Part shown: positions 1 to 57,007 of the stretch, piece after piece | Numbering within the stretch: the stretch's first letter is position 1 | Layout of the letters: each line of letters begins with the position of its first letter | The notes under the pieces: model-generated | The model's database searches: none | The model's input: the letters and a program-made list of their open reading frames with translations, nothing else | What the model was told of the DNA's origin: nothing | Position numbers and translations under genes: made by a program | From: Candidatus Magasanikbacteria bacterium CG10_big_fil_rev_8_21_14_0_10_36_32 | Lineage (GTDB): Bacteria; Patescibacteriota; Patescibacteriia; Magasanikbacterales; GWA2-37-8 | Direction of reading: 5' to 3' | NCBI GenBank assembly: GCA_002778465.1 | Contig: PFBV01000005.1 | Span: forward strand, 119,576 to 176,582 | Length of the DNA: 57,007 bases

Positions 1-764
1 ATGAGATTGTGGATATTGCTGATGAAATTAAATTGCGTTGTGTTTTAGACAAAACAAAACCCTCATTTATTGTTCATGTGGCGGCATTATCTAATGTTGA
101 AAAATGTGAAATTGAAAGAGATTTAGCTTATAAAAATAATGTTTTGCCAGTGAAGATTTTGACTGAATGGGCCAAAGAAAATGATGCCACAATGTTATTT
201 ATATCTTCTGATTATGTTTATGATGGAGGTAGGGGTAAATTTACAGAAGACGATCAGGCTCTGCCGGTTCAATATTATGGCCTAACAAAATTACAGGGCG
301 AAGACATCGTTTCTAAATTAAAAAAACATATCATTTTAAGACCGACCGTGATTTATGGTTGGGATCTGGATGGTATGAATTTTTTTATGCAACTTTTTAG
401 AAAACAAAAAGATAAACAGGAGATGAAAGTGCCAGTTGACCAAATAAACAACCCAACATTTGTGAACGATTTATGTGAATTGATTGTTAAAATATTAAAA
501 ACACCTGATAAATACGGTATTTTTGTCAGTACCGGTCCGGAAAGCATGAACCGTTATGAGTTTGGTTTACAGTTATGCGATAGTATGGGTTGGGATAAAG
601 AATTGTTAAAGCCTGTACAAACTTTAGAATTTGGTCAATTGGCCAAAAGACCTTTAAATAATTCTACCTCTTCGGAAAAAGTTTGTCGGATGTTTAATTT
701 TGATTTTAATGATTTGAAAACAAATTTAGAAATAATCAAAAATCAAATTGAAAATAATTTATGA
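1..764 (+). CDS. RmlD-like NAD(P)-dependent sugar reductase/epimerase (SDR), 5'-truncated by window edge
   Basis: Reading frame continues upstream of the listed GTG start (..EIVDIADEIKLR); AALSNVEKCE and YYGLTKLQGE (YxxxK) resemble RmlD_sub_bind proteins. Confidence 0.8.
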   Translation, partial: EIVDIADEIKLRCVLDKTKPSFIVHVAALSNVEKCEIERDLAYKNNVLPVKILTEWAKENDATMLFISSDYVYDGGRGKFTEDDQALPVQYYGLTKLQGEDIVSKLKKHIILRPTVIYGWDLDGMNFFMQLFRKQKDKQEMKVPVDQINNPTFVNDLCELIVKILKTPDKYGIFVSTGPESMNRYEFGLQLCDSMGWDKELLKPVQTLEFGQLAKRPLNNSTSSEKVCRMFNFDFNDLKTNLEIIKNQIENNL

Positions 765-1714
765 ATCAGATCAGACCAACTATAACTGTAGCTATTCCGT
801 CATACAATAAAGAAAAATACATTGTTCGTTGTATTGAAGGTATATTAACCAATAAAGAGTTTATTGATGAAATTATTTTAGTGGATAATTGTTCTACGGA
901 TAAAACATTTAATTTGGCAAAAAAGTATGAGCCGATGATTAAGTGTTATCAGAACCAGCACAATATTGGAATGTCGAGAAATTGGAATAGATGCATTGAT
1001 TTATGTAAGACTGATTGGTTAATGATTTTTCATGCTGACGATGAAATGTTACCGGATTCCATTATTAAATATTTGGAATTTATTAAAAAATATCCTAATG
1101 TTGGTTTTATACATGCCGCTGCTTATACTATATTGGAGGGCGACACAGCCTCAAAACAATTAAGTCAAAGTGATAATCAAGAAATCAGAGAGGCTGGTTT
1201 GGACGCGTTGGGTCGTCCAGGTAATATCTGTTCAACAGTAATGGTTAAAAAAAATGCTTACAATGAACTTGGTTATTTTATTGAATCTTCGTTGGCTTCT
1301 GATCAGGAAATGTGGTTGAGAATAGGAACGAAATTCGATACTGGTTATATCAATTCTCCGACAGTTATTTATCACATCAATCCCTCATCAACCGGTTATG
1401 ACTCCTTAATTAATCGGTCGATTAGAGAGATTCGGGCTGATTGGGATTTACTGGGAGAAAGTGTGGCATCTTTTTATCCGACAGAAGAATTACGTGAAGA
1501 GTATCGTCGCAAAACCATTAAAAGTGCTCCATATGGTTATTGGGCGGTGTTAACTGCTAATTTACGAGCTAGAAATTATATCAAGGCGTTTCAGGCCGCC
1601 GGTTTAATGGTTTTTGTTTATCATGGATTTATTCCTTTTGTTCAGTTATCTGTTGGTTATATTAAGAAAAAAATAAATAAAAAACTCCATTTGACACCCA
1701 ATGACACCTTATGA
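761..1714 (+). CDS. Glycosyltransferase family 2
   Basis: N-terminal TVAIPSYNKEKYIVRCIEGI..DEIILVDNCSTDKT and HADDEMLP motifs of GT-A/GT2. Confidence 0.88.
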   Translation: MNQIRPTITVAIPSYNKEKYIVRCIEGILTNKEFIDEIILVDNCSTDKTFNLAKKYEPMIKCYQNQHNIGMSRNWNRCIDLCKTDWLMIFHADDEMLPDSIIKYLEFIKKYPNVGFIHAAAYTILEGDTASKQLSQSDNQEIREAGLDALGRPGNICSTVMVKKNAYNELGYFIESSLASDQEMWLRIGTKFDTGYINSPTVIYHINPSSTGYDSLINRSIREIRADWDLLGESVASFYPTEELREEYRRKTIKSAPYGYWAVLTANLRARNYIKAFQAAGLMVFVYHGFIPFVQLSVGYIKKKINKKLHLTPNDTL

Positions 1715-1720
1715 TATGAT
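1691..1720 (+). promoter_or_regulatory. Sigma70-like promoter for the HTH gene and downstream genes
   Basis: TTGACA (1691-1696), 18-nt spacer, TATGAT (1715-1720), 47 nt upstream of the ATG at 1768. Confidence 0.6.
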
Positions 1721-1767
1721 ATTAGTACTATCTATATTAAAATTTTTTTAAATAATTAATAATATTT

Positions 1768-2010
1768 ATGGAAATAAAACCAAACGAAGTATATACGCCA
1801 GCTGAGACAGAACAACTTTTAAAAGTCAGTAAAAGTACGGTTAAAAGAATGTTGAAGAGCGGATTGCTTAAGGCTAATAAAATTGGCAAGCAGTATCGTA
1901 TTTTAGGACACGAACTTTTAAAAATGCTTTCCCCAACCTTTGATAAAAAAGCGACCGACATTTATCAAAAAGTAAAAATGAAAACTATTGAAAAAACTAA
2001 AGATTGGTAA
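1768..2010 (+). CDS. Small excisionase/MerR-type helix-turn-helix DNA-binding protein
   Basis: YTPAETEQLLKVSKSTVKRMLKSGLLKANKIGKQYRI matches the HTH_17/excisionase pattern. Confidence 0.8.
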   Translation: MEIKPNEVYTPAETEQLLKVSKSTVKRMLKSGLLKANKIGKQYRILGHELLKMLSPTFDKKATDIYQKVKMKTIEKTKDW

Positions 2011-2015
2011 TTGAT

Positions 2016-3551
2016 ATGTCAACTTTGTCTCATCAGACAATTAAAAATTCAATTTATGGTTTTATCGGTTTTATTTGGCCGTTAGCGGTGGCTTTTATTG
2101 CTACCCCTCTTTTAATCAAAGGGTTAGGTTCAGCTAGATATGGCTATTATATCTTGCTTAATGCCAGCGTTGCCTTCTTTTCATTGTTAGATTTTGGATT
2201 AAGTTATACTTTTATTAAAAAGTTGTCTGAAGATCCTTCTAATGCCGGAGATGAATCCGTTAAAAAACTTTTTAGCTCTACTTTTTGGGCCTATATGGTT
2301 ATTGGTTTGTTTGTATTTTTATTATTATTGTTATTACCAAATTTATTTAAGACATGGTTTAAGATACCTGATGGCTATGTTTTTTCTCATCAATTATTAT
2401 TTTTTTGTCTCGGATTTACTTTTTTATTGAAAATGTTAACAGTTACCATTGGACAGATTCCTTACGCTTTACAACGTTCTGATATTACTACCAAAGTTGC
2501 TTTAGTTAATATTACTCTGGTTCAAGCCGCTAGTGTGGCTGCGGTAGTGACCGGGCACGGAATCACCTCATTAGTAATTATTCAATTATTTTCTGCAATT
2601 TTTGTTTTTTTGTGCTATGTCTTCGTCAGCCATCGTGTATTGCCAGATTTAAAGTTGGGTTTTTATTTTTCCACAATATTTTTTAAAGGAATAGCTAAAG
2701 ACGGTTTTTGGAATTTTATTGCTAGCGGGGCTTCTAATTTATTAACCCAATTAGACAAGTTTGTTGTTGGTGTGTTTTGTGGTTCAGCCGGTGTTACTTA
2801 TTATTCGTCCGCGCAAATGATCCCGGAAAAAATTCATTGTACGGCTTTTAGCGTTTCATTAAGTTTTTTTCCGGTTTTTTCTCGTGCCAGCATTAACGGA
2901 GCTAGTGACAGTGTAAGAAAAATTTTTCGTCGCGGATTATCTATGGTTGCGTTAATTTCTGGTGGTTTAGCTTTGGCGGTATTGATATATAATTATCAGT
3001 TACTGCAATATTGGTTAGGCACGGAAATTGCTGATAACGCTTCAGTGGCCGTAATTTTTTTGGTTGGGACTTATTTTTTGACATCTTTAGGAAGTTTTAG
3101 CGGTTTTTTTGTAAGTGGTTGGAGAAAGCTTAAATTTGCCGCTTTTACAGCCGGATTAATGGCAATATTGGATATAATTTTGATGTTTATTTTAATACCA
3201 ATTTTTAAAGTAAATGGAGCGGCCATAGCTTATTTAATAAGTGTATTACCGATTCCCTTTTTTATTATGTATATAGAAAAGAATTACTTAAAATCTGATA
3301 TGAGTGGAGCTATCAAGTTTTATTTTAAGCATATTTTAAAAATATTGTCAGTGGTTGTTCCTGTTTATTTATTTTCAAAAGTTTTATTTGTTCCACTAGC
3401 CTCTAGTTTGTTTTCTACAATTTTATTGGGCGGCTGTTCTCTTGCTCTTTATGTGGGCATTTATTGGTTGTTGGGATTTTTTGACCCAGAGGATGTTGCG
3501 TTATTTAAAGAATTTTTTAAAAATTTTTTATTAAAATTTAAAAAAGCTTAA
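2016..3551 (+). CDS. Polysaccharide flippase (Wzx/MATE-like membrane protein)
   Basis: About 500-aa polytopic membrane protein with N-terminal GFIGFIWPLAVAFIATPLLIKGLGSARYGYYIL typical of O-antigen flippases. Listed ORF starts at TTG 2004; ATG at 2016 is likelier. Confidence 0.85.
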   Translation: MSTLSHQTIKNSIYGFIGFIWPLAVAFIATPLLIKGLGSARYGYYILLNASVAFFSLLDFGLSYTFIKKLSEDPSNAGDESVKKLFSSTFWAYMVIGLFVFLLLLLLPNLFKTWFKIPDGYVFSHQLLFFCLGFTFLLKMLTVTIGQIPYALQRSDITTKVALVNITLVQAASVAAVVTGHGITSLVIIQLFSAIFVFLCYVFVSHRVLPDLKLGFYFSTIFFKGIAKDGFWNFIASGASNLLTQLDKFVVGVFCGSAGVTYYSSAQMIPEKIHCTAFSVSLSFFPVFSRASINGASDSVRKIFRRGLSMVALISGGLALAVLIYNYQLLQYWLGTEIADNASVAVIFLVGTYFLTSLGSFSGFFVSGWRKLKFAAFTAGLMAILDIILMFILIPIFKVNGAAIAYLISVLPIPFFIMYIEKNYLKSDMSGAIKFYFKHILKILSVVVPVYLFSKVLFVPLASSLFSTILLGGCSLALYVGIYWLLGFFDPEDVALFKEFFKNFLLKFKKA

Positions 3552-3568
3552 TTAAAAATATACATTTG

Positions 3569-3594
3569 AAATGTCTAAATACATTTAGTCATTT
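3569..3594. repeat. Imperfect palindrome upstream of rfbF (operator-like or hairpin)
   Basis: AAATG-T-CTAAAT-AC-ATTTAG-T-CATTT. Confidence 0.45.
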
Positions 3595-3612
3595 CTCTCA
3601 ATTAATATATAC

Positions 3613-4410
3613 ATGAAAACTATAATTTTGTGCGGCGGCACAGGTACACGCATGAAGGAAGAAACTGAATTCAGACCAAAACCTTTGGTTGAAGTCGGTG
3701 GTAAACCGATACTTTGGCATATTATGAAGATATATGCCCACCATGGATTTAATGATTTTGTATTAGCTTTAGGGTATAAGGGCAACATGATAAAAGAATA
3801 TTTTTTAAATTGGCGGACAAAGCTTAGTGATTTTAGTTTAAATACCAAAACAGGTGAATTAACTTTTCATAATAACGATTGTGATGATTTTAAAATAACT
3901 TTTGCTGAAACAGGACCAAATAGTTTAACAGGTGAACGAGTGCGACGCTTAAAAGATTATATCGGAACAGATGAACATTTCATGGTTACATATGGAGATG
4001 GTGTGGCTGACATAGATATTAAAGATTTGGTTAATTTTCATAAAAGTCATAATTCATTGGCTACTATTACTGGAACTAAAACTGCGCCGCGATTTGGTAT
4101 TTTAAATGTTGATCACACCACCAATAAATTGGTTGATTTTAGTCAACACAAAGTTACTTCAGAAAATGAGAATGAGATAGATAATAATAAGAACATTATT
4201 AATGGCGGTTTTATGGTTTTAAAACGTGAAGTGCTAGACATGATTGAACCGGGCAGTATGATTGAAAGTGTATTTCCTAAACTAGCCAAAGACGGGCAGC
4301 TCCATGTTTATGTTCACAAGGGAAAATGGAAGTGTATGGATACCTACAAAGAAGTTGAAGAAATGAATGAACATTGGCAGAAAGATCCTTTTTGGAAAAT
4401 TTGGAATTAA
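3613..4410 (+). CDS. rfbF: Glucose-1-phosphate cytidylyltransferase
   Basis: MKTIILCGGTGTRMKEETEFRPKPLVEVGGKPILWHIMKIYAHHGFNDFVLALGYKG is characteristic of RfbF; rfbG-like gene follows. Confidence 0.95.
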   Translation: MKTIILCGGTGTRMKEETEFRPKPLVEVGGKPILWHIMKIYAHHGFNDFVLALGYKGNMIKEYFLNWRTKLSDFSLNTKTGELTFHNNDCDDFKITFAETGPNSLTGERVRRLKDYIGTDEHFMVTYGDGVADIDIKDLVNFHKSHNSLATITGTKTAPRFGILNVDHTTNKLVDFSQHKVTSENENEIDNNKNIINGGFMVLKREVLDMIEPGSMIESVFPKLAKDGQLHVYVHKGKWKCMDTYKEVEEMNEHWQKDPFWKIWN

Positions 4411-4422
4411 ATTAATTAGTCT

Positions 4423-5496
4423 ATGCAAAATTTTTATAAAAACAAGAAAGTTTTGATTACCGGACACTCAGGTTTTAAAGGTTCCTGGTTGGCGCAAATT
4501 TTAGTTAATTGGGGTGCCGATGTGATTGGAATTTCTTTACCACCCGACACTAAACCGAGTTTGTTTGAGGTATTGAAATTATCCGACCGAATAAAGAAAA
4601 ATTATTTTGTGGATATTCGTGATTTTCAGAAATTAAAAGAAATATTTGAGACGGAAAAGCCGGAGATAGTATTTCATTTGGCAGCTCAACCGCTTGTTCG
4701 AGACAGTTATGACGATCCTTTAAAAACCCACTCAACCAATGTTATCGGTACAGCGAATATTTTGCAGGTCATCAAGGAGTTTGGCGGAGTAAAGTCAGCG
4801 GTTATTATCACTACTGATAAAGTTTATGAAAACAAAGAACGAGATTATTCTTATAAAGAAACGGATGCTTTAGGAGGATATGATCCATATAGTGCCAGCA
4901 AAGCGGCGGCGGATATTGTTACTAATTCTTATATTCAGTCATTTTTTAATCCGAATGATTTTGGATCTAAGCATAATACTTTAATTGCTGTAGCTAGAGC
5001 AGGAAATGTAATTGGCGGTGGTGATTGGGCTAAAGACAGATTAGTTCCTGACATGATTAAAGCTATTTTTGAAAAAAAAGAAGCATTGGTAATTAGAAAT
5101 CCGAAAGCTGTTAGACCATGGCAACATGTATTTGAACCGTTGCGCGGTTATTTAATGCTCGGACAATATCTTTATAATGGTGAAACAAATAAATCTGGCG
5201 CATGGAATTTTGGTCCGTGCGAAGAAGATTTTGTGAGTGTGGAGCATTTAATTAAAGAAGGAATTTTGATTTTAGGGACAGGTAATTATAATATAGTTGA
5301 AGACAATTCCAAACATGAAGCAAATTTGCTTAAATTGAACATAAATAAAGCTGCAACTAATTTAAATTGGTTTCCGAAGTGGGTGCTTAAAGAAAGTTTA
5401 AAAGCGACTTTTGAGTGGTATGGACAGTTTTGTAAGGGGAGTGAAAAGATGATGGATATAACGGATCAACAAATTAATTTATATTTTAGTAATTAA
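4423..5496 (+). CDS. rfbG: CDP-glucose 4,6-dehydratase
   Basis: VLITGHSGFKGSWLAQIL..PDTKPSLFE..AAQPLVRDSYDDPLKTHSTNVIGT..TTDKVYEN typical of RfbG; YSASK catalytic motif. Confidence 0.95.
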   Translation: MQNFYKNKKVLITGHSGFKGSWLAQILVNWGADVIGISLPPDTKPSLFEVLKLSDRIKKNYFVDIRDFQKLKEIFETEKPEIVFHLAAQPLVRDSYDDPLKTHSTNVIGTANILQVIKEFGGVKSAVIITTDKVYENKERDYSYKETDALGGYDPYSASKAAADIVTNSYIQSFFNPNDFGSKHNTLIAVARAGNVIGGGDWAKDRLVPDMIKAIFEKKEALVIRNPKAVRPWQHVFEPLRGYLMLGQYLYNGETNKSGAWNFGPCEEDFVSVEHLIKEGILILGTGNYNIVEDNSKHEANLLKLNINKAATNLNWFPKWVLKESLKATFEWYGQFCKGSEKMMDITDQQINLYFSN

Positions 5497-5521
5497 AGTA
5501 AATTCAAGATCAAGTTTAAAT

Positions 5522-6403
5522 ATGTCAAAAATTAAGGTTGGAATATTAGGTACAGGCAATATAGGTACAGATCTTATGTGTAAAATACAGAGATCTGATA
5601 TTTTAGAATGCAGCATTTTTGCCGGTCGTGATTCTGAATCGCGTGGAATCAAAAAGGCTGAAGGTTTGGGAATAAAAACATCGTTTAATTCTATCCGCGC
5701 AATTGAGGATAATCCTGCAATTTGCGATATTGTTTTTGATGCGACTTCAGCTAAAGCACATAAAGAGCATGCTATTATACTGAAAAAATTAGGTAAATTT
5801 GTTGTAGATTTAACTCCGTCTAGAATCGGTAAAATGTGTATTCCTGTTATTAATATTGATGATGCGCTGAATCATAATAATGTGAATATGGTTACATGTG
5901 GCGGTCAAGCATCTGTGCCAATTGCAAAAGCAATTATGGAAGTTCATCCGGAAACGCAATATATTGAGGTTGTGGCCAGTATCTCTTCTAAGTCAGCCGG
6001 TTCCGGCACGCGAGCAAATATTGATGAGTATACCCAAACCACTAAAGACGCAATTGAATTTTTTTCTGGTGTTCCTAAAGCAAAAGCCATTATAATTTTA
6101 AATCCGGCTGAACCGCCGATTTTAATGAATAATACCATATATGCTAAAATAGATAACCCTGATTTAGTAAAAGTAAAAGAAAAAATATTACAAGTTGAAT
6201 CTCAAATTCGTAAATATGTTCCAGGTTATAAAATTGCGTTTGGACCGGTTTGTGAAAATGGTCGTTTGACCGTCATGATAGAAGTGATTGGTGCTGGAGA
6301 TTATTTGCCTAAATATTCTGGTAATTTAGACATAATAACTTGTGCTGCCATTCAAGTGGCGGAAGAATATGCTAAAAGAAAAATTAAACATGATTATGAA
6401 TAA
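5522..6403 (+). CDS. Acetaldehyde dehydrogenase (acetylating), MhpF/DmpF-like
   Basis: KVGILGTGNIGTDLM, VTCGGQASVPIAKAI (catalytic Cys) and SAGSGTRANIDEYTQTT motifs; followed by the partner aldolase. Confidence 0.93.
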   Translation: MSKIKVGILGTGNIGTDLMCKIQRSDILECSIFAGRDSESRGIKKAEGLGIKTSFNSIRAIEDNPAICDIVFDATSAKAHKEHAIILKKLGKFVVDLTPSRIGKMCIPVINIDDALNHNNVNMVTCGGQASVPIAKAIMEVHPETQYIEVVASISSKSAGSGTRANIDEYTQTTKDAIEFFSGVPKAKAIIILNPAEPPILMNNTIYAKIDNPDLVKVKEKILQVESQIRKYVPGYKIAFGPVCENGRLTVMIEVIGAGDYLPKYSGNLDIITCAAIQVAEEYAKRKIKHDYE

Positions 6404-7439
6404 GATTATTTTTTTTGACTCTACTTTACGTGACGGCTCGCATGCTGTTCGTCATCAAATTAGTTTAGAATCAATTAGGAATTATTGTAGAAAAATTGAT
6501 GGGGCTGGTTTATATACGGTTATAGTTGGTCATGGAAATGGACTGGGAGCATCTTCTTTGCAGGTTGGTTTATCTGCTCATTCCGATGTGGAAATGTTGA
6601 CTGCTGCTCGCCAAGAATTACATAAAACTAAATTAGGAGTTTTTTTATTGCCTGGTTTTGGAACCATTAAAGATGATTTGGCTCCAGCTATTGATTTAGG
6701 GGTTGATGTTGTGTGTGTGGCTTGTCATTGTACTGAAGCAGATACAACTAGACAACATATAGAATATGTAATAAGCAGAGGTAAAGAAGCATTCGGTGTT
6801 TTGATGATGTATCATCGAGCGTCTCCAGAAAAATTATTGGAAGAAGCTAGAAAAATGCAAGATTATGGAGCAAAAGGAGTAATATTAATGGATTCGGCCG
6901 GAGCTTCAATTCCCAGTATGGTGTCAAATGTTATTAGATATTTAACAGATAACTTAGAAATTCCGGTTGGATTTCATGGACATAATAATTTAGGCATGGC
7001 AGTAGCGCATTCACTTTTGGCTGTAGAATCAGGAGCAACTATTATTGACGGCACATTATGCGGTTTTGGTGCGGGTGCCGGAAATTGCCAACTTGAAGCA
7101 TTGGCAGCACTAATGCATAAAAATGGCATGCAAACAAATGTTGATTTATATAAATTATTAGATGCCAGTGAAGAAGTTGCAACTCATATAATGACACAAC
7201 CGCAAGAGATAAGTTCTTTAAGTATTGTAAGCGGTTTAGCTGGAATTTTTTCAGGGTTTACTACACATGTTAAAAATGCTGCTAAACGATTTAATGTTGA
7301 TCCGAGAGATATATTTATAGAATTGGGAAAATTAAAGGTTGTTGGAGGACAAGAAGATGCAATTGTTAGAGTGGCTATGAATTTGGCTGACAAAAGAAAA
7401 GACAACGAGAGAAATTATCAAATCGAATCTTTATCCTAA
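6390..7439 (+). CDS. 4-hydroxy-2-oxovalerate aldolase, MhpE/DmpG-like
   Basis: FDSTLRDGSHAVRHQIS, GFHGHNNLGMAVAHSLLAVESGA, GAGAGNCQLEAL. Listed start 6342 lies far inside the upstream gene; ATG 6390 or 6396 is likelier and overlaps its stop. Confidence 0.93.
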   Translation: MIMNKIIFFDSTLRDGSHAVRHQISLESIRNYCRKIDGAGLYTVIVGHGNGLGASSLQVGLSAHSDVEMLTAARQELHKTKLGVFLLPGFGTIKDDLAPAIDLGVDVVCVACHCTEADTTRQHIEYVISRGKEAFGVLMMYHRASPEKLLEEARKMQDYGAKGVILMDSAGASIPSMVSNVIRYLTDNLEIPVGFHGHNNLGMAVAHSLLAVESGATIIDGTLCGFGAGAGNCQLEALAALMHKNGMQTNVDLYKLLDASEEVATHIMTQPQEISSLSIVSGLAGIFSGFTTHVKNAAKRFNVDPRDIFIELGKLKVVGGQEDAIVRVAMNLADKRKDNERNYQIESLS

Positions 7440-7452
7440 ATTTATTAAACAT

Positions 7453-9231
7453 ATGATACTATCAGATTTCATTTTCAAATTTTTATCGGAAAAAGGCGTG
7501 GATCAGGTTTTTATGGTGACTGGTGGACAGGCAATGTTTTTAGACGATGCTGTTTATAAAAATAAAAAAATGAAGTATGTCTGTACTCACCACGAACAAA
7601 CTGCCGGAATGGCGGCGGATGCTTATGGACGGATAAAAAATAAACCGGCCGTGGCTTTGATAACAGCCGGTCCGGGTGCGGTTAATGTTATTAATGGTGT
7701 GGTGGGCGGTTGGACAGATTCTTCCCCAATGATTATTTTGTCCGGGCAGTCTAATTTATCTTATGTTGAATATCAGGAAAAAACAGGTATTAGACAATAT
7801 GGAGTGCAAGGAATAAATATTAAACCATTAGTTGAAAACGTGGTTAAGTATTTTGTCACAGTGGATAATCCTGAAAATATTTTATACTATCTTGAGAAAG
7901 CTTACCATTTGGCTACCAGTGGACGTCCTGGTCCTGTTTGGATTGATGTTCCTGTTGATATGCAGAGAGTTGAAGTGGCGGATGGTTATTTAAGAGGATT
8001 TGATGAATATTCAAAAAAGGAAATAGTTGAAACAGGAACTATTAATAAAATTATAGAATTACTGAATAGATCTAAGCGGCCGATTGTGTTAGCTGGACAA
8101 GGAGTTAGATTATCAGGGGGGGCTGAGGAATTCATTCAATTGATTAAAAAAATGAATATTCCTGTTTTAACATCAAGATTAGGTATTGATTTAATAAATA
8201 GCGACAACAAACTTTATGTTGGTCGGCCGGGTACTTACGGAGAAAGAGCAGCTAATTTTGCCATTCAAAATTCCGATTTAATATTAGCGATTGGTTGTAG
8301 ATTAGCAACACCTCTGATAGGACATGATGCAAAAGATTTTGGTAGACGCGCTAAAAAAATAGTGATTGATATTGATCAAAAAGAACTTGATAAACCGGGA
8401 TTAGAAATAGATTTAAAAGTTAAAGCCGATGCTAATGATTTTATTAAAGAATTAATGAAATCATTAGGGAATGTAAGTTTGCCAGATTATAACAAGTGGA
8501 TTGAGCAGTGTAATTATTGGAAAGAAAAATATCCGGTTGTTTTACCTGATTATAAAAATGAAAAACCGGTTAATTCTTATTATTTTACAGACAAACTTTC
8601 ACAAATGGCCACTAAGAATGATTTAATCTTACTGGATACAGGTTCTTGTTTTCATGTGGTTTGTCAAGCTTGGAAAGTCAAAGAAGGACAGAAATTTTTA
8701 ACAACCGGTGGACTTTCTTCGATGGGTTATTGGGCGGCTGGTATTGGCGCTTGCGAGGCTAATGATAGAAAAAGAACGATAGTTATTACTGGAGATGGAA
8801 GTTTACAGATGAATCTACAAGAGTTCGCAACAATTAAGCACAATAATTTACCGATTAAAGTTTTTGTTTTTAATAATAATGGCTATTTACTGATACGACA
8901 TACACAGAATAATTTTATGGATGGACGTTTAATTGGGGAAGGTCCGTCCACCGGTGTTTGGTGTCCTGATTCTGTGAAAATTGCCGAAGCTTATGGTATA
9001 CATGCTGTTAGGATTGATTCTGTTGCAGGTATTGAAGAAAAAATAAAAGAAGTTTTAGAATACAATGGTCCTGTTATCTGTGATGTTATGACGCCAGAAT
9101 TACAATTGTTAATTCCAAGAGTAGCCTCAGACAAAATGCCTGACGGAAGTCTTGTTTCCAGACCGTATGAAGATATGTTTCCGTTTTTAAGCAAAGAAGA
9201 ATTACAAAGTAATGTGATTAAGGACAGTTGA
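7453..9231 (+). CDS. Thiamine-pyrophosphate-dependent enzyme, acetolactate-synthase-like (TPP1)
   Basis: Catalytic Glu in THHEQTAG, TAGPGAVN, TPP motif GDGSLQMNLQEFATIKHNNLPIKVFVFNNNGY. Confidence 0.92.
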   Translation: MILSDFIFKFLSEKGVDQVFMVTGGQAMFLDDAVYKNKKMKYVCTHHEQTAGMAADAYGRIKNKPAVALITAGPGAVNVINGVVGGWTDSSPMIILSGQSNLSYVEYQEKTGIRQYGVQGINIKPLVENVVKYFVTVDNPENILYYLEKAYHLATSGRPGPVWIDVPVDMQRVEVADGYLRGFDEYSKKEIVETGTINKIIELLNRSKRPIVLAGQGVRLSGGAEEFIQLIKKMNIPVLTSRLGIDLINSDNKLYVGRPGTYGERAANFAIQNSDLILAIGCRLATPLIGHDAKDFGRRAKKIVIDIDQKELDKPGLEIDLKVKADANDFIKELMKSLGNVSLPDYNKWIEQCNYWKEKYPVVLPDYKNEKPVNSYYFTDKLSQMATKNDLILLDTGSCFHVVCQAWKVKEGQKFLTTGGLSSMGYWAAGIGACEANDRKRTIVITGDGSLQMNLQEFATIKHNNLPIKVFVFNNNGYLLIRHTQNNFMDGRLIGEGPSTGVWCPDSVKIAEAYGIHAVRIDSVAGIEEKIKEVLEYNGPVICDVMTPELQLLIPRVASDKMPDGSLVSRPYEDMFPFLSKEELQSNVIKDS

Positions 9232-9254
9232 ACGTGTTTGTAAAATAATAATGT

Positions 9255-10142
9255 ATGGAAAATAAAAAGAAAATATTTTTAACCGGAGGAGGGGGATTTA
9301 TTGGTCAAAATATTTTGGAACAACTTGGTGATAAATATGAATTTGTGGCGCCACGTAGCCATGATATTGATTTGACCGACAGTGATAAAGTCGAAAAATT
9401 AATTAAATCTTTTCGACCCGATATTGTGATACATGCGGCTAATTTAGGAGGAAGGCGTAAAGATAAAAACGTAAAAGATGTCGCTTATATAAATTTAAAA
9501 ATGTTTTTTAATATTATTCGTTGTAAAAAATATTTTGGTAGGATGATTATGTTTGGCACTGGCGCTGAGTATGATAAACAGTTTGATATTGCCGGAGTAA
9601 AAGAAGATTTTTTTGATACTCGGATCCCTAACAATCAGCATGGTTTTTACAAATATGTCTGTGCTAAATACGCTGAACAGGTTGATTTTATTACCCACCT
9701 GCGTATTTTTGGAATGTTTGGCAAATATGAAAATTTTTCGCTTGGTTTTATTGCCAATAATATTTGTCGGACATTATTTGATTTGCCTGTTTCCATAAAT
9801 CAAAATGTATTTTTTGAATATGTTTTTGTTAATGATTTTGTTAAAATTTTGGATTATTTTATAAACAATTCAGGCAAGGAAAATTTTTATAATATTGGCA
9901 CAGGACAAAGAATGTCCTTATTGGATATTGGAAACAAAATCTTGAAGCGCTCTGGAAAGAATTTGCCAATTGTGGTCAAACAAGATGGTTTGAACAAAGA
10001 ATATACTTGTAACAGTGAACGCTTAAGAAAAGAAATTCCCGGTTTATCGTTTACTTTGTTTGAAGAGGCGATTGGTCAATTATTTTTATATTATTCTGGA
10101 AAAATAAAAGATATTAAAAAGGAAGATATTTTATTTGATTAA
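9255..10142 (+). CDS. NAD-dependent epimerase/dehydratase (SDR), possibly a sugar ketoreductase
   Basis: FLTGGGGFIGQNIL Rossmann motif, HAANLGG, YVCAK (YxxxK). Confidence 0.85.
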   Translation: MENKKKIFLTGGGGFIGQNILEQLGDKYEFVAPRSHDIDLTDSDKVEKLIKSFRPDIVIHAANLGGRRKDKNVKDVAYINLKMFFNIIRCKKYFGRMIMFGTGAEYDKQFDIAGVKEDFFDTRIPNNQHGFYKYVCAKYAEQVDFITHLRIFGMFGKYENFSLGFIANNICRTLFDLPVSINQNVFFEYVFVNDFVKILDYFINNSGKENFYNIGTGQRMSLLDIGNKILKRSGKNLPIVVKQDGLNKEYTCNSERLRKEIPGLSFTLFEEAIGQLFLYYSGKIKDIKKEDILFD

Positions 10143-10145
10143 GTT

Positions 10146-11342
10146 ATGTTTTTAAATAACAAAAATATCACAGTGGATAAATGCCGGGTTTGTGGACAGA
10201 AATTATTTGAACAGCCACTATTGCGATATGGAAATATGCCGATGGCGGCACAGTGTTTGCCGGATGAACAATCTCTTAAAAATGACAGGGGTATTAATTT
10301 GGAAATTTATCAATGTTCAGGTTGTGGTTTGGTGCAATTAAACAGTGAGTCGGTTCCGTATTATAAAGAAGTTATACGAGCTACTATTTTTTCTTCGGAA
10401 ATGAAAGAATTTAGAATGAAACAGTTTACTAATTTTGTAGAGAAGTATTCTCTTCAAAATAAAAAAATTATTGAAATTGGCTCTGGTCGTGGGGAAAATT
10501 TATTTATTATGTCCCAATGCGGAGTGAATGTTTTTGGGATTGAATATTCTGCTGATTCAGTGGAACAATGTGTTAAAAATGGATTAAATGTATCAAAAGG
10601 ATTTGTTGAAAACAGTAATTATGTTATAAGCGACGCTCCATTTGACGCTTTTTTTTCATTGAGTTTTATTGAACATTTACCCGAATTAAATCAAGTTCTT
10701 CAAGGAATACGCAACAACCTAACTGATGATGCGGTTGGAATTGTAGAGGTGCCTAATTTTGATATGATTTTAAGGAGTAAACTTTTTTCCGAATTTACAC
10801 GGGATCATTTATTTTATTTTACTAAGGAAACATTTATTTCTACTTTAGAAATGAATGGATTTGAAACTGTAGAATGTGGTGAGGTTTGGCATGATTATAT
10901 TATCTCAGCTGTCGTAAAACCGATTAAAAATTTTCAAACTAAACCGACGGTGGTTAAAAAAATAGAAAAAGTTGATTTATCATCTTTTTACAATCATCAG
11001 TCAAAACTTAGAAATGAAACAGAAAAGTATATTAGTCAGTTTCAGAAAGGAAAAGTGGCTGTCTGGGGAGCTGGACATCAGGCATTAGCTGTAATTTCTA
11101 TGCTTGGTTTGGGTGATAAAATTAAATATGTTGTTGATTCCGCTGTATTTAAACAGGACAAATATACTCCGGCTACTCACATCCCAATTGTTGCGCCAGA
11201 CATGCTTCATTTAGACCCAATGGAAGCGGTAATTGTTATCGCGGGCAGCTATTCTGAAGAGGTATCGAAGATTATACGGGTAAAATATAATCAGAATATC
11301 AATGTTGTAATTTTAAGAGATTTTGGATTGGAAAAAGTTTAA
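10146..11342 (+). CDS. SAM-dependent methyltransferase of the sugar C-methyltransferase type
   Basis: N-terminal Cys pairs CRVCG..CSGCGLVQ, central EIGSGRGENL SAM motif, C-terminal VAVWGAGHQALAVISM..VVDS domain. Confidence 0.85.
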   Translation: MFLNNKNITVDKCRVCGQKLFEQPLLRYGNMPMAAQCLPDEQSLKNDRGINLEIYQCSGCGLVQLNSESVPYYKEVIRATIFSSEMKEFRMKQFTNFVEKYSLQNKKIIEIGSGRGENLFIMSQCGVNVFGIEYSADSVEQCVKNGLNVSKGFVENSNYVISDAPFDAFFSLSFIEHLPELNQVLQGIRNNLTDDAVGIVEVPNFDMILRSKLFSEFTRDHLFYFTKETFISTLEMNGFETVECGEVWHDYIISAVVKPIKNFQTKPTVVKKIEKVDLSSFYNHQSKLRNETEKYISQFQKGKVAVWGAGHQALAVISMLGLGDKIKYVVDSAVFKQDKYTPATHIPIVAPDMLHLDPMEAVIVIAGSYSEEVSKIIRVKYNQNINVVILRDFGLEKV

Positions 11343-11360
11343 TTTTTATAGATAAAAGTT

Positions 11361-12365
11361 ATGTTAAAAAGTCTTAGAGAAAAAGATCGTAAAAATTTAT
11401 CTGAATTAATACCGTTGGAAATGCCGTTTACACTTTTGGTTGAGCCAACCAATCTTTGCACCTTAGCATGTAAATTTTGTCCAACCAGCGATGTTGATTT
11501 ATTGAAGAAATTTAATCGTCAGCAAGGAATGATGGATTATGAATTATTTAAAAAAATTATTGATGATATAAAAACATTCAATTCTAAATTAAAAAAATTG
11601 TATCTGTATAAAGACGGAGAGCCATTACTTAATCCAAAATTAATTGACATGATTCAATATGCCAAAGATATGGATGTGGCTGAAGATATTCGTCTTACCA
11701 CTAACGGGACGCTTTTGACTCCGGAAATGAATCGTAAGTTAGTTCAAGCTGGTTTAAATTTAATACAGATATCAATAAATGCTGTTTCTGATGAAGGATA
11801 TAATAAAATTTGCAACAGAAAGGTTAGTTATAAAAAGTTGGTTGAAAATATAACCGATTTGTATAACAACAGAGGTTGTTGTCAGATGCATATTAAATTT
11901 TTAGATTGTAATCGTTCAGTTGAAGAAAGAGAAAAATTTGTAAAAGATTTTCAAAAAATTTCCACCTCTATTAATATAGAAACATTGCATGGTTGGTCTG
12001 CATCAGACGCAAAAGATTTTACTTTAAATATTGAACCGGACACAACGCCGGACGGAGTAGCTTTTATTCCCAAAGAAGTTTGTCCGTTCCCGTTTTTTTC
12101 GTTGGCAATTAATTTTAATGGAACCGTGTCAATTTGTTGTGTTGACTGGTCTCACGGGACAGTGGTTGGAGATCTTAGAAAACAATCTTTACGTGAAATT
12201 TGGGAAGGAAAAGCCTTGTATGATTTTCGTGTTATGCACTTAAAAAAACAAAGACACTATAATCGTGCTTGTAAAGATTGTTGTTATATAACAACCGCTT
12301 CGGATTGTATTGATGATGATGCGGTGGTAATCTTAGAAAGATTAGCCAAAAAATATGGTAAATAG
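11361..12365 (+). CDS. Radical SAM protein with SPASM-like C-terminus
   Basis: EPTNLCTLACKFC (CxxxCxxC); C-terminal CPFPFFSLAINFNGTVSICCVDW..CKDCC. Confidence 0.88.
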   Translation: MLKSLREKDRKNLSELIPLEMPFTLLVEPTNLCTLACKFCPTSDVDLLKKFNRQQGMMDYELFKKIIDDIKTFNSKLKKLYLYKDGEPLLNPKLIDMIQYAKDMDVAEDIRLTTNGTLLTPEMNRKLVQAGLNLIQISINAVSDEGYNKICNRKVSYKKLVENITDLYNNRGCCQMHIKFLDCNRSVEEREKFVKDFQKISTSINIETLHGWSASDAKDFTLNIEPDTTPDGVAFIPKEVCPFPFFSLAINFNGTVSICCVDWSHGTVVGDLRKQSLREIWEGKALYDFRVMHLKKQRHYNRACKDCCYITTASDCIDDDAVVILERLAKKYGK

Positions 12366-13515
12366 TACTGATGAAAAAATTATAAATCTTTTTAAAAATA
12401 AAAAAGATTACTATGAAGATAGGATTAAAGACCTTTTTCCGAGTTGCGATTTTGTTTTTAATCAAAAACAAGGTGTGATTATATATCCGGCTGGAAGAAA
12501 AACTGAGGTATTGGTGCAAAATTTAATCAAAAATGGTTTGTCAGTCGTCGCAGTTGGTGACAGTAATAATAATTTGTGGGGTAAAAAAATTGGACCATGC
12601 CAAATTTTCTCTCCTGAAGATTTGGCGAAAAAATATTTGAATTTTCCACTTATAGTTAGCAGCACTGATTATCGACAAGAAATAACAGAAACATTAAAAA
12701 AATTAGGGTTTCAGAAGATATTTCATATTAGTTTTCTTAATTTTATTAATGCGGTTATTTTTCCAGTTTTTCCAGAATATCACAAGAGATTTCATTCTCT
12801 TTTTGAACCAGACAATCAGGCGGAAATAATAAGATTGAATTCTTTGTGGGAAGATGAAGAATCTCGGGGAACTTTTTTAAAAGTTTTACAATTTAGACTT
12901 AGTTTTAATGAGTTAATTTTGAATGAAAGAAAATTTTCCAGTAATCAGTATTTTGAAAAAAAGTTTATGTCTTTTTCCAACGAGGAAGTTTTTATAGATT
13001 GTGGCGCTTTTAAAGGAGAAACAATTGAACAATTTAATCTGATAACTTCGGCAAAGTTTAAAAAAATTTATGCTTTTGAACCGGACAGAAATAATTTTGA
13101 AAAACTTGAAATAAAGTGTAAAGAAATTGGTCCTACAAAAATAGATTGTGAGCCCAGCGGAGTGTATGGTTTCACAGGAAAAGTTAATTTTATGGAAACA
13201 GGAGATGCTATTGCTAGAATTGTGGAAGATGATGCGTCTTTGTGTATCAATGTTGTTAGTTTAGATGATTTTATGAAAGACAAGGAACGGGTGACGTTTA
13301 TAAAAATGGATATTGAAGGTGCAGAAACGGAAGCTTTATTGGGTGCTAAAGAAATTATTCAAAAATATAAACCAAAATTAGCGATTTCTGTGTACCACAA
13401 TGCTACTGATTTGTGGGAAATTCCATTATTAATTAAGAGTCTCAATAGTGAGTATAAGATTTATTTACGCCATTATTCTAATGAGGTGATGGATACTGTG
13501 TGTTACGCAGTATAA
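12355..13515 (+). CDS. FkbM-family methyltransferase with extra N-terminal Rossmann-like domain
   Basis: EVFIDCGAFKGETIEQF..YAFEPDRNNFEKL..FIKMDIEGAETEALLGA typical of FkbM. Confidence 0.85.
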   Translation: MVNSTDEKIINLFKNKKDYYEDRIKDLFPSCDFVFNQKQGVIIYPAGRKTEVLVQNLIKNGLSVVAVGDSNNNLWGKKIGPCQIFSPEDLAKKYLNFPLIVSSTDYRQEITETLKKLGFQKIFHISFLNFINAVIFPVFPEYHKRFHSLFEPDNQAEIIRLNSLWEDEESRGTFLKVLQFRLSFNELILNERKFSSNQYFEKKFMSFSNEEVFIDCGAFKGETIEQFNLITSAKFKKIYAFEPDRNNFEKLEIKCKEIGPTKIDCEPSGVYGFTGKVNFMETGDAIARIVEDDASLCINVVSLDDFMKDKERVTFIKMDIEGAETEALLGAKEIIQKYKPKLAISVYHNATDLWEIPLLIKSLNSEYKIYLRHYSNEVMDTVCYAV

Positions 13516-13540
13516 AATATGTGTTTTTTCCTTATTAACA

Positions 13541-13570
13541 TTGACAAAGGTGGGGAAATTCCATTATAAT
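13541..13570 (+). promoter_or_regulatory. Internal sigma70-like promoter within the polysaccharide cluster
   Basis: TTGACA (13541-13546), 18-nt spacer, TATAAT (13565-13570); about 100-nt AT-rich leader before ATG 13673. Confidence 0.72.
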
Positions 13571-13672
13571 ATGGCAAGTAATAGATTATATAAAATAAAG
13601 AAAGGTCAGTTAAAAATTTAAAAAATATTCAAATTATCATTAATTTAATTTTAATTAATCTAATTAAAATAT

Positions 13673-14773
13673 ATGTCAACACAGCCAAAACTTGGTTCAA
13701 ACGAAATCGGTCGTAGAAATAAATTAAAAGACGAAAAGCCGTATGTTTATGAAAAAGTCGCAAAATTTGATGAAAAAATAAGACGAGGTGAAAGTATTGC
13801 TATAATTCAATTTCAGTATAACTATACGTGTAATTTCGCCTGTGAACACTGTTCTGTTAAACGGTTTCAAGGAAAAAACGATGCTAGACAAATGACAATT
13901 CCTGATGTAAAAGAACTTTTTCGTCAGGCAGATGAATTAGGATTGGCGCGTGTAACTATTACAGGTGGGGAGCCCCTCGTATTTAAAGATTTAGATGAAT
14001 TAGTTGCAGCCATTGATCCGAAAAAGTTTTATATCAATTGTGATACCAACGGTTGGTTGTTAAACGAAAAGATGGCCAAACATTTAAAAGAAATTGGTGT
14101 TGATAGAGTTCAATTAAGTTTAGATAGTTTCAACGCAGAAGAACATGATGAGTTTAGACATGTTAAAGGGGCTTATGATCGAGCGATGAAAGCAGTGGAC
14201 ATTGCCAAAGATGCTGGTTTGGATATTTTTATGCAAACTGTAGTTTGGAAACAGCGTCTTCATTCCGATGAATTTATTAAATTTCTTGAATATTTTAATA
14301 ATAAGGGCGTTGGTGTGTTTGTTAGTTATGCCAAACCAGTTGGTTCTTGGGAAGGTAAATATGATGGTTTAGTGGACAAAGAAGACATGGCTTATATGAG
14401 AGAGTTAGAAAAAAAATATAAAGTATTTACGCATCTGACCCCAGCCTACGGTCTCAATATGGGTTGTATTGCGGTTAAAGGCATGTTTTCAGTGACTCAG
14501 TATGGTGATGTTTTGCCGTGTCCTTATATTCACACTTCAATTGGAAATATTTTTAATGAGTCATTGGAAGACATAATCAAAAGAGGTTTGGATATCAAAT
14601 ATTTTGGTGAACATGTTAATACCTGTTTGATTGCTGAGGATCGGGATTTTATTGATAAATATGTGGCTGGAAGAATTTATGGCAAACCATTGCCAGTTCC
14701 ATGTTCGGAAGTATTTACAGAAGAGGATAAAACACAAAAACCTTTCAATGAAGATCCCAGTGTATTTCAGTAG
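13673..14773 (+). CDS. Radical SAM/SPASM domain protein
   Basis: YTCNFACEHCSVKRF, ITGGEPLVFKDLDEL, SPASM-like CIAVKGMFSVTQYGDVLPCPYIHTSIGNI. Confidence 0.9.
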   Translation: MSTQPKLGSNEIGRRNKLKDEKPYVYEKVAKFDEKIRRGESIAIIQFQYNYTCNFACEHCSVKRFQGKNDARQMTIPDVKELFRQADELGLARVTITGGEPLVFKDLDELVAAIDPKKFYINCDTNGWLLNEKMAKHLKEIGVDRVQLSLDSFNAEEHDEFRHVKGAYDRAMKAVDIAKDAGLDIFMQTVVWKQRLHSDEFIKFLEYFNNKGVGVFVSYAKPVGSWEGKYDGLVDKEDMAYMRELEKKYKVFTHLTPAYGLNMGCIAVKGMFSVTQYGDVLPCPYIHTSIGNIFNESLEDIIKRGLDIKYFGEHVNTCLIAEDRDFIDKYVAGRIYGKPLPVPCSEVFTEEDKTQKPFNEDPSVFQ

Positions 14774-14776
14774 ACT

Positions 14777-15274
14777 ATGAATGTTGTGGATGCCATATCA
14801 ATTTTGGAAGAACGAGTTCCTAATCCGTCGGAGGGCTTACCTGATGAAATATTTTTCTACATCAGCAAGACGACTCCGTTGGTGAATATTGATTTGTTAA
14901 TAAAAGATGAAAATGGACGGACACTTTTATCTTGGCGAAATGATAAAAATTCTGGACAAGGATGGCATGTGCCAGGCGGAATAATAAGGTTTAAAGAAAC
15001 TTTGGAAGAAAGAGTTAATAAAGTTGCTGAAATAGAAATAGGACAAAAAATAGATTTTAATCCAGTTCCAATCGCAGTCAATCAGTTTATTAATCGGGAG
15101 CGTAGTATTAGAAGTCATTTTGTTTCTATTTTATACAAAGGTTTTTTATCAAGTGATTTTATTCCTGAAAACAGAGGATTTACCAAAGACGATGCTGGTT
15201 ATCTAAAATGGCATGATTTCTGTCCTGATAATATGATTAAATGTCAGAAAATATACCAAAAATACATAGATTAA
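14777..15274 (+). CDS. NUDIX hydrolase, GDP-mannose mannosyl hydrolase-like (NUDIX1)
   Basis: WHVPGGIIRFKETLEERVNKVAEIEIG resembles GDPMH-type NUDIX. Confidence 0.82.
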   Translation: MNVVDAISILEERVPNPSEGLPDEIFFYISKTTPLVNIDLLIKDENGRTLLSWRNDKNSGQGWHVPGGIIRFKETLEERVNKVAEIEIGQKIDFNPVPIAVNQFINRERSIRSHFVSILYKGFLSSDFIPENRGFTKDDAGYLKWHDFCPDNMIKCQKIYQKYID

Positions 15275-15296
15275 CGTTTAATTAGGAAATTTTATT

Positions 15297-16322
15297 ATGA
15301 AAGCAAAAAATATCAGTGGACAAGCTCCTGGTGGACAAAGAAAAAAACTTGCGGAAGTGCTTCCTTTAAATACGCCGTTTGTTGTACAAATATTTCCATT
15401 ATACGCTTGCACTTTTAAGTGTAATTATTGTATTTTTTCGATTGATCCAAGTAAGCGCGGTTTTATTTCTGATAAGGTGGTGATGGATTTAAATTTGTAT
15501 AAAAAATGTATTGATGACATGACCAAATTTCCTGAAAAGATAAAAACTTTGCGTTTGGTTGGAATAGGCGAACCACTTTTTCATCCCGATGTGGTAGAAA
15601 TGGTTAGGTATGCGGTGGAAAAAAAGGTGGCCAGTACTGTGGAGGTTTTAACAAATGCTTCACTTTTAACCCCACAGATGTCCGACAATCTTATTGCTGC
15701 CGGTCTTACTCGTTTAGTTGTGTCTACACAAGGAACTACAAAACAAAAATACCATGATGCTTGCGATGTAGATATAGATTTTGATAAGTTTATTGATAAT
15801 TTAAAATATTTTTATAATAAAAAAGGTAATGTACAAATGTATATTAAAATTATAGATTGTGCTTTAGACGGAAAAGAAGATGAGGAAAAATTCTTTAAAA
15901 TTTTTGGAGATATTTGTGACACTATCGCGGTTGAACACACTCTACCCATTCATTCTGGTATTGACTATACAGATGTGATGAGAGGTAAGGATATGTTTTT
16001 AACCCAGTTTGGTTTACCTGTATCAGAAGTTGAAATTTGTCCACAACCTTTTTTTACAATGCAAATCAACCCGGATGGAAAAGTTGTACCGTGCTATTCG
16101 TTTGAGTACCCGGGTATTATGGGTGATTGCAACAATCAATCAGTTAATGATATTTGGAATGGTAAAGTTTTTCAGAAATTTAGACGAGACATGTTGAGTG
16201 GTACTAAAAATATATGTGAATCTTGTGCTAAGTGCAATATAATCAAATACAGAATGTTTCCGGAAGATAATTTAAATGATGATGCCGCACGACTTAAAAA
16301 GTGCTACGAATCTAAAATATAA
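15297..16322 (+). CDS. Radical SAM protein with SPASM-like C-terminus, similar to the 11361 gene product
   Basis: YACTFKCNYC (CxxxCxxC); CPQPFFTMQINPDGKVVPCYS..CESCAKC. Confidence 0.88.
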   Translation: MKAKNISGQAPGGQRKKLAEVLPLNTPFVVQIFPLYACTFKCNYCIFSIDPSKRGFISDKVVMDLNLYKKCIDDMTKFPEKIKTLRLVGIGEPLFHPDVVEMVRYAVEKKVASTVEVLTNASLLTPQMSDNLIAAGLTRLVVSTQGTTKQKYHDACDVDIDFDKFIDNLKYFYNKKGNVQMYIKIIDCALDGKEDEEKFFKIFGDICDTIAVEHTLPIHSGIDYTDVMRGKDMFLTQFGLPVSEVEICPQPFFTMQINPDGKVVPCYSFEYPGIMGDCNNQSVNDIWNGKVFQKFRRDMLSGTKNICESCAKCNIIKYRMFPEDNLNDDAARLKKCYESKI

Positions 16323-16338
16323 ATAATTTATTTATCCC

Positions 16339-17505
16339 ATGAACAGAGTTTGTCCGATTTGCACTAACCTTGAGAAAACGCTTCTTTATCAGCAGAATTT
16401 TAATAAGAATGCGGATATTTCTTTAATGGAAAAATATGATGTTGTTGTGTGTAATAAATGCGGATTTGTTTTTGCGGACAGTGTTCCTTCACCAGATATT
16501 TTTGATAATTATTATGCAGCAATGTCTAAATACGAATTTAATTATAAAGACGGTGTTGTGCCAGAAGAACATATTAAACATTTTACTAAAATAGCAGATT
16601 TTATAACGCCACATTTAAAAAATAAAAATGTAAAAATTTTAGATATTGGCTGTTCAACTGGGGGTTTATTGTCCATTTTAAAATCAAAAGGTTATTTAAA
16701 TCTATTAGGAATTGATCCATCATCTTCATGTGTAAACGCAGTTAAGAAATTGTATGGTATTGAAGCAATGGTAAATAATATTTCTAATTTTAATTCTAAT
16801 GAAAAATTTGATTTGATTATTTTATCAGCTGTACTAGAACACTTAGTTGATTTTGAAAGTTCAATGTGTAAAATCAGGTCCTTATTATCAGATAGTGGAA
16901 TGTTGTTTATAGAAGTTCCTGATGCTGAAAGATTTGATTTATATATATCAGCTCCCTTTCAGCAGTTTAGTGTTGAACATATTAATTATTTTTCTCAATA
17001 TTCCATAGAAAATTTATTTTCAGTTTTTTCTTTTGAAATGCTTGATTTAAAAGTTAATGAAAATAAATCAAATCCGAGTATAGATCCAGATATTTTTGTG
17101 TTGGGGAAAAAAACAGAGAATAAGGATGTTGCAATTTCCAAAGATGATATTAGTGTGGGAAAAATAAAAAATTATATAAATGAGAGTGCGAAGATTGATT
17201 TTAAAATAAAAAAATTATTGGAAGAAAAATTATCAGATAAGGATAAAATAATTGTTTGGGGAGTGGGAACTCATACCCAAAGATTGATTGGTGCAGGTAT
17301 GGAAATTTCTAAGATATTATATTTTGTTGATTCAAATATAAGATATATCGGAAAACAGCTTAATGGTATAGAAATAAAATCTCCACAAAATATTAAAGAA
17401 GAAGTTCCAATATTAATTTCGACCCATTCGTTTCAGAAAGAAATTATTCATCAGATTAGAGAAATTTTAAAATTAAATAACGAAATAATAAAATTATATC
17501 AATAA
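16339..17505 (+). CDS. SAM-dependent methyltransferase, similar domain layout to the 10146 gene product
   Basis: CPIC..CNKCGFVFA Cys pairs, ILDIGCSTGGLLSIL, C-terminal IIVWGVGTHTQRLI..FVDS. Confidence 0.85.
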   Translation: MNRVCPICTNLEKTLLYQQNFNKNADISLMEKYDVVVCNKCGFVFADSVPSPDIFDNYYAAMSKYEFNYKDGVVPEEHIKHFTKIADFITPHLKNKNVKILDIGCSTGGLLSILKSKGYLNLLGIDPSSSCVNAVKKLYGIEAMVNNISNFNSNEKFDLIILSAVLEHLVDFESSMCKIRSLLSDSGMLFIEVPDAERFDLYISAPFQQFSVEHINYFSQYSIENLFSVFSFEMLDLKVNENKSNPSIDPDIFVLGKKTENKDVAISKDDISVGKIKNYINESAKIDFKIKKLLEEKLSDKDKIIVWGVGTHTQRLIGAGMEISKILYFVDSNIRYIGKQLNGIEIKSPQNIKEEVPILISTHSFQKEIIHQIREILKLNNEIIKLYQ

Positions 17506-17521
17506 TTCTTGTTGAGCGCTT

Positions 17522-18589
17522 ATGAGAGAAGTTACTGAATTTAACAGCCATGCTTTAATTGATGATTTGAATTATATTTTGATTCAGACCAAAGATTTTT
17601 GGGAAGACCTTCGGGGAAAACGTTTGTTCATTACCGGTGGAACGGGGTTTTTTGGAAGCTGGTTGTTGGAAAGTTTTGCTTGGGCTAATGAAAAATTGAA
17701 TCTTAATGCTTCAGTTCTTGTTTTGACAAGAAATGCCGATGATTTCAAAAAAAGAATGCCCCATTTGGCTGATAATCCGGCGATTAAATTTCATATTGGC
17801 GATATCAGACATTTTGATTTTCCAGAAGGAGAGTTTTCGCACATTATTCATGCCGCCGCCACTTCCGCTGTTGCCACTTTCAACAAAGAGGATCCATTGG
17901 TTAAATTTGAAACCATTGTTGAGGGTACGAGACGAGTGCTTGATTTTGCGGTTCATTGTCATGCTAAAAAAGTTCTTTTGACTAGTTCTGGAGCTGTTTA
18001 TGGCAAACAGCCATCCGAAATGACACAAGTTTCTGAAGATTATCTTGGCGCGCCGGATTCAACTGACATTAATTCTGCGTGGGGCGTGAGTAAGCGATCA
18101 GCCGAATTTATTGGTGTTTATTACGCTAAAAAATATAATATTGAAATAAAAATAGTTCGTTGTTTTAGTTTTGTTGGACCTTATTTGCCGCTGGATATTC
18201 ATTATGCCGTCGGAAATTTTATTCGCGACGCGTTAACCGGAGGTCCGATTATGATTAATGGAGACGGCACACCGCATCGCTCTTACCTTTATGCCGCCGA
18301 CTTGATGATTTGGCTCTGGATTATCTTAATTAAAGGAGAATCGTGTCGAATTTATAATGTTGGTTCTAGCGACGACATAACGATCGCTGATTTAGCTGAA
18401 GCAGTGGCTGATAATTTTCCTGGAAAAATTGAAGTAAAAATTGCTAGACCGCTTGTGTCGAAAAGTCCGCCGGAAAGATATGTTCCTTCAACAGTCCGAG
18501 CGGAAAAAGAACTGGGATTGAAACAGATAATTAGCTTAAAAGATGCGATTAAAAGGACAATAATTTATCATCAAAAAATTAATAAGTAA
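17522..18589 (+). CDS. NAD-dependent epimerase/dehydratase with atypical catalytic motif
   Basis: LFITGGTGFFGSWLLESF, HAAATSAVATF, LLTSSGAVYGKQP; the YGxSK position reads WGVSK. Confidence 0.82.
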   Translation: MREVTEFNSHALIDDLNYILIQTKDFWEDLRGKRLFITGGTGFFGSWLLESFAWANEKLNLNASVLVLTRNADDFKKRMPHLADNPAIKFHIGDIRHFDFPEGEFSHIIHAAATSAVATFNKEDPLVKFETIVEGTRRVLDFAVHCHAKKVLLTSSGAVYGKQPSEMTQVSEDYLGAPDSTDINSAWGVSKRSAEFIGVYYAKKYNIEIKIVRCFSFVGPYLPLDIHYAVGNFIRDALTGGPIMINGDGTPHRSYLYAADLMIWLWIILIKGESCRIYNVGSSDDITIADLAEAVADNFPGKIEVKIARPLVSKSPPERYVPSTVRAEKELGLKQIISLKDAIKRTIIYHQKINK

Positions 18590-18613
18590 TTTAATAATAA
18601 TTAATATAAAAAT

Positions 18614-20149
18614 ATGGACAAGATTGATCAAATTTTTATTCAACACAAAACAGAAGGCTCTAAACCGCTGTTCATTTTTGAAATGGCTAATAACCATATG
18701 GGTGACGTAGAGCATGGATTAAAAATTATTCGTGATGTTCACGAAGTCAGCAAAGATTTTGATTTCAACTTTGCTTTTAAATTTCAGTACCGCGACTTAG
18801 ACACATTTATCCACCCTGATTATAAAGACAGAATGGATCTTAAATATATTAAGAGGTTTTCCGAAACTCGTTTAAGTGAAGAAGAATTTTTACAATTAAA
18901 AAATGAAGCCAAGAAACTCGGTTTCATTACTATTTGTACTCCGTTTGATGAGAAATCGGTTGAAAATGTAGTAAAACATAATTATGATATTATAAAAATT
19001 GCCAGCGCTTCATTCACTGATTGGCCGCTCTTAGAACAAATAGTCAAACAGGATAAGCCTGTTATTGCCAGTACAGGTGGTGTTAAATTAGATAATGTTG
19101 ATAAAGTAGTTAGCTTTTTACAACACCGCAATAAAAATTTCGCCATTATGCATTGTGTTGGACAATATCCAACACAGGAAGATCAACTACAATTCAATCA
19201 GATTACTTTATTTAAAGAAAGATATCCCGAAGTTACAGTGGGATTTTCTACTCATGAATCACCCGATAATTTTGAGGCGGTTAAATTAGCTGCAGCCAAA
19301 GGAGCTTGGATTTTTGAAAAACATGTCGCGATTAAAAGTGATAAATATTCAATTAACGCTTATTCGGCTACTCCCGACCAATTAAGAAAGTGGCTTGAGG
19401 CTGCGGAACACGCTTTTAAAATTTGTGGTGTAATTGGAAAAAGACATGATTTTTCTCAAAGCGAATTGGCTGATATTCGTCAGTTTCAGAGAGGAGTTTT
19501 TGCGTCTAAAGATATAAAAAAAGGAGAAAGAGTTGAAATTAAAAATTCTTTTTTTGCTTTTCCTAACAAGGATGGTCAAATTTTGGCCAATGAAATGTCA
19601 AAATATACCGTTTTTACCGCACTGAAAGATTTTAAAAAGAACGATCCTGTTATGGAAGAGGAAGTTAATAAAGTTGAAGTTCGTGAAAAAGTTTATGAAG
19701 CGGTGGAAAAAATAAATAAACTGATAAAACAGGCCAATATGCCAATTTCTAACGAGTGGTATTTTGAACTTTCACATCATTATGGTTTAGAAAAATTTTA
19801 TGATGTTGGTGCCAGTATTATCAGTTGTTTCAATCGTGAATATTGCAAAAAATTTATAATTCTTTTACCCGGACAAAAACATCCGAAGCATTTCCATAAA
19901 GTAAAAGAGGAAACATTTCATGTGTTATATGGGGATGTTACATTTGATTTGGACGGTAAGATAATTGAATGTAAAGCGGGAGATATTGTGCCAGTTGAAC
20001 GAGGTGTAAACCATTCTTTTGTCACAAAAGGTGGCTGTATATTTGAGGAAATTTCCACCACCCACATTCCTGGTGATTCTTATTATGAGGATGAAGAAAT
20101 TTTGAATAATCAAAATCGTAAGACAGTACTTACTTATTGGATAATGTAA
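18614..20149 (+). CDS. NeuB-family (PEP-condensing) synthase with SAF-like region and C-terminal cupin domain
   Basis: FEMANNHMGDVEHG, IKIASASFTDWPLL, STGGVKL, HCVGQYPT, VGFSTHES; C-terminal cupin LLPGQKHPKHFHKVKEETFHVLYGDV. Confidence 0.85.
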   Translation: MDKIDQIFIQHKTEGSKPLFIFEMANNHMGDVEHGLKIIRDVHEVSKDFDFNFAFKFQYRDLDTFIHPDYKDRMDLKYIKRFSETRLSEEEFLQLKNEAKKLGFITICTPFDEKSVENVVKHNYDIIKIASASFTDWPLLEQIVKQDKPVIASTGGVKLDNVDKVVSFLQHRNKNFAIMHCVGQYPTQEDQLQFNQITLFKERYPEVTVGFSTHESPDNFEAVKLAAAKGAWIFEKHVAIKSDKYSINAYSATPDQLRKWLEAAEHAFKICGVIGKRHDFSQSELADIRQFQRGVFASKDIKKGERVEIKNSFFAFPNKDGQILANEMSKYTVFTALKDFKKNDPVMEEEVNKVEVREKVYEAVEKINKLIKQANMPISNEWYFELSHHYGLEKFYDVGASIISCFNREYCKKFIILLPGQKHPKHFHKVKEETFHVLYGDVTFDLDGKIIECKAGDIVPVERGVNHSFVTKGGCIFEEISTTHIPGDSYYEDEEILNNQNRKTVLTYWIM

Positions 20150-20179
20150 ACTGATATTACTAATAGCAGTAAATGAAAT

Positions 20180-21100
20180 ATGATGAAAAATCATTTGGAA
20201 ATAACTAATAATAAATTAAAGGAAGCAAAACCATTGATAAAATTATTTGGTTTAGATTATGATGGAACGGTTAGCGATAAGGATCATAAATTATTAGAAG
20301 TTTCCGTTCTAGTAGAAAAAATTTTGGATAAAAATAAATCAGTTGCTTTCATTACTGCCCGGGCGGCCACAGCCTTAAAAACTTTAGTTCCATTATTACA
20401 GGAAGCACTTCTTCGGAAAGAAGCAACTATACCCAGTTTTGTCGCTGGCGGTAATGGTACTACTCTGTATGAAGTAAAAAAAGACGAGTTGATTGAAATA
20501 TATAATCATGGTTTTGAAGTGCCACAAATAGTAAAGGCTGTAGAAGTGGGAAGAAAAGTTTATAAAAAATTAGGAATTGGCACGGCTGATTTGGCTGAAA
20601 AAGGATTGACCACTTTTAAAAAATTTTTGCAGGACGATTGGGACGGTTATGTTCCGGTTGAAATGATTGATGTTTGCCGGCCTTTTAACGGAGAACTTTT
20701 TACCGAACAGGCGAAAGTGACTTTTGTTTTGCCTAAGGATAAATCTTTACATCAAAATGTGGTGGATGAATTGAATGAAAATTTAGGCGAAGAATACAGA
20801 GCGGCGGTCGGGGATGAAACCTATGTTCATATTACCAGAAAACTTAAAGAAGACAGCAAGGCGGTGGCAATTAAAACAATTTTAACCACTTTGGGCTTGG
20901 AACAGGCTCAAGTGGCGACTTTCGGCGATATGCCGATAGGCAACGATGCCGGATTATTGAGTTTTCCTTACAGTTTTACCAACTCAGAGGAATTTATGGG
21001 TGTTAAAAAAGATTTACAACAGCCGCCATATGTTTTATTGGAACCGAATTTAACGCCGGTAAATAGAGTTTACAAAGCGATTGAATATTTAATTTTTTAG
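20180..21100 (+). CDS. HAD-superfamily hydrolase (Cof/IIB-like phosphatase)
   Basis: LFGLDYDGTVSDKDHKL (DxDGT), AFITARAA, ATFGDMPIGNDAGLL. Confidence 0.87.
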   Translation: MMKNHLEITNNKLKEAKPLIKLFGLDYDGTVSDKDHKLLEVSVLVEKILDKNKSVAFITARAATALKTLVPLLQEALLRKEATIPSFVAGGNGTTLYEVKKDELIEIYNHGFEVPQIVKAVEVGRKVYKKLGIGTADLAEKGLTTFKKFLQDDWDGYVPVEMIDVCRPFNGELFTEQAKVTFVLPKDKSLHQNVVDELNENLGEEYRAAVGDETYVHITRKLKEDSKAVAIKTILTTLGLEQAQVATFGDMPIGNDAGLLSFPYSFTNSEEFMGVKKDLQQPPYVLLEPNLTPVNRVYKAIEYLIF

Positions 21101-21105
21101 ATAGT

Positions 21106-22779
21106 ATGAAATTAAGTGATTACGTAATTCAATATATAAAAGAAAATGTGGCTGATTCCATTTTTTTAATGTCTGGCGGTGGAATTATGCACTTAGTTGA
21201 TTCGGTTGGTAAATCCGATATAAAATCGTTTTGTTGTCATCATGAGCAAGGCGCGGTTATTGCTGCTGAAGGTTATGGTAGGATAAAGAATGTCCCCGGC
21301 GTGGCTCTTGTTACTACCGGACCTGGCGGTACTAATGCTGTCACTGGTATGTCCGGTGCTTGGTTAGATAGTATTCCAATGCTGGTTGTAGCCGGACAAG
21401 TGAAGCGAGCTGATATAACACCAAGAAAAAATGGTATTCCGATTGTTAGGCAGATAGGTTTTCAGGAGCTCAATGTTATTGATATTGTTAAACCCATTAC
21501 TAAATATGCTGTTACAGTAGAAAATGAAAATGAAATTAAATATTATTTAGAAAAAGCGATTTATTTAGCGACTCATGGCCGTCCTGGTCCTGTTTTTATT
21601 GAAATTCCTTTGGATGTTCAAGCAACAGAAATAGATCCTGATAAATTGAAATCTTTCACTCCGGCTGAATTGAAGCAAAAGGATTTGGATTTAGATAACA
21701 AAATAATGAGTAAAGTGGTTGAACTTTTAAAAGAATCTAAAAAACCGTTATTGTTGGTTGGTAACGGCATTCGGTTGTCTGGAGGTGAGAAAATATTGTG
21801 GCAGGTATTAGAAAAATTTAAAATTAACGCCGCTACTGCGATTTTTACCGCTGACGATTTGGTTACCCGTGAATATCCGTACTATTTAGGACGGCAAGGT
21901 ATGCCAGGAAACAAAGCTGCTAATTACGCCATGGATAATTGCGATTTATTATTGATAATCGGTGAAAGAATGCAACTAACGCAAACTTCCTATGATTATG
22001 ACAAATTCGCTTCACAAGCCCAAAAAATAATGGTGGATATAGATGCTGGTGAGATGAATAAAAAAACAATTAAAGTGGATGTTAAAATCAATTGTGATGC
22101 TAAGTTGTTTTTAGAAGAATTGTACAAGCAGGACATAAAATTAAACCGTTGGGATGTTAAAGTTAGTCCGATTAATCCGGATAATTATCCGGTTGACAGC
22201 AAATGTCTGAATGTATTTAAATTTTTAGAACAATTAAGCGAATGGCCGGAAAAATTTGACATCGTCACCGCTAACGGTATGGCTAGTCTTGCTCCTCATC
22301 AGGCACTTAAAATTTCTCGTGGTCAGAGATTTTTAACTAATGCTGGATTGGGACATATGGGTTCAGGTTTGCCAATGGCGATTGGTGTTTGTGTGGCCGA
22401 TTATAATAAACCGGTTATTTGTTCAGAAGGAGATGGATCAATTATGTTGAATATTCAGGAATTACAGACAGTATTACATCACAATTTGCCAATAAAAATA
22501 TTTATTTTTAATAATAATGGTTATTTTTCTATAAGAAATACCCATTTGAATTTTTTTAAGAAAATTTTTGCCGCCGATCCGTCTTCAGGAGTGACATTGC
22601 CGGATTTTAGCAAGATTGTTCCTGCTTGGGGATTAGCTTACGAAAGGATTAATAATGACAGTGAATTGTCAAAATTAAAAAAAGTCATGGAATGTCAAGG
22701 TCCGATTGTTTGTGAATTGATGATTGATTCTAATCAGCCATTGTTAGAAAAGTGGTCTGCGGGAATGTTTAAAGAGTAA
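21106..22779 (+). CDS. Thiamine-pyrophosphate-dependent enzyme, acetolactate-synthase-like (TPP2)
   Basis: CHHEQGAVIAAEGYGR, TTGPGGTNAVTGMSGAWLDS, EGDGSIMLNIQELQTVLHHNLPIKIFIFNNNGY. Confidence 0.92.
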   Translation: MKLSDYVIQYIKENVADSIFLMSGGGIMHLVDSVGKSDIKSFCCHHEQGAVIAAEGYGRIKNVPGVALVTTGPGGTNAVTGMSGAWLDSIPMLVVAGQVKRADITPRKNGIPIVRQIGFQELNVIDIVKPITKYAVTVENENEIKYYLEKAIYLATHGRPGPVFIEIPLDVQATEIDPDKLKSFTPAELKQKDLDLDNKIMSKVVELLKESKKPLLLVGNGIRLSGGEKILWQVLEKFKINAATAIFTADDLVTREYPYYLGRQGMPGNKAANYAMDNCDLLLIIGERMQLTQTSYDYDKFASQAQKIMVDIDAGEMNKKTIKVDVKINCDAKLFLEELYKQDIKLNRWDVKVSPINPDNYPVDSKCLNVFKFLEQLSEWPEKFDIVTANGMASLAPHQALKISRGQRFLTNAGLGHMGSGLPMAIGVCVADYNKPVICSEGDGSIMLNIQELQTVLHHNLPIKIFIFNNNGYFSIRNTHLNFFKKIFAADPSSGVTLPDFSKIVPAWGLAYERINNDSELSKLKKVMECQGPIVCELMIDSNQPLLEKWSAGMFKE

Positions 22780-22790
22780 TTGTCTATATT

Positions 22791-23252
22791 ATGATTAATC
22801 AAAAGGAAATTAAACGTTTGGCAGTGTTAATAAAAAAAATTGATAACCCACATGAGGGTTTGCCTCAGCCTGTTTTTGATGCTTTATTAAAAATTATTCC
22901 GTTTGTTGCCTGTGAAATAGCGGTGGTTAGTAAAAAAGGAATTTTATTGACTTGGCGTGAGGATAAATGGTGGAGAGGATGGCATTTTCCCGGTGGATTA
23001 TTACGTTTTCGTGAAAGTTTTGAAGAACGGATAGAACAGGTAGCTTGGAAAGAATTTGGTGTAAATATAATAGGTTGTAAATTTTTATTTGTTAAAGATT
23101 GTAGTCAGGGAAAACGCGGGCACGTTATTTCATTGGTTTTTGTTTGTCAAACTTTAATGACTCCCAAATCAGGAAAATTTTTTAAGAAAATGCCGAAAAA
23201 TATTATCGAAGATCATATTGAAATGTGGAAACGAGTTAAAAAATCAATCTAA
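22791..23252 (+). CDS. NUDIX hydrolase (NUDIX2), similar to NUDIX1
   Basis: WHFPGGLLRFRESFEERIEQVAWKEFG; shares an N-terminal NPxEGLPxxxF motif with the 14777 gene product. Confidence 0.8.
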   Translation: MINQKEIKRLAVLIKKIDNPHEGLPQPVFDALLKIIPFVACEIAVVSKKGILLTWREDKWWRGWHFPGGLLRFRESFEERIEQVAWKEFGVNIIGCKFLFVKDCSQGKRGHVISLVFVCQTLMTPKSGKFFKKMPKNIIEDHIEMWKRVKKSI

Positions 23253-23275
23253 ACAAGGTTTATTTAAAAAACAAT

Positions 23276-24583
23276 ATGTCATTAAATGAAAAAATTATTC
23301 AGGGTATCAGCGAGGAATATCAAATAAAATTTCCAGCTAAAAAATTTATTCCCGGACAGTCGGCCGTACCGATTTCAGGTAAAGTTTTTGATGAGAAAGA
23401 GTTGATTTTTATGACTGAGGCAGTGATGGAAGGTTGGTGGACTGAAGGAAAATATTCTGAACAATTGGAATTAAAAATAGCTTCTTATATTGGAATTAAA
23501 CATTGTACATTGGTTAATTCTGGTTCCTCGGCTAATCTGCTGGCTTTAACAGCTTTAACCTCAGTTAAATTGCCGGTTGAGAAAAGATTAAAACCCGGTG
23601 ATGAAGTTATTACAGTTGCCGCTGGATTTCCAACCACTGTTAATCCTATAATTCAAAATAATTTAATTCCGGTTTTTGTAGACGTTGAGCTTGGTTCTTA
23701 TAATCCAAATTTAGAATTAATTAAAAAAGCTGTTTCTGAAAAAACTAGAGCAGTGATTATTGCACACACACTTGGAAATCCATATAAAGTTGATGAAATT
23801 GCTGAATTTTGTCGGGAAAAAGGATTCTGGTTAATAGAAGATAATTGCGATGCGCTTGGTTCTGAATATAAAAATAAAAAGACGGGTAGTTTTGGACATA
23901 TTTCAACCCTGAGTTTTTATCCGGCACATCATATTACCACTGCTGAAGGCGGAGCAGTTTTAACTGATGATACTTTATTAAATAAAATTGTCAGATCATT
24001 GAGAGATTGGGGTAGGGATTGCTGGTGTCCTACTGGCAAGGATGATACCTGTAAGAATAGGTTTAATTGGCAACTGGGTGATTTGCCATTTGGTTATGAT
24101 CATAAATATATTTACAGTGAATTAGGCTACAATTTAAAAATGACTGATATACAGGCGGCTCTTGGTTTGGCTCAGGTGGAAAAGTTAGACAGTTTTGTGA
24201 ACAAAAGAAAAGAAAATTTTAAATTATTAAATGAACAATTAAAAAAATTTGAAAACCATTTAATTTTACCTGAATGTTTACCGGAGGCTGATCCGAGTTG
24301 GTTTGGTTTTTTGATTAGTATAAAAGAAAATTCCGGCATTAATCGGACAGAGTTGTTAAAATATTTAAATGATAAAAAAATTGGTACTAGGTTGTTGTTT
24401 GCCGGAAATATTATTAAGCAACCATATTTTGTTGAAAACAAGTATAGTTACAAAGTGGCAGGAGATCTTAAAAATACTGATTATATAATGAATAACAGTT
24501 TTTGGATTGGTTTAGGACCTTTGGTCAACCGAGAAATGATTGAATATGTTGGACAAGTTTTTGGTGAATTTATTAATAAATAA
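23276..24583 (+). CDS. rfbH: CDP-4-dehydro-6-deoxyglucose 3-dehydratase (E1)
   Basis: PLP-fold protein with His replacing the Lys (SFYPAHHITTAEGGAV) and the E1 [2Fe-2S] spacing C-X57-C-X1-C-X7-C (from NCDALG to CWCPTGKDDTC). Confidence 0.95.
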   Translation: MSLNEKIIQGISEEYQIKFPAKKFIPGQSAVPISGKVFDEKELIFMTEAVMEGWWTEGKYSEQLELKIASYIGIKHCTLVNSGSSANLLALTALTSVKLPVEKRLKPGDEVITVAAGFPTTVNPIIQNNLIPVFVDVELGSYNPNLELIKKAVSEKTRAVIIAHTLGNPYKVDEIAEFCREKGFWLIEDNCDALGSEYKNKKTGSFGHISTLSFYPAHHITTAEGGAVLTDDTLLNKIVRSLRDWGRDCWCPTGKDDTCKNRFNWQLGDLPFGYDHKYIYSELGYNLKMTDIQAALGLAQVEKLDSFVNKRKENFKLLNEQLKKFENHLILPECLPEADPSWFGFLISIKENSGINRTELLKYLNDKKIGTRLLFAGNIIKQPYFVENKYSYKVAGDLKNTDYIMNNSFWIGLGPLVNREMIEYVGQVFGEFINK

Positions 24584-24610
24584 AATTGATTGCCGAAGTT
24601 TATTACGTTT

Positions 24611-25516
24611 ATGTCATTAAATAAAGTTAGAACTATATTGTTAACAGGTGCTACAGGTTATCTTGGCAGCAATATTTTAAAGTTGTTGGTTAAAGATAAT
24701 CAATATAAAGTAGTGGTGTTGAAGCGGACAATTTCAAATATTTTCAGAATAAAGGATTGTTTGCACAAGACAATTGTTTATGATATTGACAAAATTGAGA
24801 TTGAACAAATTTTTTTAGAAAATAAAATTGATATAATTTTGCATTGTGCCACCGATTATGGACGTAAAAATGTAAATCCGCTTCAGATTATTGATGCTAA
24901 TTTGAATTTACCTGTTAAATTATTAGAAATGGGACGGACAAACGGTGTTAAATGTTTTATAAACACTGATACTATTTTAGATAAAAGAATTAATCATTAC
25001 TCCCTTTCAAAAAAACAATTTAAAGAGTGGTTGTTAAGTTATAAGAATAATTTGATTTGTATCAATGTGGCTTTGGAGCATTTTTACGGACCAGGAGACG
25101 ATAAGACTAAATTTGTTTCTCATGTGGTTGATGGTTTGATTAACCAGATTGATAAAATAGATTTTACTAAAGGTGAACAAAAAAGAGATTTTGTTTATAT
25201 AGACGATGTGGTGGACGCTTTTATAAAAATTATAAATCATTCTATAACTTTAGAAAATGGTTTTTATGAATTTCAAATCGGAAGTGAGAAAGTTGTTACC
25301 ATTAAAGAATTCGTTTCAATAATAAAAAATATAAGTGGTAATATAAAAACTGTTTTGGATTTTGGGGCATTGCCATATCGGGAAAATGAAGTAATGGAAT
25401 GTGTGGCGGATACCGCAGAAATTAAAAAATTAGGATGGATTTCCAAGTATTCTTTACAAGATGGTTTAAGTAAAATGATTGAACAGGAGTTAATTTTATT
25501 AAATAAAAAAATATGA
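24611..25516 (+). CDS. NAD-dependent SDR resembling CDP-abequose/paratose synthase (RfbJ/RfbS-like)
   Basis: [43 protein letters not shown]; sits between rfbH and the rfbE-like gene. Listed start 24590 is TTG; ATG 24611 preferred. Confidence 0.75.
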
Positions 25517-26535
25517 AATATTTAATAACTGGCGGTTGTGGTTTTTTGGGTTCAAATTTGGCTCGCGAAGCATTGGAAAGGGGAATTGACCTTGTAATTT
25601 TTGATAATCTTTCTCGTCTTGGTTCAGAACAAAATTTATCATGGTTAAATAGTTTGGGTAAGTTTGATTTTATCCGCGGTGACATCAGAAATAACGATGA
25701 AGTAGAACAGATGATAAAAAACGAAAAACCGAATGTTATCTTTCATTTGGCCGGTCAAGTGGCAATGACCACCTCAATTCAGAATCCAAGAATGGATTTT
25801 GAAACTAATGCTGTGGGTACTTTTAATTTACTTGATTCAGTTAGAAAATTTTCTCCTGATTCAACCATAATTTATTCATCAACTAATAAAGTTTACGGTG
25901 ATTTAGAATGGTTGGAATATAATGAAAAAGAAAAAAGATATGAAATTGAAAAATATCCGGTTGGTTTAATAGAATCAGTTCCACTTAGTTTTTCATCGCC
26001 CTATGGCTGCTCTAAGGGTTCGGCTGATCAGTATATGTTAGATTTTCATCGTGTTTTTGGTCTAAAAACAGTTGTTTTTAGACATTCTTCAATGTATGGC
26101 GGTCGTCAATTTTCTACAATTGATCAGGGTTGGATTGGGTGGTTTTGTGAACAAGCGATTAAAACAGCCCGTGGGCAATTGACAGAACCTTTTACAATTT
26201 CTGGTAACGGTAAACAAGTAAGGGATGTTTTACATGCTGACGATATGATAAATTTATATTTTTCCGCAGTTGAAAAAATAGATAAAATTAAAGGAGAAGT
26301 ATTTAATATTGGTGGGGGATATGAAAACAGTTTATCTTTATTAGAACTTTTTGATGTTTTAGAGCAGGAACTTAATATAAAGTTAAGTTATAAAGAAATT
26401 CCAGTCAGAGAAAGTGATCAAAAGGTTTTTATTGCTAATATTGAAAAGGCAAAAAGATTAATCGGATGGCAGCCAAAAATCAGTACTCGGCAAGGTATTA
26501 AGAAAATGCTTGAATGGATTGATAAAAAAGAATGA
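25513..26535 (+). CDS. rfbE: CDP-paratose 2-epimerase (tyvelose epimerase)
   Basis: [73 protein letters not shown] is characteristic. Confidence 0.92.
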
Positions 26536-27239
26536 TGTATATGGAAAATAAAGAATTAAGCATAATAGTTCCAGCTTATTTAGAGGAGGAAAATTTGAAA
26601 ATAATTTTACCGCGACTTAGCAGTGTGTTAAAAGAAATCAGTAATCGTTGTGAAATTTTAGTAGTAGATACGATGATAGCAATGGATTGTACACAAAAAG
26701 TTTGCGAAGAAAATGGGGCGGTTTATATAAATAGGTTAGGTGGTAATAATTATGGTGATGCCATTAGAACCGGTATTAGTCATGCGAATGGACAGTATAT
26801 TATTTTCATGGACGCGGATGGTTCACATGATCCGGAGTTTATTAAAAACTTATATCAAAATAAAGAAGGACAGGATGTTGTGGTTGCGTCGCGATATGTG
26901 GCAGGTGGTAATACGGATAATAGCAAATTGTTAATTTTTATGAGTTTAGTGGTTAATGTTTTATATTCTTTGATATTGAATATACAATGTAAGGATATTT
27001 CTAATAGTTTTAAATTATATAAAACGGCAGATATAAAAGAATTAAAATTGAAATGTAATAATTTTGATGTGGTAGAGGAAATAATATTTAAGTTAAAAAA
27101 GAAGAAAGGAAATTTACATATAAAGGAATTGCCATTTTTATTTAAAAAAAGAATGTTGGGAAGTACTAAGAGAAATTTGTTTGCATTTATGTTGTCTTAT
27201 GTCGTTACAATAATTAAATTAAGATTTATGAAGGATTAA
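26532..27239 (+). CDS. Glycosyltransferase family 2 (dolichyl/polyprenyl-phosphate mannosyltransferase-like)
   Basis: [34 protein letters not shown]. Confidence 0.85.
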
Positions 27240-27253
27240 CCTAATTTAAAGTT

Positions 27254-28510
27254 ATGACCAATAAAATAGTTGAAATTTTAAGAAAAATAGTAAAACCGGC
27301 TTGTTTAATTTATGCGGTGGCCGCTTCTTTTTCCGTTGCTAATTTTCCAGCGGTAAAATTTGCCCATTTTTTGGGCATTAGTCAGGACGGCGCCACCTTA
27401 TTTCGTGGTTTTATATTTTTTATTGCCGTTATCATATTATTTTATTTTGCTTTTAAAAATTTCCGTAGTTTAAAAAGTTATTTGTCGTGGAATATTTTTT
27501 TCCGTTCAGCGATAATATTTTTAGTTTTGTCCGCTTTAGTTTCTACTCTCCATGTGATATTTATGGGTGAAGTATATGCTAATATTTCCATTTCTCCATT
27601 TGGTCAGGATACGGGTTTTTTTTACCGCCGGATTTTAGAACCGGCTTTAGCATATTTCCTTCAGTTTAAAGGACAAGTTTTGTATACTATTTTTCATTTT
27701 TTAATCACGTACTCATGTATTTACATGATTGTTTTGTGGTTAGAAAGAAAATTGGAAGTAAAATTTAAAATTTGGCAGTTAGTAAGCATGATGACTGCAG
27801 GAATGATTATATTTCAATTTCAAGCTCCAGGATATGCGGAACAGGTAATTTTGTTATTGTGTTTATTGTCAATTTTTATTCCAATGGATAAATACGGACG
27901 AATCAGTTTGATTGCAATGATGTTTTTAACTCATGAATCCGCCGCGCTATTTTTGGGACTTATTTTTAGTTGGTTTTATTTTCCGAAAGAAGAAAGAAAG
28001 TTGTATTTATTATTAGTTGTTTCTAATTATTTTTTATGGTGGGCTAATTATGATTTTAATTTTGTTAATTTATTTTTAGGACACTTAACACTTGGCAATG
28101 ACAATGCAATTGGTATTTTCTTTAAAAATATAAAATTAGCGGTATTATCGGTATTTTTTGCTTATAAATTTTTATGGCTTTTTGTATTATCCGGCATTTA
28201 TTATTGTTTAAAAAATAAAAATTATAATATTTTTTGGCAGATTGCTGCGATGGTTTTTATTCCACTAGTATTAGTGCTTGTTCCTGACACATCAAGAGTG
28301 GTTGGTTGGGGAAGTATCGGGGTGTTTTTGGCTATTGCTTACTCCGCGAAATATTTACGCAGTTGGATATTTAATTTGATTTTAGTAATGAATTTGTTAT
28401 TACCTAGTGTGGCAGTTGGTATAAGTACCGCAGGCGCTGTTTCTTATCCTGGTTTATATGGTTTAGCTATTGATTTATTTAAAGTATTGGTAAAAAATTA
28501 TTTAATGTAA
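27254..28510 (+). CDS. Polytopic membrane protein, possible polymerase or membrane glycosyltransferase
   Basis: Many hydrophobic helices; position inside the cluster; no diagnostic motif seen. Confidence 0.6.
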   Translation: MTNKIVEILRKIVKPACLIYAVAASFSVANFPAVKFAHFLGISQDGATLFRGFIFFIAVIILFYFAFKNFRSLKSYLSWNIFFRSAIIFLVLSALVSTLHVIFMGEVYANISISPFGQDTGFFYRRILEPALAYFLQFKGQVLYTIFHFLITYSCIYMIVLWLERKLEVKFKIWQLVSMMTAGMIIFQFQAPGYAEQVILLLCLLSIFIPMDKYGRISLIAMMFLTHESAALFLGLIFSWFYFPKEERKLYLLLVVSNYFLWWANYDFNFVNLFLGHLTLGNDNAIGIFFKNIKLAVLSVFFAYKFLWLFVLSGIYYCLKNKNYNIFWQIAAMVFIPLVLVLVPDTSRVVGWGSIGVFLAIAYSAKYLRSWIFNLILVMNLLLPSVAVGISTAGAVSYPGLYGLAIDLFKVLVKNYLM

Positions 28511-28529
28511 TCACGTTTGTTTTGATGTT

Positions 28530-30485
28530 ATGACCAAAAAGAATGTTTATCTTTGCCAAGCAGGCAATAAATATGGAAATAATGTTTTTTTACCCTATTC
28601 TACAGGTGTAATTATTAGCTATAGTCTCTCTATTGATCAGATTAAATCCAATTTTGATTTTAAAGATAATTTTTTCATTAAGGAAGAAATTGAGAGTGTG
28701 GTAAAAAAAATGGTTAGTCCTGTCGTGGCGGGATTTTCTTCTTATATTTGGAATTTTGAATATAATAAACAATTAGCCAAACAAATAAAAAATAAATTTC
28801 CTGATTGTTTAGTTGTGTTTGGAGGGCATCAGATTCCTTTTAATACGGAAAATTTCTTTACAGACCATAAGTATATAGATATTCTAGTTCATGGTGACGG
28901 TGAAATTGTTTTTTCTGAAATATTATTGGAGTTATTATCGTCAAAACCTGATTTTACAAAAATTAATAATTTGAGTATTAATATTGATGGACAAACTGTT
29001 AGAACTGAAACTAAACATCACAAATTGGATATTAATAAAATTCCATCTCCGTATTTAACCGGAGTTTTCGATAAAATAATTAAATTGCCGTATTCTTTTA
29101 CTGCTAGCTTGGAAACAAATCGGGGTTGTCCATATGGATGTGCTTATTGTGATTGGGGTTCCCCCTTAACCAATTGCAAAACTATTATTCCGTTTGATGA
29201 AAAAAGAGTGGAAAAAGAGATTGAGTGGTTTGGAAAAAATAAAGTTGAATTTGTCATGGGTTGTGATTCAAATTTTGGTATTTTACCTAGAGATAATAAA
29301 TTTGTAGATAAATTTATTAAGGTTAAAAATAAATATGGTTTTCCGCGTAAATTTAGAGTTGCCTACGCCAAAAATAGTAATCAGGCAATTTTTGAAATGA
29401 ATAAAAAACTTAATGAAAATAAGATGTGTAAAGGAGTAACATTATCGTTCCAAAGTTTACATGATAAAACTTTGGAAGCAATCGGTAGAATTAATTTACG
29501 TTTAGATAATTTTAAAGAACTTTTGCAACAGTACAATAATGAAAATATACCTACATACACGGAGATTATTTTAGGTTTACCACATGAAACTTATGACACT
29601 TTTTGTGAGGGATTGAATATTTTGTTGGAAAATGGACAACATAGTTCAATCAATATTTATCATTGTGAGATTTTCCCAAATTCTTTAATGGGTGATCAAA
29701 AATACAGGGAATTATACGGTATTAAATCAGTTCGGGTACCGGCGGTTTTATCCCATTCTGTTCCGGGTATTAATGATATCCGTGAGTATGATGAAATTGT
29801 AATTGGAACTAGCACACAACCGGTCAATGATTGGAAAAAATCATGTATTTTTGCTTGGGCTATTCAGTGTTTTCATTGTCTGGGTCTGACGCAGTATATT
29901 TCTATTTTTACCCGCAATGAATGCGAAATTTCTTATTCGAAATTTTATAAAGATTTAATCAGTTATGGTGAAAAAAAACCCGATTCTGTAATTGGGAGAG
30001 AATTAATTGTGATATCACAAATTATTGACAGGGTTATCGGTGGTGGCAGTTGGGAATTTGTCATCAATAAATTTGGTGAGATAAGTTGGACAATTGAAGA
30101 AGGTTCTTTTTTAAACATAATTGCGTCTAAAAAAGAATTTTATGATGAGTTAAAAGAATATTTGGTATCTTATTTAAATAAAGTTGAACCGGATAAAATT
30201 TCTGATTTAATAAAATATTCTTCTCAAATGGTGATAGATCCATTTTGTCAGCGAACAATGGAATTGGATTTGAATTATGATTTTAATCGTTATTTTAATG
30301 AATTTTATAGGGGAATAGCAGAAAGATCGGAATTAATTAATATAAAGAATAAACTTATTTTTTCTGAAATTGAGGAGTTTGGTGGTAATTTGTCTAATTA
30401 TGCCAGAGAAATTATTTGGTATGGCAGAAAAGGCGGGAAATTTTTTCATAGCCAGGATAAAATTGAAACACAATATCTTTCATAA
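28530..30485 (+). CDS. Radical SAM protein with N-terminal B12-binding-like domain
   Basis: ETNRGCPYGCAYCDWG (CxxxCxxC); N-terminal PVVAGFSSYIWN..FGGHQ..HGDGE pattern of B12-binding radical SAM proteins. Confidence 0.85.
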   Translation: MTKKNVYLCQAGNKYGNNVFLPYSTGVIISYSLSIDQIKSNFDFKDNFFIKEEIESVVKKMVSPVVAGFSSYIWNFEYNKQLAKQIKNKFPDCLVVFGGHQIPFNTENFFTDHKYIDILVHGDGEIVFSEILLELLSSKPDFTKINNLSINIDGQTVRTETKHHKLDINKIPSPYLTGVFDKIIKLPYSFTASLETNRGCPYGCAYCDWGSPLTNCKTIIPFDEKRVEKEIEWFGKNKVEFVMGCDSNFGILPRDNKFVDKFIKVKNKYGFPRKFRVAYAKNSNQAIFEMNKKLNENKMCKGVTLSFQSLHDKTLEAIGRINLRLDNFKELLQQYNNENIPTYTEIILGLPHETYDTFCEGLNILLENGQHSSINIYHCEIFPNSLMGDQKYRELYGIKSVRVPAVLSHSVPGINDIREYDEIVIGTSTQPVNDWKKSCIFAWAIQCFHCLGLTQYISIFTRNECEISYSKFYKDLISYGEKKPDSVIGRELIVISQIIDRVIGGGSWEFVINKFGEISWTIEEGSFLNIIASKKEFYDELKEYLVSYLNKVEPDKISDLIKYSSQMVIDPFCQRTMELDLNYDFNRYFNEFYRGIAERSELINIKNKLIFSEIEEFGGNLSNYAREIIWYGRKGGKFFHSQDKIETQYLS

Positions 30486-30510
30486 TTATTAAATATTTAT
30501 TTTTACAAAT

Positions 30511-31449
30511 ATGGATAAAAAGAAAATTGAAATAGTGGTACCTTGTTATAACGAAGTGCAAAATGCTGGTGAGCTATATTTAGAAATTCAAAAAATAATA
30601 AATAATTTTCAAAATTACGATTTTGGATTTTTATTTATAGATAATGCTTCTACTGACGGTACTGATAATTTGTTAAAAAAAATAGCATCAGAAGATAAGC
30701 GAGTAAGGGTGATTCTTAATAACCGAAATTTTGGCCCGATCAGGTCACCTTATTACGGTTTGTTGCAAACCATTGGTGACGCGGTAATAATTATGTCGGC
30801 TGATTTTCAGGATCCACCGGAGTTAATAGTTGATTTTATTAAAAAATGGGAAGAGGGCAATAAGATAGTATTGGGTATCAAAAATAAAAGCAAAGAAAAT
30901 AAACTGATGTTTATTTTACGTCGAATATACTATTTCCTTATAAAAATGTTTTCCGAAGTTGAACAGATTGGAAATTTTACTGGTTTTTGTCTTTACGACA
31001 AATCATTTATTGATATCTTGCGGACTTTGGAAGAACCCTACCCTTATCTGAGAGGGTTGGTTGGGGAGTTTGGACTTAAACGCGCGGAGGTGTTTTATGT
31101 TCAACCGGTTAGAAAACACGGACAAAGCCATAATAATTTTTATACTCTGTATGATATAGCAATGAACGGCTTTATTAATCATTCGAAATTACCTTTAAGA
31201 TTGGCCAGTTTGATAGGTTTTTCATGTTCGTTTATCAGTTTGTTGGTAGCTGTTATTTATTTTGTTTATAAATTATTTTTTTGGAATGAGTTTCAGCTTG
31301 GTTTGGCACCGATTGTGATTGGTATATTCTTTTTTTCCGCCGTTCAGTTGTTTTTTATTGGTGTGGTTGGAGAATATGTTGGTGCTATCTATACTCAAGT
31401 CAAAAAACGTCCTTTGGTTATTGAAAAAGAAAGAATAAATTTTGATTAA
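30511..31449 (+). CDS. GT2 with C-terminal TM helices, GtrB-like
   Basis: IEIVVPCYNEVQNAGEL, SADFQDPPELI, two C-terminal hydrophobic helices. Confidence 0.88.
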   Translation: MDKKKIEIVVPCYNEVQNAGELYLEIQKIINNFQNYDFGFLFIDNASTDGTDNLLKKIASEDKRVRVILNNRNFGPIRSPYYGLLQTIGDAVIIMSADFQDPPELIVDFIKKWEEGNKIVLGIKNKSKENKLMFILRRIYYFLIKMFSEVEQIGNFTGFCLYDKSFIDILRTLEEPYPYLRGLVGEFGLKRAEVFYVQPVRKHGQSHNNFYTLYDIAMNGFINHSKLPLRLASLIGFSCSFISLLVAVIYFVYKLFFWNEFQLGLAPIVIGIFFFSAVQLFFIGVVGEYVGAIYTQVKKRPLVIEKERINFD

Positions 31450-31861
31450 GATTATGATTAATTTGATAAAGAAAATTTTATCGTATCGTTACATAAGATT
31501 TCTGTTGGTTGGTTTTATGAATACTGTTTTTGGATATGGACTTTACGCATTTTTTATTTTTATCGGATTACATTATTCTGTAGCGGCTTTATTAGGAACT
31601 GTTTTGGGAGTTTTGTTTAATTTTCAGACAATTGGACGGTTAGTTTTTGGACGGTCAGATAGTAAGTTTGTTTTTTTGCGATTTGTGGCCGTTTATGCCC
31701 TTGGTTATGTTTTAAATGTTGCTTTGATTTATGTTTTAAAACAAGTTGGGTTTAATGATTATTTAGCCGGAGCGGTGTTGATATTGCCTGTCGCTACACT
31801 AATTTATTTTTTAAATAGCAAATTTGTTTTTAAATTGGTTGCAATTGAAGTTAAAATATAA
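31442..31861 (+). CDS. GtrA-family membrane protein
   Basis: Four-TM small protein: YRYIRFLLVGFMNTVFGYGLYAFFIF..FNFQTIGRLVF. Confidence 0.88.
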   Translation: MIKIMINLIKKILSYRYIRFLLVGFMNTVFGYGLYAFFIFIGLHYSVAALLGTVLGVLFNFQTIGRLVFGRSDSKFVFLRFVAVYALGYVLNVALIYVLKQVGFNDYLAGAVLILPVATLIYFLNSKFVFKLVAIEVKI

Positions 31862-31865
31862 TAGT

Positions 31866-34619
31866 ATGATTGGTTTTTTAAAGAAAAATTTTATAGCAGT
31901 ATTATTATCAGCATTGTTTGTTTTTGTTGTTATTTGGGTTGGAAATACTGTTTCTGTTATTACCAGTCGACAGATTCTTGAACCGGTAACGGTTAGTGTA
32001 AGTGGTTTGAATGAAGATGATTTGTCCAGTGTGAAAATTTTAGCTACTTTATCGCGCGCTGGTAATACTGTTAATTTGGCTAGGGTACCAAATCAACCGA
32101 ACGAATGGAACAATCTTGGTCAAGCATTTATTCAAAAAATTGTATTTGGTTTAAAAAAAGAGCATCTAGATAAATTTAATCAAGTTACGATTAATATTGG
32201 TGAAAATAAGTTTATTTTCACCAGAGAGCAGTTTTTGACTGAGTGGAGAAGCGTAACTTTTGCTGACAGTGAATTATATCGTTCAATCAGTCCGAATCTA
32301 TTTGATCAAAAAGGAAATTCTGATTATTTGATATATGTAGCTCCGGATAATGTGGCGGCAAAACCACTAACTGTTTCAATCCCGATGGTTTCCCGTCTTT
32401 TTGCTAGTATTAATTTTGGTGGTAGTGAAAAATTAATCAAGCAACCTTTGGTTATTGGTCTTAAATTATTTTTTTTAGTGGAAGTTGTAATGTTGATTTT
32501 TTTCCTAATATTAAGAAGAAAAAATGATGCGGACGTTGGTAATAATGATGTTGTATTACACAAGCGAAAGTTTATTGTGTTTGGATTGAGCATTATTATT
32601 ACATTTCTTTTGTTATTTGTGTTTAATGTGTTGTTGGCTTATTTTTATCAGCCAGACACATCTCAATTGTTAATTAGTGCGGCTAAAATTTATAGAGATG
32701 CTTCTTTACCTTGTTTTTTACCGGAACCGACCGAAAGATTACAGTTTGTTTTGAGTGTATTATTAAGTCTTGTCTTGTTGTTAATTTCATATAAATGGTT
32801 GAATAAATATATTGACAGATTGACAGAAAGTACAGTTGGTCGTCTATATTATTTTTTAAGCATTACATTTCCTTTAATAATTTTTGCAATTGCGTACATA
32901 GGATTGGCTGTTAGTAATTTTTTGTATGTAAGCAGTAGTTATTCTTTTGGTGGTATTGGTACGTATTTGTATAGCCTTATGTTATTTCCGATTGGAGTTT
33001 GTGTTATGTTTTCATTAAAGATGGAAAAAAATAAATTATTTAAAATTTTAGTTTATTTATTTTCTGGACTGCTAATTACTACTATATCTGTCATAAATAT
33101 TTTTGGATTGAACAGCGATAGTTTAATTGGCACGTTGTCAATCACTCCTCATTTTAATTCGGTATTTTATCCGATGGCTCAGATAATGGCTGGTAAAATG
33201 GCGTTGATCAATTTGACTAGTTTATATGGGCTTTCGTTTGTATTTTTTGTTGGTCTGTTTAAATTAGTTGGTTTTAGTGTTTTGTCATTTACTACTCTGA
33301 TGGGTTTGTTGATTGGTTTGAGTTACTTATTTATTTTTATTTTTCTTCATCGTTTGATAAAAAGTAAATTTATTTTATTTTTAGGATTTTCAACAATTAT
33401 TTTTTATTTTTTTGCGAACGGGAGTATGGACACGCCGAGTCGATACTTTCAATATTGGCCGATTAGGGTGTTTTTCCCATGTTTGGTTTTAATGTTGGCT
33501 TCTTTTTATTTTAAAAATAAAAAGAAAATTTTGTATTTTTTGATTTCTCTTATAAGCGCCTTAGCAGTTTTGTGGAATATGGATTCAGGAATCATAGTAT
33601 TTGTTTCTTGGATTATTACGTTGGCCTATTGTGAAATTTTTAATACTAATAAAAAAATAATTGTTAGGAATATTATTTTCCACATATTTTTTAGTTTGTT
33701 GATGCTTGGTTTTGTGTTTTTTGGTTATTCGGCGTATACATTTTTAAACAGCGGATTGTTACCGAATTTATCTTTATTATCACTTTATCAAAACTTATTT
33801 TTATCTGGCGCAATGATGATACCGATGCCTTTTCCTCATGTTTGGTTATTGGTGGCCATCATTTTTATGATTGGTTTACTCTTGTCAATTAAGGGTTGGT
33901 GCAATAAAGATAAGAATTACAGAAATATTGCAATTTTTTTTCTGTCCATTATGGGCATTGGTTTATTTAGTTATTATCAAGGCCGGTCTCATGACCATAC
34001 TTTTTTTGGTCCTTTATACATTGCTTTGGTTTTGTTGGTTGTTTTAGCTGATTTAATTTTTCAAGACAGTATTGTTAATAAAAAATTGTATGGCAGTGGT
34101 TTATTGTGCTTGACGGTTTTGTTTTTTATCTTTTCTTCCCCAATTAATATAGTAGCTAATGTCGGTAAATATTATAGTTGGACAAAAACAGGGTTAAACG
34201 CTTTTGCTGACAAAACCGAAACATTGGTAACCAGAAATGTTGATTTTATTAAAAAACATACAGAGAAAGGGGAGGAGATTATTATTTTGTCGGAATATTC
34301 TTATGATGGGTTATATTATGGAGAATCTGGCACGCGGTCGGCTTTGGATTTGCCAGCTTTGACAGATGTTATTTTTAGGCGTGAAGTAGATTATGCGGTT
34401 GAATTGTTGCGATGTAATTATGGTTATAAATTATTCTTTTATCCTTTTGTGAATCGAGAAAAAGATTTGCCGAGTAAGTATTATTTTTATGATGAACGGA
34501 TTATACAGATATTAAAGGACGACTATGTGGTAGTAGATAAAAATAATGATGATATGGTTTTGTTAACACGAAAAGGAACAGTGCCGGAAGATTGTGGTGT
34601 TCCAAAATTAAAATATTAA
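31866..34619 (+). CDS. Large polytopic membrane protein, possible GT-C-type or GtrC-like glycosyltransferase
   Basis: About 917 aa, many TM helices, directly after GtrB/GtrA. Listed start 31824 overlaps gtrA; ATG 31866 preferred. Confidence 0.65.
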   Translation: MIGFLKKNFIAVLLSALFVFVVIWVGNTVSVITSRQILEPVTVSVSGLNEDDLSSVKILATLSRAGNTVNLARVPNQPNEWNNLGQAFIQKIVFGLKKEHLDKFNQVTINIGENKFIFTREQFLTEWRSVTFADSELYRSISPNLFDQKGNSDYLIYVAPDNVAAKPLTVSIPMVSRLFASINFGGSEKLIKQPLVIGLKLFFLVEVVMLIFFLILRRKNDADVGNNDVVLHKRKFIVFGLSIIITFLLLFVFNVLLAYFYQPDTSQLLISAAKIYRDASLPCFLPEPTERLQFVLSVLLSLVLLLISYKWLNKYIDRLTESTVGRLYYFLSITFPLIIFAIAYIGLAVSNFLYVSSSYSFGGIGTYLYSLMLFPIGVCVMFSLKMEKNKLFKILVYLFSGLLITTISVINIFGLNSDSLIGTLSITPHFNSVFYPMAQIMAGKMALINLTSLYGLSFVFFVGLFKLVGFSVLSFTTLMGLLIGLSYLFIFIFLHRLIKSKFILFLGFSTIIFYFFANGSMDTPSRYFQYWPIRVFFPCLVLMLASFYFKNKKKILYFLISLISALAVLWNMDSGIIVFVSWIITLAYCEIFNTNKKIIVRNIIFHIFFSLLMLGFVFFGYSAYTFLNSGLLPNLSLLSLYQNLFLSGAMMIPMPFPHVWLLVAIIFMIGLLLSIKGWCNKDKNYRNIAIFFLSIMGIGLFSYYQGRSHDHTFFGPLYIALVLLVVLADLIFQDSIVNKKLYGSGLLCLTVLFFIFSSPINIVANVGKYYSWTKTGLNAFADKTETLVTRNVDFIKKHTEKGEEIIILSEYSYDGLYYGESGTRSALDLPALTDVIFRREVDYAVELLRCNYGYKLFFYPFVNREKDLPSKYYFYDERIIQILKDDYVVVDKNNDDMVLLTRKGTVPEDCGVPKLKY

Positions 34620-34620
34620 T

Positions 34621-35532
34621 ATGAATAAAATAATTTTAAGCATTTGTATCCCAACCTACAATAGGGCAAGTTGTCTGAAACAAAATTTAGAGAGTATTGT
34701 TTCTCAGTTTGATGATTTGGAAGTGAAAGAATCTGTTGAGGTGGTGATATCAGATAATGCCAGCACCGACAATACTGCTGGTGTTGTTAAATTATTTCAG
34801 GAAAAATTTGATAATATTAAATTTATTAGAAATGATAAAAATTTATTATTTGATCGCAATTTATTAAATGTAGTTGACAAAAGTTCAGGTGAGTATTGTT
34901 TGACCATGGGAGATGACGATGCTTTTTTTCCTGGCAGTTTATCGACAATAATCAAAAAAATAAAATTTATTGGCGCTTCTTATTTTATACTTAATAGTTG
35001 GGGGTATGACCACGAATTGAATCGTCCCGTATTGTCCCATCCGAATGATCAATTGTCTGATGATGTAATTTTTGATAGTTTGATTGATTTTGTGCGGTCA
35101 ATAAAAGATTATCGAAAATTAATTGGATATTTTGGTGGAATGTCCACTCAATTATTTTTGCGAAGCGTCTGGATGAATTTTAACCGCAAAAATGATTTTT
35201 TAGATACGCAAAGTATACATACATTAGTACTGTTAAGTGCTTATAAAAAGTATAAGTTTTCTTTATTAGCATTTCCGGTGATTAAAACCAGGAGTGATAA
35301 TATGCGCTGGAACGCTATTCCTGGATTAGAAACTACTATTCGGCGTAGTCGGGCGACCATTGATGGTATTTTGTGGATTAAAAAAGAATATGGTTTATCT
35401 ATATCTGGCTGGAAAGTAAAAATTTATTTTTTGTGTCAAGGATATTGGATTGCTTTTAAAGAAGTAATAAAAAAATTGTTGTTTAAAATAGGTCTTCAAA
35501 AAGCGGTTGATTTATATCGCCGGTTAAAATAA
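34621..35532 (+). CDS. Glycosyltransferase family 2
   Basis: LSICIPTYNRASCLKQNLESI..VVISDNASTDNT..MGDDDAFFPG. Confidence 0.88.
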   Translation: MNKIILSICIPTYNRASCLKQNLESIVSQFDDLEVKESVEVVISDNASTDNTAGVVKLFQEKFDNIKFIRNDKNLLFDRNLLNVVDKSSGEYCLTMGDDDAFFPGSLSTIIKKIKFIGASYFILNSWGYDHELNRPVLSHPNDQLSDDVIFDSLIDFVRSIKDYRKLIGYFGGMSTQLFLRSVWMNFNRKNDFLDTQSIHTLVLLSAYKKYKFSLLAFPVIKTRSDNMRWNAIPGLETTIRRSRATIDGILWIKKEYGLSISGWKVKIYFLCQGYWIAFKEVIKKLLFKIGLQKAVDLYRRLK

Positions 35533-35543
35533 TTTAATGTTTT

Positions 35544-36383
35544 ATGAACAATAATATTACTTTTGTAATTTTTACAGGAAATGAAGAAAAAAGAATAGGT
35601 TACATTATTCGGAATTTTATAAAATATGGCGAAGTTTTAGTTTTTGATGATTCTAGTACTGATAAAACAGCTGAAGTGGTGAAGGCGGCCGGTGGTCAAT
35701 ATATAATTCGTCCTAAGACCAGCGATGATTCTTTTGCGGAAAGTCAGGAAAGATTTGATTTTGTTAAAAAATATGTTAAAACAGATTGGATTTATTGGGG
35801 GTATGCGGACAACATGGCGCCAAAAAGTTTATTAGATAAAGTTGTTGAAGTCATTAAAGAAGGAAAATTTAAATATATAAGAGTACCGCTTTTTACTTAT
35901 ATTTATGACGCAAAGAATCCATCACTCAAAGGTTATAGCCCGATGATTTTTAGAAAAGACTACGTTGATTTTACTGATAATATAATTCATGGCATGGGAA
36001 AATTTTTAGGAAAGGATCATGAAATTTTAACTTTGCCGAGTCGTAAGGAATATGCCATTTGTCACTTCAGTTTATATGATATGAATAAATTTATTTTGAG
36101 TCATCTTTTTTATGCTAAAGCTGAAGCTCAAAGTAAATTTAATCGGGGTAAAAAGTTTAGTGTTTTTATGATGCTTGGCGCTCTGATTAGATATTTTGTG
36201 TTGTTTTTTAAATTTTCATTTAAAAACGGGGTTAAAGGGCTAATGGTAGCATTGATGTATTCATATTTTAGATTGATGGTTTATGTTAAACTTTATGAAT
36301 TAGAGAACGACATCAGTTTAGAATCAATTGAAAATGATTTTGTGAAATCAAAGGAAAATATTTTAAAAGAGATAGAACAATAA
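35544..36383 (+). CDS. GT2-like glycosyltransferase
   Basis: ITFVIFTGNEEKRIGYIIRNF..VLVFDDSSTDKTAEVV. Confidence 0.82.
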   Translation: MNNNITFVIFTGNEEKRIGYIIRNFIKYGEVLVFDDSSTDKTAEVVKAAGGQYIIRPKTSDDSFAESQERFDFVKKYVKTDWIYWGYADNMAPKSLLDKVVEVIKEGKFKYIRVPLFTYIYDAKNPSLKGYSPMIFRKDYVDFTDNIIHGMGKFLGKDHEILTLPSRKEYAICHFSLYDMNKFILSHLFYAKAEAQSKFNRGKKFSVFMMLGALIRYFVLFFKFSFKNGVKGLMVALMYSYFRLMVYVKLYELENDISLESIENDFVKSKENILKEIEQ

Positions 36384-36385
36384 TT

Positions 36386-37174
36386 ATGCTTACGTTAATA
36401 ACCTCATCGTATAAATCAGAGAAGTATTTAAAGAGATATGCTGCCAAAATAACAAAGGCGGGTGATTTTTTAGTCGGTAAAATTGATTTTGAATTTATTG
36501 TCATTGCCAATTCGCCGACTAAAAAAGAAATTGAAATTTTTGAAAGTTTGAAAAAAAATAAATGGTTTAGTTATGTGGAAGTTCCGAGAGAATCAGTATT
36601 TTGTTCAATCAACAGGGGAATAAATATTGCCAAAGGCGATGTTGTTGGTCTGTGGAATGTTGATGATGTTCGCTATCCTGAATCTTTGATTGACGGTTTG
36701 CGTCTGATGAACGAAGGTGCGAATGTTGTTTATTTCCCTTTTGTCATAGAGTGGTTTCTTAATTTATTCGGTTTTAATTTTTTAATTAGAAGAAAAATAA
36801 TAAAACCGCCATTATTTGACCGAGAAAAATTCATCAGAGGAATGCATTGCGGACCATTTTTTCTCATCCGAAAAGATTTTTTTAAACAAATCGGACCGTT
36901 TGATGAACAATTTAAGGTAGCGGGTGATTTTGATTGGTGTGTACGAGCTACTAAAATTTCTGATAAATTTTCTTTATCTGAAAAAATTGGAGGGGAATTT
37001 CGTGTTGATGGAGGAGGGCTTAGCGCCGGTGGAAGAGCTATGCATTTTGCGGAAAATAATATTGTTTCCCGCCGACATGGAATGGAAGATAAAGTTGTGC
37101 CCGGTTATGAAAACGAAGAAGCTGGTTTGCGCGTTGATAAAATTAAATTCAACGGAGAATATATTGATTTTTAA
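36386..37174 (+). CDS. GT2-like glycosyltransferase
   Basis: LITSSYKSEKYL, NRGINIAKGDVVGLWNVDD, GPFFLIRKDFFKQIGPFDEQFKVAGDFDW. Confidence 0.82.
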   Translation: MLTLITSSYKSEKYLKRYAAKITKAGDFLVGKIDFEFIVIANSPTKKEIEIFESLKKNKWFSYVEVPRESVFCSINRGINIAKGDVVGLWNVDDVRYPESLIDGLRLMNEGANVVYFPFVIEWFLNLFGFNFLIRRKIIKPPLFDREKFIRGMHCGPFFLIRKDFFKQIGPFDEQFKVAGDFDWCVRATKISDKFSLSEKIGGEFRVDGGGLSAGGRAMHFAENNIVSRRHGMEDKVVPGYENEEAGLRVDKIKFNGEYIDF

Positions 37175-37177
37175 ATT

Positions 37178-38122
37178 ATGTTGGTAATTCTAACCAAAAC
37201 ACCAGAAGTAAGCTTGAATGGAATTAAAGATAGACTTAAATCGTTTATAAAATTTTTTATTGGAAAAAAGAGGGGTCCGGCTGCTGTAACAGAGAGCTTG
37301 TTGAGAGGTTTAAGGGAATTGAATTATATTTATAAGTATAATGTCAATGCTGCTGAAATTGAAAAAGATGATACTATATATATAAATGAAAGCGTGGCAA
37401 CTTTAAAATGGGCAATTAATGCCAAAAAACAGGGTAAAATCAAGAGACTTATTACAGGACCAAACATAACGGTTGCCCCGGACGATCAGGGAGGTATTAT
37501 GTTGGATCAAAATATAGATTTAATATTATTTCCATCGCAATGGACTAAAAATTTTTGGCTTTTAACTAATCCAGAATTAGCTGAAAAAATAAAAATTTGG
37601 CCGGCCGGAGTGGTTTTGCCATCAAAGACAGATGAAGAAAAAAAATATTTTATAGTTTATCAAAAAAATGCTTCGGACAGTTTATTGAAAAGTATAGTTG
37701 AAAATCTGATTGGGCAAAATATACAGTTTAAAATGATAAATTATGGAAATTACAAACAAGAGGATTACTTTAAACTTTTAAATGGCAGTCGCGGGATGAT
37801 ATATTTGTCTGAATCGGAAAGTCAAGGATTGGCGTTGCAGGAAGCTTGGGCACACAATGTTCCGACTTTAGTTTGGAATCGCGGTTATGTGGAACAAAAA
37901 CAACGTCGTTTTGAGGGTAAAAAAATTAGTGCGCCCTATTTAACAGAACAGGCCGGTATGTTTTTTGTTGGTCAAGCGGATTTTAACGACACATTGGAAC
38001 AATTTATCAGCAAGCTTGTTAATTTTGTACCGAGAGAGTATATTATGAATAATCTTACTGATAAAATTTGCGCGGAAAATTTTTTAAAATTAATTAATTA
38101 TGAAAATAATCCACAAAATTAA
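37178..38122 (+). CDS. GT4/GT1-like glycosyltransferase
   Basis: C-terminal MIYLSESESQGLALQEAWAHNVPTLVW resembles the E(x7)E region of GT-B enzymes. Confidence 0.65.
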   Translation: MLVILTKTPEVSLNGIKDRLKSFIKFFIGKKRGPAAVTESLLRGLRELNYIYKYNVNAAEIEKDDTIYINESVATLKWAINAKKQGKIKRLITGPNITVAPDDQGGIMLDQNIDLILFPSQWTKNFWLLTNPELAEKIKIWPAGVVLPSKTDEEKKYFIVYQKNASDSLLKSIVENLIGQNIQFKMINYGNYKQEDYFKLLNGSRGMIYLSESESQGLALQEAWAHNVPTLVWNRGYVEQKQRRFEGKKISAPYLTEQAGMFFVGQADFNDTLEQFISKLVNFVPREYIMNNLTDKICAENFLKLINYENNPQN

Positions 38123-38810
38123 AAAGATAATAAGCGGTTTAGGTAACAATCAAAGAATGATTGAATTTTATAAACAGTTTATTGGAAAAAATAATTTATT
38201 TTTTGATATTGGGGCGAATGTTGGTGACAGGACTTTTGTTTTTAGAAAAATTGGAGTAGCTGTTGTTGCTGTGGAACCGCAAAATAAATGCGCTGGGATT
38301 TTGAAGAAAAAATTTCAAAAAGATTCGGATGTTAGTATAGTACAAAAAGGAATTGGTGATAAGCCGGGAAAAATGAAGATAAATATTTGTTCTGAAGCGG
38401 ACACAATATCAACTTTTTCTGAACAATGGAAAACAGAAAGCCGTTTTAAAAATCTTTCGTTTGACAAAACAGAAGAAGTCCAAATAATTACACTTGAGGA
38501 TTTAGTAGTTGAATATGGAATTCCTGATTTTTGTAAGATTGATGTGGAAGGTTATGAATTACCTGTAATTTTAGGTTTAAAAACAAAAATTCCTTGCATC
38601 AGTTTTGAATTTACAAGTGAGTTTATTGATATTACGGAAGATTGTTTAGAAGCATTATTTGAAAAAGGTTACACCGAATTTAATTATACAAAAGGGGAAG
38701 AAATGAAGTTGGTTTTAACCGGTTGGTTGGATAAAGAAAAGTTTGTATCAATTTTGAAAGATAATATTTTAACTGACAGTGATTTGTGGGGTGATATCTA
38801 CGCCAAATAA
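38100..38810 (+). CDS. FkbM-family methyltransferase
   Basis: LFFDIGANVGDRTFVFRKIG..VAVEPQ..CKIDVEGYELPVILGL. Confidence 0.85.
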   Translation: MKIIHKIKKIISGLGNNQRMIEFYKQFIGKNNLFFDIGANVGDRTFVFRKIGVAVVAVEPQNKCAGILKKKFQKDSDVSIVQKGIGDKPGKMKINICSEADTISTFSEQWKTESRFKNLSFDKTEEVQIITLEDLVVEYGIPDFCKIDVEGYELPVILGLKTKIPCISFEFTSEFIDITEDCLEALFEKGYTEFNYTKGEEMKLVLTGWLDKEKFVSILKDNILTDSDLWGDIYAK

Positions 38811-38828
38811 TTAATAATTTTTTAAGTT

Positions 38829-40766
38829 ATGTTTGTTCAATATTCATTGGTGTTTTGCTGGGGAATTGTTGTTTTGTTTGCTTTTATCGGTTACGGAAAA
38901 TTACTTGGCACTGTTTTGTCTCCGAAAAATAAATTTGATTTAGGTATGCAGGCGGCTTTTGGCATGGCTTTGAGCATAGTCATTGGTGGAATTTTAAATT
39001 TGGTAGGAATTATTTCCATTGTTTCAATTAAAATTTTTGTTGTCGTCGGCATATTGTTATTTTTAATTTTTTGGTTAAAAAATTTACGTTCATGGCCGAA
39101 TTTAATACGAAACACTTTTGGTTTTGTTAGAGCCAATAAAATTTTTAGTGTTATTGCCGTTACGGTTTTTGTTCTTATTACGGCGAGATATTGTTTTTCG
39201 GTTGCATATTTTGATTTTCATATTTCTGATGATAAACAAGGATACTTAGCATTTTCTAGTAAAATGATACAAACGGGTTCCTTAGGTGAAGATCCTTTTA
39301 GTCAGCATCGGGTTGAATCATCACTTGGCGCCCCGTATTTTTTACAGGCAATTATTCTTGCTGACACCTCGGTTAAAAATTTGCATTTACCGGATAGGGG
39401 AGTCGGCTATTTAGTGTTGTTACTTTTATTAATCGGTTTTGTTAAAAATAAAAAAATTGGCCGGTGGCCAGGAATTTTATTAATTTTAGCAGCTACGGTT
39501 GTTGTTTCGCCAGTAGGCAACGTTACCGCTTGTTATACTGCCGCGGCAATGTTTTTTTTGTTTTTAAGACTGACATATCCTATCACTAAATATAAAAGTA
39601 GTTCGTTTTTGTTAAATGCCTTAGCGCTCGCTTTTCCGATTGCCGCGCTTTGCGCATTAAAATCTTCTTTTATTTCGGTGGCGGTAGTTTTATTTATTGG
39701 ACATTATTTTATTTACGGGTGGCATCTTAAAAATTTTCGTTTGATACTTAAAGAATTGATTATAACTGTTTTGATTATTTTAGTTTTTCTTTTACCGTGG
39801 ATGTTGTCAATGTTGGGTTCGTCAGGTACCTTGCTGTATCCGATTTTGGGTTATGGCTATCAGGGTACAGCGTACGGCGCTTTTCCTTACGTGTTGGGTT
39901 TTAATTTGTATAGTTTAATGCGGTTGATTTTTGAATGTTTAATAGGATTAATCACCTTAGTACCATTGGCGATATTAGGTATTGTGGCTTATGGCATGCC
40001 TGATAGAGAAGAGAAAAAAATTGTTTGGTTGGTATGTTTAAGTTCATTAGTTGGGATATTAACATTAATAATTTTTCTCGGTGGATATGGATTATATTAT
40101 TACAGTTTTCCATATGTTTTCCCAAGTATTTTGTTTATTACCGCTTTGTTATTAGGAAATGATTTACAATTTAGTCGTTTTCCTAATACCAACGGACGAA
40201 TAATTGGCTTCATTCTTGTTGCGTTTTTAATTGGGGCTTTTTTACAAAAGGATTTACAGGTGGTACAGGATATAAAGGGCGGTGTGAATATTGGCGGTGG
40301 AGAATTAAAATTTGGTTTGATGAATACTGATTTAATCAGTGAGGATGAACATCAACAATATATTAAGTTGCAAAATTCAGTACCGGCAGGAGAAACGATT
40401 GTTGTTCGGTTAGATAAAAATTTTCTTTTTGATTTTAAACGCAATACTATTTATATTAATGATACTCCCGGTGGTTCTAGTTTGCCGCCTGGCTTACCTT
40501 TAAAAAATGGTAGCGAAGCAATGGCTGATTATTTTTTGTTTAATGATATTAAATATCTAGCTTTTCCATATAGTACTGTGGATGATTATCATCAAGTCTA
40601 TGCCGATATGATGAAAGAACATGTCAATCCTGTTTTGAGATCTATAGCGGAAAATGATTTAGCTTATCAAGATTATTTAATGGAATTAAGTAAAACAAGA
40701 AAAGTAATCTATGACGATGGAATAAATTTTGTTTTAGATATTTCAATTAAAGTAAATAATGAATAA
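38829..40766 (+). CDS. Large polytopic membrane protein of unknown function
   Basis: 645 aa with many hydrophobic helices; position in cluster. Confidence 0.6.
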   Translation: MFVQYSLVFCWGIVVLFAFIGYGKLLGTVLSPKNKFDLGMQAAFGMALSIVIGGILNLVGIISIVSIKIFVVVGILLFLIFWLKNLRSWPNLIRNTFGFVRANKIFSVIAVTVFVLITARYCFSVAYFDFHISDDKQGYLAFSSKMIQTGSLGEDPFSQHRVESSLGAPYFLQAIILADTSVKNLHLPDRGVGYLVLLLLLIGFVKNKKIGRWPGILLILAATVVVSPVGNVTACYTAAAMFFLFLRLTYPITKYKSSSFLLNALALAFPIAALCALKSSFISVAVVLFIGHYFIYGWHLKNFRLILKELIITVLIILVFLLPWMLSMLGSSGTLLYPILGYGYQGTAYGAFPYVLGFNLYSLMRLIFECLIGLITLVPLAILGIVAYGMPDREEKKIVWLVCLSSLVGILTLIIFLGGYGLYYYSFPYVFPSILFITALLLGNDLQFSRFPNTNGRIIGFILVAFLIGAFLQKDLQVVQDIKGGVNIGGGELKFGLMNTDLISEDEHQQYIKLQNSVPAGETIVVRLDKNFLFDFKRNTIYINDTPGGSSLPPGLPLKNGSEAMADYFLFNDIKYLAFPYSTVDDYHQVYADMMKEHVNPVLRSIAENDLAYQDYLMELSKTRKVIYDDGINFVLDISIKVNNE

Positions 40767-40772
40767 TATTAT

Positions 40773-41366
40773 ATGAAACTTCATTTGGGTTGCGGAGGTA
40801 CTTATTTAGAAGATTATATAAATGTAGATTTTCCGGTAAGTGACAAAACAATAATGGATGTTAAAGCTGATTTATATCAGGACATTTCTACCCTTGATTA
40901 TCAGGATAAAACGGTAGATGAAATTCGCCATCATCATGTTTTTGAACATTTTAATCGGGTAGATTCTTTAAAATTATTATTGAAATGGAGAAAGTGGTTG
41001 AAAGTCGGCGGTAAATTGGACATTGAAACTCCTGATTATTTTTGGTCTAGTCTATTGTTTATTTTTGCGCCACATAAATACAAAATGGAATTAGGACGGC
41101 ATATTTTTGGTACCCAAGAAGATTTTTGGGGCAATCATTTGGATTTTTGGTATAAAGGAAAATTTAAAAAAGTTTTATCTTTATTGGGTTTTGAAAAAAT
41201 AAAATTCCGCAGGCCGATTTACAGAAATTTATTACCAAATATTAGAGTGCAGTGTATTAAAGGTCAGAAAATAGTTGATAACAAAACAGTTTTACAGGAA
41301 ATTCTCAGTTGGTATATACTAAAACAAGAAGATAAAGATAAATATTTAAAAAATTGGTTGTCTTAA
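40773..41366 (+). CDS. Class I SAM-dependent methyltransferase-like protein
   Basis: MKLHLGCGGTYLEDYINVDF..HHVFEHFNRVDSLKLLLKWRKWLKVGGKLDIETPD. Confidence 0.82.
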   Translation: MKLHLGCGGTYLEDYINVDFPVSDKTIMDVKADLYQDISTLDYQDKTVDEIRHHHVFEHFNRVDSLKLLLKWRKWLKVGGKLDIETPDYFWSSLLFIFAPHKYKMELGRHIFGTQEDFWGNHLDFWYKGKFKKVLSLLGFEKIKFRRPIYRNLLPNIRVQCIKGQKIVDNKTVLQEILSWYILKQEDKDKYLKNWLS

Positions 41367-41371
41367 AAATC

Positions 41372-42430
41372 ATGAAAATTTTATATATTGGTTTAAAATA
41401 TGATTACGGACAGGAAGAAAGAGGTTATAGTTTTGAACACTATAATTTTTATGATTCCTTGGTTAAAATGGAAAACGGCCGGCACAATGTCATTTATTTT
41501 CCTTTTGATGAAATGTTGTTGACAATGACTCAGTTGGAAATGAATCAAAAATTGTTGGAGAAAGTGGAAGAAGAAAAACCTGATTTATGTTTCTTTTTCC
41601 TTTTTACTGATGAAATATATACGAATACGATTAAAAAAATTACCGACTCAGGCGTTTTGACATATAATTGGTTTGCGGATGATCATTGGCGCTGGTCAAT
41701 TTTTTCTAAATATTATGCGCCTAATTTTTCTTGGGTGTCCACCACTGATTCACAAGCGGTAGAAAAATATAGAAATATTGGTTATAACAATGTAATTAAA
41801 ACTCAATGGGCATGCAATCATTTTTTATATAAAAAGTCGGTGGACAATAAAGATTATAAGCATGAAGTGTCTTTTGTCGGCGCTTCTCACGGAAATCGGA
41901 AAAAAATTATAGCCAAGATTGTAAAAGCTGGCGTTAAAATTGATTGTTATGGAGCTGGTTGGACAAAGGGTCGTGTTAATCAGGAACAAATGATGGAAAT
42001 TTTCAGTAGCAGTAAAATCAATCTTAATTTAACAGAATCTTCCGGCGGTATAAATATTAAAAATTTAATAAAAATTTTTATTTCTAAAAGTCAGCATAAA
42101 TTAAAAATTAATTCACCTCGGTATTGGCTGAATTATGCGCGGTCAATGTTGGCAATGCGACGAAAACAAATTAAGGGACGGACATTTGAGATTGCCGGCT
42201 GTGGCGGATTTTTAATTTCAGGGGAAGCTGATAATGTTGGTGATTATTATATTCCAGATAAGGAGATAGTTTTGTATAGCAACGAAAATGATTTATTAAA
42301 GAAGATTAAGTATTATTTGACTCATGATGTACAGCGTGAAGAAATCAGGATTGGCGGATATAAACGTACAATAAGCGAACATACTTATGAAAATAGATTT
42401 AAAGAAATATTTAAACAAATAGGTTTGTAA
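41372..42430 (+). CDS. CgeB-like glycosyltransferase
   Basis: YNWFADDHWRWSIFSKYYAPNFSW, VSFVGASHGNRKKII, KGRTFEIAGCGGFLISG. Listed start 41354 is TTG; ATG 41372 preferred. Confidence 0.75.
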   Translation: MKILYIGLKYDYGQEERGYSFEHYNFYDSLVKMENGRHNVIYFPFDEMLLTMTQLEMNQKLLEKVEEEKPDLCFFFLFTDEIYTNTIKKITDSGVLTYNWFADDHWRWSIFSKYYAPNFSWVSTTDSQAVEKYRNIGYNNVIKTQWACNHFLYKKSVDNKDYKHEVSFVGASHGNRKKIIAKIVKAGVKIDCYGAGWTKGRVNQEQMMEIFSSSKINLNLTESSGGINIKNLIKIFISKSQHKLKINSPRYWLNYARSMLAMRRKQIKGRTFEIAGCGGFLISGEADNVGDYYIPDKEIVLYSNENDLLKKIKYYLTHDVQREEIRIGGYKRTISEHTYENRFKEIFKQIGL

Positions 42431-42433
42431 TTT

Positions 42434-43207
42434 ATGTCTGAAATAAAAGTTAGTATTAATTTAATTACATATAATCGAGCTGATTTTATAGTGCAGGCTA
42501 TGGATAGTATTTTGTTACAAACTTTTAGCGATTGGGAGTTGATAATAATTGATGATGCTTCAACTGATAATACGAAAGAGTTGGTAGATTCTTATTTGTT
42601 AAAGGATAGTCGGATTAAATATGTTAAGCAGGAAAATCGTTGTGGTATTTCGCGTTCGCGAAATGCAGCTTTAAAATTGTCAGTTGGAAAATATATTGCG
42701 GTTTTAGACAGTGATGATGTTTGGTCTGACAGTAATAAACTAAAGAAACAGGTTGAGTTTTTGGATAATAATTCTGATTATTGTTTAGTGGGCTGTGGTG
42801 TTGAAGTTATTAATAAGCAAGGGGATAGACTTAAAAAATATTGTAATCCTGGAGAAGACGAAGAAATTAGAAAAACTATTTTAATAAAAAACCCTTTTGC
42901 TCACTCATCGGTTGCTTATCGTAAACAAACCATTGATCAACTGATTGGTTACGATGAATCATTAAAAATCGGCGAGGATTATGATTTGTGGCTCAGAATG
43001 GGTAAAGTTGGTAAAATGGCCAATTTAAACAATATTTTTATTTTTTATCGTAAACACACAGCTAACATCTCAGTTTTAGATAGGAATATTGCGCTGCAAA
43101 ACAATTTTGACATAATCAGTAAATATAAAGAAGATTATCCTAACTATTTTTTAGCTTATTGGAAAAGAAAAATTAGAAAAATAATTTATTCATTGATTAA
43201 ACCATGA
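42434..43207 (+). CDS. Glycosyltransferase family 2
   Basis: VSINLITYNRADFIVQAMDSILLQTFSDWELIIIDDASTDNT, VLDSDDVWS. Confidence 0.92.
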   Translation: MSEIKVSINLITYNRADFIVQAMDSILLQTFSDWELIIIDDASTDNTKELVDSYLLKDSRIKYVKQENRCGISRSRNAALKLSVGKYIAVLDSDDVWSDSNKLKKQVEFLDNNSDYCLVGCGVEVINKQGDRLKKYCNPGEDEEIRKTILIKNPFAHSSVAYRKQTIDQLIGYDESLKIGEDYDLWLRMGKVGKMANLNNIFIFYRKHTANISVLDRNIALQNNFDIISKYKEDYPNYFLAYWKRKIRKIIYSLIKP

Positions 43208-44301
43208 AAATTTTTTATTTAATTACAAAATCTGAAATTGGCGGAGCGCAAACACATTTGGTCGATCTTTGCCGTTATTTTCATGGCAGAGGCCATGAGA
43301 TTTTAGTGATGAGTGGTGGTAATGGGTGGTTGAAAGAGGAATGTGATAAAATAGGTGTTCGCTATCAATCTAATAGTTTTTTTTCTAATAGTGTCAATCC
43401 GTTGAAGATATATCAGGCTATACGTGAAATTAAAAAATGTGCCAACGGATTTAAACCAGATATCGTACATTGCCATAGTTCGGCGGCGGCGTTTTTAGGC
43501 CGCCTGGCAATCAAAGGAAAAATTAAAACGATTTACACAGCTCATGGCTGGGGTTTTAATGTGGGTATGAATCAATTTTTAAGATACTCAGTTTTGTTGG
43601 CGGAAAAAGCAGTGGCTAAATTTACGGATAAATATATTTGTGTTTCCGAATTTGTAAAAAAATTAGGTTTGAAATATTCTTTAGCTTCAGAAAATAAGTT
43701 TACAGTTATTTATAATGGTGTAAAAACAGACGGTGAGGAAATTGGATTGAAAAATAACGATAAAATTAATTTGATTTTTGTAGGACGTTTGGCTGAGCCC
43801 AAAAAACCAGAGATGGTCATAGAAGCGATAGATTTTTTTCCGCAGGATTTAAAAAATAAAATAAAATTTACAATTGTCGGCGATGGTCCCAAAAAAGAAT
43901 TTTTACAGCGAATGGTCGCTCGGGAAAACGTAGAAGTTGATTTTAAAGGAACTTTATCAAGGGAAAAATCAATGGAAGAATTATGTCTGGCCGATGTTTT
44001 TGTTTTTATTTCTGCTTGGGAAGGTTTTCCTTATACAATTTTAGAAGCGATGAGTGTTGGTTTACCGGTAGTCGCTTCAAATGTCGGCGGCGTAGCTGAA
44101 GTGGTAAGCGAAAATAACGGATTTTTAATTAAAAATGAAATTTGTGAAATATCGGAAGTTTTGTTAAAATTAGTAAATAATAAAGAATTAAGACTGCAAT
44201 TGGGACAAAATGGAAAAGACAGAATTAAAAAAGATTTTTCTTTGGAAAAAATGCTGGATGAAATTGATAAAGTATACGTAGAAATGATAAAAGTAAAATA
44301 A
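43204..44301 (+). CDS. Glycosyltransferase family 4
   Basis: EIGGAQTHLVDLCRYFHGRGHEILVMSGG..NLIFVGRLAEPKKPEMVIEA..FVFISAWEGFPYTILEAMSVGLPVVASNVGG. Confidence 0.94.
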   Translation: MKIFYLITKSEIGGAQTHLVDLCRYFHGRGHEILVMSGGNGWLKEECDKIGVRYQSNSFFSNSVNPLKIYQAIREIKKCANGFKPDIVHCHSSAAAFLGRLAIKGKIKTIYTAHGWGFNVGMNQFLRYSVLLAEKAVAKFTDKYICVSEFVKKLGLKYSLASENKFTVIYNGVKTDGEEIGLKNNDKINLIFVGRLAEPKKPEMVIEAIDFFPQDLKNKIKFTIVGDGPKKEFLQRMVARENVEVDFKGTLSREKSMEELCLADVFVFISAWEGFPYTILEAMSVGLPVVASNVGGVAEVVSENNGFLIKNEICEISEVLLKLVNNKELRLQLGQNGKDRIKKDFSLEKMLDEIDKVYVEMIKVK

Positions 44302-44312
44302 ATAATAATTTT

Positions 44313-45221
44313 ATGAAATATTTAGTCACTGGCGGCGCCGGTTTTATCGGAGCTAACCTGGTAAAGAAACTTTTGAGTGACGGTCATGAAGTGGTGGTAG
44401 TTGATAATTTTTCTGCCGGCAAGCGCGCGGACAGGATTATTAAAGGCGCAAAATATTTAAAAGAAGATGTTGTTGATTTAAAAAAGATGATAAAAATATG
44501 CCGTGAAGGTTTTGATGGCATATTTCATATGGCGGCTTTGCCGTCAGTTCCTTATTCTATTGAACATCCTTTTGAAACTCACGATGTAAATGTGAATGGT
44601 TCACTTAGTATTTTGTTGTCAGCCAGAGAAAACAAAATAAAACGGGTTGTTTTTTCTTCTAGTTCCGCGGTTTATGGTGATACGGATGAGTTACCAACAA
44701 GTGAATTAGTCAAAACTAATCCAAAAAGTCCTTATGCTTTGCATAAATTAATAACGGAAAATTATTGTGATTTATTTTCATCGCTTTACGGCGTGGAAAC
44801 AGTGTGTTTGCGTTATTTTAATGTTTATGGTCCATTTTTAGATCCGAAAGGGGCGTATGCTGCTGTAATTGGAAAATTTATACAGCAAAGAAAAAATAAT
44901 GAACCGATGACAATTTGTGGCGATGGAGATTATTATCGTGATTTTGTTCATGTGTCAGATGTGGCGGAGGCTAATATTTTAGCAATGAAATCGTCAGTAG
45001 TGGGAAAAGCTGATGTTATAAATATTGGTGGAGGGATAACGCGTTCTATAAATGAATTAGCCAAGATAATCGGCGGACAAACTTTGAGTGTGTCTGAACG
45101 TGCCGGTGATATTCGTAAATCTTGTGCTGATATTACCAAAGCTAAGGAATTATTTAATTGGCAACCGTCAGTTAGTTTAGAGCAAGGTATGGCAGAATTA
45201 AAAAAAGAGTGGGGGATATAA
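44313..45221 (+). CDS. UDP-glucose 4-epimerase-like SDR
   Basis: YLVTGGAGFIGANLVKKLLSDGHEVVVVDNFSAG, HMAALPSVPYSIEHP, YALHK, RYFNVYGP. Confidence 0.9.
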   Translation: MKYLVTGGAGFIGANLVKKLLSDGHEVVVVDNFSAGKRADRIIKGAKYLKEDVVDLKKMIKICREGFDGIFHMAALPSVPYSIEHPFETHDVNVNGSLSILLSARENKIKRVVFSSSSAVYGDTDELPTSELVKTNPKSPYALHKLITENYCDLFSSLYGVETVCLRYFNVYGPFLDPKGAYAAVIGKFIQQRKNNEPMTICGDGDYYRDFVHVSDVAEANILAMKSSVVGKADVINIGGGITRSINELAKIIGGQTLSVSERAGDIRKSCADITKAKELFNWQPSVSLEQGMAELKKEWGI

Positions 45222-45256
45222 AATAAATTAAAGTTACAATTTAAAATTTAAAAATT

Positions 45257-45288
45257 AAAAAACCCCAGTAATTAACTGGGGTTTTTAT
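45257..45288. terminator. Bidirectional rho-independent terminator between the cluster and rpmA
   Basis: AAAAAACCCCAGTAATTAACTGGGGTTTTT; stem CCCCAGT/ACTGGGG. Confidence 0.88.
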
Positions 45289-45297
45289 TATATTTGT

Positions 45298-45576
45298 TTA
45301 TACTGTGACTACACTGGCGTATTTGGCTCGTTTTAATTTGCCGTCAAAACGCATTCTTTTCTTTTGAGTGAATTTTACTTTACCGTTAGCAGTGGAGAAT
45401 AGTGTGTCGTCAGAACCTTTGCGGACATTTTTTCCCGGATGAAACCGAGTGCCTCGTTGGCGGACGATGATCATTCCCGGCTTGATAACTTGACCGTCAT
45501 GAATTTTGACACCCAAACGTTGAGCGGCAGAATCTCGGCCAAGCCGCGTAGAACCGCCGGCTTTCTTATGTGACAT
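45298..45576 (-). CDS. rpmA: 50S ribosomal protein L27
   Basis: [61 protein letters not shown]. Confidence 0.97.
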
Positions 45577-45621
45577 ATTGGTAAAATTTAAGGAATTTAA
45601 ATAAAAATATCAACGAAGCTA

Positions 45622-45650
45622 ATTATAGTATATTTTTTATCACTTGTCAA
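45622..45650 (-). promoter_or_regulatory. Consensus sigma70 promoter for rpmA
   Basis: Minus strand TTGACA (45650-45645), 17-nt spacer, TATAAT (45627-45622). Confidence 0.82.
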
Positions 45651-45672
45651 TAGCTTTGCAAATTGTTAAAAT
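45644..45672 (+). promoter_or_regulatory. Sigma70-like promoter for the WecA/MraY-family gene
   Basis: TTGTCA (45644-45649), 17-nt spacer, TAAAAT (45667-45672); -35 overlaps that of the rpmA promoter. Confidence 0.55.
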
Positions 45673-45694
45673 GCATAGATAAACTAATCAAAAT

Positions 45695-46750
45695 ATGGCT
45701 TATTTTCTTGCTGCCTTGGCTTTGTCCGTGTTTTTGACGGTCATTGTCAGGAAAATAGCAATAAAAAAACAAATTATTGATTATCCGGATAACCATCGTA
45801 AGTTGCACAATCGTCCGGTGCCTCTGCTTGGCGGGTGGGCTATTTTTTTGGCATTTTGGTTGGTGATGGGTTATTTGATTTTTTTTACTGAAATATTGGG
45901 ACATAATCTGCAACCGCAACGGTTGATTGGGGTTTTTATAGGTAGTTTTATTTTGATGATTCTTGGTTATTTTGATGATAAAAAAAATTTGTCGCCAAAA
46001 ATCAGGTTGGCGGTCAGCGCCTCCGCTGTAATTATCGCTATTGCCGGCGGAGTCGGTTTGGATAAAATTACCAATCCGTTCGGCGGAGTGATTGCTTTGG
46101 ATAGTTGGCAATTCCAATTGGGTATTTTTGGAACTGTTTCTATTTTGTCCGCGGTGATTGTTTTTATTTGGTTGTTAGGTATGATGTATACAACTAAAAT
46201 TTCAGACGGGTTGGATGGGTTATCTACCGGTATTGTTTTGGTCGGAGCTTTAATGATATTTTTTCTTTCCCGAGCCGGAAAGTTTTTTCAGCCTGATGTT
46301 GCCGTGGTGGCATTAATATTAGCCGGCGCTTGTTTGGGATTTTTATTTTTTAATTTTTATCCGGCAAAAATATTTTTGGGTGAAGGTGGGGGATTGTTTT
46401 TGGGATTTATTCTTGGCGTGTTGGCGATTATCGCCGGTGGGAAAATCGCCACCGCTTTACTGGTGATGGCCATTCCAATGTTGGATTTCATTCGGGTGAT
46501 TTATTTGCGTTTTAAAATTAAACAGCCATTGTTGAAAGGGGATCGACGTCATTTGCATTATCAGCTTTTAGATTTGGGTTGGGGTCATCGGCAAACGGTT
46601 CTGATACTTTATGCAGTTTCATTTGCTTTCGGCTTAACCACTTTGTTTTTGCAAAGCCGAGAAAAGATGATTGTTTTGTTGGTATTGGCAGCGTTGATGA
46701 CTTTTGTTGGAGTTTGGTTGGGCAGACAAGAGGAACTTAATAAAAATTAA
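45695..46750 (+). CDS. WecA/MraY-family undecaprenyl-phosphate sugar-1-phosphate transferase
   Basis: DYPDNHRKLHNRPVPLLGGWAIF, GYFDDKKNLSPKIRL, TKISDGLDGLSTG, KIFLGEGGGLFLGF, LKGDRRHLHYQLLDLGWGHRQ. Confidence 0.9.
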   Translation: MAYFLAALALSVFLTVIVRKIAIKKQIIDYPDNHRKLHNRPVPLLGGWAIFLAFWLVMGYLIFFTEILGHNLQPQRLIGVFIGSFILMILGYFDDKKNLSPKIRLAVSASAVIIAIAGGVGLDKITNPFGGVIALDSWQFQLGIFGTVSILSAVIVFIWLLGMMYTTKISDGLDGLSTGIVLVGALMIFFLSRAGKFFQPDVAVVALILAGACLGFLFFNFYPAKIFLGEGGGLFLGFILGVLAIIAGGKIATALLVMAIPMLDFIRVIYLRFKIKQPLLKGDRRHLHYQLLDLGWGHRQTVLILYAVSFAFGLTTLFLQSREKMIVLLVLAALMTFVGVWLGRQEELNKN

Positions 46751-46759
46751 AAATTAAAT

Positions 46760-47257
46760 ATGCTGTGGTGGGGTCATAAACAACAAAATCAAAATGCAAA
46801 AGTGCCAATATGGTTTATTTTATTTTTTATTTTATTAATCGCTGTTTGGGGCGGATTAAAAATATATGATTATGTTTATTGGCCGGAGATAAAAATAAAA
46901 ATTGGTTCATCGCCGGAACTTCAGGTGTTGGTGGCTGAGCGTCCCAGCCACACTTATCGAGGTTTGGGTGGTCGGGAAAGTTTAGGAGATTACCAGGGAA
47001 TGTTATTTTTATTTTCTAAAAAAAGCCAGCACATTATGGTAATGCGTGACATGGAATTTCCTTTGGACATAATTTGGTTGGATGGGGATATAATTGTAGA
47101 TATGGCTAAAAACTTACCTGTGGAAAAGGGTAAAATTGAGGCTGAATTGATTAACTATGGCGCTAGAATGCCCTCTACAGCTGTTTTAGAGCTACCAGCG
47201 GGGTTTATTGACCAATATGGTTTAATCATAGGGGATAAGGCGCAAATTGTGGATTAA
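46760..47257 (+). CDS. DUF192-family protein with N-terminal TM helix
   Basis: ERPSHTYRGLGGRESLGDYQGMLFLF..MRDMEFPLDIIWLDGD..AVLELPAGFIDQYGLIIGD. Confidence 0.88.
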   Translation: MLWWGHKQQNQNAKVPIWFILFFILLIAVWGGLKIYDYVYWPEIKIKIGSSPELQVLVAERPSHTYRGLGGRESLGDYQGMLFLFSKKSQHIMVMRDMEFPLDIIWLDGDIIVDMAKNLPVEKGKIEAELINYGARMPSTAVLELPAGFIDQYGLIIGDKAQIVD

Positions 47258-47270
47258 TGCACATAATGAC

Positions 47271-47299
47271 TTGACAAAATTGTTTTTTTCATCTATTAT
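47271..47299 (+). promoter_or_regulatory. Sigma70-like promoter for rplU
   Basis: TTGACA (47271-47276), 17-nt spacer, TATTAT (47294-47299). Confidence 0.72.
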
Positions 47300-47333
47300 T
47301 CTATTACTAATTTAAAATTTTCTTATTTGTCTT

Positions 47334-47645
47334 ATGTTTGCAGTTATAGCTACCGGAGGAAAACAATATTTGATTAAATCCGGAGATGTTTTAAAAATTG
47401 AAAAATTGCCTGTGGCCGAAGGTTCGCAAGTTATTTTTGATCAGGTTTTAATGACCGCCAATGAAGACGGCACTGATGTTAAAATCGGTGATCCATATTT
47501 GAAAACAAAAATTGAAGCGACTTTGGTTAAACAGGGTAAGACTAGAACTTTATTGGTTGAGAAATATAAACGCAAAGTTCGCTATCATAAAACTCATGGA
47601 CAACGCCAGAGATATTCTCAAGTCAAAATCGCAGAAAAAATATAA
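47334..47645 (+). CDS. rplU: 50S ribosomal protein L21
   Basis: MFAVIATGGKQYLIKSGDVLKIEKL..VRYHKTHGQRQRYSQVKI. Confidence 0.97.
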   Translation: MFAVIATGGKQYLIKSGDVLKIEKLPVAEGSQVIFDQVLMTANEDGTDVKIGDPYLKTKIEATLVKQGKTRTLLVEKYKRKVRYHKTHGQRQRYSQVKIAEKI

Positions 47646-47650
47646 AATAA

Positions 47651-47677
47651 AAAAATCCCGCTTCGGCGGGATTTTTT
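47651..47677 (+). terminator. Rho-independent terminator of rplU
   Basis: AAAAATCCCGCTTCGGCGGGATTTTTT. Confidence 0.9.
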
Positions 47678-47731
47678 GTTTGGAAGAATTGCGTAATTAA
47701 ATAATCGTCTCGTCCTGAAATATAATGTTTT

Positions 47732-47766
47732 TAAATACCCATTTAAATGGGTATTTAGTTTTTTAC
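47732..47766. terminator. Hairpin between rplU and recR, probable terminator
   Basis: TAAATACCCATTTAAATGGGTATTTA palindrome followed by GTTTTTT on + strand. Confidence 0.65.
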
Positions 47767-48371
47767 ATTTCTTTTCTGTTCTGCCAAGCGCTGGTGAGAG
47801 TGATGTCATCGGCGTATTGCAGATCAGAGCCGAGTGGCAAACCTCGCGCCAAGCGGGTGATTTTTAAATCCGGACGGAGTTTTTGTAATTCTTTTTTAAG
47901 ATACATCATCATAGTTTCACCCGGCAAATCCGGATTTAAAGCTAAAACAATTTCTTTAATCTCATTTTTATTAACTGTAATTCTTTGTTTAAGTTCGTTG
48001 ATTTTCAATTGATTTAGACTTTCTTCCTGATTATCTAATTCCAGTTGTCCGCGCAAAACATGGTACAGACCGTGAAAGCCGTCAATTTTTTCAATGGATT
48101 GAATATCTGGCGGTTCAGATACCACACAAATCATTCCAGTATTTCTTTTTTTATCTTGGCAGATGGCGCAAGGGGAAATGTCGCTGAAATTCCAGCAGGT
48201 TTTACAACTTTTTATGTTAGTTAACATGTGACTAAGCGCCTCACGTAAGTCATTAACTTCTTTTTTACCAGACATCAACCAATGAAAAACAAACCGCTCC
48301 GCGGTTCGTGGGCCGACGGAGGGTAGTTTTTTTAAACAATCAATCAGTTTGTTTATCGTCTGTGGATACAT
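47763..48371 (-). CDS. recR: Recombination protein RecR
   Basis: LIDCLKKLPSVGPRTAERFVFH, CKTCWNFSDISPCAIC, VVSEPPDIQSIEKIDGFHGLYHVL; the final TSAWQNRKEM is typical. Confidence 0.95.
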   Translation of the reverse strand: MYPQTINKLIDCLKKLPSVGPRTAERFVFHWLMSGKKEVNDLREALSHMLTNIKSCKTCWNFSDISPCAICQDKKRNTGMICVVSEPPDIQSIEKIDGFHGLYHVLRGQLELDNQEESLNQLKINELKQRITVNKNEIKEIVLALNPDLPGETMMMYLKKELQKLRPDLKITRLARGLPLGSDLQYADDITLTSAWQNRKEM

Positions 48372-48373
48372 AA

Positions 48374-48679
48374 TTATTGACTGCCCGGCATTTTAAATCC
48401 TTCCATTTGTTGCATTTTTGTCGCAATGGTTCTTTGCATTTTTTTCAACGCGTCATTATGCGCGTCTTTTATTCCATTTTGGATTTTTTCGCGATTGTTT
48501 GATGATAATAATTCCGGCGTGATGGACAAATGGCTGATGTTTAAACTGCCGTCCATAGTCAAATCAATTTGACCGCCGGCTGAGTGAGTAGTGACAGATT
48601 CGCCACTTAAAGCCGATTGTAATTTCTTGCCTTGATCTCGCAAGTCTTTAAATTGTTTTAATTTACTGAATACAGACAT
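48374..48679 (-). CDS. YbaB/EbfC-family nucleoid-associated protein
   Basis: Small protein directly upstream of recR; VTTHSAGGQIDLTMDGSLNISHLSI..KDAHNDALKKMQ. Confidence 0.88.
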   Translation of the reverse strand: MSVFSKLKQFKDLRDQGKKLQSALSGESVTTHSAGGQIDLTMDGSLNISHLSITPELLSSNNREKIQNGIKDAHNDALKKMQRTIATKMQQMEGFKMPGSQ

Positions 48680-48697
48680 ATAAAATAAATTAACAAA

Positions 48698-50161
48698 TTA
48701 ATAATTAGGGTTTTCGTTTGTTTTATATTTGGTAAAAGCGGATTTTGGTTTTAGAACTGTGGCGGAAGTTGGTGTGGCAGCTTCTATTTTATCTTTAATT
48801 TGATTATCTAAATTACGGAAAGATGTACAATGTTCATTAAAGAAAAGTTTTACAATTCCGGTTGGACCGTTGCGATGTTTTTCAATGTGTACCTCAGCAA
48901 TATAGCGTTCGTGCGGAGGGATATCTTCTATTGAATAATTTTTATCGCGAGCTTTTCTATAAATAAACATTACCACATCGGCGTCTTGCTCGATGGAACC
49001 AGATTCTCTTAAGTGTGATAATTTTGGAATTGCCGGTTTGCTTTGTTCCACCACGCGCGATAACTGTGACAATGCCAGTACCGGTACATTTAATTCACGA
49101 GCGATTCCTTTTAAACCTCGAGTAATTTCGGAAACTTCTTGCACGCGATTATCAAAAGAACTTCTTGATTCCATCAGTTGCAGATAGTCAATAACTATCA
49201 GACTTAATCCATGTTCAGCCTGCATTCGGCGAGCTTTGGTTCTTAACTGCATAATGTTGATACTGGGGGAATCATCAATATAAATCGGCGCTTCTGATAA
49301 CGAACCGATAGCATGTCCAATTCGGGGAAAATCATTATCTTCCGGACGGTCGGACAATTGTCCACTTCGCAATTTCCACAAATCAACATTAGCCTCGGCG
49401 CACAGTAAACGGTCAACCAGTTGTTCTTTACTCATTTCCAGAGAAAATAATCCAACCGGTTTTTTTAATTTTGATCCGACGTGACGGATAATATCTAACG
49501 CCAAAGAAGTTTTGCCGATACTTGGACGGGCGGCTATGATTACCAAATCAGATTTTTGCAAACCGGTTAAAATTTTATCCAAAGCGGTGAAACCCGTGGC
49601 CAGTCCGCGAAGTTGGCCTTTGTTTTTGTGTAATTCGTCAATTCTGTCAAACGCGTCGGTTAAAACGCCGCGAATTGGAGTAAAACCTTGTTTAAAATAA
49701 TTTTGTGAAACACCGAATAAGTGTTTTTGCGCTTCGTCCAGCACATTGTCTATGGCATCATTTTCTTCATAGCCAAGTCGGGAAATTTCTTGTGAAGCAG
49801 TCAGTAGTCTGCGTCGAGTGGCTTTACGATGGACAATCTGAGCATAGTTAGCGATGTTGGAAGAGGTTGGTACGGTATTGGTTAAAGTAACCAGATAACT
49901 TTTTCCGCCAATCATTTCCAAATTATTTTTTTCTTCCAGTCGGTTACTGACAGTTAATAAATCAATCGGTTCATTGCGTTCATATAATTCAATAATCGTT
50001 TCAAAAATTTTCATGTGAGCCGTTTTGTAAAAATCTTCCGGACCGACAATATCGGCGATTTTTAACATTGCGTCTTTGTCAATTAAAACAGAACCAAGCA
50101 GAGACATCTCTGCTTCCAAACTTTGAGGTGGAATTTTTTCAATTTGATTTTGTTCAGTCAT
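48698..50161 (-). CDS. dnaB: Replicative DNA helicase DnaB
   Basis: IPPQSLEAEMSLLGSVLIDKDAM, DLVIIAARPSIGKTSLALDI, SLEMSKEQLVDRLLC, LIVIDYLQLM, RESGSIEQDADVVMFIYR. Confidence 0.97.
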   Translation of the reverse strand: MTEQNQIEKIPPQSLEAEMSLLGSVLIDKDAMLKIADIVGPEDFYKTAHMKIFETIIELYERNEPIDLLTVSNRLEEKNNLEMIGGKSYLVTLTNTVPTSSNIANYAQIVHRKATRRRLLTASQEISRLGYEENDAIDNVLDEAQKHLFGVSQNYFKQGFTPIRGVLTDAFDRIDELHKNKGQLRGLATGFTALDKILTGLQKSDLVIIAARPSIGKTSLALDIIRHVGSKLKKPVGLFSLEMSKEQLVDRLLCAEANVDLWKLRSGQLSDRPEDNDFPRIGHAIGSLSEAPIYIDDSPSINIMQLRTKARRMQAEHGLSLIVIDYLQLMESRSSFDNRVQEVSEITRGLKGIARELNVPVLALSQLSRVVEQSKPAIPKLSHLRESGSIEQDADVVMFIYRKARDKNYSIEDIPPHERYIAEVHIEKHRNGPTGIVKLFFNEHCTSFRNLDNQIKDKIEAATPTSATVLKPKSAFTKYKTNENPNY

Positions 50162-50264
50162 ATTTTTAATAGATTAATATTAACTTAATTTATCATCTGT
50201 CGCAAGTTATTTTTTGTTGATTAACTGTGACTAAATTGTGAATAAAAGTTATAAGCTTTAATCT

Positions 50265-50293
50265 TTGCCTTTTTTAAGCTATTTGATTATAAT
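50265..50293 (+). promoter_or_regulatory. Sigma70-like promoter for the 50329 gene
   Basis: TTGCCT (50265-50270), 17-nt spacer, TATAAT (50288-50293). Confidence 0.55.
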
Positions 50294-50328
50294 TAAAGGG
50301 ATTAAAATATACACTTTAAGGATAAATC

Positions 50329-52497
50329 ATGAAAATAATTTCTAAAATTTTATTTTTGGCCGTTTTAACTTGTTTATTGTATTTTAATATTCAATTTTGG
50401 CATTTTCAACCGGTTGGTTGGCTAATATTCTTGGTTTTTTTATTAGCCACATCTGGCGGATGGCAAGCAGTAATGGTTAAGATTTTTAATTTTAGCGACA
50501 ATAAAATTACGAAAATTTTATCGTTATTCTTAAATTTGATTATTATTGGTTGGTTTTCCGGCGCGACAATTGTTTTTTATCGTCTAACCAGCGAGGTTAT
50601 TTTATTTATTTTTTTGTTGTCCGGCGCGTTGTCAATTTTTGTTGAATATATAATACGGAAAAAATTTAATTATGAAAAAAATTCTAATACTATTGATTCA
50701 TTAGATGTTCATGATGAGACAATTGTACAAATTCCGCAAAATTATCTTTATTTGATAGCTTATCTTATTTTTTTTGTAGTTGGAATTATTATTTTGTGCA
50801 GTTCGCGGAGTGGGGGATCTGTTAATACTCCATGGGAAGTAATTGCTCATAATTTTATTTATATATTTTTCTTGGCTACTTTGACCGTCGGCGGTTTGAT
50901 TTTTTCTCACTACCGTTTACCTATTTTAATTTTTTTATTGATATTGAATTCGTTTTTGTTGCATAGTTATTTGCCATTAACCCACCCGATGTTTTATGGT
51001 GCTGACAATTGGCGTCATTTAGCGGCGGAAAAACAAATTTTAGCGGAACAGAAATTTTCACCACAGGTTTTTGTCGTCGGTGAACCGACATTAGCGCAAA
51101 CTGTTAATCCTGGCCGGTTTGCTTATAGTCAATTTTGGGGCACAACGGTTATTTTGTCTCGCGTTATGCAGGTTGATTTAATTAGTGTTAATGTTTGGTT
51201 AATGCCAATTTTATGGCCGATAATTTTTACTCTGTTGCTATTTAAATTGGGAATGAGTTTGGGTTGGAGTGCGAAACGAAGTTTGTTTTTGGTTTGGTTG
51301 AGTTCATGGCCGTTTGCTTTGCAGGCCGCCGGTGCTTTTACTTTGCCAGTGAATTACGGTTTCCTAGTTTGGTTATTATTGTTATTGATGATTATTAAAC
51401 GTTTTCAAAAAAACAAAACAGGGCAAGTTGTTTTTTTGGCGGCGGTGGGAATTTTTTCTATTTTCGGTTATCTTTTATTTTTTGTGTTATTTTGGTTTGG
51501 TTGGTTAGCGGCTGAAATATTGCGTTCAGGACAAAATATTATTTCAACGTCGGTAAAAAGGATTGGAATGACTGCTTTGATTTTATTGTCTGTCGCGGTT
51601 TTACCTGTTTTGGAATTGGTGGCTAAGTTTAGTTTTTTTAACCCGAATATTAATTGGTTAGCTTCACTTCGTCAGGTGGTGGGAAATTTCTCTGCTTATT
51701 ATTTGGCCAGCGGACCAAGGCCGCATTTGATAAATACCGGCAATGTATTTTTTAACCAGACACCGTCTTATGTTTTTGTGCAAAATGGTTTTACCGAATG
51801 GCGGTGGTGGTTGTTTGGGGTAATGGCACTGGCAATAATCGGAATAGTAATTGGTTTTTGGCGCCGATGGAACGATAACAGTTTGGTGAGTAAGTGGTTA
51901 ATAATTATGTCGTCAGGCACATTGGGCGGATATGTTATTTCACGATATTTTTTGTCCGGAGAAAATATTTTAACTAGGCGATTGGATGTTGTGTTGGCTT
52001 TATTTTTATTGATTTTATTATTTAGCGCGATAGTAAAAATTTTAGATGGTAATCGGCGAACGATTTTTTTGATTGTTTTGGCCGCGGCCGCCATTAGTGC
52101 GTCTTACACTTTGGGACCGGTAGCAAAAACAGTCAGTCAAGACGAATATCAAGCAATGGAATATATTTGGCAACAGGAACAAGCAACAAAAAATTATTGC
52201 GTAGTGGCTGACACTTATCCCTTGTTGGCTTTGGAAGCGATTTCCGGAAAACAAATAATCGGCGGCGGTTTTCCGATTGATGAATATTTTAGTCAACCGA
52301 AACTAAATAATATCTATGGATATTATTTAGAAAATCTGAGCAGTCAGGCGCGTATGGAATCAAGAAAAATAAATTCTGCTGAAAATTGCTATGTTCTTTT
52401 ACCAACACAGTTATATCGGCAAAAATATTCCTTGATACCCGAATCAATGCCGGAAGTTAAGGTGTTTGGCACGGTATCTGTTTTAGAATATAATTAA
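50329..52497 (+). CDS. Large polytopic membrane protein of unknown function
   Basis: 722 aa with many TM helices; AAGGA just upstream of the ATG. Confidence 0.7.
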   Translation: MKIISKILFLAVLTCLLYFNIQFWHFQPVGWLIFLVFLLATSGGWQAVMVKIFNFSDNKITKILSLFLNLIIIGWFSGATIVFYRLTSEVILFIFLLSGALSIFVEYIIRKKFNYEKNSNTIDSLDVHDETIVQIPQNYLYLIAYLIFFVVGIIILCSSRSGGSVNTPWEVIAHNFIYIFFLATLTVGGLIFSHYRLPILIFLLILNSFLLHSYLPLTHPMFYGADNWRHLAAEKQILAEQKFSPQVFVVGEPTLAQTVNPGRFAYSQFWGTTVILSRVMQVDLISVNVWLMPILWPIIFTLLLFKLGMSLGWSAKRSLFLVWLSSWPFALQAAGAFTLPVNYGFLVWLLLLLMIIKRFQKNKTGQVVFLAAVGIFSIFGYLLFFVLFWFGWLAAEILRSGQNIISTSVKRIGMTALILLSVAVLPVLELVAKFSFFNPNINWLASLRQVVGNFSAYYLASGPRPHLINTGNVFFNQTPSYVFVQNGFTEWRWWLFGVMALAIIGIVIGFWRRWNDNSLVSKWLIIMSSGTLGGYVISRYFLSGENILTRRLDVVLALFLLILLFSAIVKILDGNRRTIFLIVLAAAAISASYTLGPVAKTVSQDEYQAMEYIWQQEQATKNYCVVADTYPLLALEAISGKQIIGGGFPIDEYFSQPKLNNIYGYYLENLSSQARMESRKINSAENCYVLLPTQLYRQKYSLIPESMPEVKVFGTVSVLEYN

Positions 52498-52531
52498 TTT
52501 TAACGATTATTAATTTTTTATTGAAATAAAT

Positions 52532-52933
52532 ATGTCAGATTGTATTTTTTGTAAAATTGTAGCCGGACAAATTCCAAATCATACTGTTTATGAAGACGAT
52601 TTTGTTTTGGCGTTTTTGGATATTTTTCCTCACGCCAAAGGCCACACGGTGATTATACCTAAAAAACATTTTCAATCTTTATCTGATATGTCGGAAGAAG
52701 AATGGCAAAATATGGCTAAGGGAATTTTTAAAACCGTCGCTAAGGTGCGTGAAGTTTTAAAACCCGAAGGATTGAATATAGGTCTTAATGATCAGTCTGT
52801 TGCCGGACAAGTTGTGCCGCATATACATTGGCATATTTTTCCTCGTTGGACAGGGGACGGCGGAGGTTCATTTCATTCCATAATTAAAACACAGGAAAAA
52901 ATTGATGTGGTGGAATTAGCAAAATTATTTTAA
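52532..52933 (+). CDS. HIT-family hydrolase
   Basis: DCIFCKIVAGQIPNHTVYEDDFVLAFLDIFPHAKGHTVIIPKKH..GQVVPHIHWHIFPR (HxHxH). Confidence 0.96.
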   Translation: MSDCIFCKIVAGQIPNHTVYEDDFVLAFLDIFPHAKGHTVIIPKKHFQSLSDMSEEEWQNMAKGIFKTVAKVREVLKPEGLNIGLNDQSVAGQVVPHIHWHIFPRWTGDGGGSFHSIIKTQEKIDVVELAKLF

Positions 52934-52936
52934 ACC

Positions 52937-52958
52937 TATCCGCGCTAAAGCGCGGATA
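52937..52958. repeat. GC-rich inverted repeat 3' of the HIT gene
   Basis: TATCCGCGCTAAAGCGCGGATA, perfect stem. Confidence 0.7.
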
Positions 52959-52978
52959 ATGTTATCATCGTTTGTTCG

Positions 52979-53005
52979 GAAAAATAAAACGAAGTTTTAT
53001 TTTTC
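52979..53005. repeat. Perfect 12-bp inverted repeat, 3-nt loop
   Basis: GAAAAATAAAAC-GAA-GTTTTATTTTTC, flanked by outer TTATCA (52962-52967) and TGATAA (53018-53023). Confidence 0.7.
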
Positions 53006-53024
53006 GCTCACTTCGCTTGATAAT

Positions 53025-53051
53025 AAAAAAGCCCCGCGTTTTACGCGGGGC
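53025..53051 (-). terminator. Rho-independent terminator; minus-strand T-run serves the 53106 smORF
   Basis: Minus strand GCCCCGCGTAAAACGCGGGGCTTTTTT. Confidence 0.88.
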
Positions 53052-53105
53052 GTTTATCTTGAGAGATCTTAACTCAAGGATTTTCTTGATAACCAGTAAT
53101 ATGGG

Positions 53106-53252
53106 TCAGTATAGTGACCAGTAGGGTAACCAGTAGGGCGACCAGTTTGTGACTAGTACATTAACCAGTTTGATGGTCATTACAGCGAACACGGTAATCA
53201 AGAGAATAATTATGATAACAAGCAGAAATGTCCAGAGAAATCTACCGACCAT
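53106..53252 (-). CDS. 48-aa putative small single-pass membrane protein, absent from ORF track
   Basis: Translation MVGRFLWTFLLVIIIILLITVFAVMTIKLVNVLVTNWSPYWLPYWSLY*. AGGAG 6 nt before the ATG, consensus promoter upstream, terminator downstream. Confidence 0.75.
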   Translation of the reverse strand: MVGRFLWTFLLVIIIILLITVFAVMTIKLVNVLVTNWSPYWLPYWSLY

Positions 53253-53386
53253 TTTTTACTCCTTTTTTGAGTCAATTTAATGGTTTTTATTGATTATTTA
53301 AAAAGCGCAATATTGTAAGCGAAGCTTGAAATTGTAGTATTACCCATATATTGGAAAATAAATTTTCCATCTATTCGCAATTTGCG

Positions 53387-53415
53387 ATTATAGCATATTT
53401 TGAGGCTTTTGTCAA
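53387..53415 (-). promoter_or_regulatory. Perfect consensus sigma70 promoter for the 53106 smORF
   Basis: Minus strand TTGACA (53415-53410), 17-nt spacer, TATAAT (53392-53387). Confidence 0.82.
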
Positions 53416-53430
53416 GCATATATCTTTTTG

Positions 53431-53459
53431 TTGCTTTTTTACCGTTTTTGCAGTATAAT
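53431..53459 (+). promoter_or_regulatory. Sigma70-like promoter for the type IV secretion-like ATPase gene
   Basis: TTGCTT (53431-53436), 17-nt spacer, TATAAT (53454-53459). Confidence 0.55.
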
Positions 53460-53561
53460 ATTTGGGATATAGGACAAGAAGTCGTTTCGTTATTTATTTT
53501 TTAATTTTGATTTTTTCTGCCTGTCGGCAGGTAGGAAATTTGTGTATTTTGATTTATTACC

Positions 53562-55349
53562 ATGACTGGCGATTTAAATTTCGAACAAGATACTCCGCCG
53601 CAAGAAGAGCCATTGTTAAAAGTTGACCCCAATGTCAACTTGTTTGCCGCAACTAACTTTCGGAATCAATTTAGAAAATTCGGCATAAAAATTGATGATC
53701 GCCGCCGACATATGTATGTCATCGGAAAGACCGGTATGGGAAAATCAGTCATGTTGGAGAATATGATGTTGCATGATATTTATGCTGGGCACGGAGTAGG
53801 CTTGGTTGATCCACATGGAGATTTGGCAGAAAAAATTATTGATCACATACCTCCTCATCGCATTAACGATGTGGTTTATTTTAATCCGGCGGATATGGAT
53901 TTTCCGATTGGTTTTAATATTTTAGAAACTGTTCGTCAAGAACATAAACATTTGGTGGCAGCCGGTTTGATGGGGGTGTTTAAAAAATTATGGCCTGATG
54001 TTTGGAGTCCTCGTATGGAATATATTTTAAATAATACTATTTTGGCTTTATTGGATTTTCCTGATGCCACATTGCTCGGCATTAATCGTTTATTGGTGGA
54101 TGACGAATATCGTTCCAAAGTTGTTAAAGTTTTGAAAGATCCTGTGATTAAAGCTTTTTGGGAAACAGAATTCGCGTCATATACTGATCGTTATAAACAG
54201 GAAGCGGTGCCGGCCATTCAAAATAAAATCGGTCAATTTTTGTCAGCCGCGGTTATCCGCAATATTATTGCTCAGGTAAAATCAAAAATCAATATTCGCG
54301 ACATAATGGATAACAAGAAAATTTTTATAATGAATTTGTCTAAAGGACGCATTGGCGAAGATAATTCTCGTTTGTTAGGCGGTATGTTGATTACTAAAAT
54401 TCAGTTATCGGCCATGGAACGTGTAGACACTACTGAAAAAGATCGTAAAGATTTCTTTCTGTATGTTGATGAATTTCAAAATTTTGCTACGGAAAGTTTT
54501 GCTAATATTTTATCTGAAGCCAGAAAGTATCGTTTAGATTTAACAATGGCCCATCAATATATGGAACAGCTGGACGAAATGGTAAGAGCAGCTGTTATTG
54601 GTAACGTCGGCAGTCTTATTTCTTTCAGAGTTGGTTCTACTGATGCTGAAATTTTATCAAAAGAATTTGCTCCAACTTTTACCGAGGAGGATTTGGTCAA
54701 TTTACCTAAGTATAATATTTATTTAAAATTAATGATTGATGGCGTGGCTTCACGTCCGTTTAGCGCCGTTACTTTACCGCCGGTAGCGTTGAAAACTGAT
54801 AGTGCTGAAAAGGTTATACGTGTGACACGCGAGAGATACGCCACGCCGCGGGAAAATATTGAAGATAAAATTAAGCGTTGGAGCGGTTTAGAAAGTGAAG
54901 AAAGAAAATCCGAGGAAGCCAATGAAAATATTTTGATGACCGATCATGGTCCAAGATTGATTATCAAGAAAGATGGTGCCGCAAAAAAATCTAAAAAACC
55001 GCCATTTCATAGTGGATTTTCCGGCGGCGGTAAAGAGATAAATAAAATCAGAAAACCACCGCGTCCGATTAGTGAAATTTTAGCCGATTACCCTGAAAAT
55101 AGCAGTGAAACCGGAAACAAAGTTTCTTTGTTTAATTTGCCGACGCGAGATAATGTTCGTCCGGCTGAAAGAAAACAACACAAAGAAGATATAAAACCGA
55201 GTAATCCGTCACCGGTGGTGTCAGTTGAAAATAAAATCGCACATTTAGAAGTTAAGAAAGAAACACCATTACCCACAGCACCTTCTTCCGACAGTAAACA
55301 TCCTTCCAATGAGATTAAACCGGGACAAATGGTTAAATTTGATAATTAG
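53562..55349 (+). CDS. Type IV secretion/conjugation-like ATPase (VirD4/TraC/HerA-like) with long disordered C-terminus
   Basis: MYVIGKTGMGKSVMLENMMLHD (Walker A), GVGLVDPHGDLAEKII, FFLYVDEFQNFATESFANILSEARKYRLDLTMAHQYMEQL. Confidence 0.9.
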   Translation: MTGDLNFEQDTPPQEEPLLKVDPNVNLFAATNFRNQFRKFGIKIDDRRRHMYVIGKTGMGKSVMLENMMLHDIYAGHGVGLVDPHGDLAEKIIDHIPPHRINDVVYFNPADMDFPIGFNILETVRQEHKHLVAAGLMGVFKKLWPDVWSPRMEYILNNTILALLDFPDATLLGINRLLVDDEYRSKVVKVLKDPVIKAFWETEFASYTDRYKQEAVPAIQNKIGQFLSAAVIRNIIAQVKSKINIRDIMDNKKIFIMNLSKGRIGEDNSRLLGGMLITKIQLSAMERVDTTEKDRKDFFLYVDEFQNFATESFANILSEARKYRLDLTMAHQYMEQLDEMVRAAVIGNVGSLISFRVGSTDAEILSKEFAPTFTEEDLVNLPKYNIYLKLMIDGVASRPFSAVTLPPVALKTDSAEKVIRVTRERYATPRENIEDKIKRWSGLESEERKSEEANENILMTDHGPRLIIKKDGAAKKSKKPPFHSGFSGGGKEINKIRKPPRPISEILADYPENSSETGNKVSLFNLPTRDNVRPAERKQHKEDIKPSNPSPVVSVENKIAHLEVKKETPLPTAPSSDSKHPSNEIKPGQMVKFDN

Positions 55350-55358
55350 CTGATGCTA

Positions 55359-55387
55359 TTGACAAAATGGTTGAAATGTGCTATAAT
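55359..55387 (+). promoter_or_regulatory. Perfect consensus sigma70 promoter for the zinc-ribbon gene
   Basis: TTGACA (55359-55364), 17-nt spacer, TATAAT (55382-55387). Confidence 0.82.
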
Positions 55388-55448
55388 TACGCTGTAAATA
55401 GGTCGTTTAAAAACTCAATAACATTTGAGTAGAAAAAAAAGTAAAGTT

Positions 55449-55766
55449 ATGCCTTTTGGTCAAGACCGGCAAATGTTCGATGTGGATTTATCCTGCGCTA
55501 AATGCGGAGCTCACATCTCTCAATTGCCTTTTCAACCGTCTGGTGATCGCAAAGTGTATTGCGCTGAATGCAATCGCGCTTTTCGACAATCAAGAGATGG
55601 AGGTAGTAGAGGCGGTTTCCGCCCGCGCGCCCCACGCCAGATGTTTAGCGTAAACTTGGCTTGCGCCGACTGTGGTAAGGAAATTACTGAATTACCTTTC
55701 CAACCGTCCGGTGACAAACCGGTGTATTGCACTGATTGTTTGAGAAACCGACGCAATGCCGCCTAA
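55449..55766 (+). CDS. Small protein with two CxxC-x18-CxxC zinc-ribbon repeats
   Basis: CAKCGAHISQLPFQPSGDRKVYCAEC and CADCGKEITELPFQPSGDKPVYCTDC. Listed start 55425 is TTG; ATG 55449 preferred. Confidence 0.88.
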   Translation: MPFGQDRQMFDVDLSCAKCGAHISQLPFQPSGDRKVYCAECNRAFRQSRDGGSRGGFRPRAPRQMFSVNLACADCGKEITELPFQPSGDKPVYCTDCLRNRRNAA

Positions 55767-55780
55767 ATAATCTCTAAAAA

Positions 55781-55808
55781 AATCTCCCCGTGAAAGCGGG
55801 GAGATTTT
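55781..55808 (+). terminator. Rho-independent terminator of the zinc-ribbon gene
   Basis: AATCTCCCCG-TGAAAG-CGGGGAGATTTT. Confidence 0.9.
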
Positions 55809-55819
55809 TGATTTTAGGC

Positions 55820-55848
55820 TTGAAAAATAAAAGATTTTGAAGTATAAT
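55820..55848 (+). promoter_or_regulatory. Sigma70-like promoter for mnmA
   Basis: TTGAAA (55820-55825), 17-nt spacer, TATAAT (55843-55848). Confidence 0.65.
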
Positions 55849-55856
55849 TTTTTGGT

Positions 55857-56924
55857 ATGGTTAAAATTATGAAAGAAAAAATTTTAATGGCTATGAGTGG
55901 CGGAGTTGATTCTTCAGTAGCGGCTGCTTTATTGGTAAAAGCCGGTTATGATGTTACCGGCGCTTTTATGGTTAATTATGATTCAAAAAATGACAAGTTG
56001 GTAAGCTGTTGGCAAGGCGATTACCAGGATGCTTTACGAGTGGCAGCTAAATTAGGTATTAAGTTACTGCGGCTGAATTTTGTAAAAGAATATAAAAAAA
56101 TGGTATTGGATTATATGTACAAGGAATATTCATCGGGACGAACGCCTAATCCTGATGTTTTGTGTAATAAATTTGTAAAATTCGGTTCTTGGCTGAAAAA
56201 AATGAGAGAGTTGGGTTTTGATAAATTGGCAACAGGACATTATGCTCGTTTGGGATGGGTAATTAAAAATAAAGTTAAATTATTACAAGCGGACGATGAA
56301 AATAAAGATCAGACTTATTTTTTGCATCAGCTGACACAGATACAATTAAAACAGGCATTGTTTCCCATTGGACAATATACTAAAGCGCAAGTGCGCCAGT
56401 TGGCGAAAAAGTTTAATTTGCCCACAGCCGACAAAGAGGAAAGTATGGGTATTTGTTTTGTCGGAGAAGTTCCAATGAAAAAGTTTTTGTCGGATAAAAT
56501 TAAATCTAAACCAGGAAAAATTATTTTTTCATCCGGAGAAATAGCTGGACGACACGATGGTTTGGCGTTTTATACCATTGGAGAAAGAATTGGACTGAAA
56601 AAACAGAATTCCAAGCCAGTTTTTGTGGTTGATAAAAATATCAAAGCGAATATTTTAATTGTCGGATATGAGCACGACCCATTACTTTTAAAAAAGAACA
56701 TTGAGGTTGTTGATGTGAATTGGATTACTGGACTTTCACCTAAATTTCCGTTAAAATGTGAAGTGCGGTTGCGACATAGACAACCGTTACAAAAAGCTAA
56801 AATCATTGGACATAATAAAAAAATTATTATTGATTTTGAAAAACCGCAACGGGCAGTGACACCCGGACAATTTGCTGTATTATATAAGAAGGGTGAATGT
56901 TTGGGTGGGGGAGTGATAAAATAA
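55857..56924 (+). CDS. mnmA: tRNA-specific 2-thiouridylase
   Basis: ILMAMSGGVDSSVAAALLVKAGYDVTG, TPNPDVLCNKFVKFG, LATGHYARL, DQTYFLHQL, SMGICFVGE. Start may be 55857 or 55869. Confidence 0.95.
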   Translation: MVKIMKEKILMAMSGGVDSSVAAALLVKAGYDVTGAFMVNYDSKNDKLVSCWQGDYQDALRVAAKLGIKLLRLNFVKEYKKMVLDYMYKEYSSGRTPNPDVLCNKFVKFGSWLKKMRELGFDKLATGHYARLGWVIKNKVKLLQADDENKDQTYFLHQLTQIQLKQALFPIGQYTKAQVRQLAKKFNLPTADKEESMGICFVGEVPMKKFLSDKIKSKPGKIIFSSGEIAGRHDGLAFYTIGERIGLKKQNSKPVFVVDKNIKANILIVGYEHDPLLLKKNIEVVDVNWITGLSPKFPLKCEVRLRHRQPLQKAKIIGHNKKIIIDFEKPQRAVTPGQFAVLYKKGECLGGGVIK

Positions 56925-56927
56925 AAT

Positions 56928-57007
56928 ATGGAAAAATACTCTGGCGAACAATTTTTACACCAAAAAGATTCTCGGCTTCACACAGCCGATATTGTTGAAC
57001 ATGAACA
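56928..57007 (+). CDS. Start of an ORF truncated by the window end
   Basis: ATG at 56928, open to window end: MEKYSGEQFLHQKDSRLHTADIVEHE... Confidence 0.55.
   Translation, partial: MEKYSGEQFLHQKDSRLHTADIVEHE

Follow-up and report, generated by a model that had tools for sequence, protein, structure and literature searches.

What do an acylating acetaldehyde dehydrogenase and a 4-hydroxy-2-oxovalerate aldolase, enzymes known from aromatic degradation, do among genes for a CDP-linked sugar? This question was raised by a cassette in a 57,007-nucleotide stretch (the window) of a Candidatus Magasanikbacteria genome. The seven contiguous genes proposed in the initial annotation, from rfbF to a methyltransferase gene, were borne out by open reading frames and profile matches in that order, all on the plus strand and separated by 3 to 25 bases or overlapping slightly (Table 1). 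Their host is a small-genome bacterium (Patescibacteria).

Table 1. Genes of the cassette and the distant rfbH gene, in window coordinates
Gene product	Position	Strand	Profile match or remark
rfbF-like glucose-1-phosphate cytidylyltransferase	3613..4410	+	TIGR02623, 274 bits, slightly below the 300-bit cut-off
rfbG, CDP-glucose 4,6-dehydratase	4423..5496	+	TIGR02622, 467 bits, above cut-off
mhpF/dmpF-like acylating acetaldehyde dehydrogenase	5522..6403	+	TIGR03215, 394 bits, above cut-off; AcetDehyd-dimer domain
mhpE/dmpG-like 4-hydroxy-2-oxovalerate aldolase, sugar type	ORF 6342-7439, likely ATG 6390 or 6396	+	TIGR03217, 382 bits, above cut-off
TPP1, predicted YerE-like ThDP carboligase	7453..9231	+	Three TPP domains; nearest structure JanthE
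SDR, candidate ketoreductase for the new side-chain ketone	9255..10142	+	Epimerase family
C-methyltransferase-type protein	10146..11342	+	Methyltransf_13 and _14; in operon, outside conserved core
rfbH, CDP-6-deoxy-4-keto-glucose 3-dehydrase (E1)	23276..24583	+	NF011936, 673 bits

Proposed pathway

We consider it likely that the product of the cassette is an erwiniose-type surface sugar, namely a CDP-linked, 4-C-branched deoxysugar with ten carbons, for which the dehydrogenase/aldolase pair supplies 4-hydroxy-2-oxopentanoate. In this scheme, RfbF, RfbG, and RfbH would generate CDP-4-keto-3,6-dideoxyglucose. The dehydrogenase, acting in the synthetic direction, would convert acetyl-CoA to acetaldehyde and hand it to the aldolase, which would join it to pyruvate to give 4-hydroxy-2-oxopentanoate, probably the 4R form. 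TPP1 would decarboxylate this acid and attach CH3-CHOH-CH2-CO- at the ketone carbon C4, which would thereby become a tertiary alcohol, and the SDR would subsequently reduce the side-chain ketone. From directly observed gene identities, retained catalytic residues, conserved linkage, and phylogeny, we infer the substrates, direction, product, and stereochemistry of the pathway. A POR gene in the genome is a potential source of acetyl-CoA.

TPP1 is related to YerE-like carboligases

Judged by its sequence, TPP1 is a YerE-like enzyme and not an acetolactate synthase (AHAS). It carries the ThDP motif GDGSLQMN at residues 447 to 454 and the catalytic Glu (E48), and it is encoded with CDP-4-keto-deoxysugar genes, rfbF and rfbG adjoining and rfbH 14 kb away. 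The top NCBIfam score of TPP1 is that to acetolactate synthase, but its 379 bits fall short of the 538-bit cut-off of this model. Among solved structures, JanthE (8rph) was the best relative with 412 bits, compared to 262 bits for the best AHAS. On the tree, TPP1 belonged to a 13-member clade (SH-aLRT of 100) that stands apart from AHAS, and the clustering with IlvB that would have spoken against the initial annotation did not occur. No IlvD of the branched-chain pathway was found in this genome. Plain acetolactate synthase activity was rejected on the grounds of score, tree position, and missing IlvD, and we give it virtually no chance of being correct. A search of plasmids with TPP1 returned AHAS-like proteins as best matches, at approximately 28 to 32%.

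JanthE (8rph, 8rpi, 8rpj) and TPP1 have V121, Y268, P293, and H494 in common, whereas they are only 36% identical, JanthE has CDG instead of GDG, and its placement on the tree is weak. JanthE is itself YerE-like; with benzaldehyde, it can use 4-hydroxy-2-oxovalerate as donor, and it accepts both short and long donors (PMC12188165). The closest functional parallel is ErwE of Pectobacterium atrosepticum, a YerE-like ThDP enzyme with a CDP-4-keto-3,6-dideoxy acceptor. ErwE is described as using 4-hydroxy-2-oxo acids, including 4-hydroxy-2-oxopentanoate, and not pyruvate, and the erwiniose made via ErwE as a ten-carbon sugar (PMC12247030, PMC8657720). These reports provide a precedent for both the proposed donor and the carbon count. 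MMAR_2332 of Mycobacterium marinum, also YerE-like, has an ErwE-like donor preference, as proposed for TPP1, but its product caryophyllose has a six-carbon branch. Bradyrhizose is another ten-carbon sugar, and nothing in the present data bears on it.

The proposed chemistry is thus already known from ErwE and erwiniose. What is new here is a probable donor supply for a ten-carbon sugar: the donor-making dehydrogenase/aldolase pair is seen within the cassette itself, in organisms other than the erwiniose producer. In the open literature, we found no paper linking erwiniose or caryophyllose to such an aldolase pair.

The aldolase of the pair carries a non-catabolic signature

The pair belongs to the same two families as DmpF/DmpG, BphJ/BphI, and MhpF/MhpE. 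The dehydrogenase, the sole AcetDehyd copy in the genome, contains the TCGGQ motif with the catalytic Cys. The aldolase combines HMGL-like and DmpG_comm channel domains and keeps R17, D18, H21, H200, and H202 (DmpG numbering). With catalytic residues, metal ligands, and channel domain all retained, the pair is of the DmpFG type. It differs from these catabolic counterparts in the substitution of Leu88 and Tyr291 by Phe, in the lack of an FAA-type hydratase, and in its presumed synthetic direction.

Tyr291Phe together with Leu88Phe/Tyr/His constitutes the signature of sugar-type aldolases, which form a clade separate from the catabolic ones (93/93) and differ in this active-site pair from all catabolic-type aldolases compared (n = 11). 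The two sites correspond to positions 87 and 290 of BphI, where the double substitutions L87N/Y290F and L87W/Y290F switch the enzyme from 4S to 4R (PMC3962088). Since the altered residues occupy positions that set stereochemistry in BphI, the aldolase is predicted to give the 4R acid, and it looks like a natural counterpart of the engineered change. This signature at two stereochemistry-setting positions is the second new element. According to the tree, the residue change arose once; its agreement with gene context therefore counts as little more than a single observation, strengthened only by the out-of-sample check of 369 genomes described below. Aldolases encoded on plasmids of Rhizobium, Phaeobacter, and Kitasatospora also carried non-catabolic residues at these positions; beside those of Phaeobacter and Kitasatospora the annotation lists no YerE-like TPP gene, and the Rhizobium stretch yielded none either.

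That the pair is a remnant or a part of aromatic meta-cleavage catabolism is suggested by the family membership of both proteins. Yet FAA-type hydratases/decarboxylases (PF01557), which act upstream in that pathway, were not found anywhere in the genome, extending to genome scale what had been noted for the cassette, and the separate clade and active-site pair argue in the same direction. We rejected this explanation as highly improbable. Nor did the pair turn out to belong to a catabolic pathway elsewhere in the genome, given the single AcetDehyd copy, the missing FAA-type hydratase, and the linkage with TPP1 and CDP-sugar genes in other bacteria.

The pair and TPP1 are linked across phyla

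Carriers of the TPP1 clade include Patescibacteria, Omnitrophica, Clostridium, and Endomicrobia. The aldolase gene was located immediately upstream of the TPP1-type gene in all 12 clade members with upstream DNA, the 13th being truncated, and the order mhpF-mhpE-TPP was repeated in other phyla. In a comparison of the host's own genome with 57 relatives, the aldolase (at least 63% identity) and the TPP1 ortholog (62 to 69%) co-occurred in exactly the same 3 of 58 genomes. This co-occurrence and the recurring gene order go beyond chance. Across 286 genomes of the phylum, 3/3 aldolase matches adjoined TPP1 and rfb genes. An independent check was provided by 369 fresh genomes of a class other than the host's: both sugar-type aldolases (2/2) resided within an rfbF-rfbG-rfbH-mhpF-mhpE-TPP cluster whose TPP gene is YerE-like, and the single aldolase with a catabolic signature lay outside any such cluster.

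These data bear on the alternative that TPP1, as an enzyme of the YerE type, takes pyruvate and adds acetyl while the pair serves another step. YerE of Yersinia pseudotuberculosis, which like the proposed TPP1 reaction joins an acyl group to C4 of a CDP-4-keto sugar by ThDP carboligation (yersiniose A), differs in favoring pyruvate and accepting donors only up to 2-oxobutyrate (PMC12247030), and the short donors of JanthE would also fit. However, the pair immediately precedes TPP1 in different phyla, in many cases with overlapping genes, while the remaining neighborhood is variable. A pyruvate donor is accordingly very unlikely. Linkage indirectly supports a 4-hydroxy-2-oxo acid donor, ErwE provides a precedent for this donor and for the carbon count, and the scheme of the initial annotation appears well supported.

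The smallest set was observed in Clostridium gasigenes (rfbF-rfbG-mhpF-mhpE-TPP-SDR-rfbH). In strain DSM 12272 it adjoins a flagellin gene, and this cultured organism is suited to testing the minimal cassette. Homologs of the window SDR (319 to 322 bits) occurred in L007, L008, and L019, and a different SDR follows TPP immediately in L023, L025, L027, and L028. The methyltransferase, which had been counted as a cassette member, had no homolog above 60 bits in the other clade loci and for this reason lies outside the conserved core; strong homologs were found in NeuB-type loci.

The sugar acceptor

Genes for the supply of CDP-4-keto-3,6-dideoxyglucose (RfbF, RfbG, and RfbH) are all present, and RfbH shows the cysteine pattern C191-X57-C249-X-C251-X7-C259. 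RfbH is encoded outside the cassette, next to a second TPP enzyme and tyvelose-type SDR genes, and an acceptor that retains the 3-hydroxyl is therefore conceivable. The same donor would then be added to CDP-4-keto-6-deoxyglucose, yielding a branched sugar of the Rhodopseudomonas palustris type, and C4-branched sugars bearing a C3 oxygen are known (PMC9912281). Against this, 9 of the 10 clade loci with long flanks encode RfbH no more than 10 kb from the pair, including L023 and L025, where no tyvelose-type SDR pair is visible. L026 had no clear RfbH within 10 kb. rfbF was within 10 kb in all 10 other long-flanked loci. We regard the 3-hydroxyl acceptor as unlikely; the exact acceptor, 3-deoxy or not, is inferred. 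The 97% complete genome yielded no RfbI-type NAD-binding reductase (PF00175) that could act as the E3 partner of RfbH, and other electron donors are possible. In L103, an E3-like ORF (13183-13866) is situated next to rfbH.

Donor supply in YerE-like enzymes

If the proposed ten-carbon sugar is made, the case illustrates how aromatic-degradation enzymes are reused for sugar building. For the wider family, we see evenly balanced chances that YerE-like enzymes are modular, each clade having its own dedicated 2-oxo-acid builder. With equal reserve, these builders may be a stereochemically altered DmpFG-type pair, a NeuB-type PEP-condensing synthase, or HMGL-like/HpcH aldolases. Were this true, the neighboring gene would predict the side chains of many undescribed higher-carbon surface sugars: if a neighboring 2-oxo-acid enzyme reveals the donor, the side chain becomes predictable from sequence. 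In the second cassette of the window, a HAD hydrolase gene is located between the NeuB-type synthase and TPP genes, and the arrangement of a NeuB-type synthase with a TPP enzyme recurs in many other loci.

Gene content of the cassette

As the initial annotation had observed, seven closely packed genes were read as ORFs on the plus strand between 3613 and 11342. Domain and profile matches gave the order listed below, and the aldolase carries the DmpG channel domain. The RfbH protein, encoded 14 kb downstream, keeps the pattern C-X57-C-X-C-X7-C, which we take to be the iron-sulfur ligand pattern of the E1 dehydrase. A POR gene was found in the host genome (880 kb, 97% complete), where no RfbI-type reductase (PF00175) was detected; in one compared locus, L103, an ORF resembling such a reductase adjoins rfbH. 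The C-methyltransferase had also been assigned to the cassette. It is present in the window, but no counterpart was seen in the other loci of the TPP1 clade, and its close homologs lie in NeuB-type loci.

Features of the window in and around the two cassettes
Feature	Position	Strand	Content
First cassette	3613-11342	+	rfbF, rfbG, acylating acetaldehyde dehydrogenase, 4-hydroxy-2-oxovalerate aldolase, TPP enzyme, SDR, C-methyltransferase-type protein
TPP1	7453-9231	+	TPP enzyme of first cassette
Region between cassettes	11361-16322		Three radical SAM genes (11361, 13673, 15297), FkbM methyltransferase, NUDIX-like protein
Second cassette	16339-24583		Methyltransferase, SDR, NeuB-like synthase with cupin, HAD hydrolase, TPP enzyme, small protein, RfbH
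NeuB-like synthase with cupin	18614-20149		Second cassette
HAD hydrolase	20180-21100		Second cassette
Second YerE-like TPP enzyme	21106-22779		Second cassette
RfbH	23276-24583		Second cassette
Two SDRs	24590-26535		After rfbH

TPP1 and its linkage to the aldolase/dehydrogenase pair

By sequence, TPP1 is a YerE-like enzyme. Its best match among solved structures was 8rph (412 bits, against 262 bits for the best AHAS), which is the YerE-like enzyme JanthE (PMC12188165). The acetolactate synthase profile gave 379 bits and did not reach its cut-off of 538. In a tree of 99 TPP sequences, TPP1 fell within a 13-member clade (SH-aLRT 100) separate from AHAS; because the search was short and no mixture model was applied, we rely on branches with strong support alone. 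The host genome encodes two such TPP enzymes, both inside the window, and no IlvD was found in it.

Among 57 relatives and the genome itself, the aldolase (identity of at least 63%) and the TPP1 ortholog (at least 62%) occurred in the same three genomes, adjoining each other. Random placement, with kinship ignored, would give this coincidence in 1 of 30,856 draws. Scanning a collection of named genomes yielded 80 loci. In all but two TPP1-type members (at least 58% identity), carried by Falkowbacteria, Magasanikbacteria, Omnitrophica, Clostridia, and Endomicrobia, the aldolase gene lies directly upstream of the TPP gene and is preceded by the dehydrogenase gene; one exceptional contig starts at the TPP gene and the other inside the aldolase gene. 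The mhpF-mhpE-TPP neighborhood recurs across phyla. The minimal set, in Clostridium gasigenes DSM 12272, is rfbF, rfbG, mhpF, mhpE, TPP, SDR, and rfbH. A flagellin gene adjoins it (L025, 15037-15900), which suggests that the sugar may decorate flagellin there. Beside the mhpF-mhpE-TPP genes of L007 (6764-8523) and L026 (5358-7105) is a split transketolase-like pair, which may be a further ThDP system with this or a different sugar as its substrate. Three loci (L045, L054, and L084) each hold the pair together with an HpcH-type aldolase.

Acetyl-CoA, for which POR is a candidate source, would be converted to acetaldehyde, which with pyruvate would give 4-hydroxy-2-oxopentanoate. TPP1 would decarboxylate this acid and add the four-carbon unit to C4 of a CDP-4-keto-3,6-dideoxy sugar, and the SDR would reduce the ketone. 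Every catalytic step of the cassette is inferred. The linkage, the phylogeny of TPP1, and the precedent of ErwE, which shows that a donor and acceptor class of this kind exist (PMC12247030), together support well the earlier proposal that the pair feeds TPP1 to form a four-carbon branch. The count of ten carbons (six plus four) agrees with that of the initial annotation, and erwiniose is described as a branched ten-carbon monosaccharide (PMC8657720). The acceptor is less certain than the donor, because RfbH may also serve the second cassette and the tyvelose-type genes. The chemistry is of a known kind; the value of the finding lies in a probable donor supply, a stereochemical prediction, and a wider pattern.

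Aldolase signature and predicted stereochemistry

The aldolase retains Arg17, Asp18, His21, His200, and His202 (DmpG numbering). Residue 291 was Phe in 17/17 sugar-linked aldolases read and Tyr in 11/11 of the catabolic type. Residue 88 was Phe, Tyr, or His in the former (one sequence ends short of it) and Leu in the latter. These positions correspond to Tyr290 and Leu87 of BphI, an enzyme specific for the 4S acid in both synthesis and cleavage; Y290F abolishes its stereocontrol, and L87N/Y290F or L87W/Y290F cleaves only the 4R acid (PMC3962088). Since the sugar-linked residues fall at these positions, the cassette aldolase is predicted to form the 4R product. Sugar and catabolic aldolases lie on opposite sides of one branch (support 93/93), so the signature reflects one evolutionary change rather than many. 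Erwiniose is 3,6,8-trideoxy-4-C-[(R)-1-hydroxyethyl]-D-gulo-octose; if this name is correct, C7 is R-configured, as would suit a 4R donor.

In an independent sample of 369 genomes from the class of Chromobacterium, three aldolases exceeded the threshold. Both with the sugar-type signature were encoded in clusters that also contain rfbF, rfbG, mhpF, and genes for an rfbH-like protein, an SDR, and a YerE-like TPP enzyme; the one with the catabolic signature had no TPP or rfb genes nearby. The TPP enzymes of the two clusters scored lower against TPP1 (443-447 bits), so linkage to the pair extends past one TPP clade. Their rfbH-like proteins scored about 200 bits, which makes the acceptor less sure there.

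Plasmids of Rhizobium, Phaeobacter, and Kitasatospora (L105, L106, and L107) carry pairs with the noncatabolic signatures His/Phe, His/Cys, and Phe/Phe; no YerE-like TPP gene was seen near them, and other uses are likely.

YerE-like clades and the second cassette

The TPP tree groups by neighboring acid-building enzyme into pair-linked, NeuB-like, and HMGL-like clades. The NeuB-associated clade has 23 members, and in 14 of them a NeuB-like synthase is encoded no more than 4 kb away. The NeuB gene mostly stops 430-940 bases short of the TPP frame. In the window, this interval holds the HAD-type hydrolase gene, which has a homolog in L020, where the block SDR-NeuB-HAD-TPP-RfbH recurs. Caryophyllose bears a 1,3,4,5-tetrahydroxyhexyl branch at C4 (PMC5706390); we infer that such a branch would result from a 3-deoxy-2-ulosonic acid donor. 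Three of the four members of the HMGL-like aldolase clade also have HpcH. Upstream of the YerE-like TPP gene of L019 (11045-13526) are genes for an HpcH-type aldolase and a 572-residue protein in which an MptE-like domain is fused with an HMGL-like aldolase; L034 and L099 have the same gene pair.

The two SDRs that follow rfbH in the window resemble, by eye, paratose synthase (RfbS) and CDP-tyvelose epimerase (RfbE); if so, they would represent a third use of the CDP-4-keto-3,6-dideoxy intermediate.

Follow-up and report, generated by a model that had tools for sequence, protein, structure and literature searches.

The small open reading frame (smORF) considered here lies in a window of 57,007 nucleotides, the whole stretch of DNA that was analysed, taken from a Candidatus Magasanikbacteria genome of about 880 kb (6 contigs, 97% completeness), for which the genome-wide counts given below are based on searches and extracted stretches. 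The unit that carries the smORF is situated between a HIT gene and a TraG-like gene, which are separated here by 628 nt. In the genome G016, the HIT gene directly abuts the TraG-like gene; for this reason the unit was probably gained in its own lineage, the alternative offered by the sequence comparison being a loss in G016. Much of the window (positions 1-45221) is taken up by an extended series of genes of the glycosyltransferase, sugar-nucleotide and radical SAM kinds, a surface glycan island that also holds two thiamine-dependent enzymes and an aldolase/dehydrogenase pair; these genes were named by eye from their translations. The features of the unit and of its close surroundings are collected in Table 1.

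Table 1. Features at the smORF locus, listed in the direction of smORF transcription and followed by two neighbouring features (positions of the window)
Feature	Position	Strand	Remarks
Sigma70-type promoter TTGACAAAAGCCTCAAAATATGCTATAAT	53387..53415	-	TTGACA-17-TATAAT, 12/12; TG upstream of the -10 box
REP/MITE-like structured element, 75 nt	53312..53386	-	Separates the -10 box from boxA; E about 1e-15 with covariance model R1
boxA-like motif GCTTTTTAAAT, imperfect	53296..53306	-	Class consensus GTTCTTTNAAAA; aligned with 11 other leaders
Leader segment ATCAA..CCATTAAATTGRCTCAAAA	53264..53295	-	Homologous to L159 and L147 leaders
Shine-Dalgarno AGGAG	53259..53263	-	6 nt before ATG; 16S 3′ end GGATCACCTCCTTTCT
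smORF, 48 codons	53106..53252	-	ATG at 53252; stop TGA
Intrinsic terminator GCCCCGCG-TAAAA-CGCGGGGC, then T6	53031..53051	-	9-bp GC-rich stem
Second dispersed hairpin repeat TTATCAAGCGAAGTGAG..GATGATAA	52950..53025	-	3′ of the smORF terminator
Promoter-like site TTGATA-18-TATAGT	53086..53115	+	10/12; directed antisense into the smORF

A sequence-only reading of this DNA had claimed a hidden 48-aa ORF with a perfect TTGACA-N17-TATAAT promoter, an AGGAG located 6 nt before the ATG and a GC-rich hairpin with a T6 run after the stop codon, and each of these parts was recovered at its place. The promoter agrees with the consensus TTGACAAAANNNNNAAAATRTGCTATAAT shared by many strong promoters of the genome. 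The terminator hairpin, which begins 55 nt past the smORF stop, is bidirectional and may also be used by the convergent HIT gene. Its stem-loop is identical to that of another unit, L212, a match which by itself is weak, as short GC-rich hairpins can converge. The dispersed repeat located beyond the terminator has relatives elsewhere in the same genome and in the genomes G031, G020 and G040.

The translation of the smORF consists of one strongly hydrophobic membrane helix followed by an aromatic tail, NWSPYWLPYWSLY. The tail is encoded by 12-nt repeats, which are degenerate and run on beyond the stop codon. The GC content at codon positions 1, 2 and 3 is 0.38, 0.31 and 0.54 (shuffle p 0.02), the same pattern as in the class of units described below, and the third-position value (GC3) stands against 0.27 ± 0.05, with a maximum of 0.41, for the ordinary genes of the window. 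A Shine-Dalgarno sequence, by the rule used for the class, precedes only 1 of 52 such ordinary genes. When the proposed check for conservation was made, the protein had no homologue among 86 genomes of the order, GTDB contigs or viral contigs, and it matched no Pfam family. The strong Shine-Dalgarno sequence in a genome whose ordinary genes are almost without one, the class-like codon-position GC, the hydrophobic segment and a leader homologous to those of other units nevertheless support the earlier reading of an expressed small membrane protein. On these features of the sequence, it is likely that the smORF is expressed, that it encodes a small membrane protein with a single pass, and that it is a member of a genome-wide class of stand-alone units. 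That the gene is real is probable, and its small size is nothing unusual; what stands out, and is of more interest than the smORF alone, is the class, together with the element inserted in the leader.

Exact TTGACA-N16..19-TATAAT promoters occur at 41 sites in the genome, compared with 3 for the reversed pattern. Downstream of them lie genes for tRNAs and for RNase P-like and other RNAs, as well as housekeeping genes and a separate group of short ORFs. A GTTCTTT-like, boxA-like motif follows 15 of the 41, with a few weak matches assigned by eye. An ORF led by a strong Shine-Dalgarno sequence is present after 14 of these 15 promoters and after 3 of the 26 without the motif (Fisher p 3e-7), and at least two of those three ORFs are spurious. 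This count on the 41 promoters is the fairer measure of the association, since the members of the class were partly recognised by their Shine-Dalgarno sequences. Because the exact sites so exceed the reversed control, and because promoters with the boxA-like motif precede such ORFs, the smORF promoter is more than a chance occurrence. Five further units (L252, L257, L260, L261, L263) were added by searching for TATAAT-N5-GTTCTTT and allowing one mismatch, so that at least 20 units built alike, the smORF included, are present in the genome. The claim that this smORF is the only one with a full set of expression signals thus stands within the window as far as it was examined and fails for the genome, which holds at least 19 similar units elsewhere. 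Neither this class nor the dispersed structured repeat in the leader formed part of the earlier reading.

The units of the class share one order of parts: strong TTGACA/TATAAT promoter, boxA-like GYTCTTT, short leader, strong Shine-Dalgarno sequence, short GC-rich ORF and terminator. The smORF agrees with it in its 12/12 promoter and in the AGGAG followed by a short ORF with a GC3 of 0.54, the class as a whole ranging from 0.31 to 0.85 (mean about 0.57). The products are mostly membrane or secreted orphans. Homology searches of the cargo assigned families to a thioredoxin lipoprotein (L146) and a trypsin-like protease (L263), and a similar unit in a related genome, L009, carries a macro domain. 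Two class proteins, L143 and L260, are paralogous, with 46% identity over 138 aa and GC contents of 0.58 and 0.39. In the unit L137, boxA and a strong Shine-Dalgarno sequence are not followed by an ATG at the expected place, and the frame runs on as a cysteine-rich protein, possibly from a non-ATG start. The C-terminal region of the 245-aa class protein L261 (NITLCSGSR...DNLRSR) resembles a multi-copy family of CPR genomes and is a possible variable region. Similar units are found in related genomes (L010, L030, L017, L009, L062, L224). The pattern search across the order returned true members together with chance hits near the rate of the reversed control, and units outside the genome are for this reason left uncounted. 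A search of mostly open-access literature retrieved no description of such a class.

In promoters without the repeat element, the boxA-like motif mostly lies exactly 5 nt past TATAAT. The smORF copy starts 5 nt past the ACAAT at the right end of the element; its position is thus that of the class, but it reads GCTTTTT in place of GYTCTTT. The class motif fits the boxA consensus GYTCTTTAANA, which is gamma-proteobacterial (PMC5725501) and is matched here by sequence alone, and the rRNA leader of the same genome carries the similar AAGTACTTTGACAAC. The motif may therefore be bound by NusB/S10, with GUUCUUUAAAA as the putative RNA site. A second GYTCTTT lies between the stop codon and the terminator in 9 of 19 units (L138, L145, L152, L159, L173, L212, L252, L257, L261), as against 0.7 ± 0.8 in shuffled sequence. 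No such copy is found in the 110 nt past the smORF stop, in keeping with a feature that is not universal in the class. From boxA to the Shine-Dalgarno sequence, the smORF leader aligns locally with that of L159 at a score of 26 (shuffled 9.6 ± 1.8, 0/3000) and with that of L147 at 21 (shuffled 8.9 ± 1.7, with no shuffle reaching 21). Both of these leaders precede unrelated membrane ORFs.

The element between the -10 box and the boxA-like motif folds into a hairpin with a tandem GA internal loop, followed by a small AAGC..GCTT hairpin, and has the right end CTTACAAT. Its hairpins covary at a level reached by 0 of 500 shuffles. The genome holds 11 strong copies, a part of them arranged in tandem, and the element is matched in 19 of the 86 genomes of the order; among named genomes, it is found in Candidatus Magasanikbacteria and in one record named Nealsonbacteria. 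The copies in relatives are mostly located away from promoters, beside CATAATT, a sequence which is often the reverse complement of a start-codon region; two copies lie at contig ends. The comparison of a filled site (L103, in G019) with an empty site (L014, in G012), which share the same promoter region in two species of one genus, shows the element inserted directly after TATAAT and itself ending in TATAAT. The same arrangement is seen inside the present genome when the smORF leader is set against the repeat-free leader of L159. The filled and empty sites point to a mobile element with a defined target. As seen from the smORF leader, from L103, L143, L145 and L092 and from the empty site L014, it inserts beside ATAAT, including -10 boxes, regenerates TATAAT at its right end and forms tandem copies.

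In 57 of 75 copies, two bases inside the element form the complement of the two that follow the flanking ATAAT, compared with 22 ± 3.6 in shuffles and 45 ± 2.3 in shuffles within genomes. As these bases are placed, in the promoter copies, at the boundary of the transcript or beyond it, a role at the DNA level, in target recognition or in hairpin closure, seems likelier than one in the RNA. A riboswitch-like function of the leader was rejected on the same complementarity and on the many copies located away from promoters, both of which favour a mobile element acting at the DNA level. An origin from IS200/IS605 or RAYT elements was likewise rejected: Y1_Tnp is found neither in this genome nor in most of the element-rich genomes, and none of the six Y1 loci examined has an element copy beside it. 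An integron attC site was dropped by reasoning, as the GTT..AAC core is wrongly arranged.

The conserved, covarying structure of the leader could also mean that the unit is a non-coding RNA, in which the leader (and the terminator) is the product and the ORF incidental, the more so as promoters of the same strong type drive the RNase P-like and other RNA genes. Since the structure is part of a dispersed element, found also away from promoters and antisense beside start codons, it is not specific to the unit; moreover, nearly all other leaders of the same anatomy precede ORFs led by a Shine-Dalgarno sequence, and the Rfam search of the region gave nothing near the gathering score. A non-coding RNA is therefore improbable. 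Equally improbable is a small hydrophobic peptide of the type I toxin kind under the control of an antisense RNA. The size of the peptide, its single strongly hydrophobic helix, the strong promoter and Shine-Dalgarno sequence and the orphan status would all suit such a toxin, and the promoter-like site on the plus strand faces antisense into the ORF. This one weak site is all that was found of an antisense RNA gene, but promoter-like sites of this sort arise by chance (14 against 9.6 ± 3.3 expected), no good plus-strand terminator precedes 53513, and the thioredoxin lipoprotein and the trypsin-like protease of the class are not toxins of this kind. Still less probable is that the ORF is what decay or truncation has left of a longer class protein, a reading to which the tail repeats running past the stop, the imperfect boxA copy and the missing 3′ boxA could point, but all the expression signals and the ATG are intact, and the in-frame reading beyond the TGA passes through the terminator, so that the stop cannot have moved far.

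Under the preferred reading of an expressed membrane protein gene, the sigma70 promoter would provide a high level of transcription. The boxA-like motif near the 5′ end of the RNA may let NusB/S10 bind the nascent transcript, as on rRNA, and the Shine-Dalgarno sequence would recruit ribosomes directly to the smORF, in contrast to the ordinary genes of the genome. The 48-aa peptide would then enter the cytoplasmic membrane through residues of about 5-26, with the aromatic tail at the interface, and may serve an accessory surface or membrane function. The insertion of the element beside the -10 box would have lengthened the 5′ leader by 75 nt and left the promoter intact.

A further step would be to regard the units as modular cassettes. 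Recombination at the GYTCTTTAA motifs on either side would exchange one ORF for another while the promoter and the terminator stay in place, and Magasanikbacteria would in this way maintain a varying repertoire of membrane and secreted proteins at high expression. This view is suggested by a promoter (and element start) that is identical in front of L130, L135, L138 and L143, four ORFs unrelated to one another, by the 3′ motif in about half of the units, and by a smORF leader and terminator shared with two different units; we regard it as a speculative and rather unlikely proposal.

What began as a doubtful smORF thus becomes a test case for a class of genes that the annotation of Patescibacteria misses or labels hypothetical: strongly signalled, compositionally foreign and mostly membrane or secreted ORFans, led by Shine-Dalgarno sequences where ordinary genes hardly use them. 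Genes of this kind are candidates for a part in how these ultrasmall bacteria interact with their hosts. A cheap means of finding them is the cis-signature of promoter, 5 nt, GYTCTTT and Shine-Dalgarno sequence, and the way in which their leaders change is illustrated by the promoter-targeting repeat.

Phage morons and bacterial genes for small membrane proteins are stand-alone, with their own promoter and terminator and an atypical GC content, and lie between conserved genes. The smORF unit is similar to the morons in all of these respects. Unlike them, the units of the class are chromosomal, scattered and built on one common leader architecture, and no phage genes were seen beside the smORF unit. 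In mRNAs recognised by the Nus complex, boxA lies near the Shine-Dalgarno sequence, and in the suhB leader it represses translation (PMC5725501). The class resembles such mRNAs in carrying a GYTCTTTAANA-like motif in the 5′ region, upstream of the Shine-Dalgarno sequence; it differs from them in that, across most of some 20 units, the motif keeps a distance of 5 nt from the -10 box or from the right end of the element, and often recurs 3′ of the ORF. The element shares with REP sequences, CGTC- and GTAG-tagged repeats and RAYT-type MITEs the character of a short, dispersed, intergenic palindrome with no adjoining dedicated transposase, and in most relatives the foot of its hairpin carries, like that of the CGTC-tagged repeats, a CGTC when the other strand is read (PMC3733652, PMC2817692). 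Unlike the REP/RAYT repeats (PMC3733652, PMC2817692), it is 75-79 nt long with two hairpins, ends in TATAAT, inserts beside ATAAT, carries internal bases complementary to its flank and has, in the present genome, a CGGC-like tag rather than CGTC.
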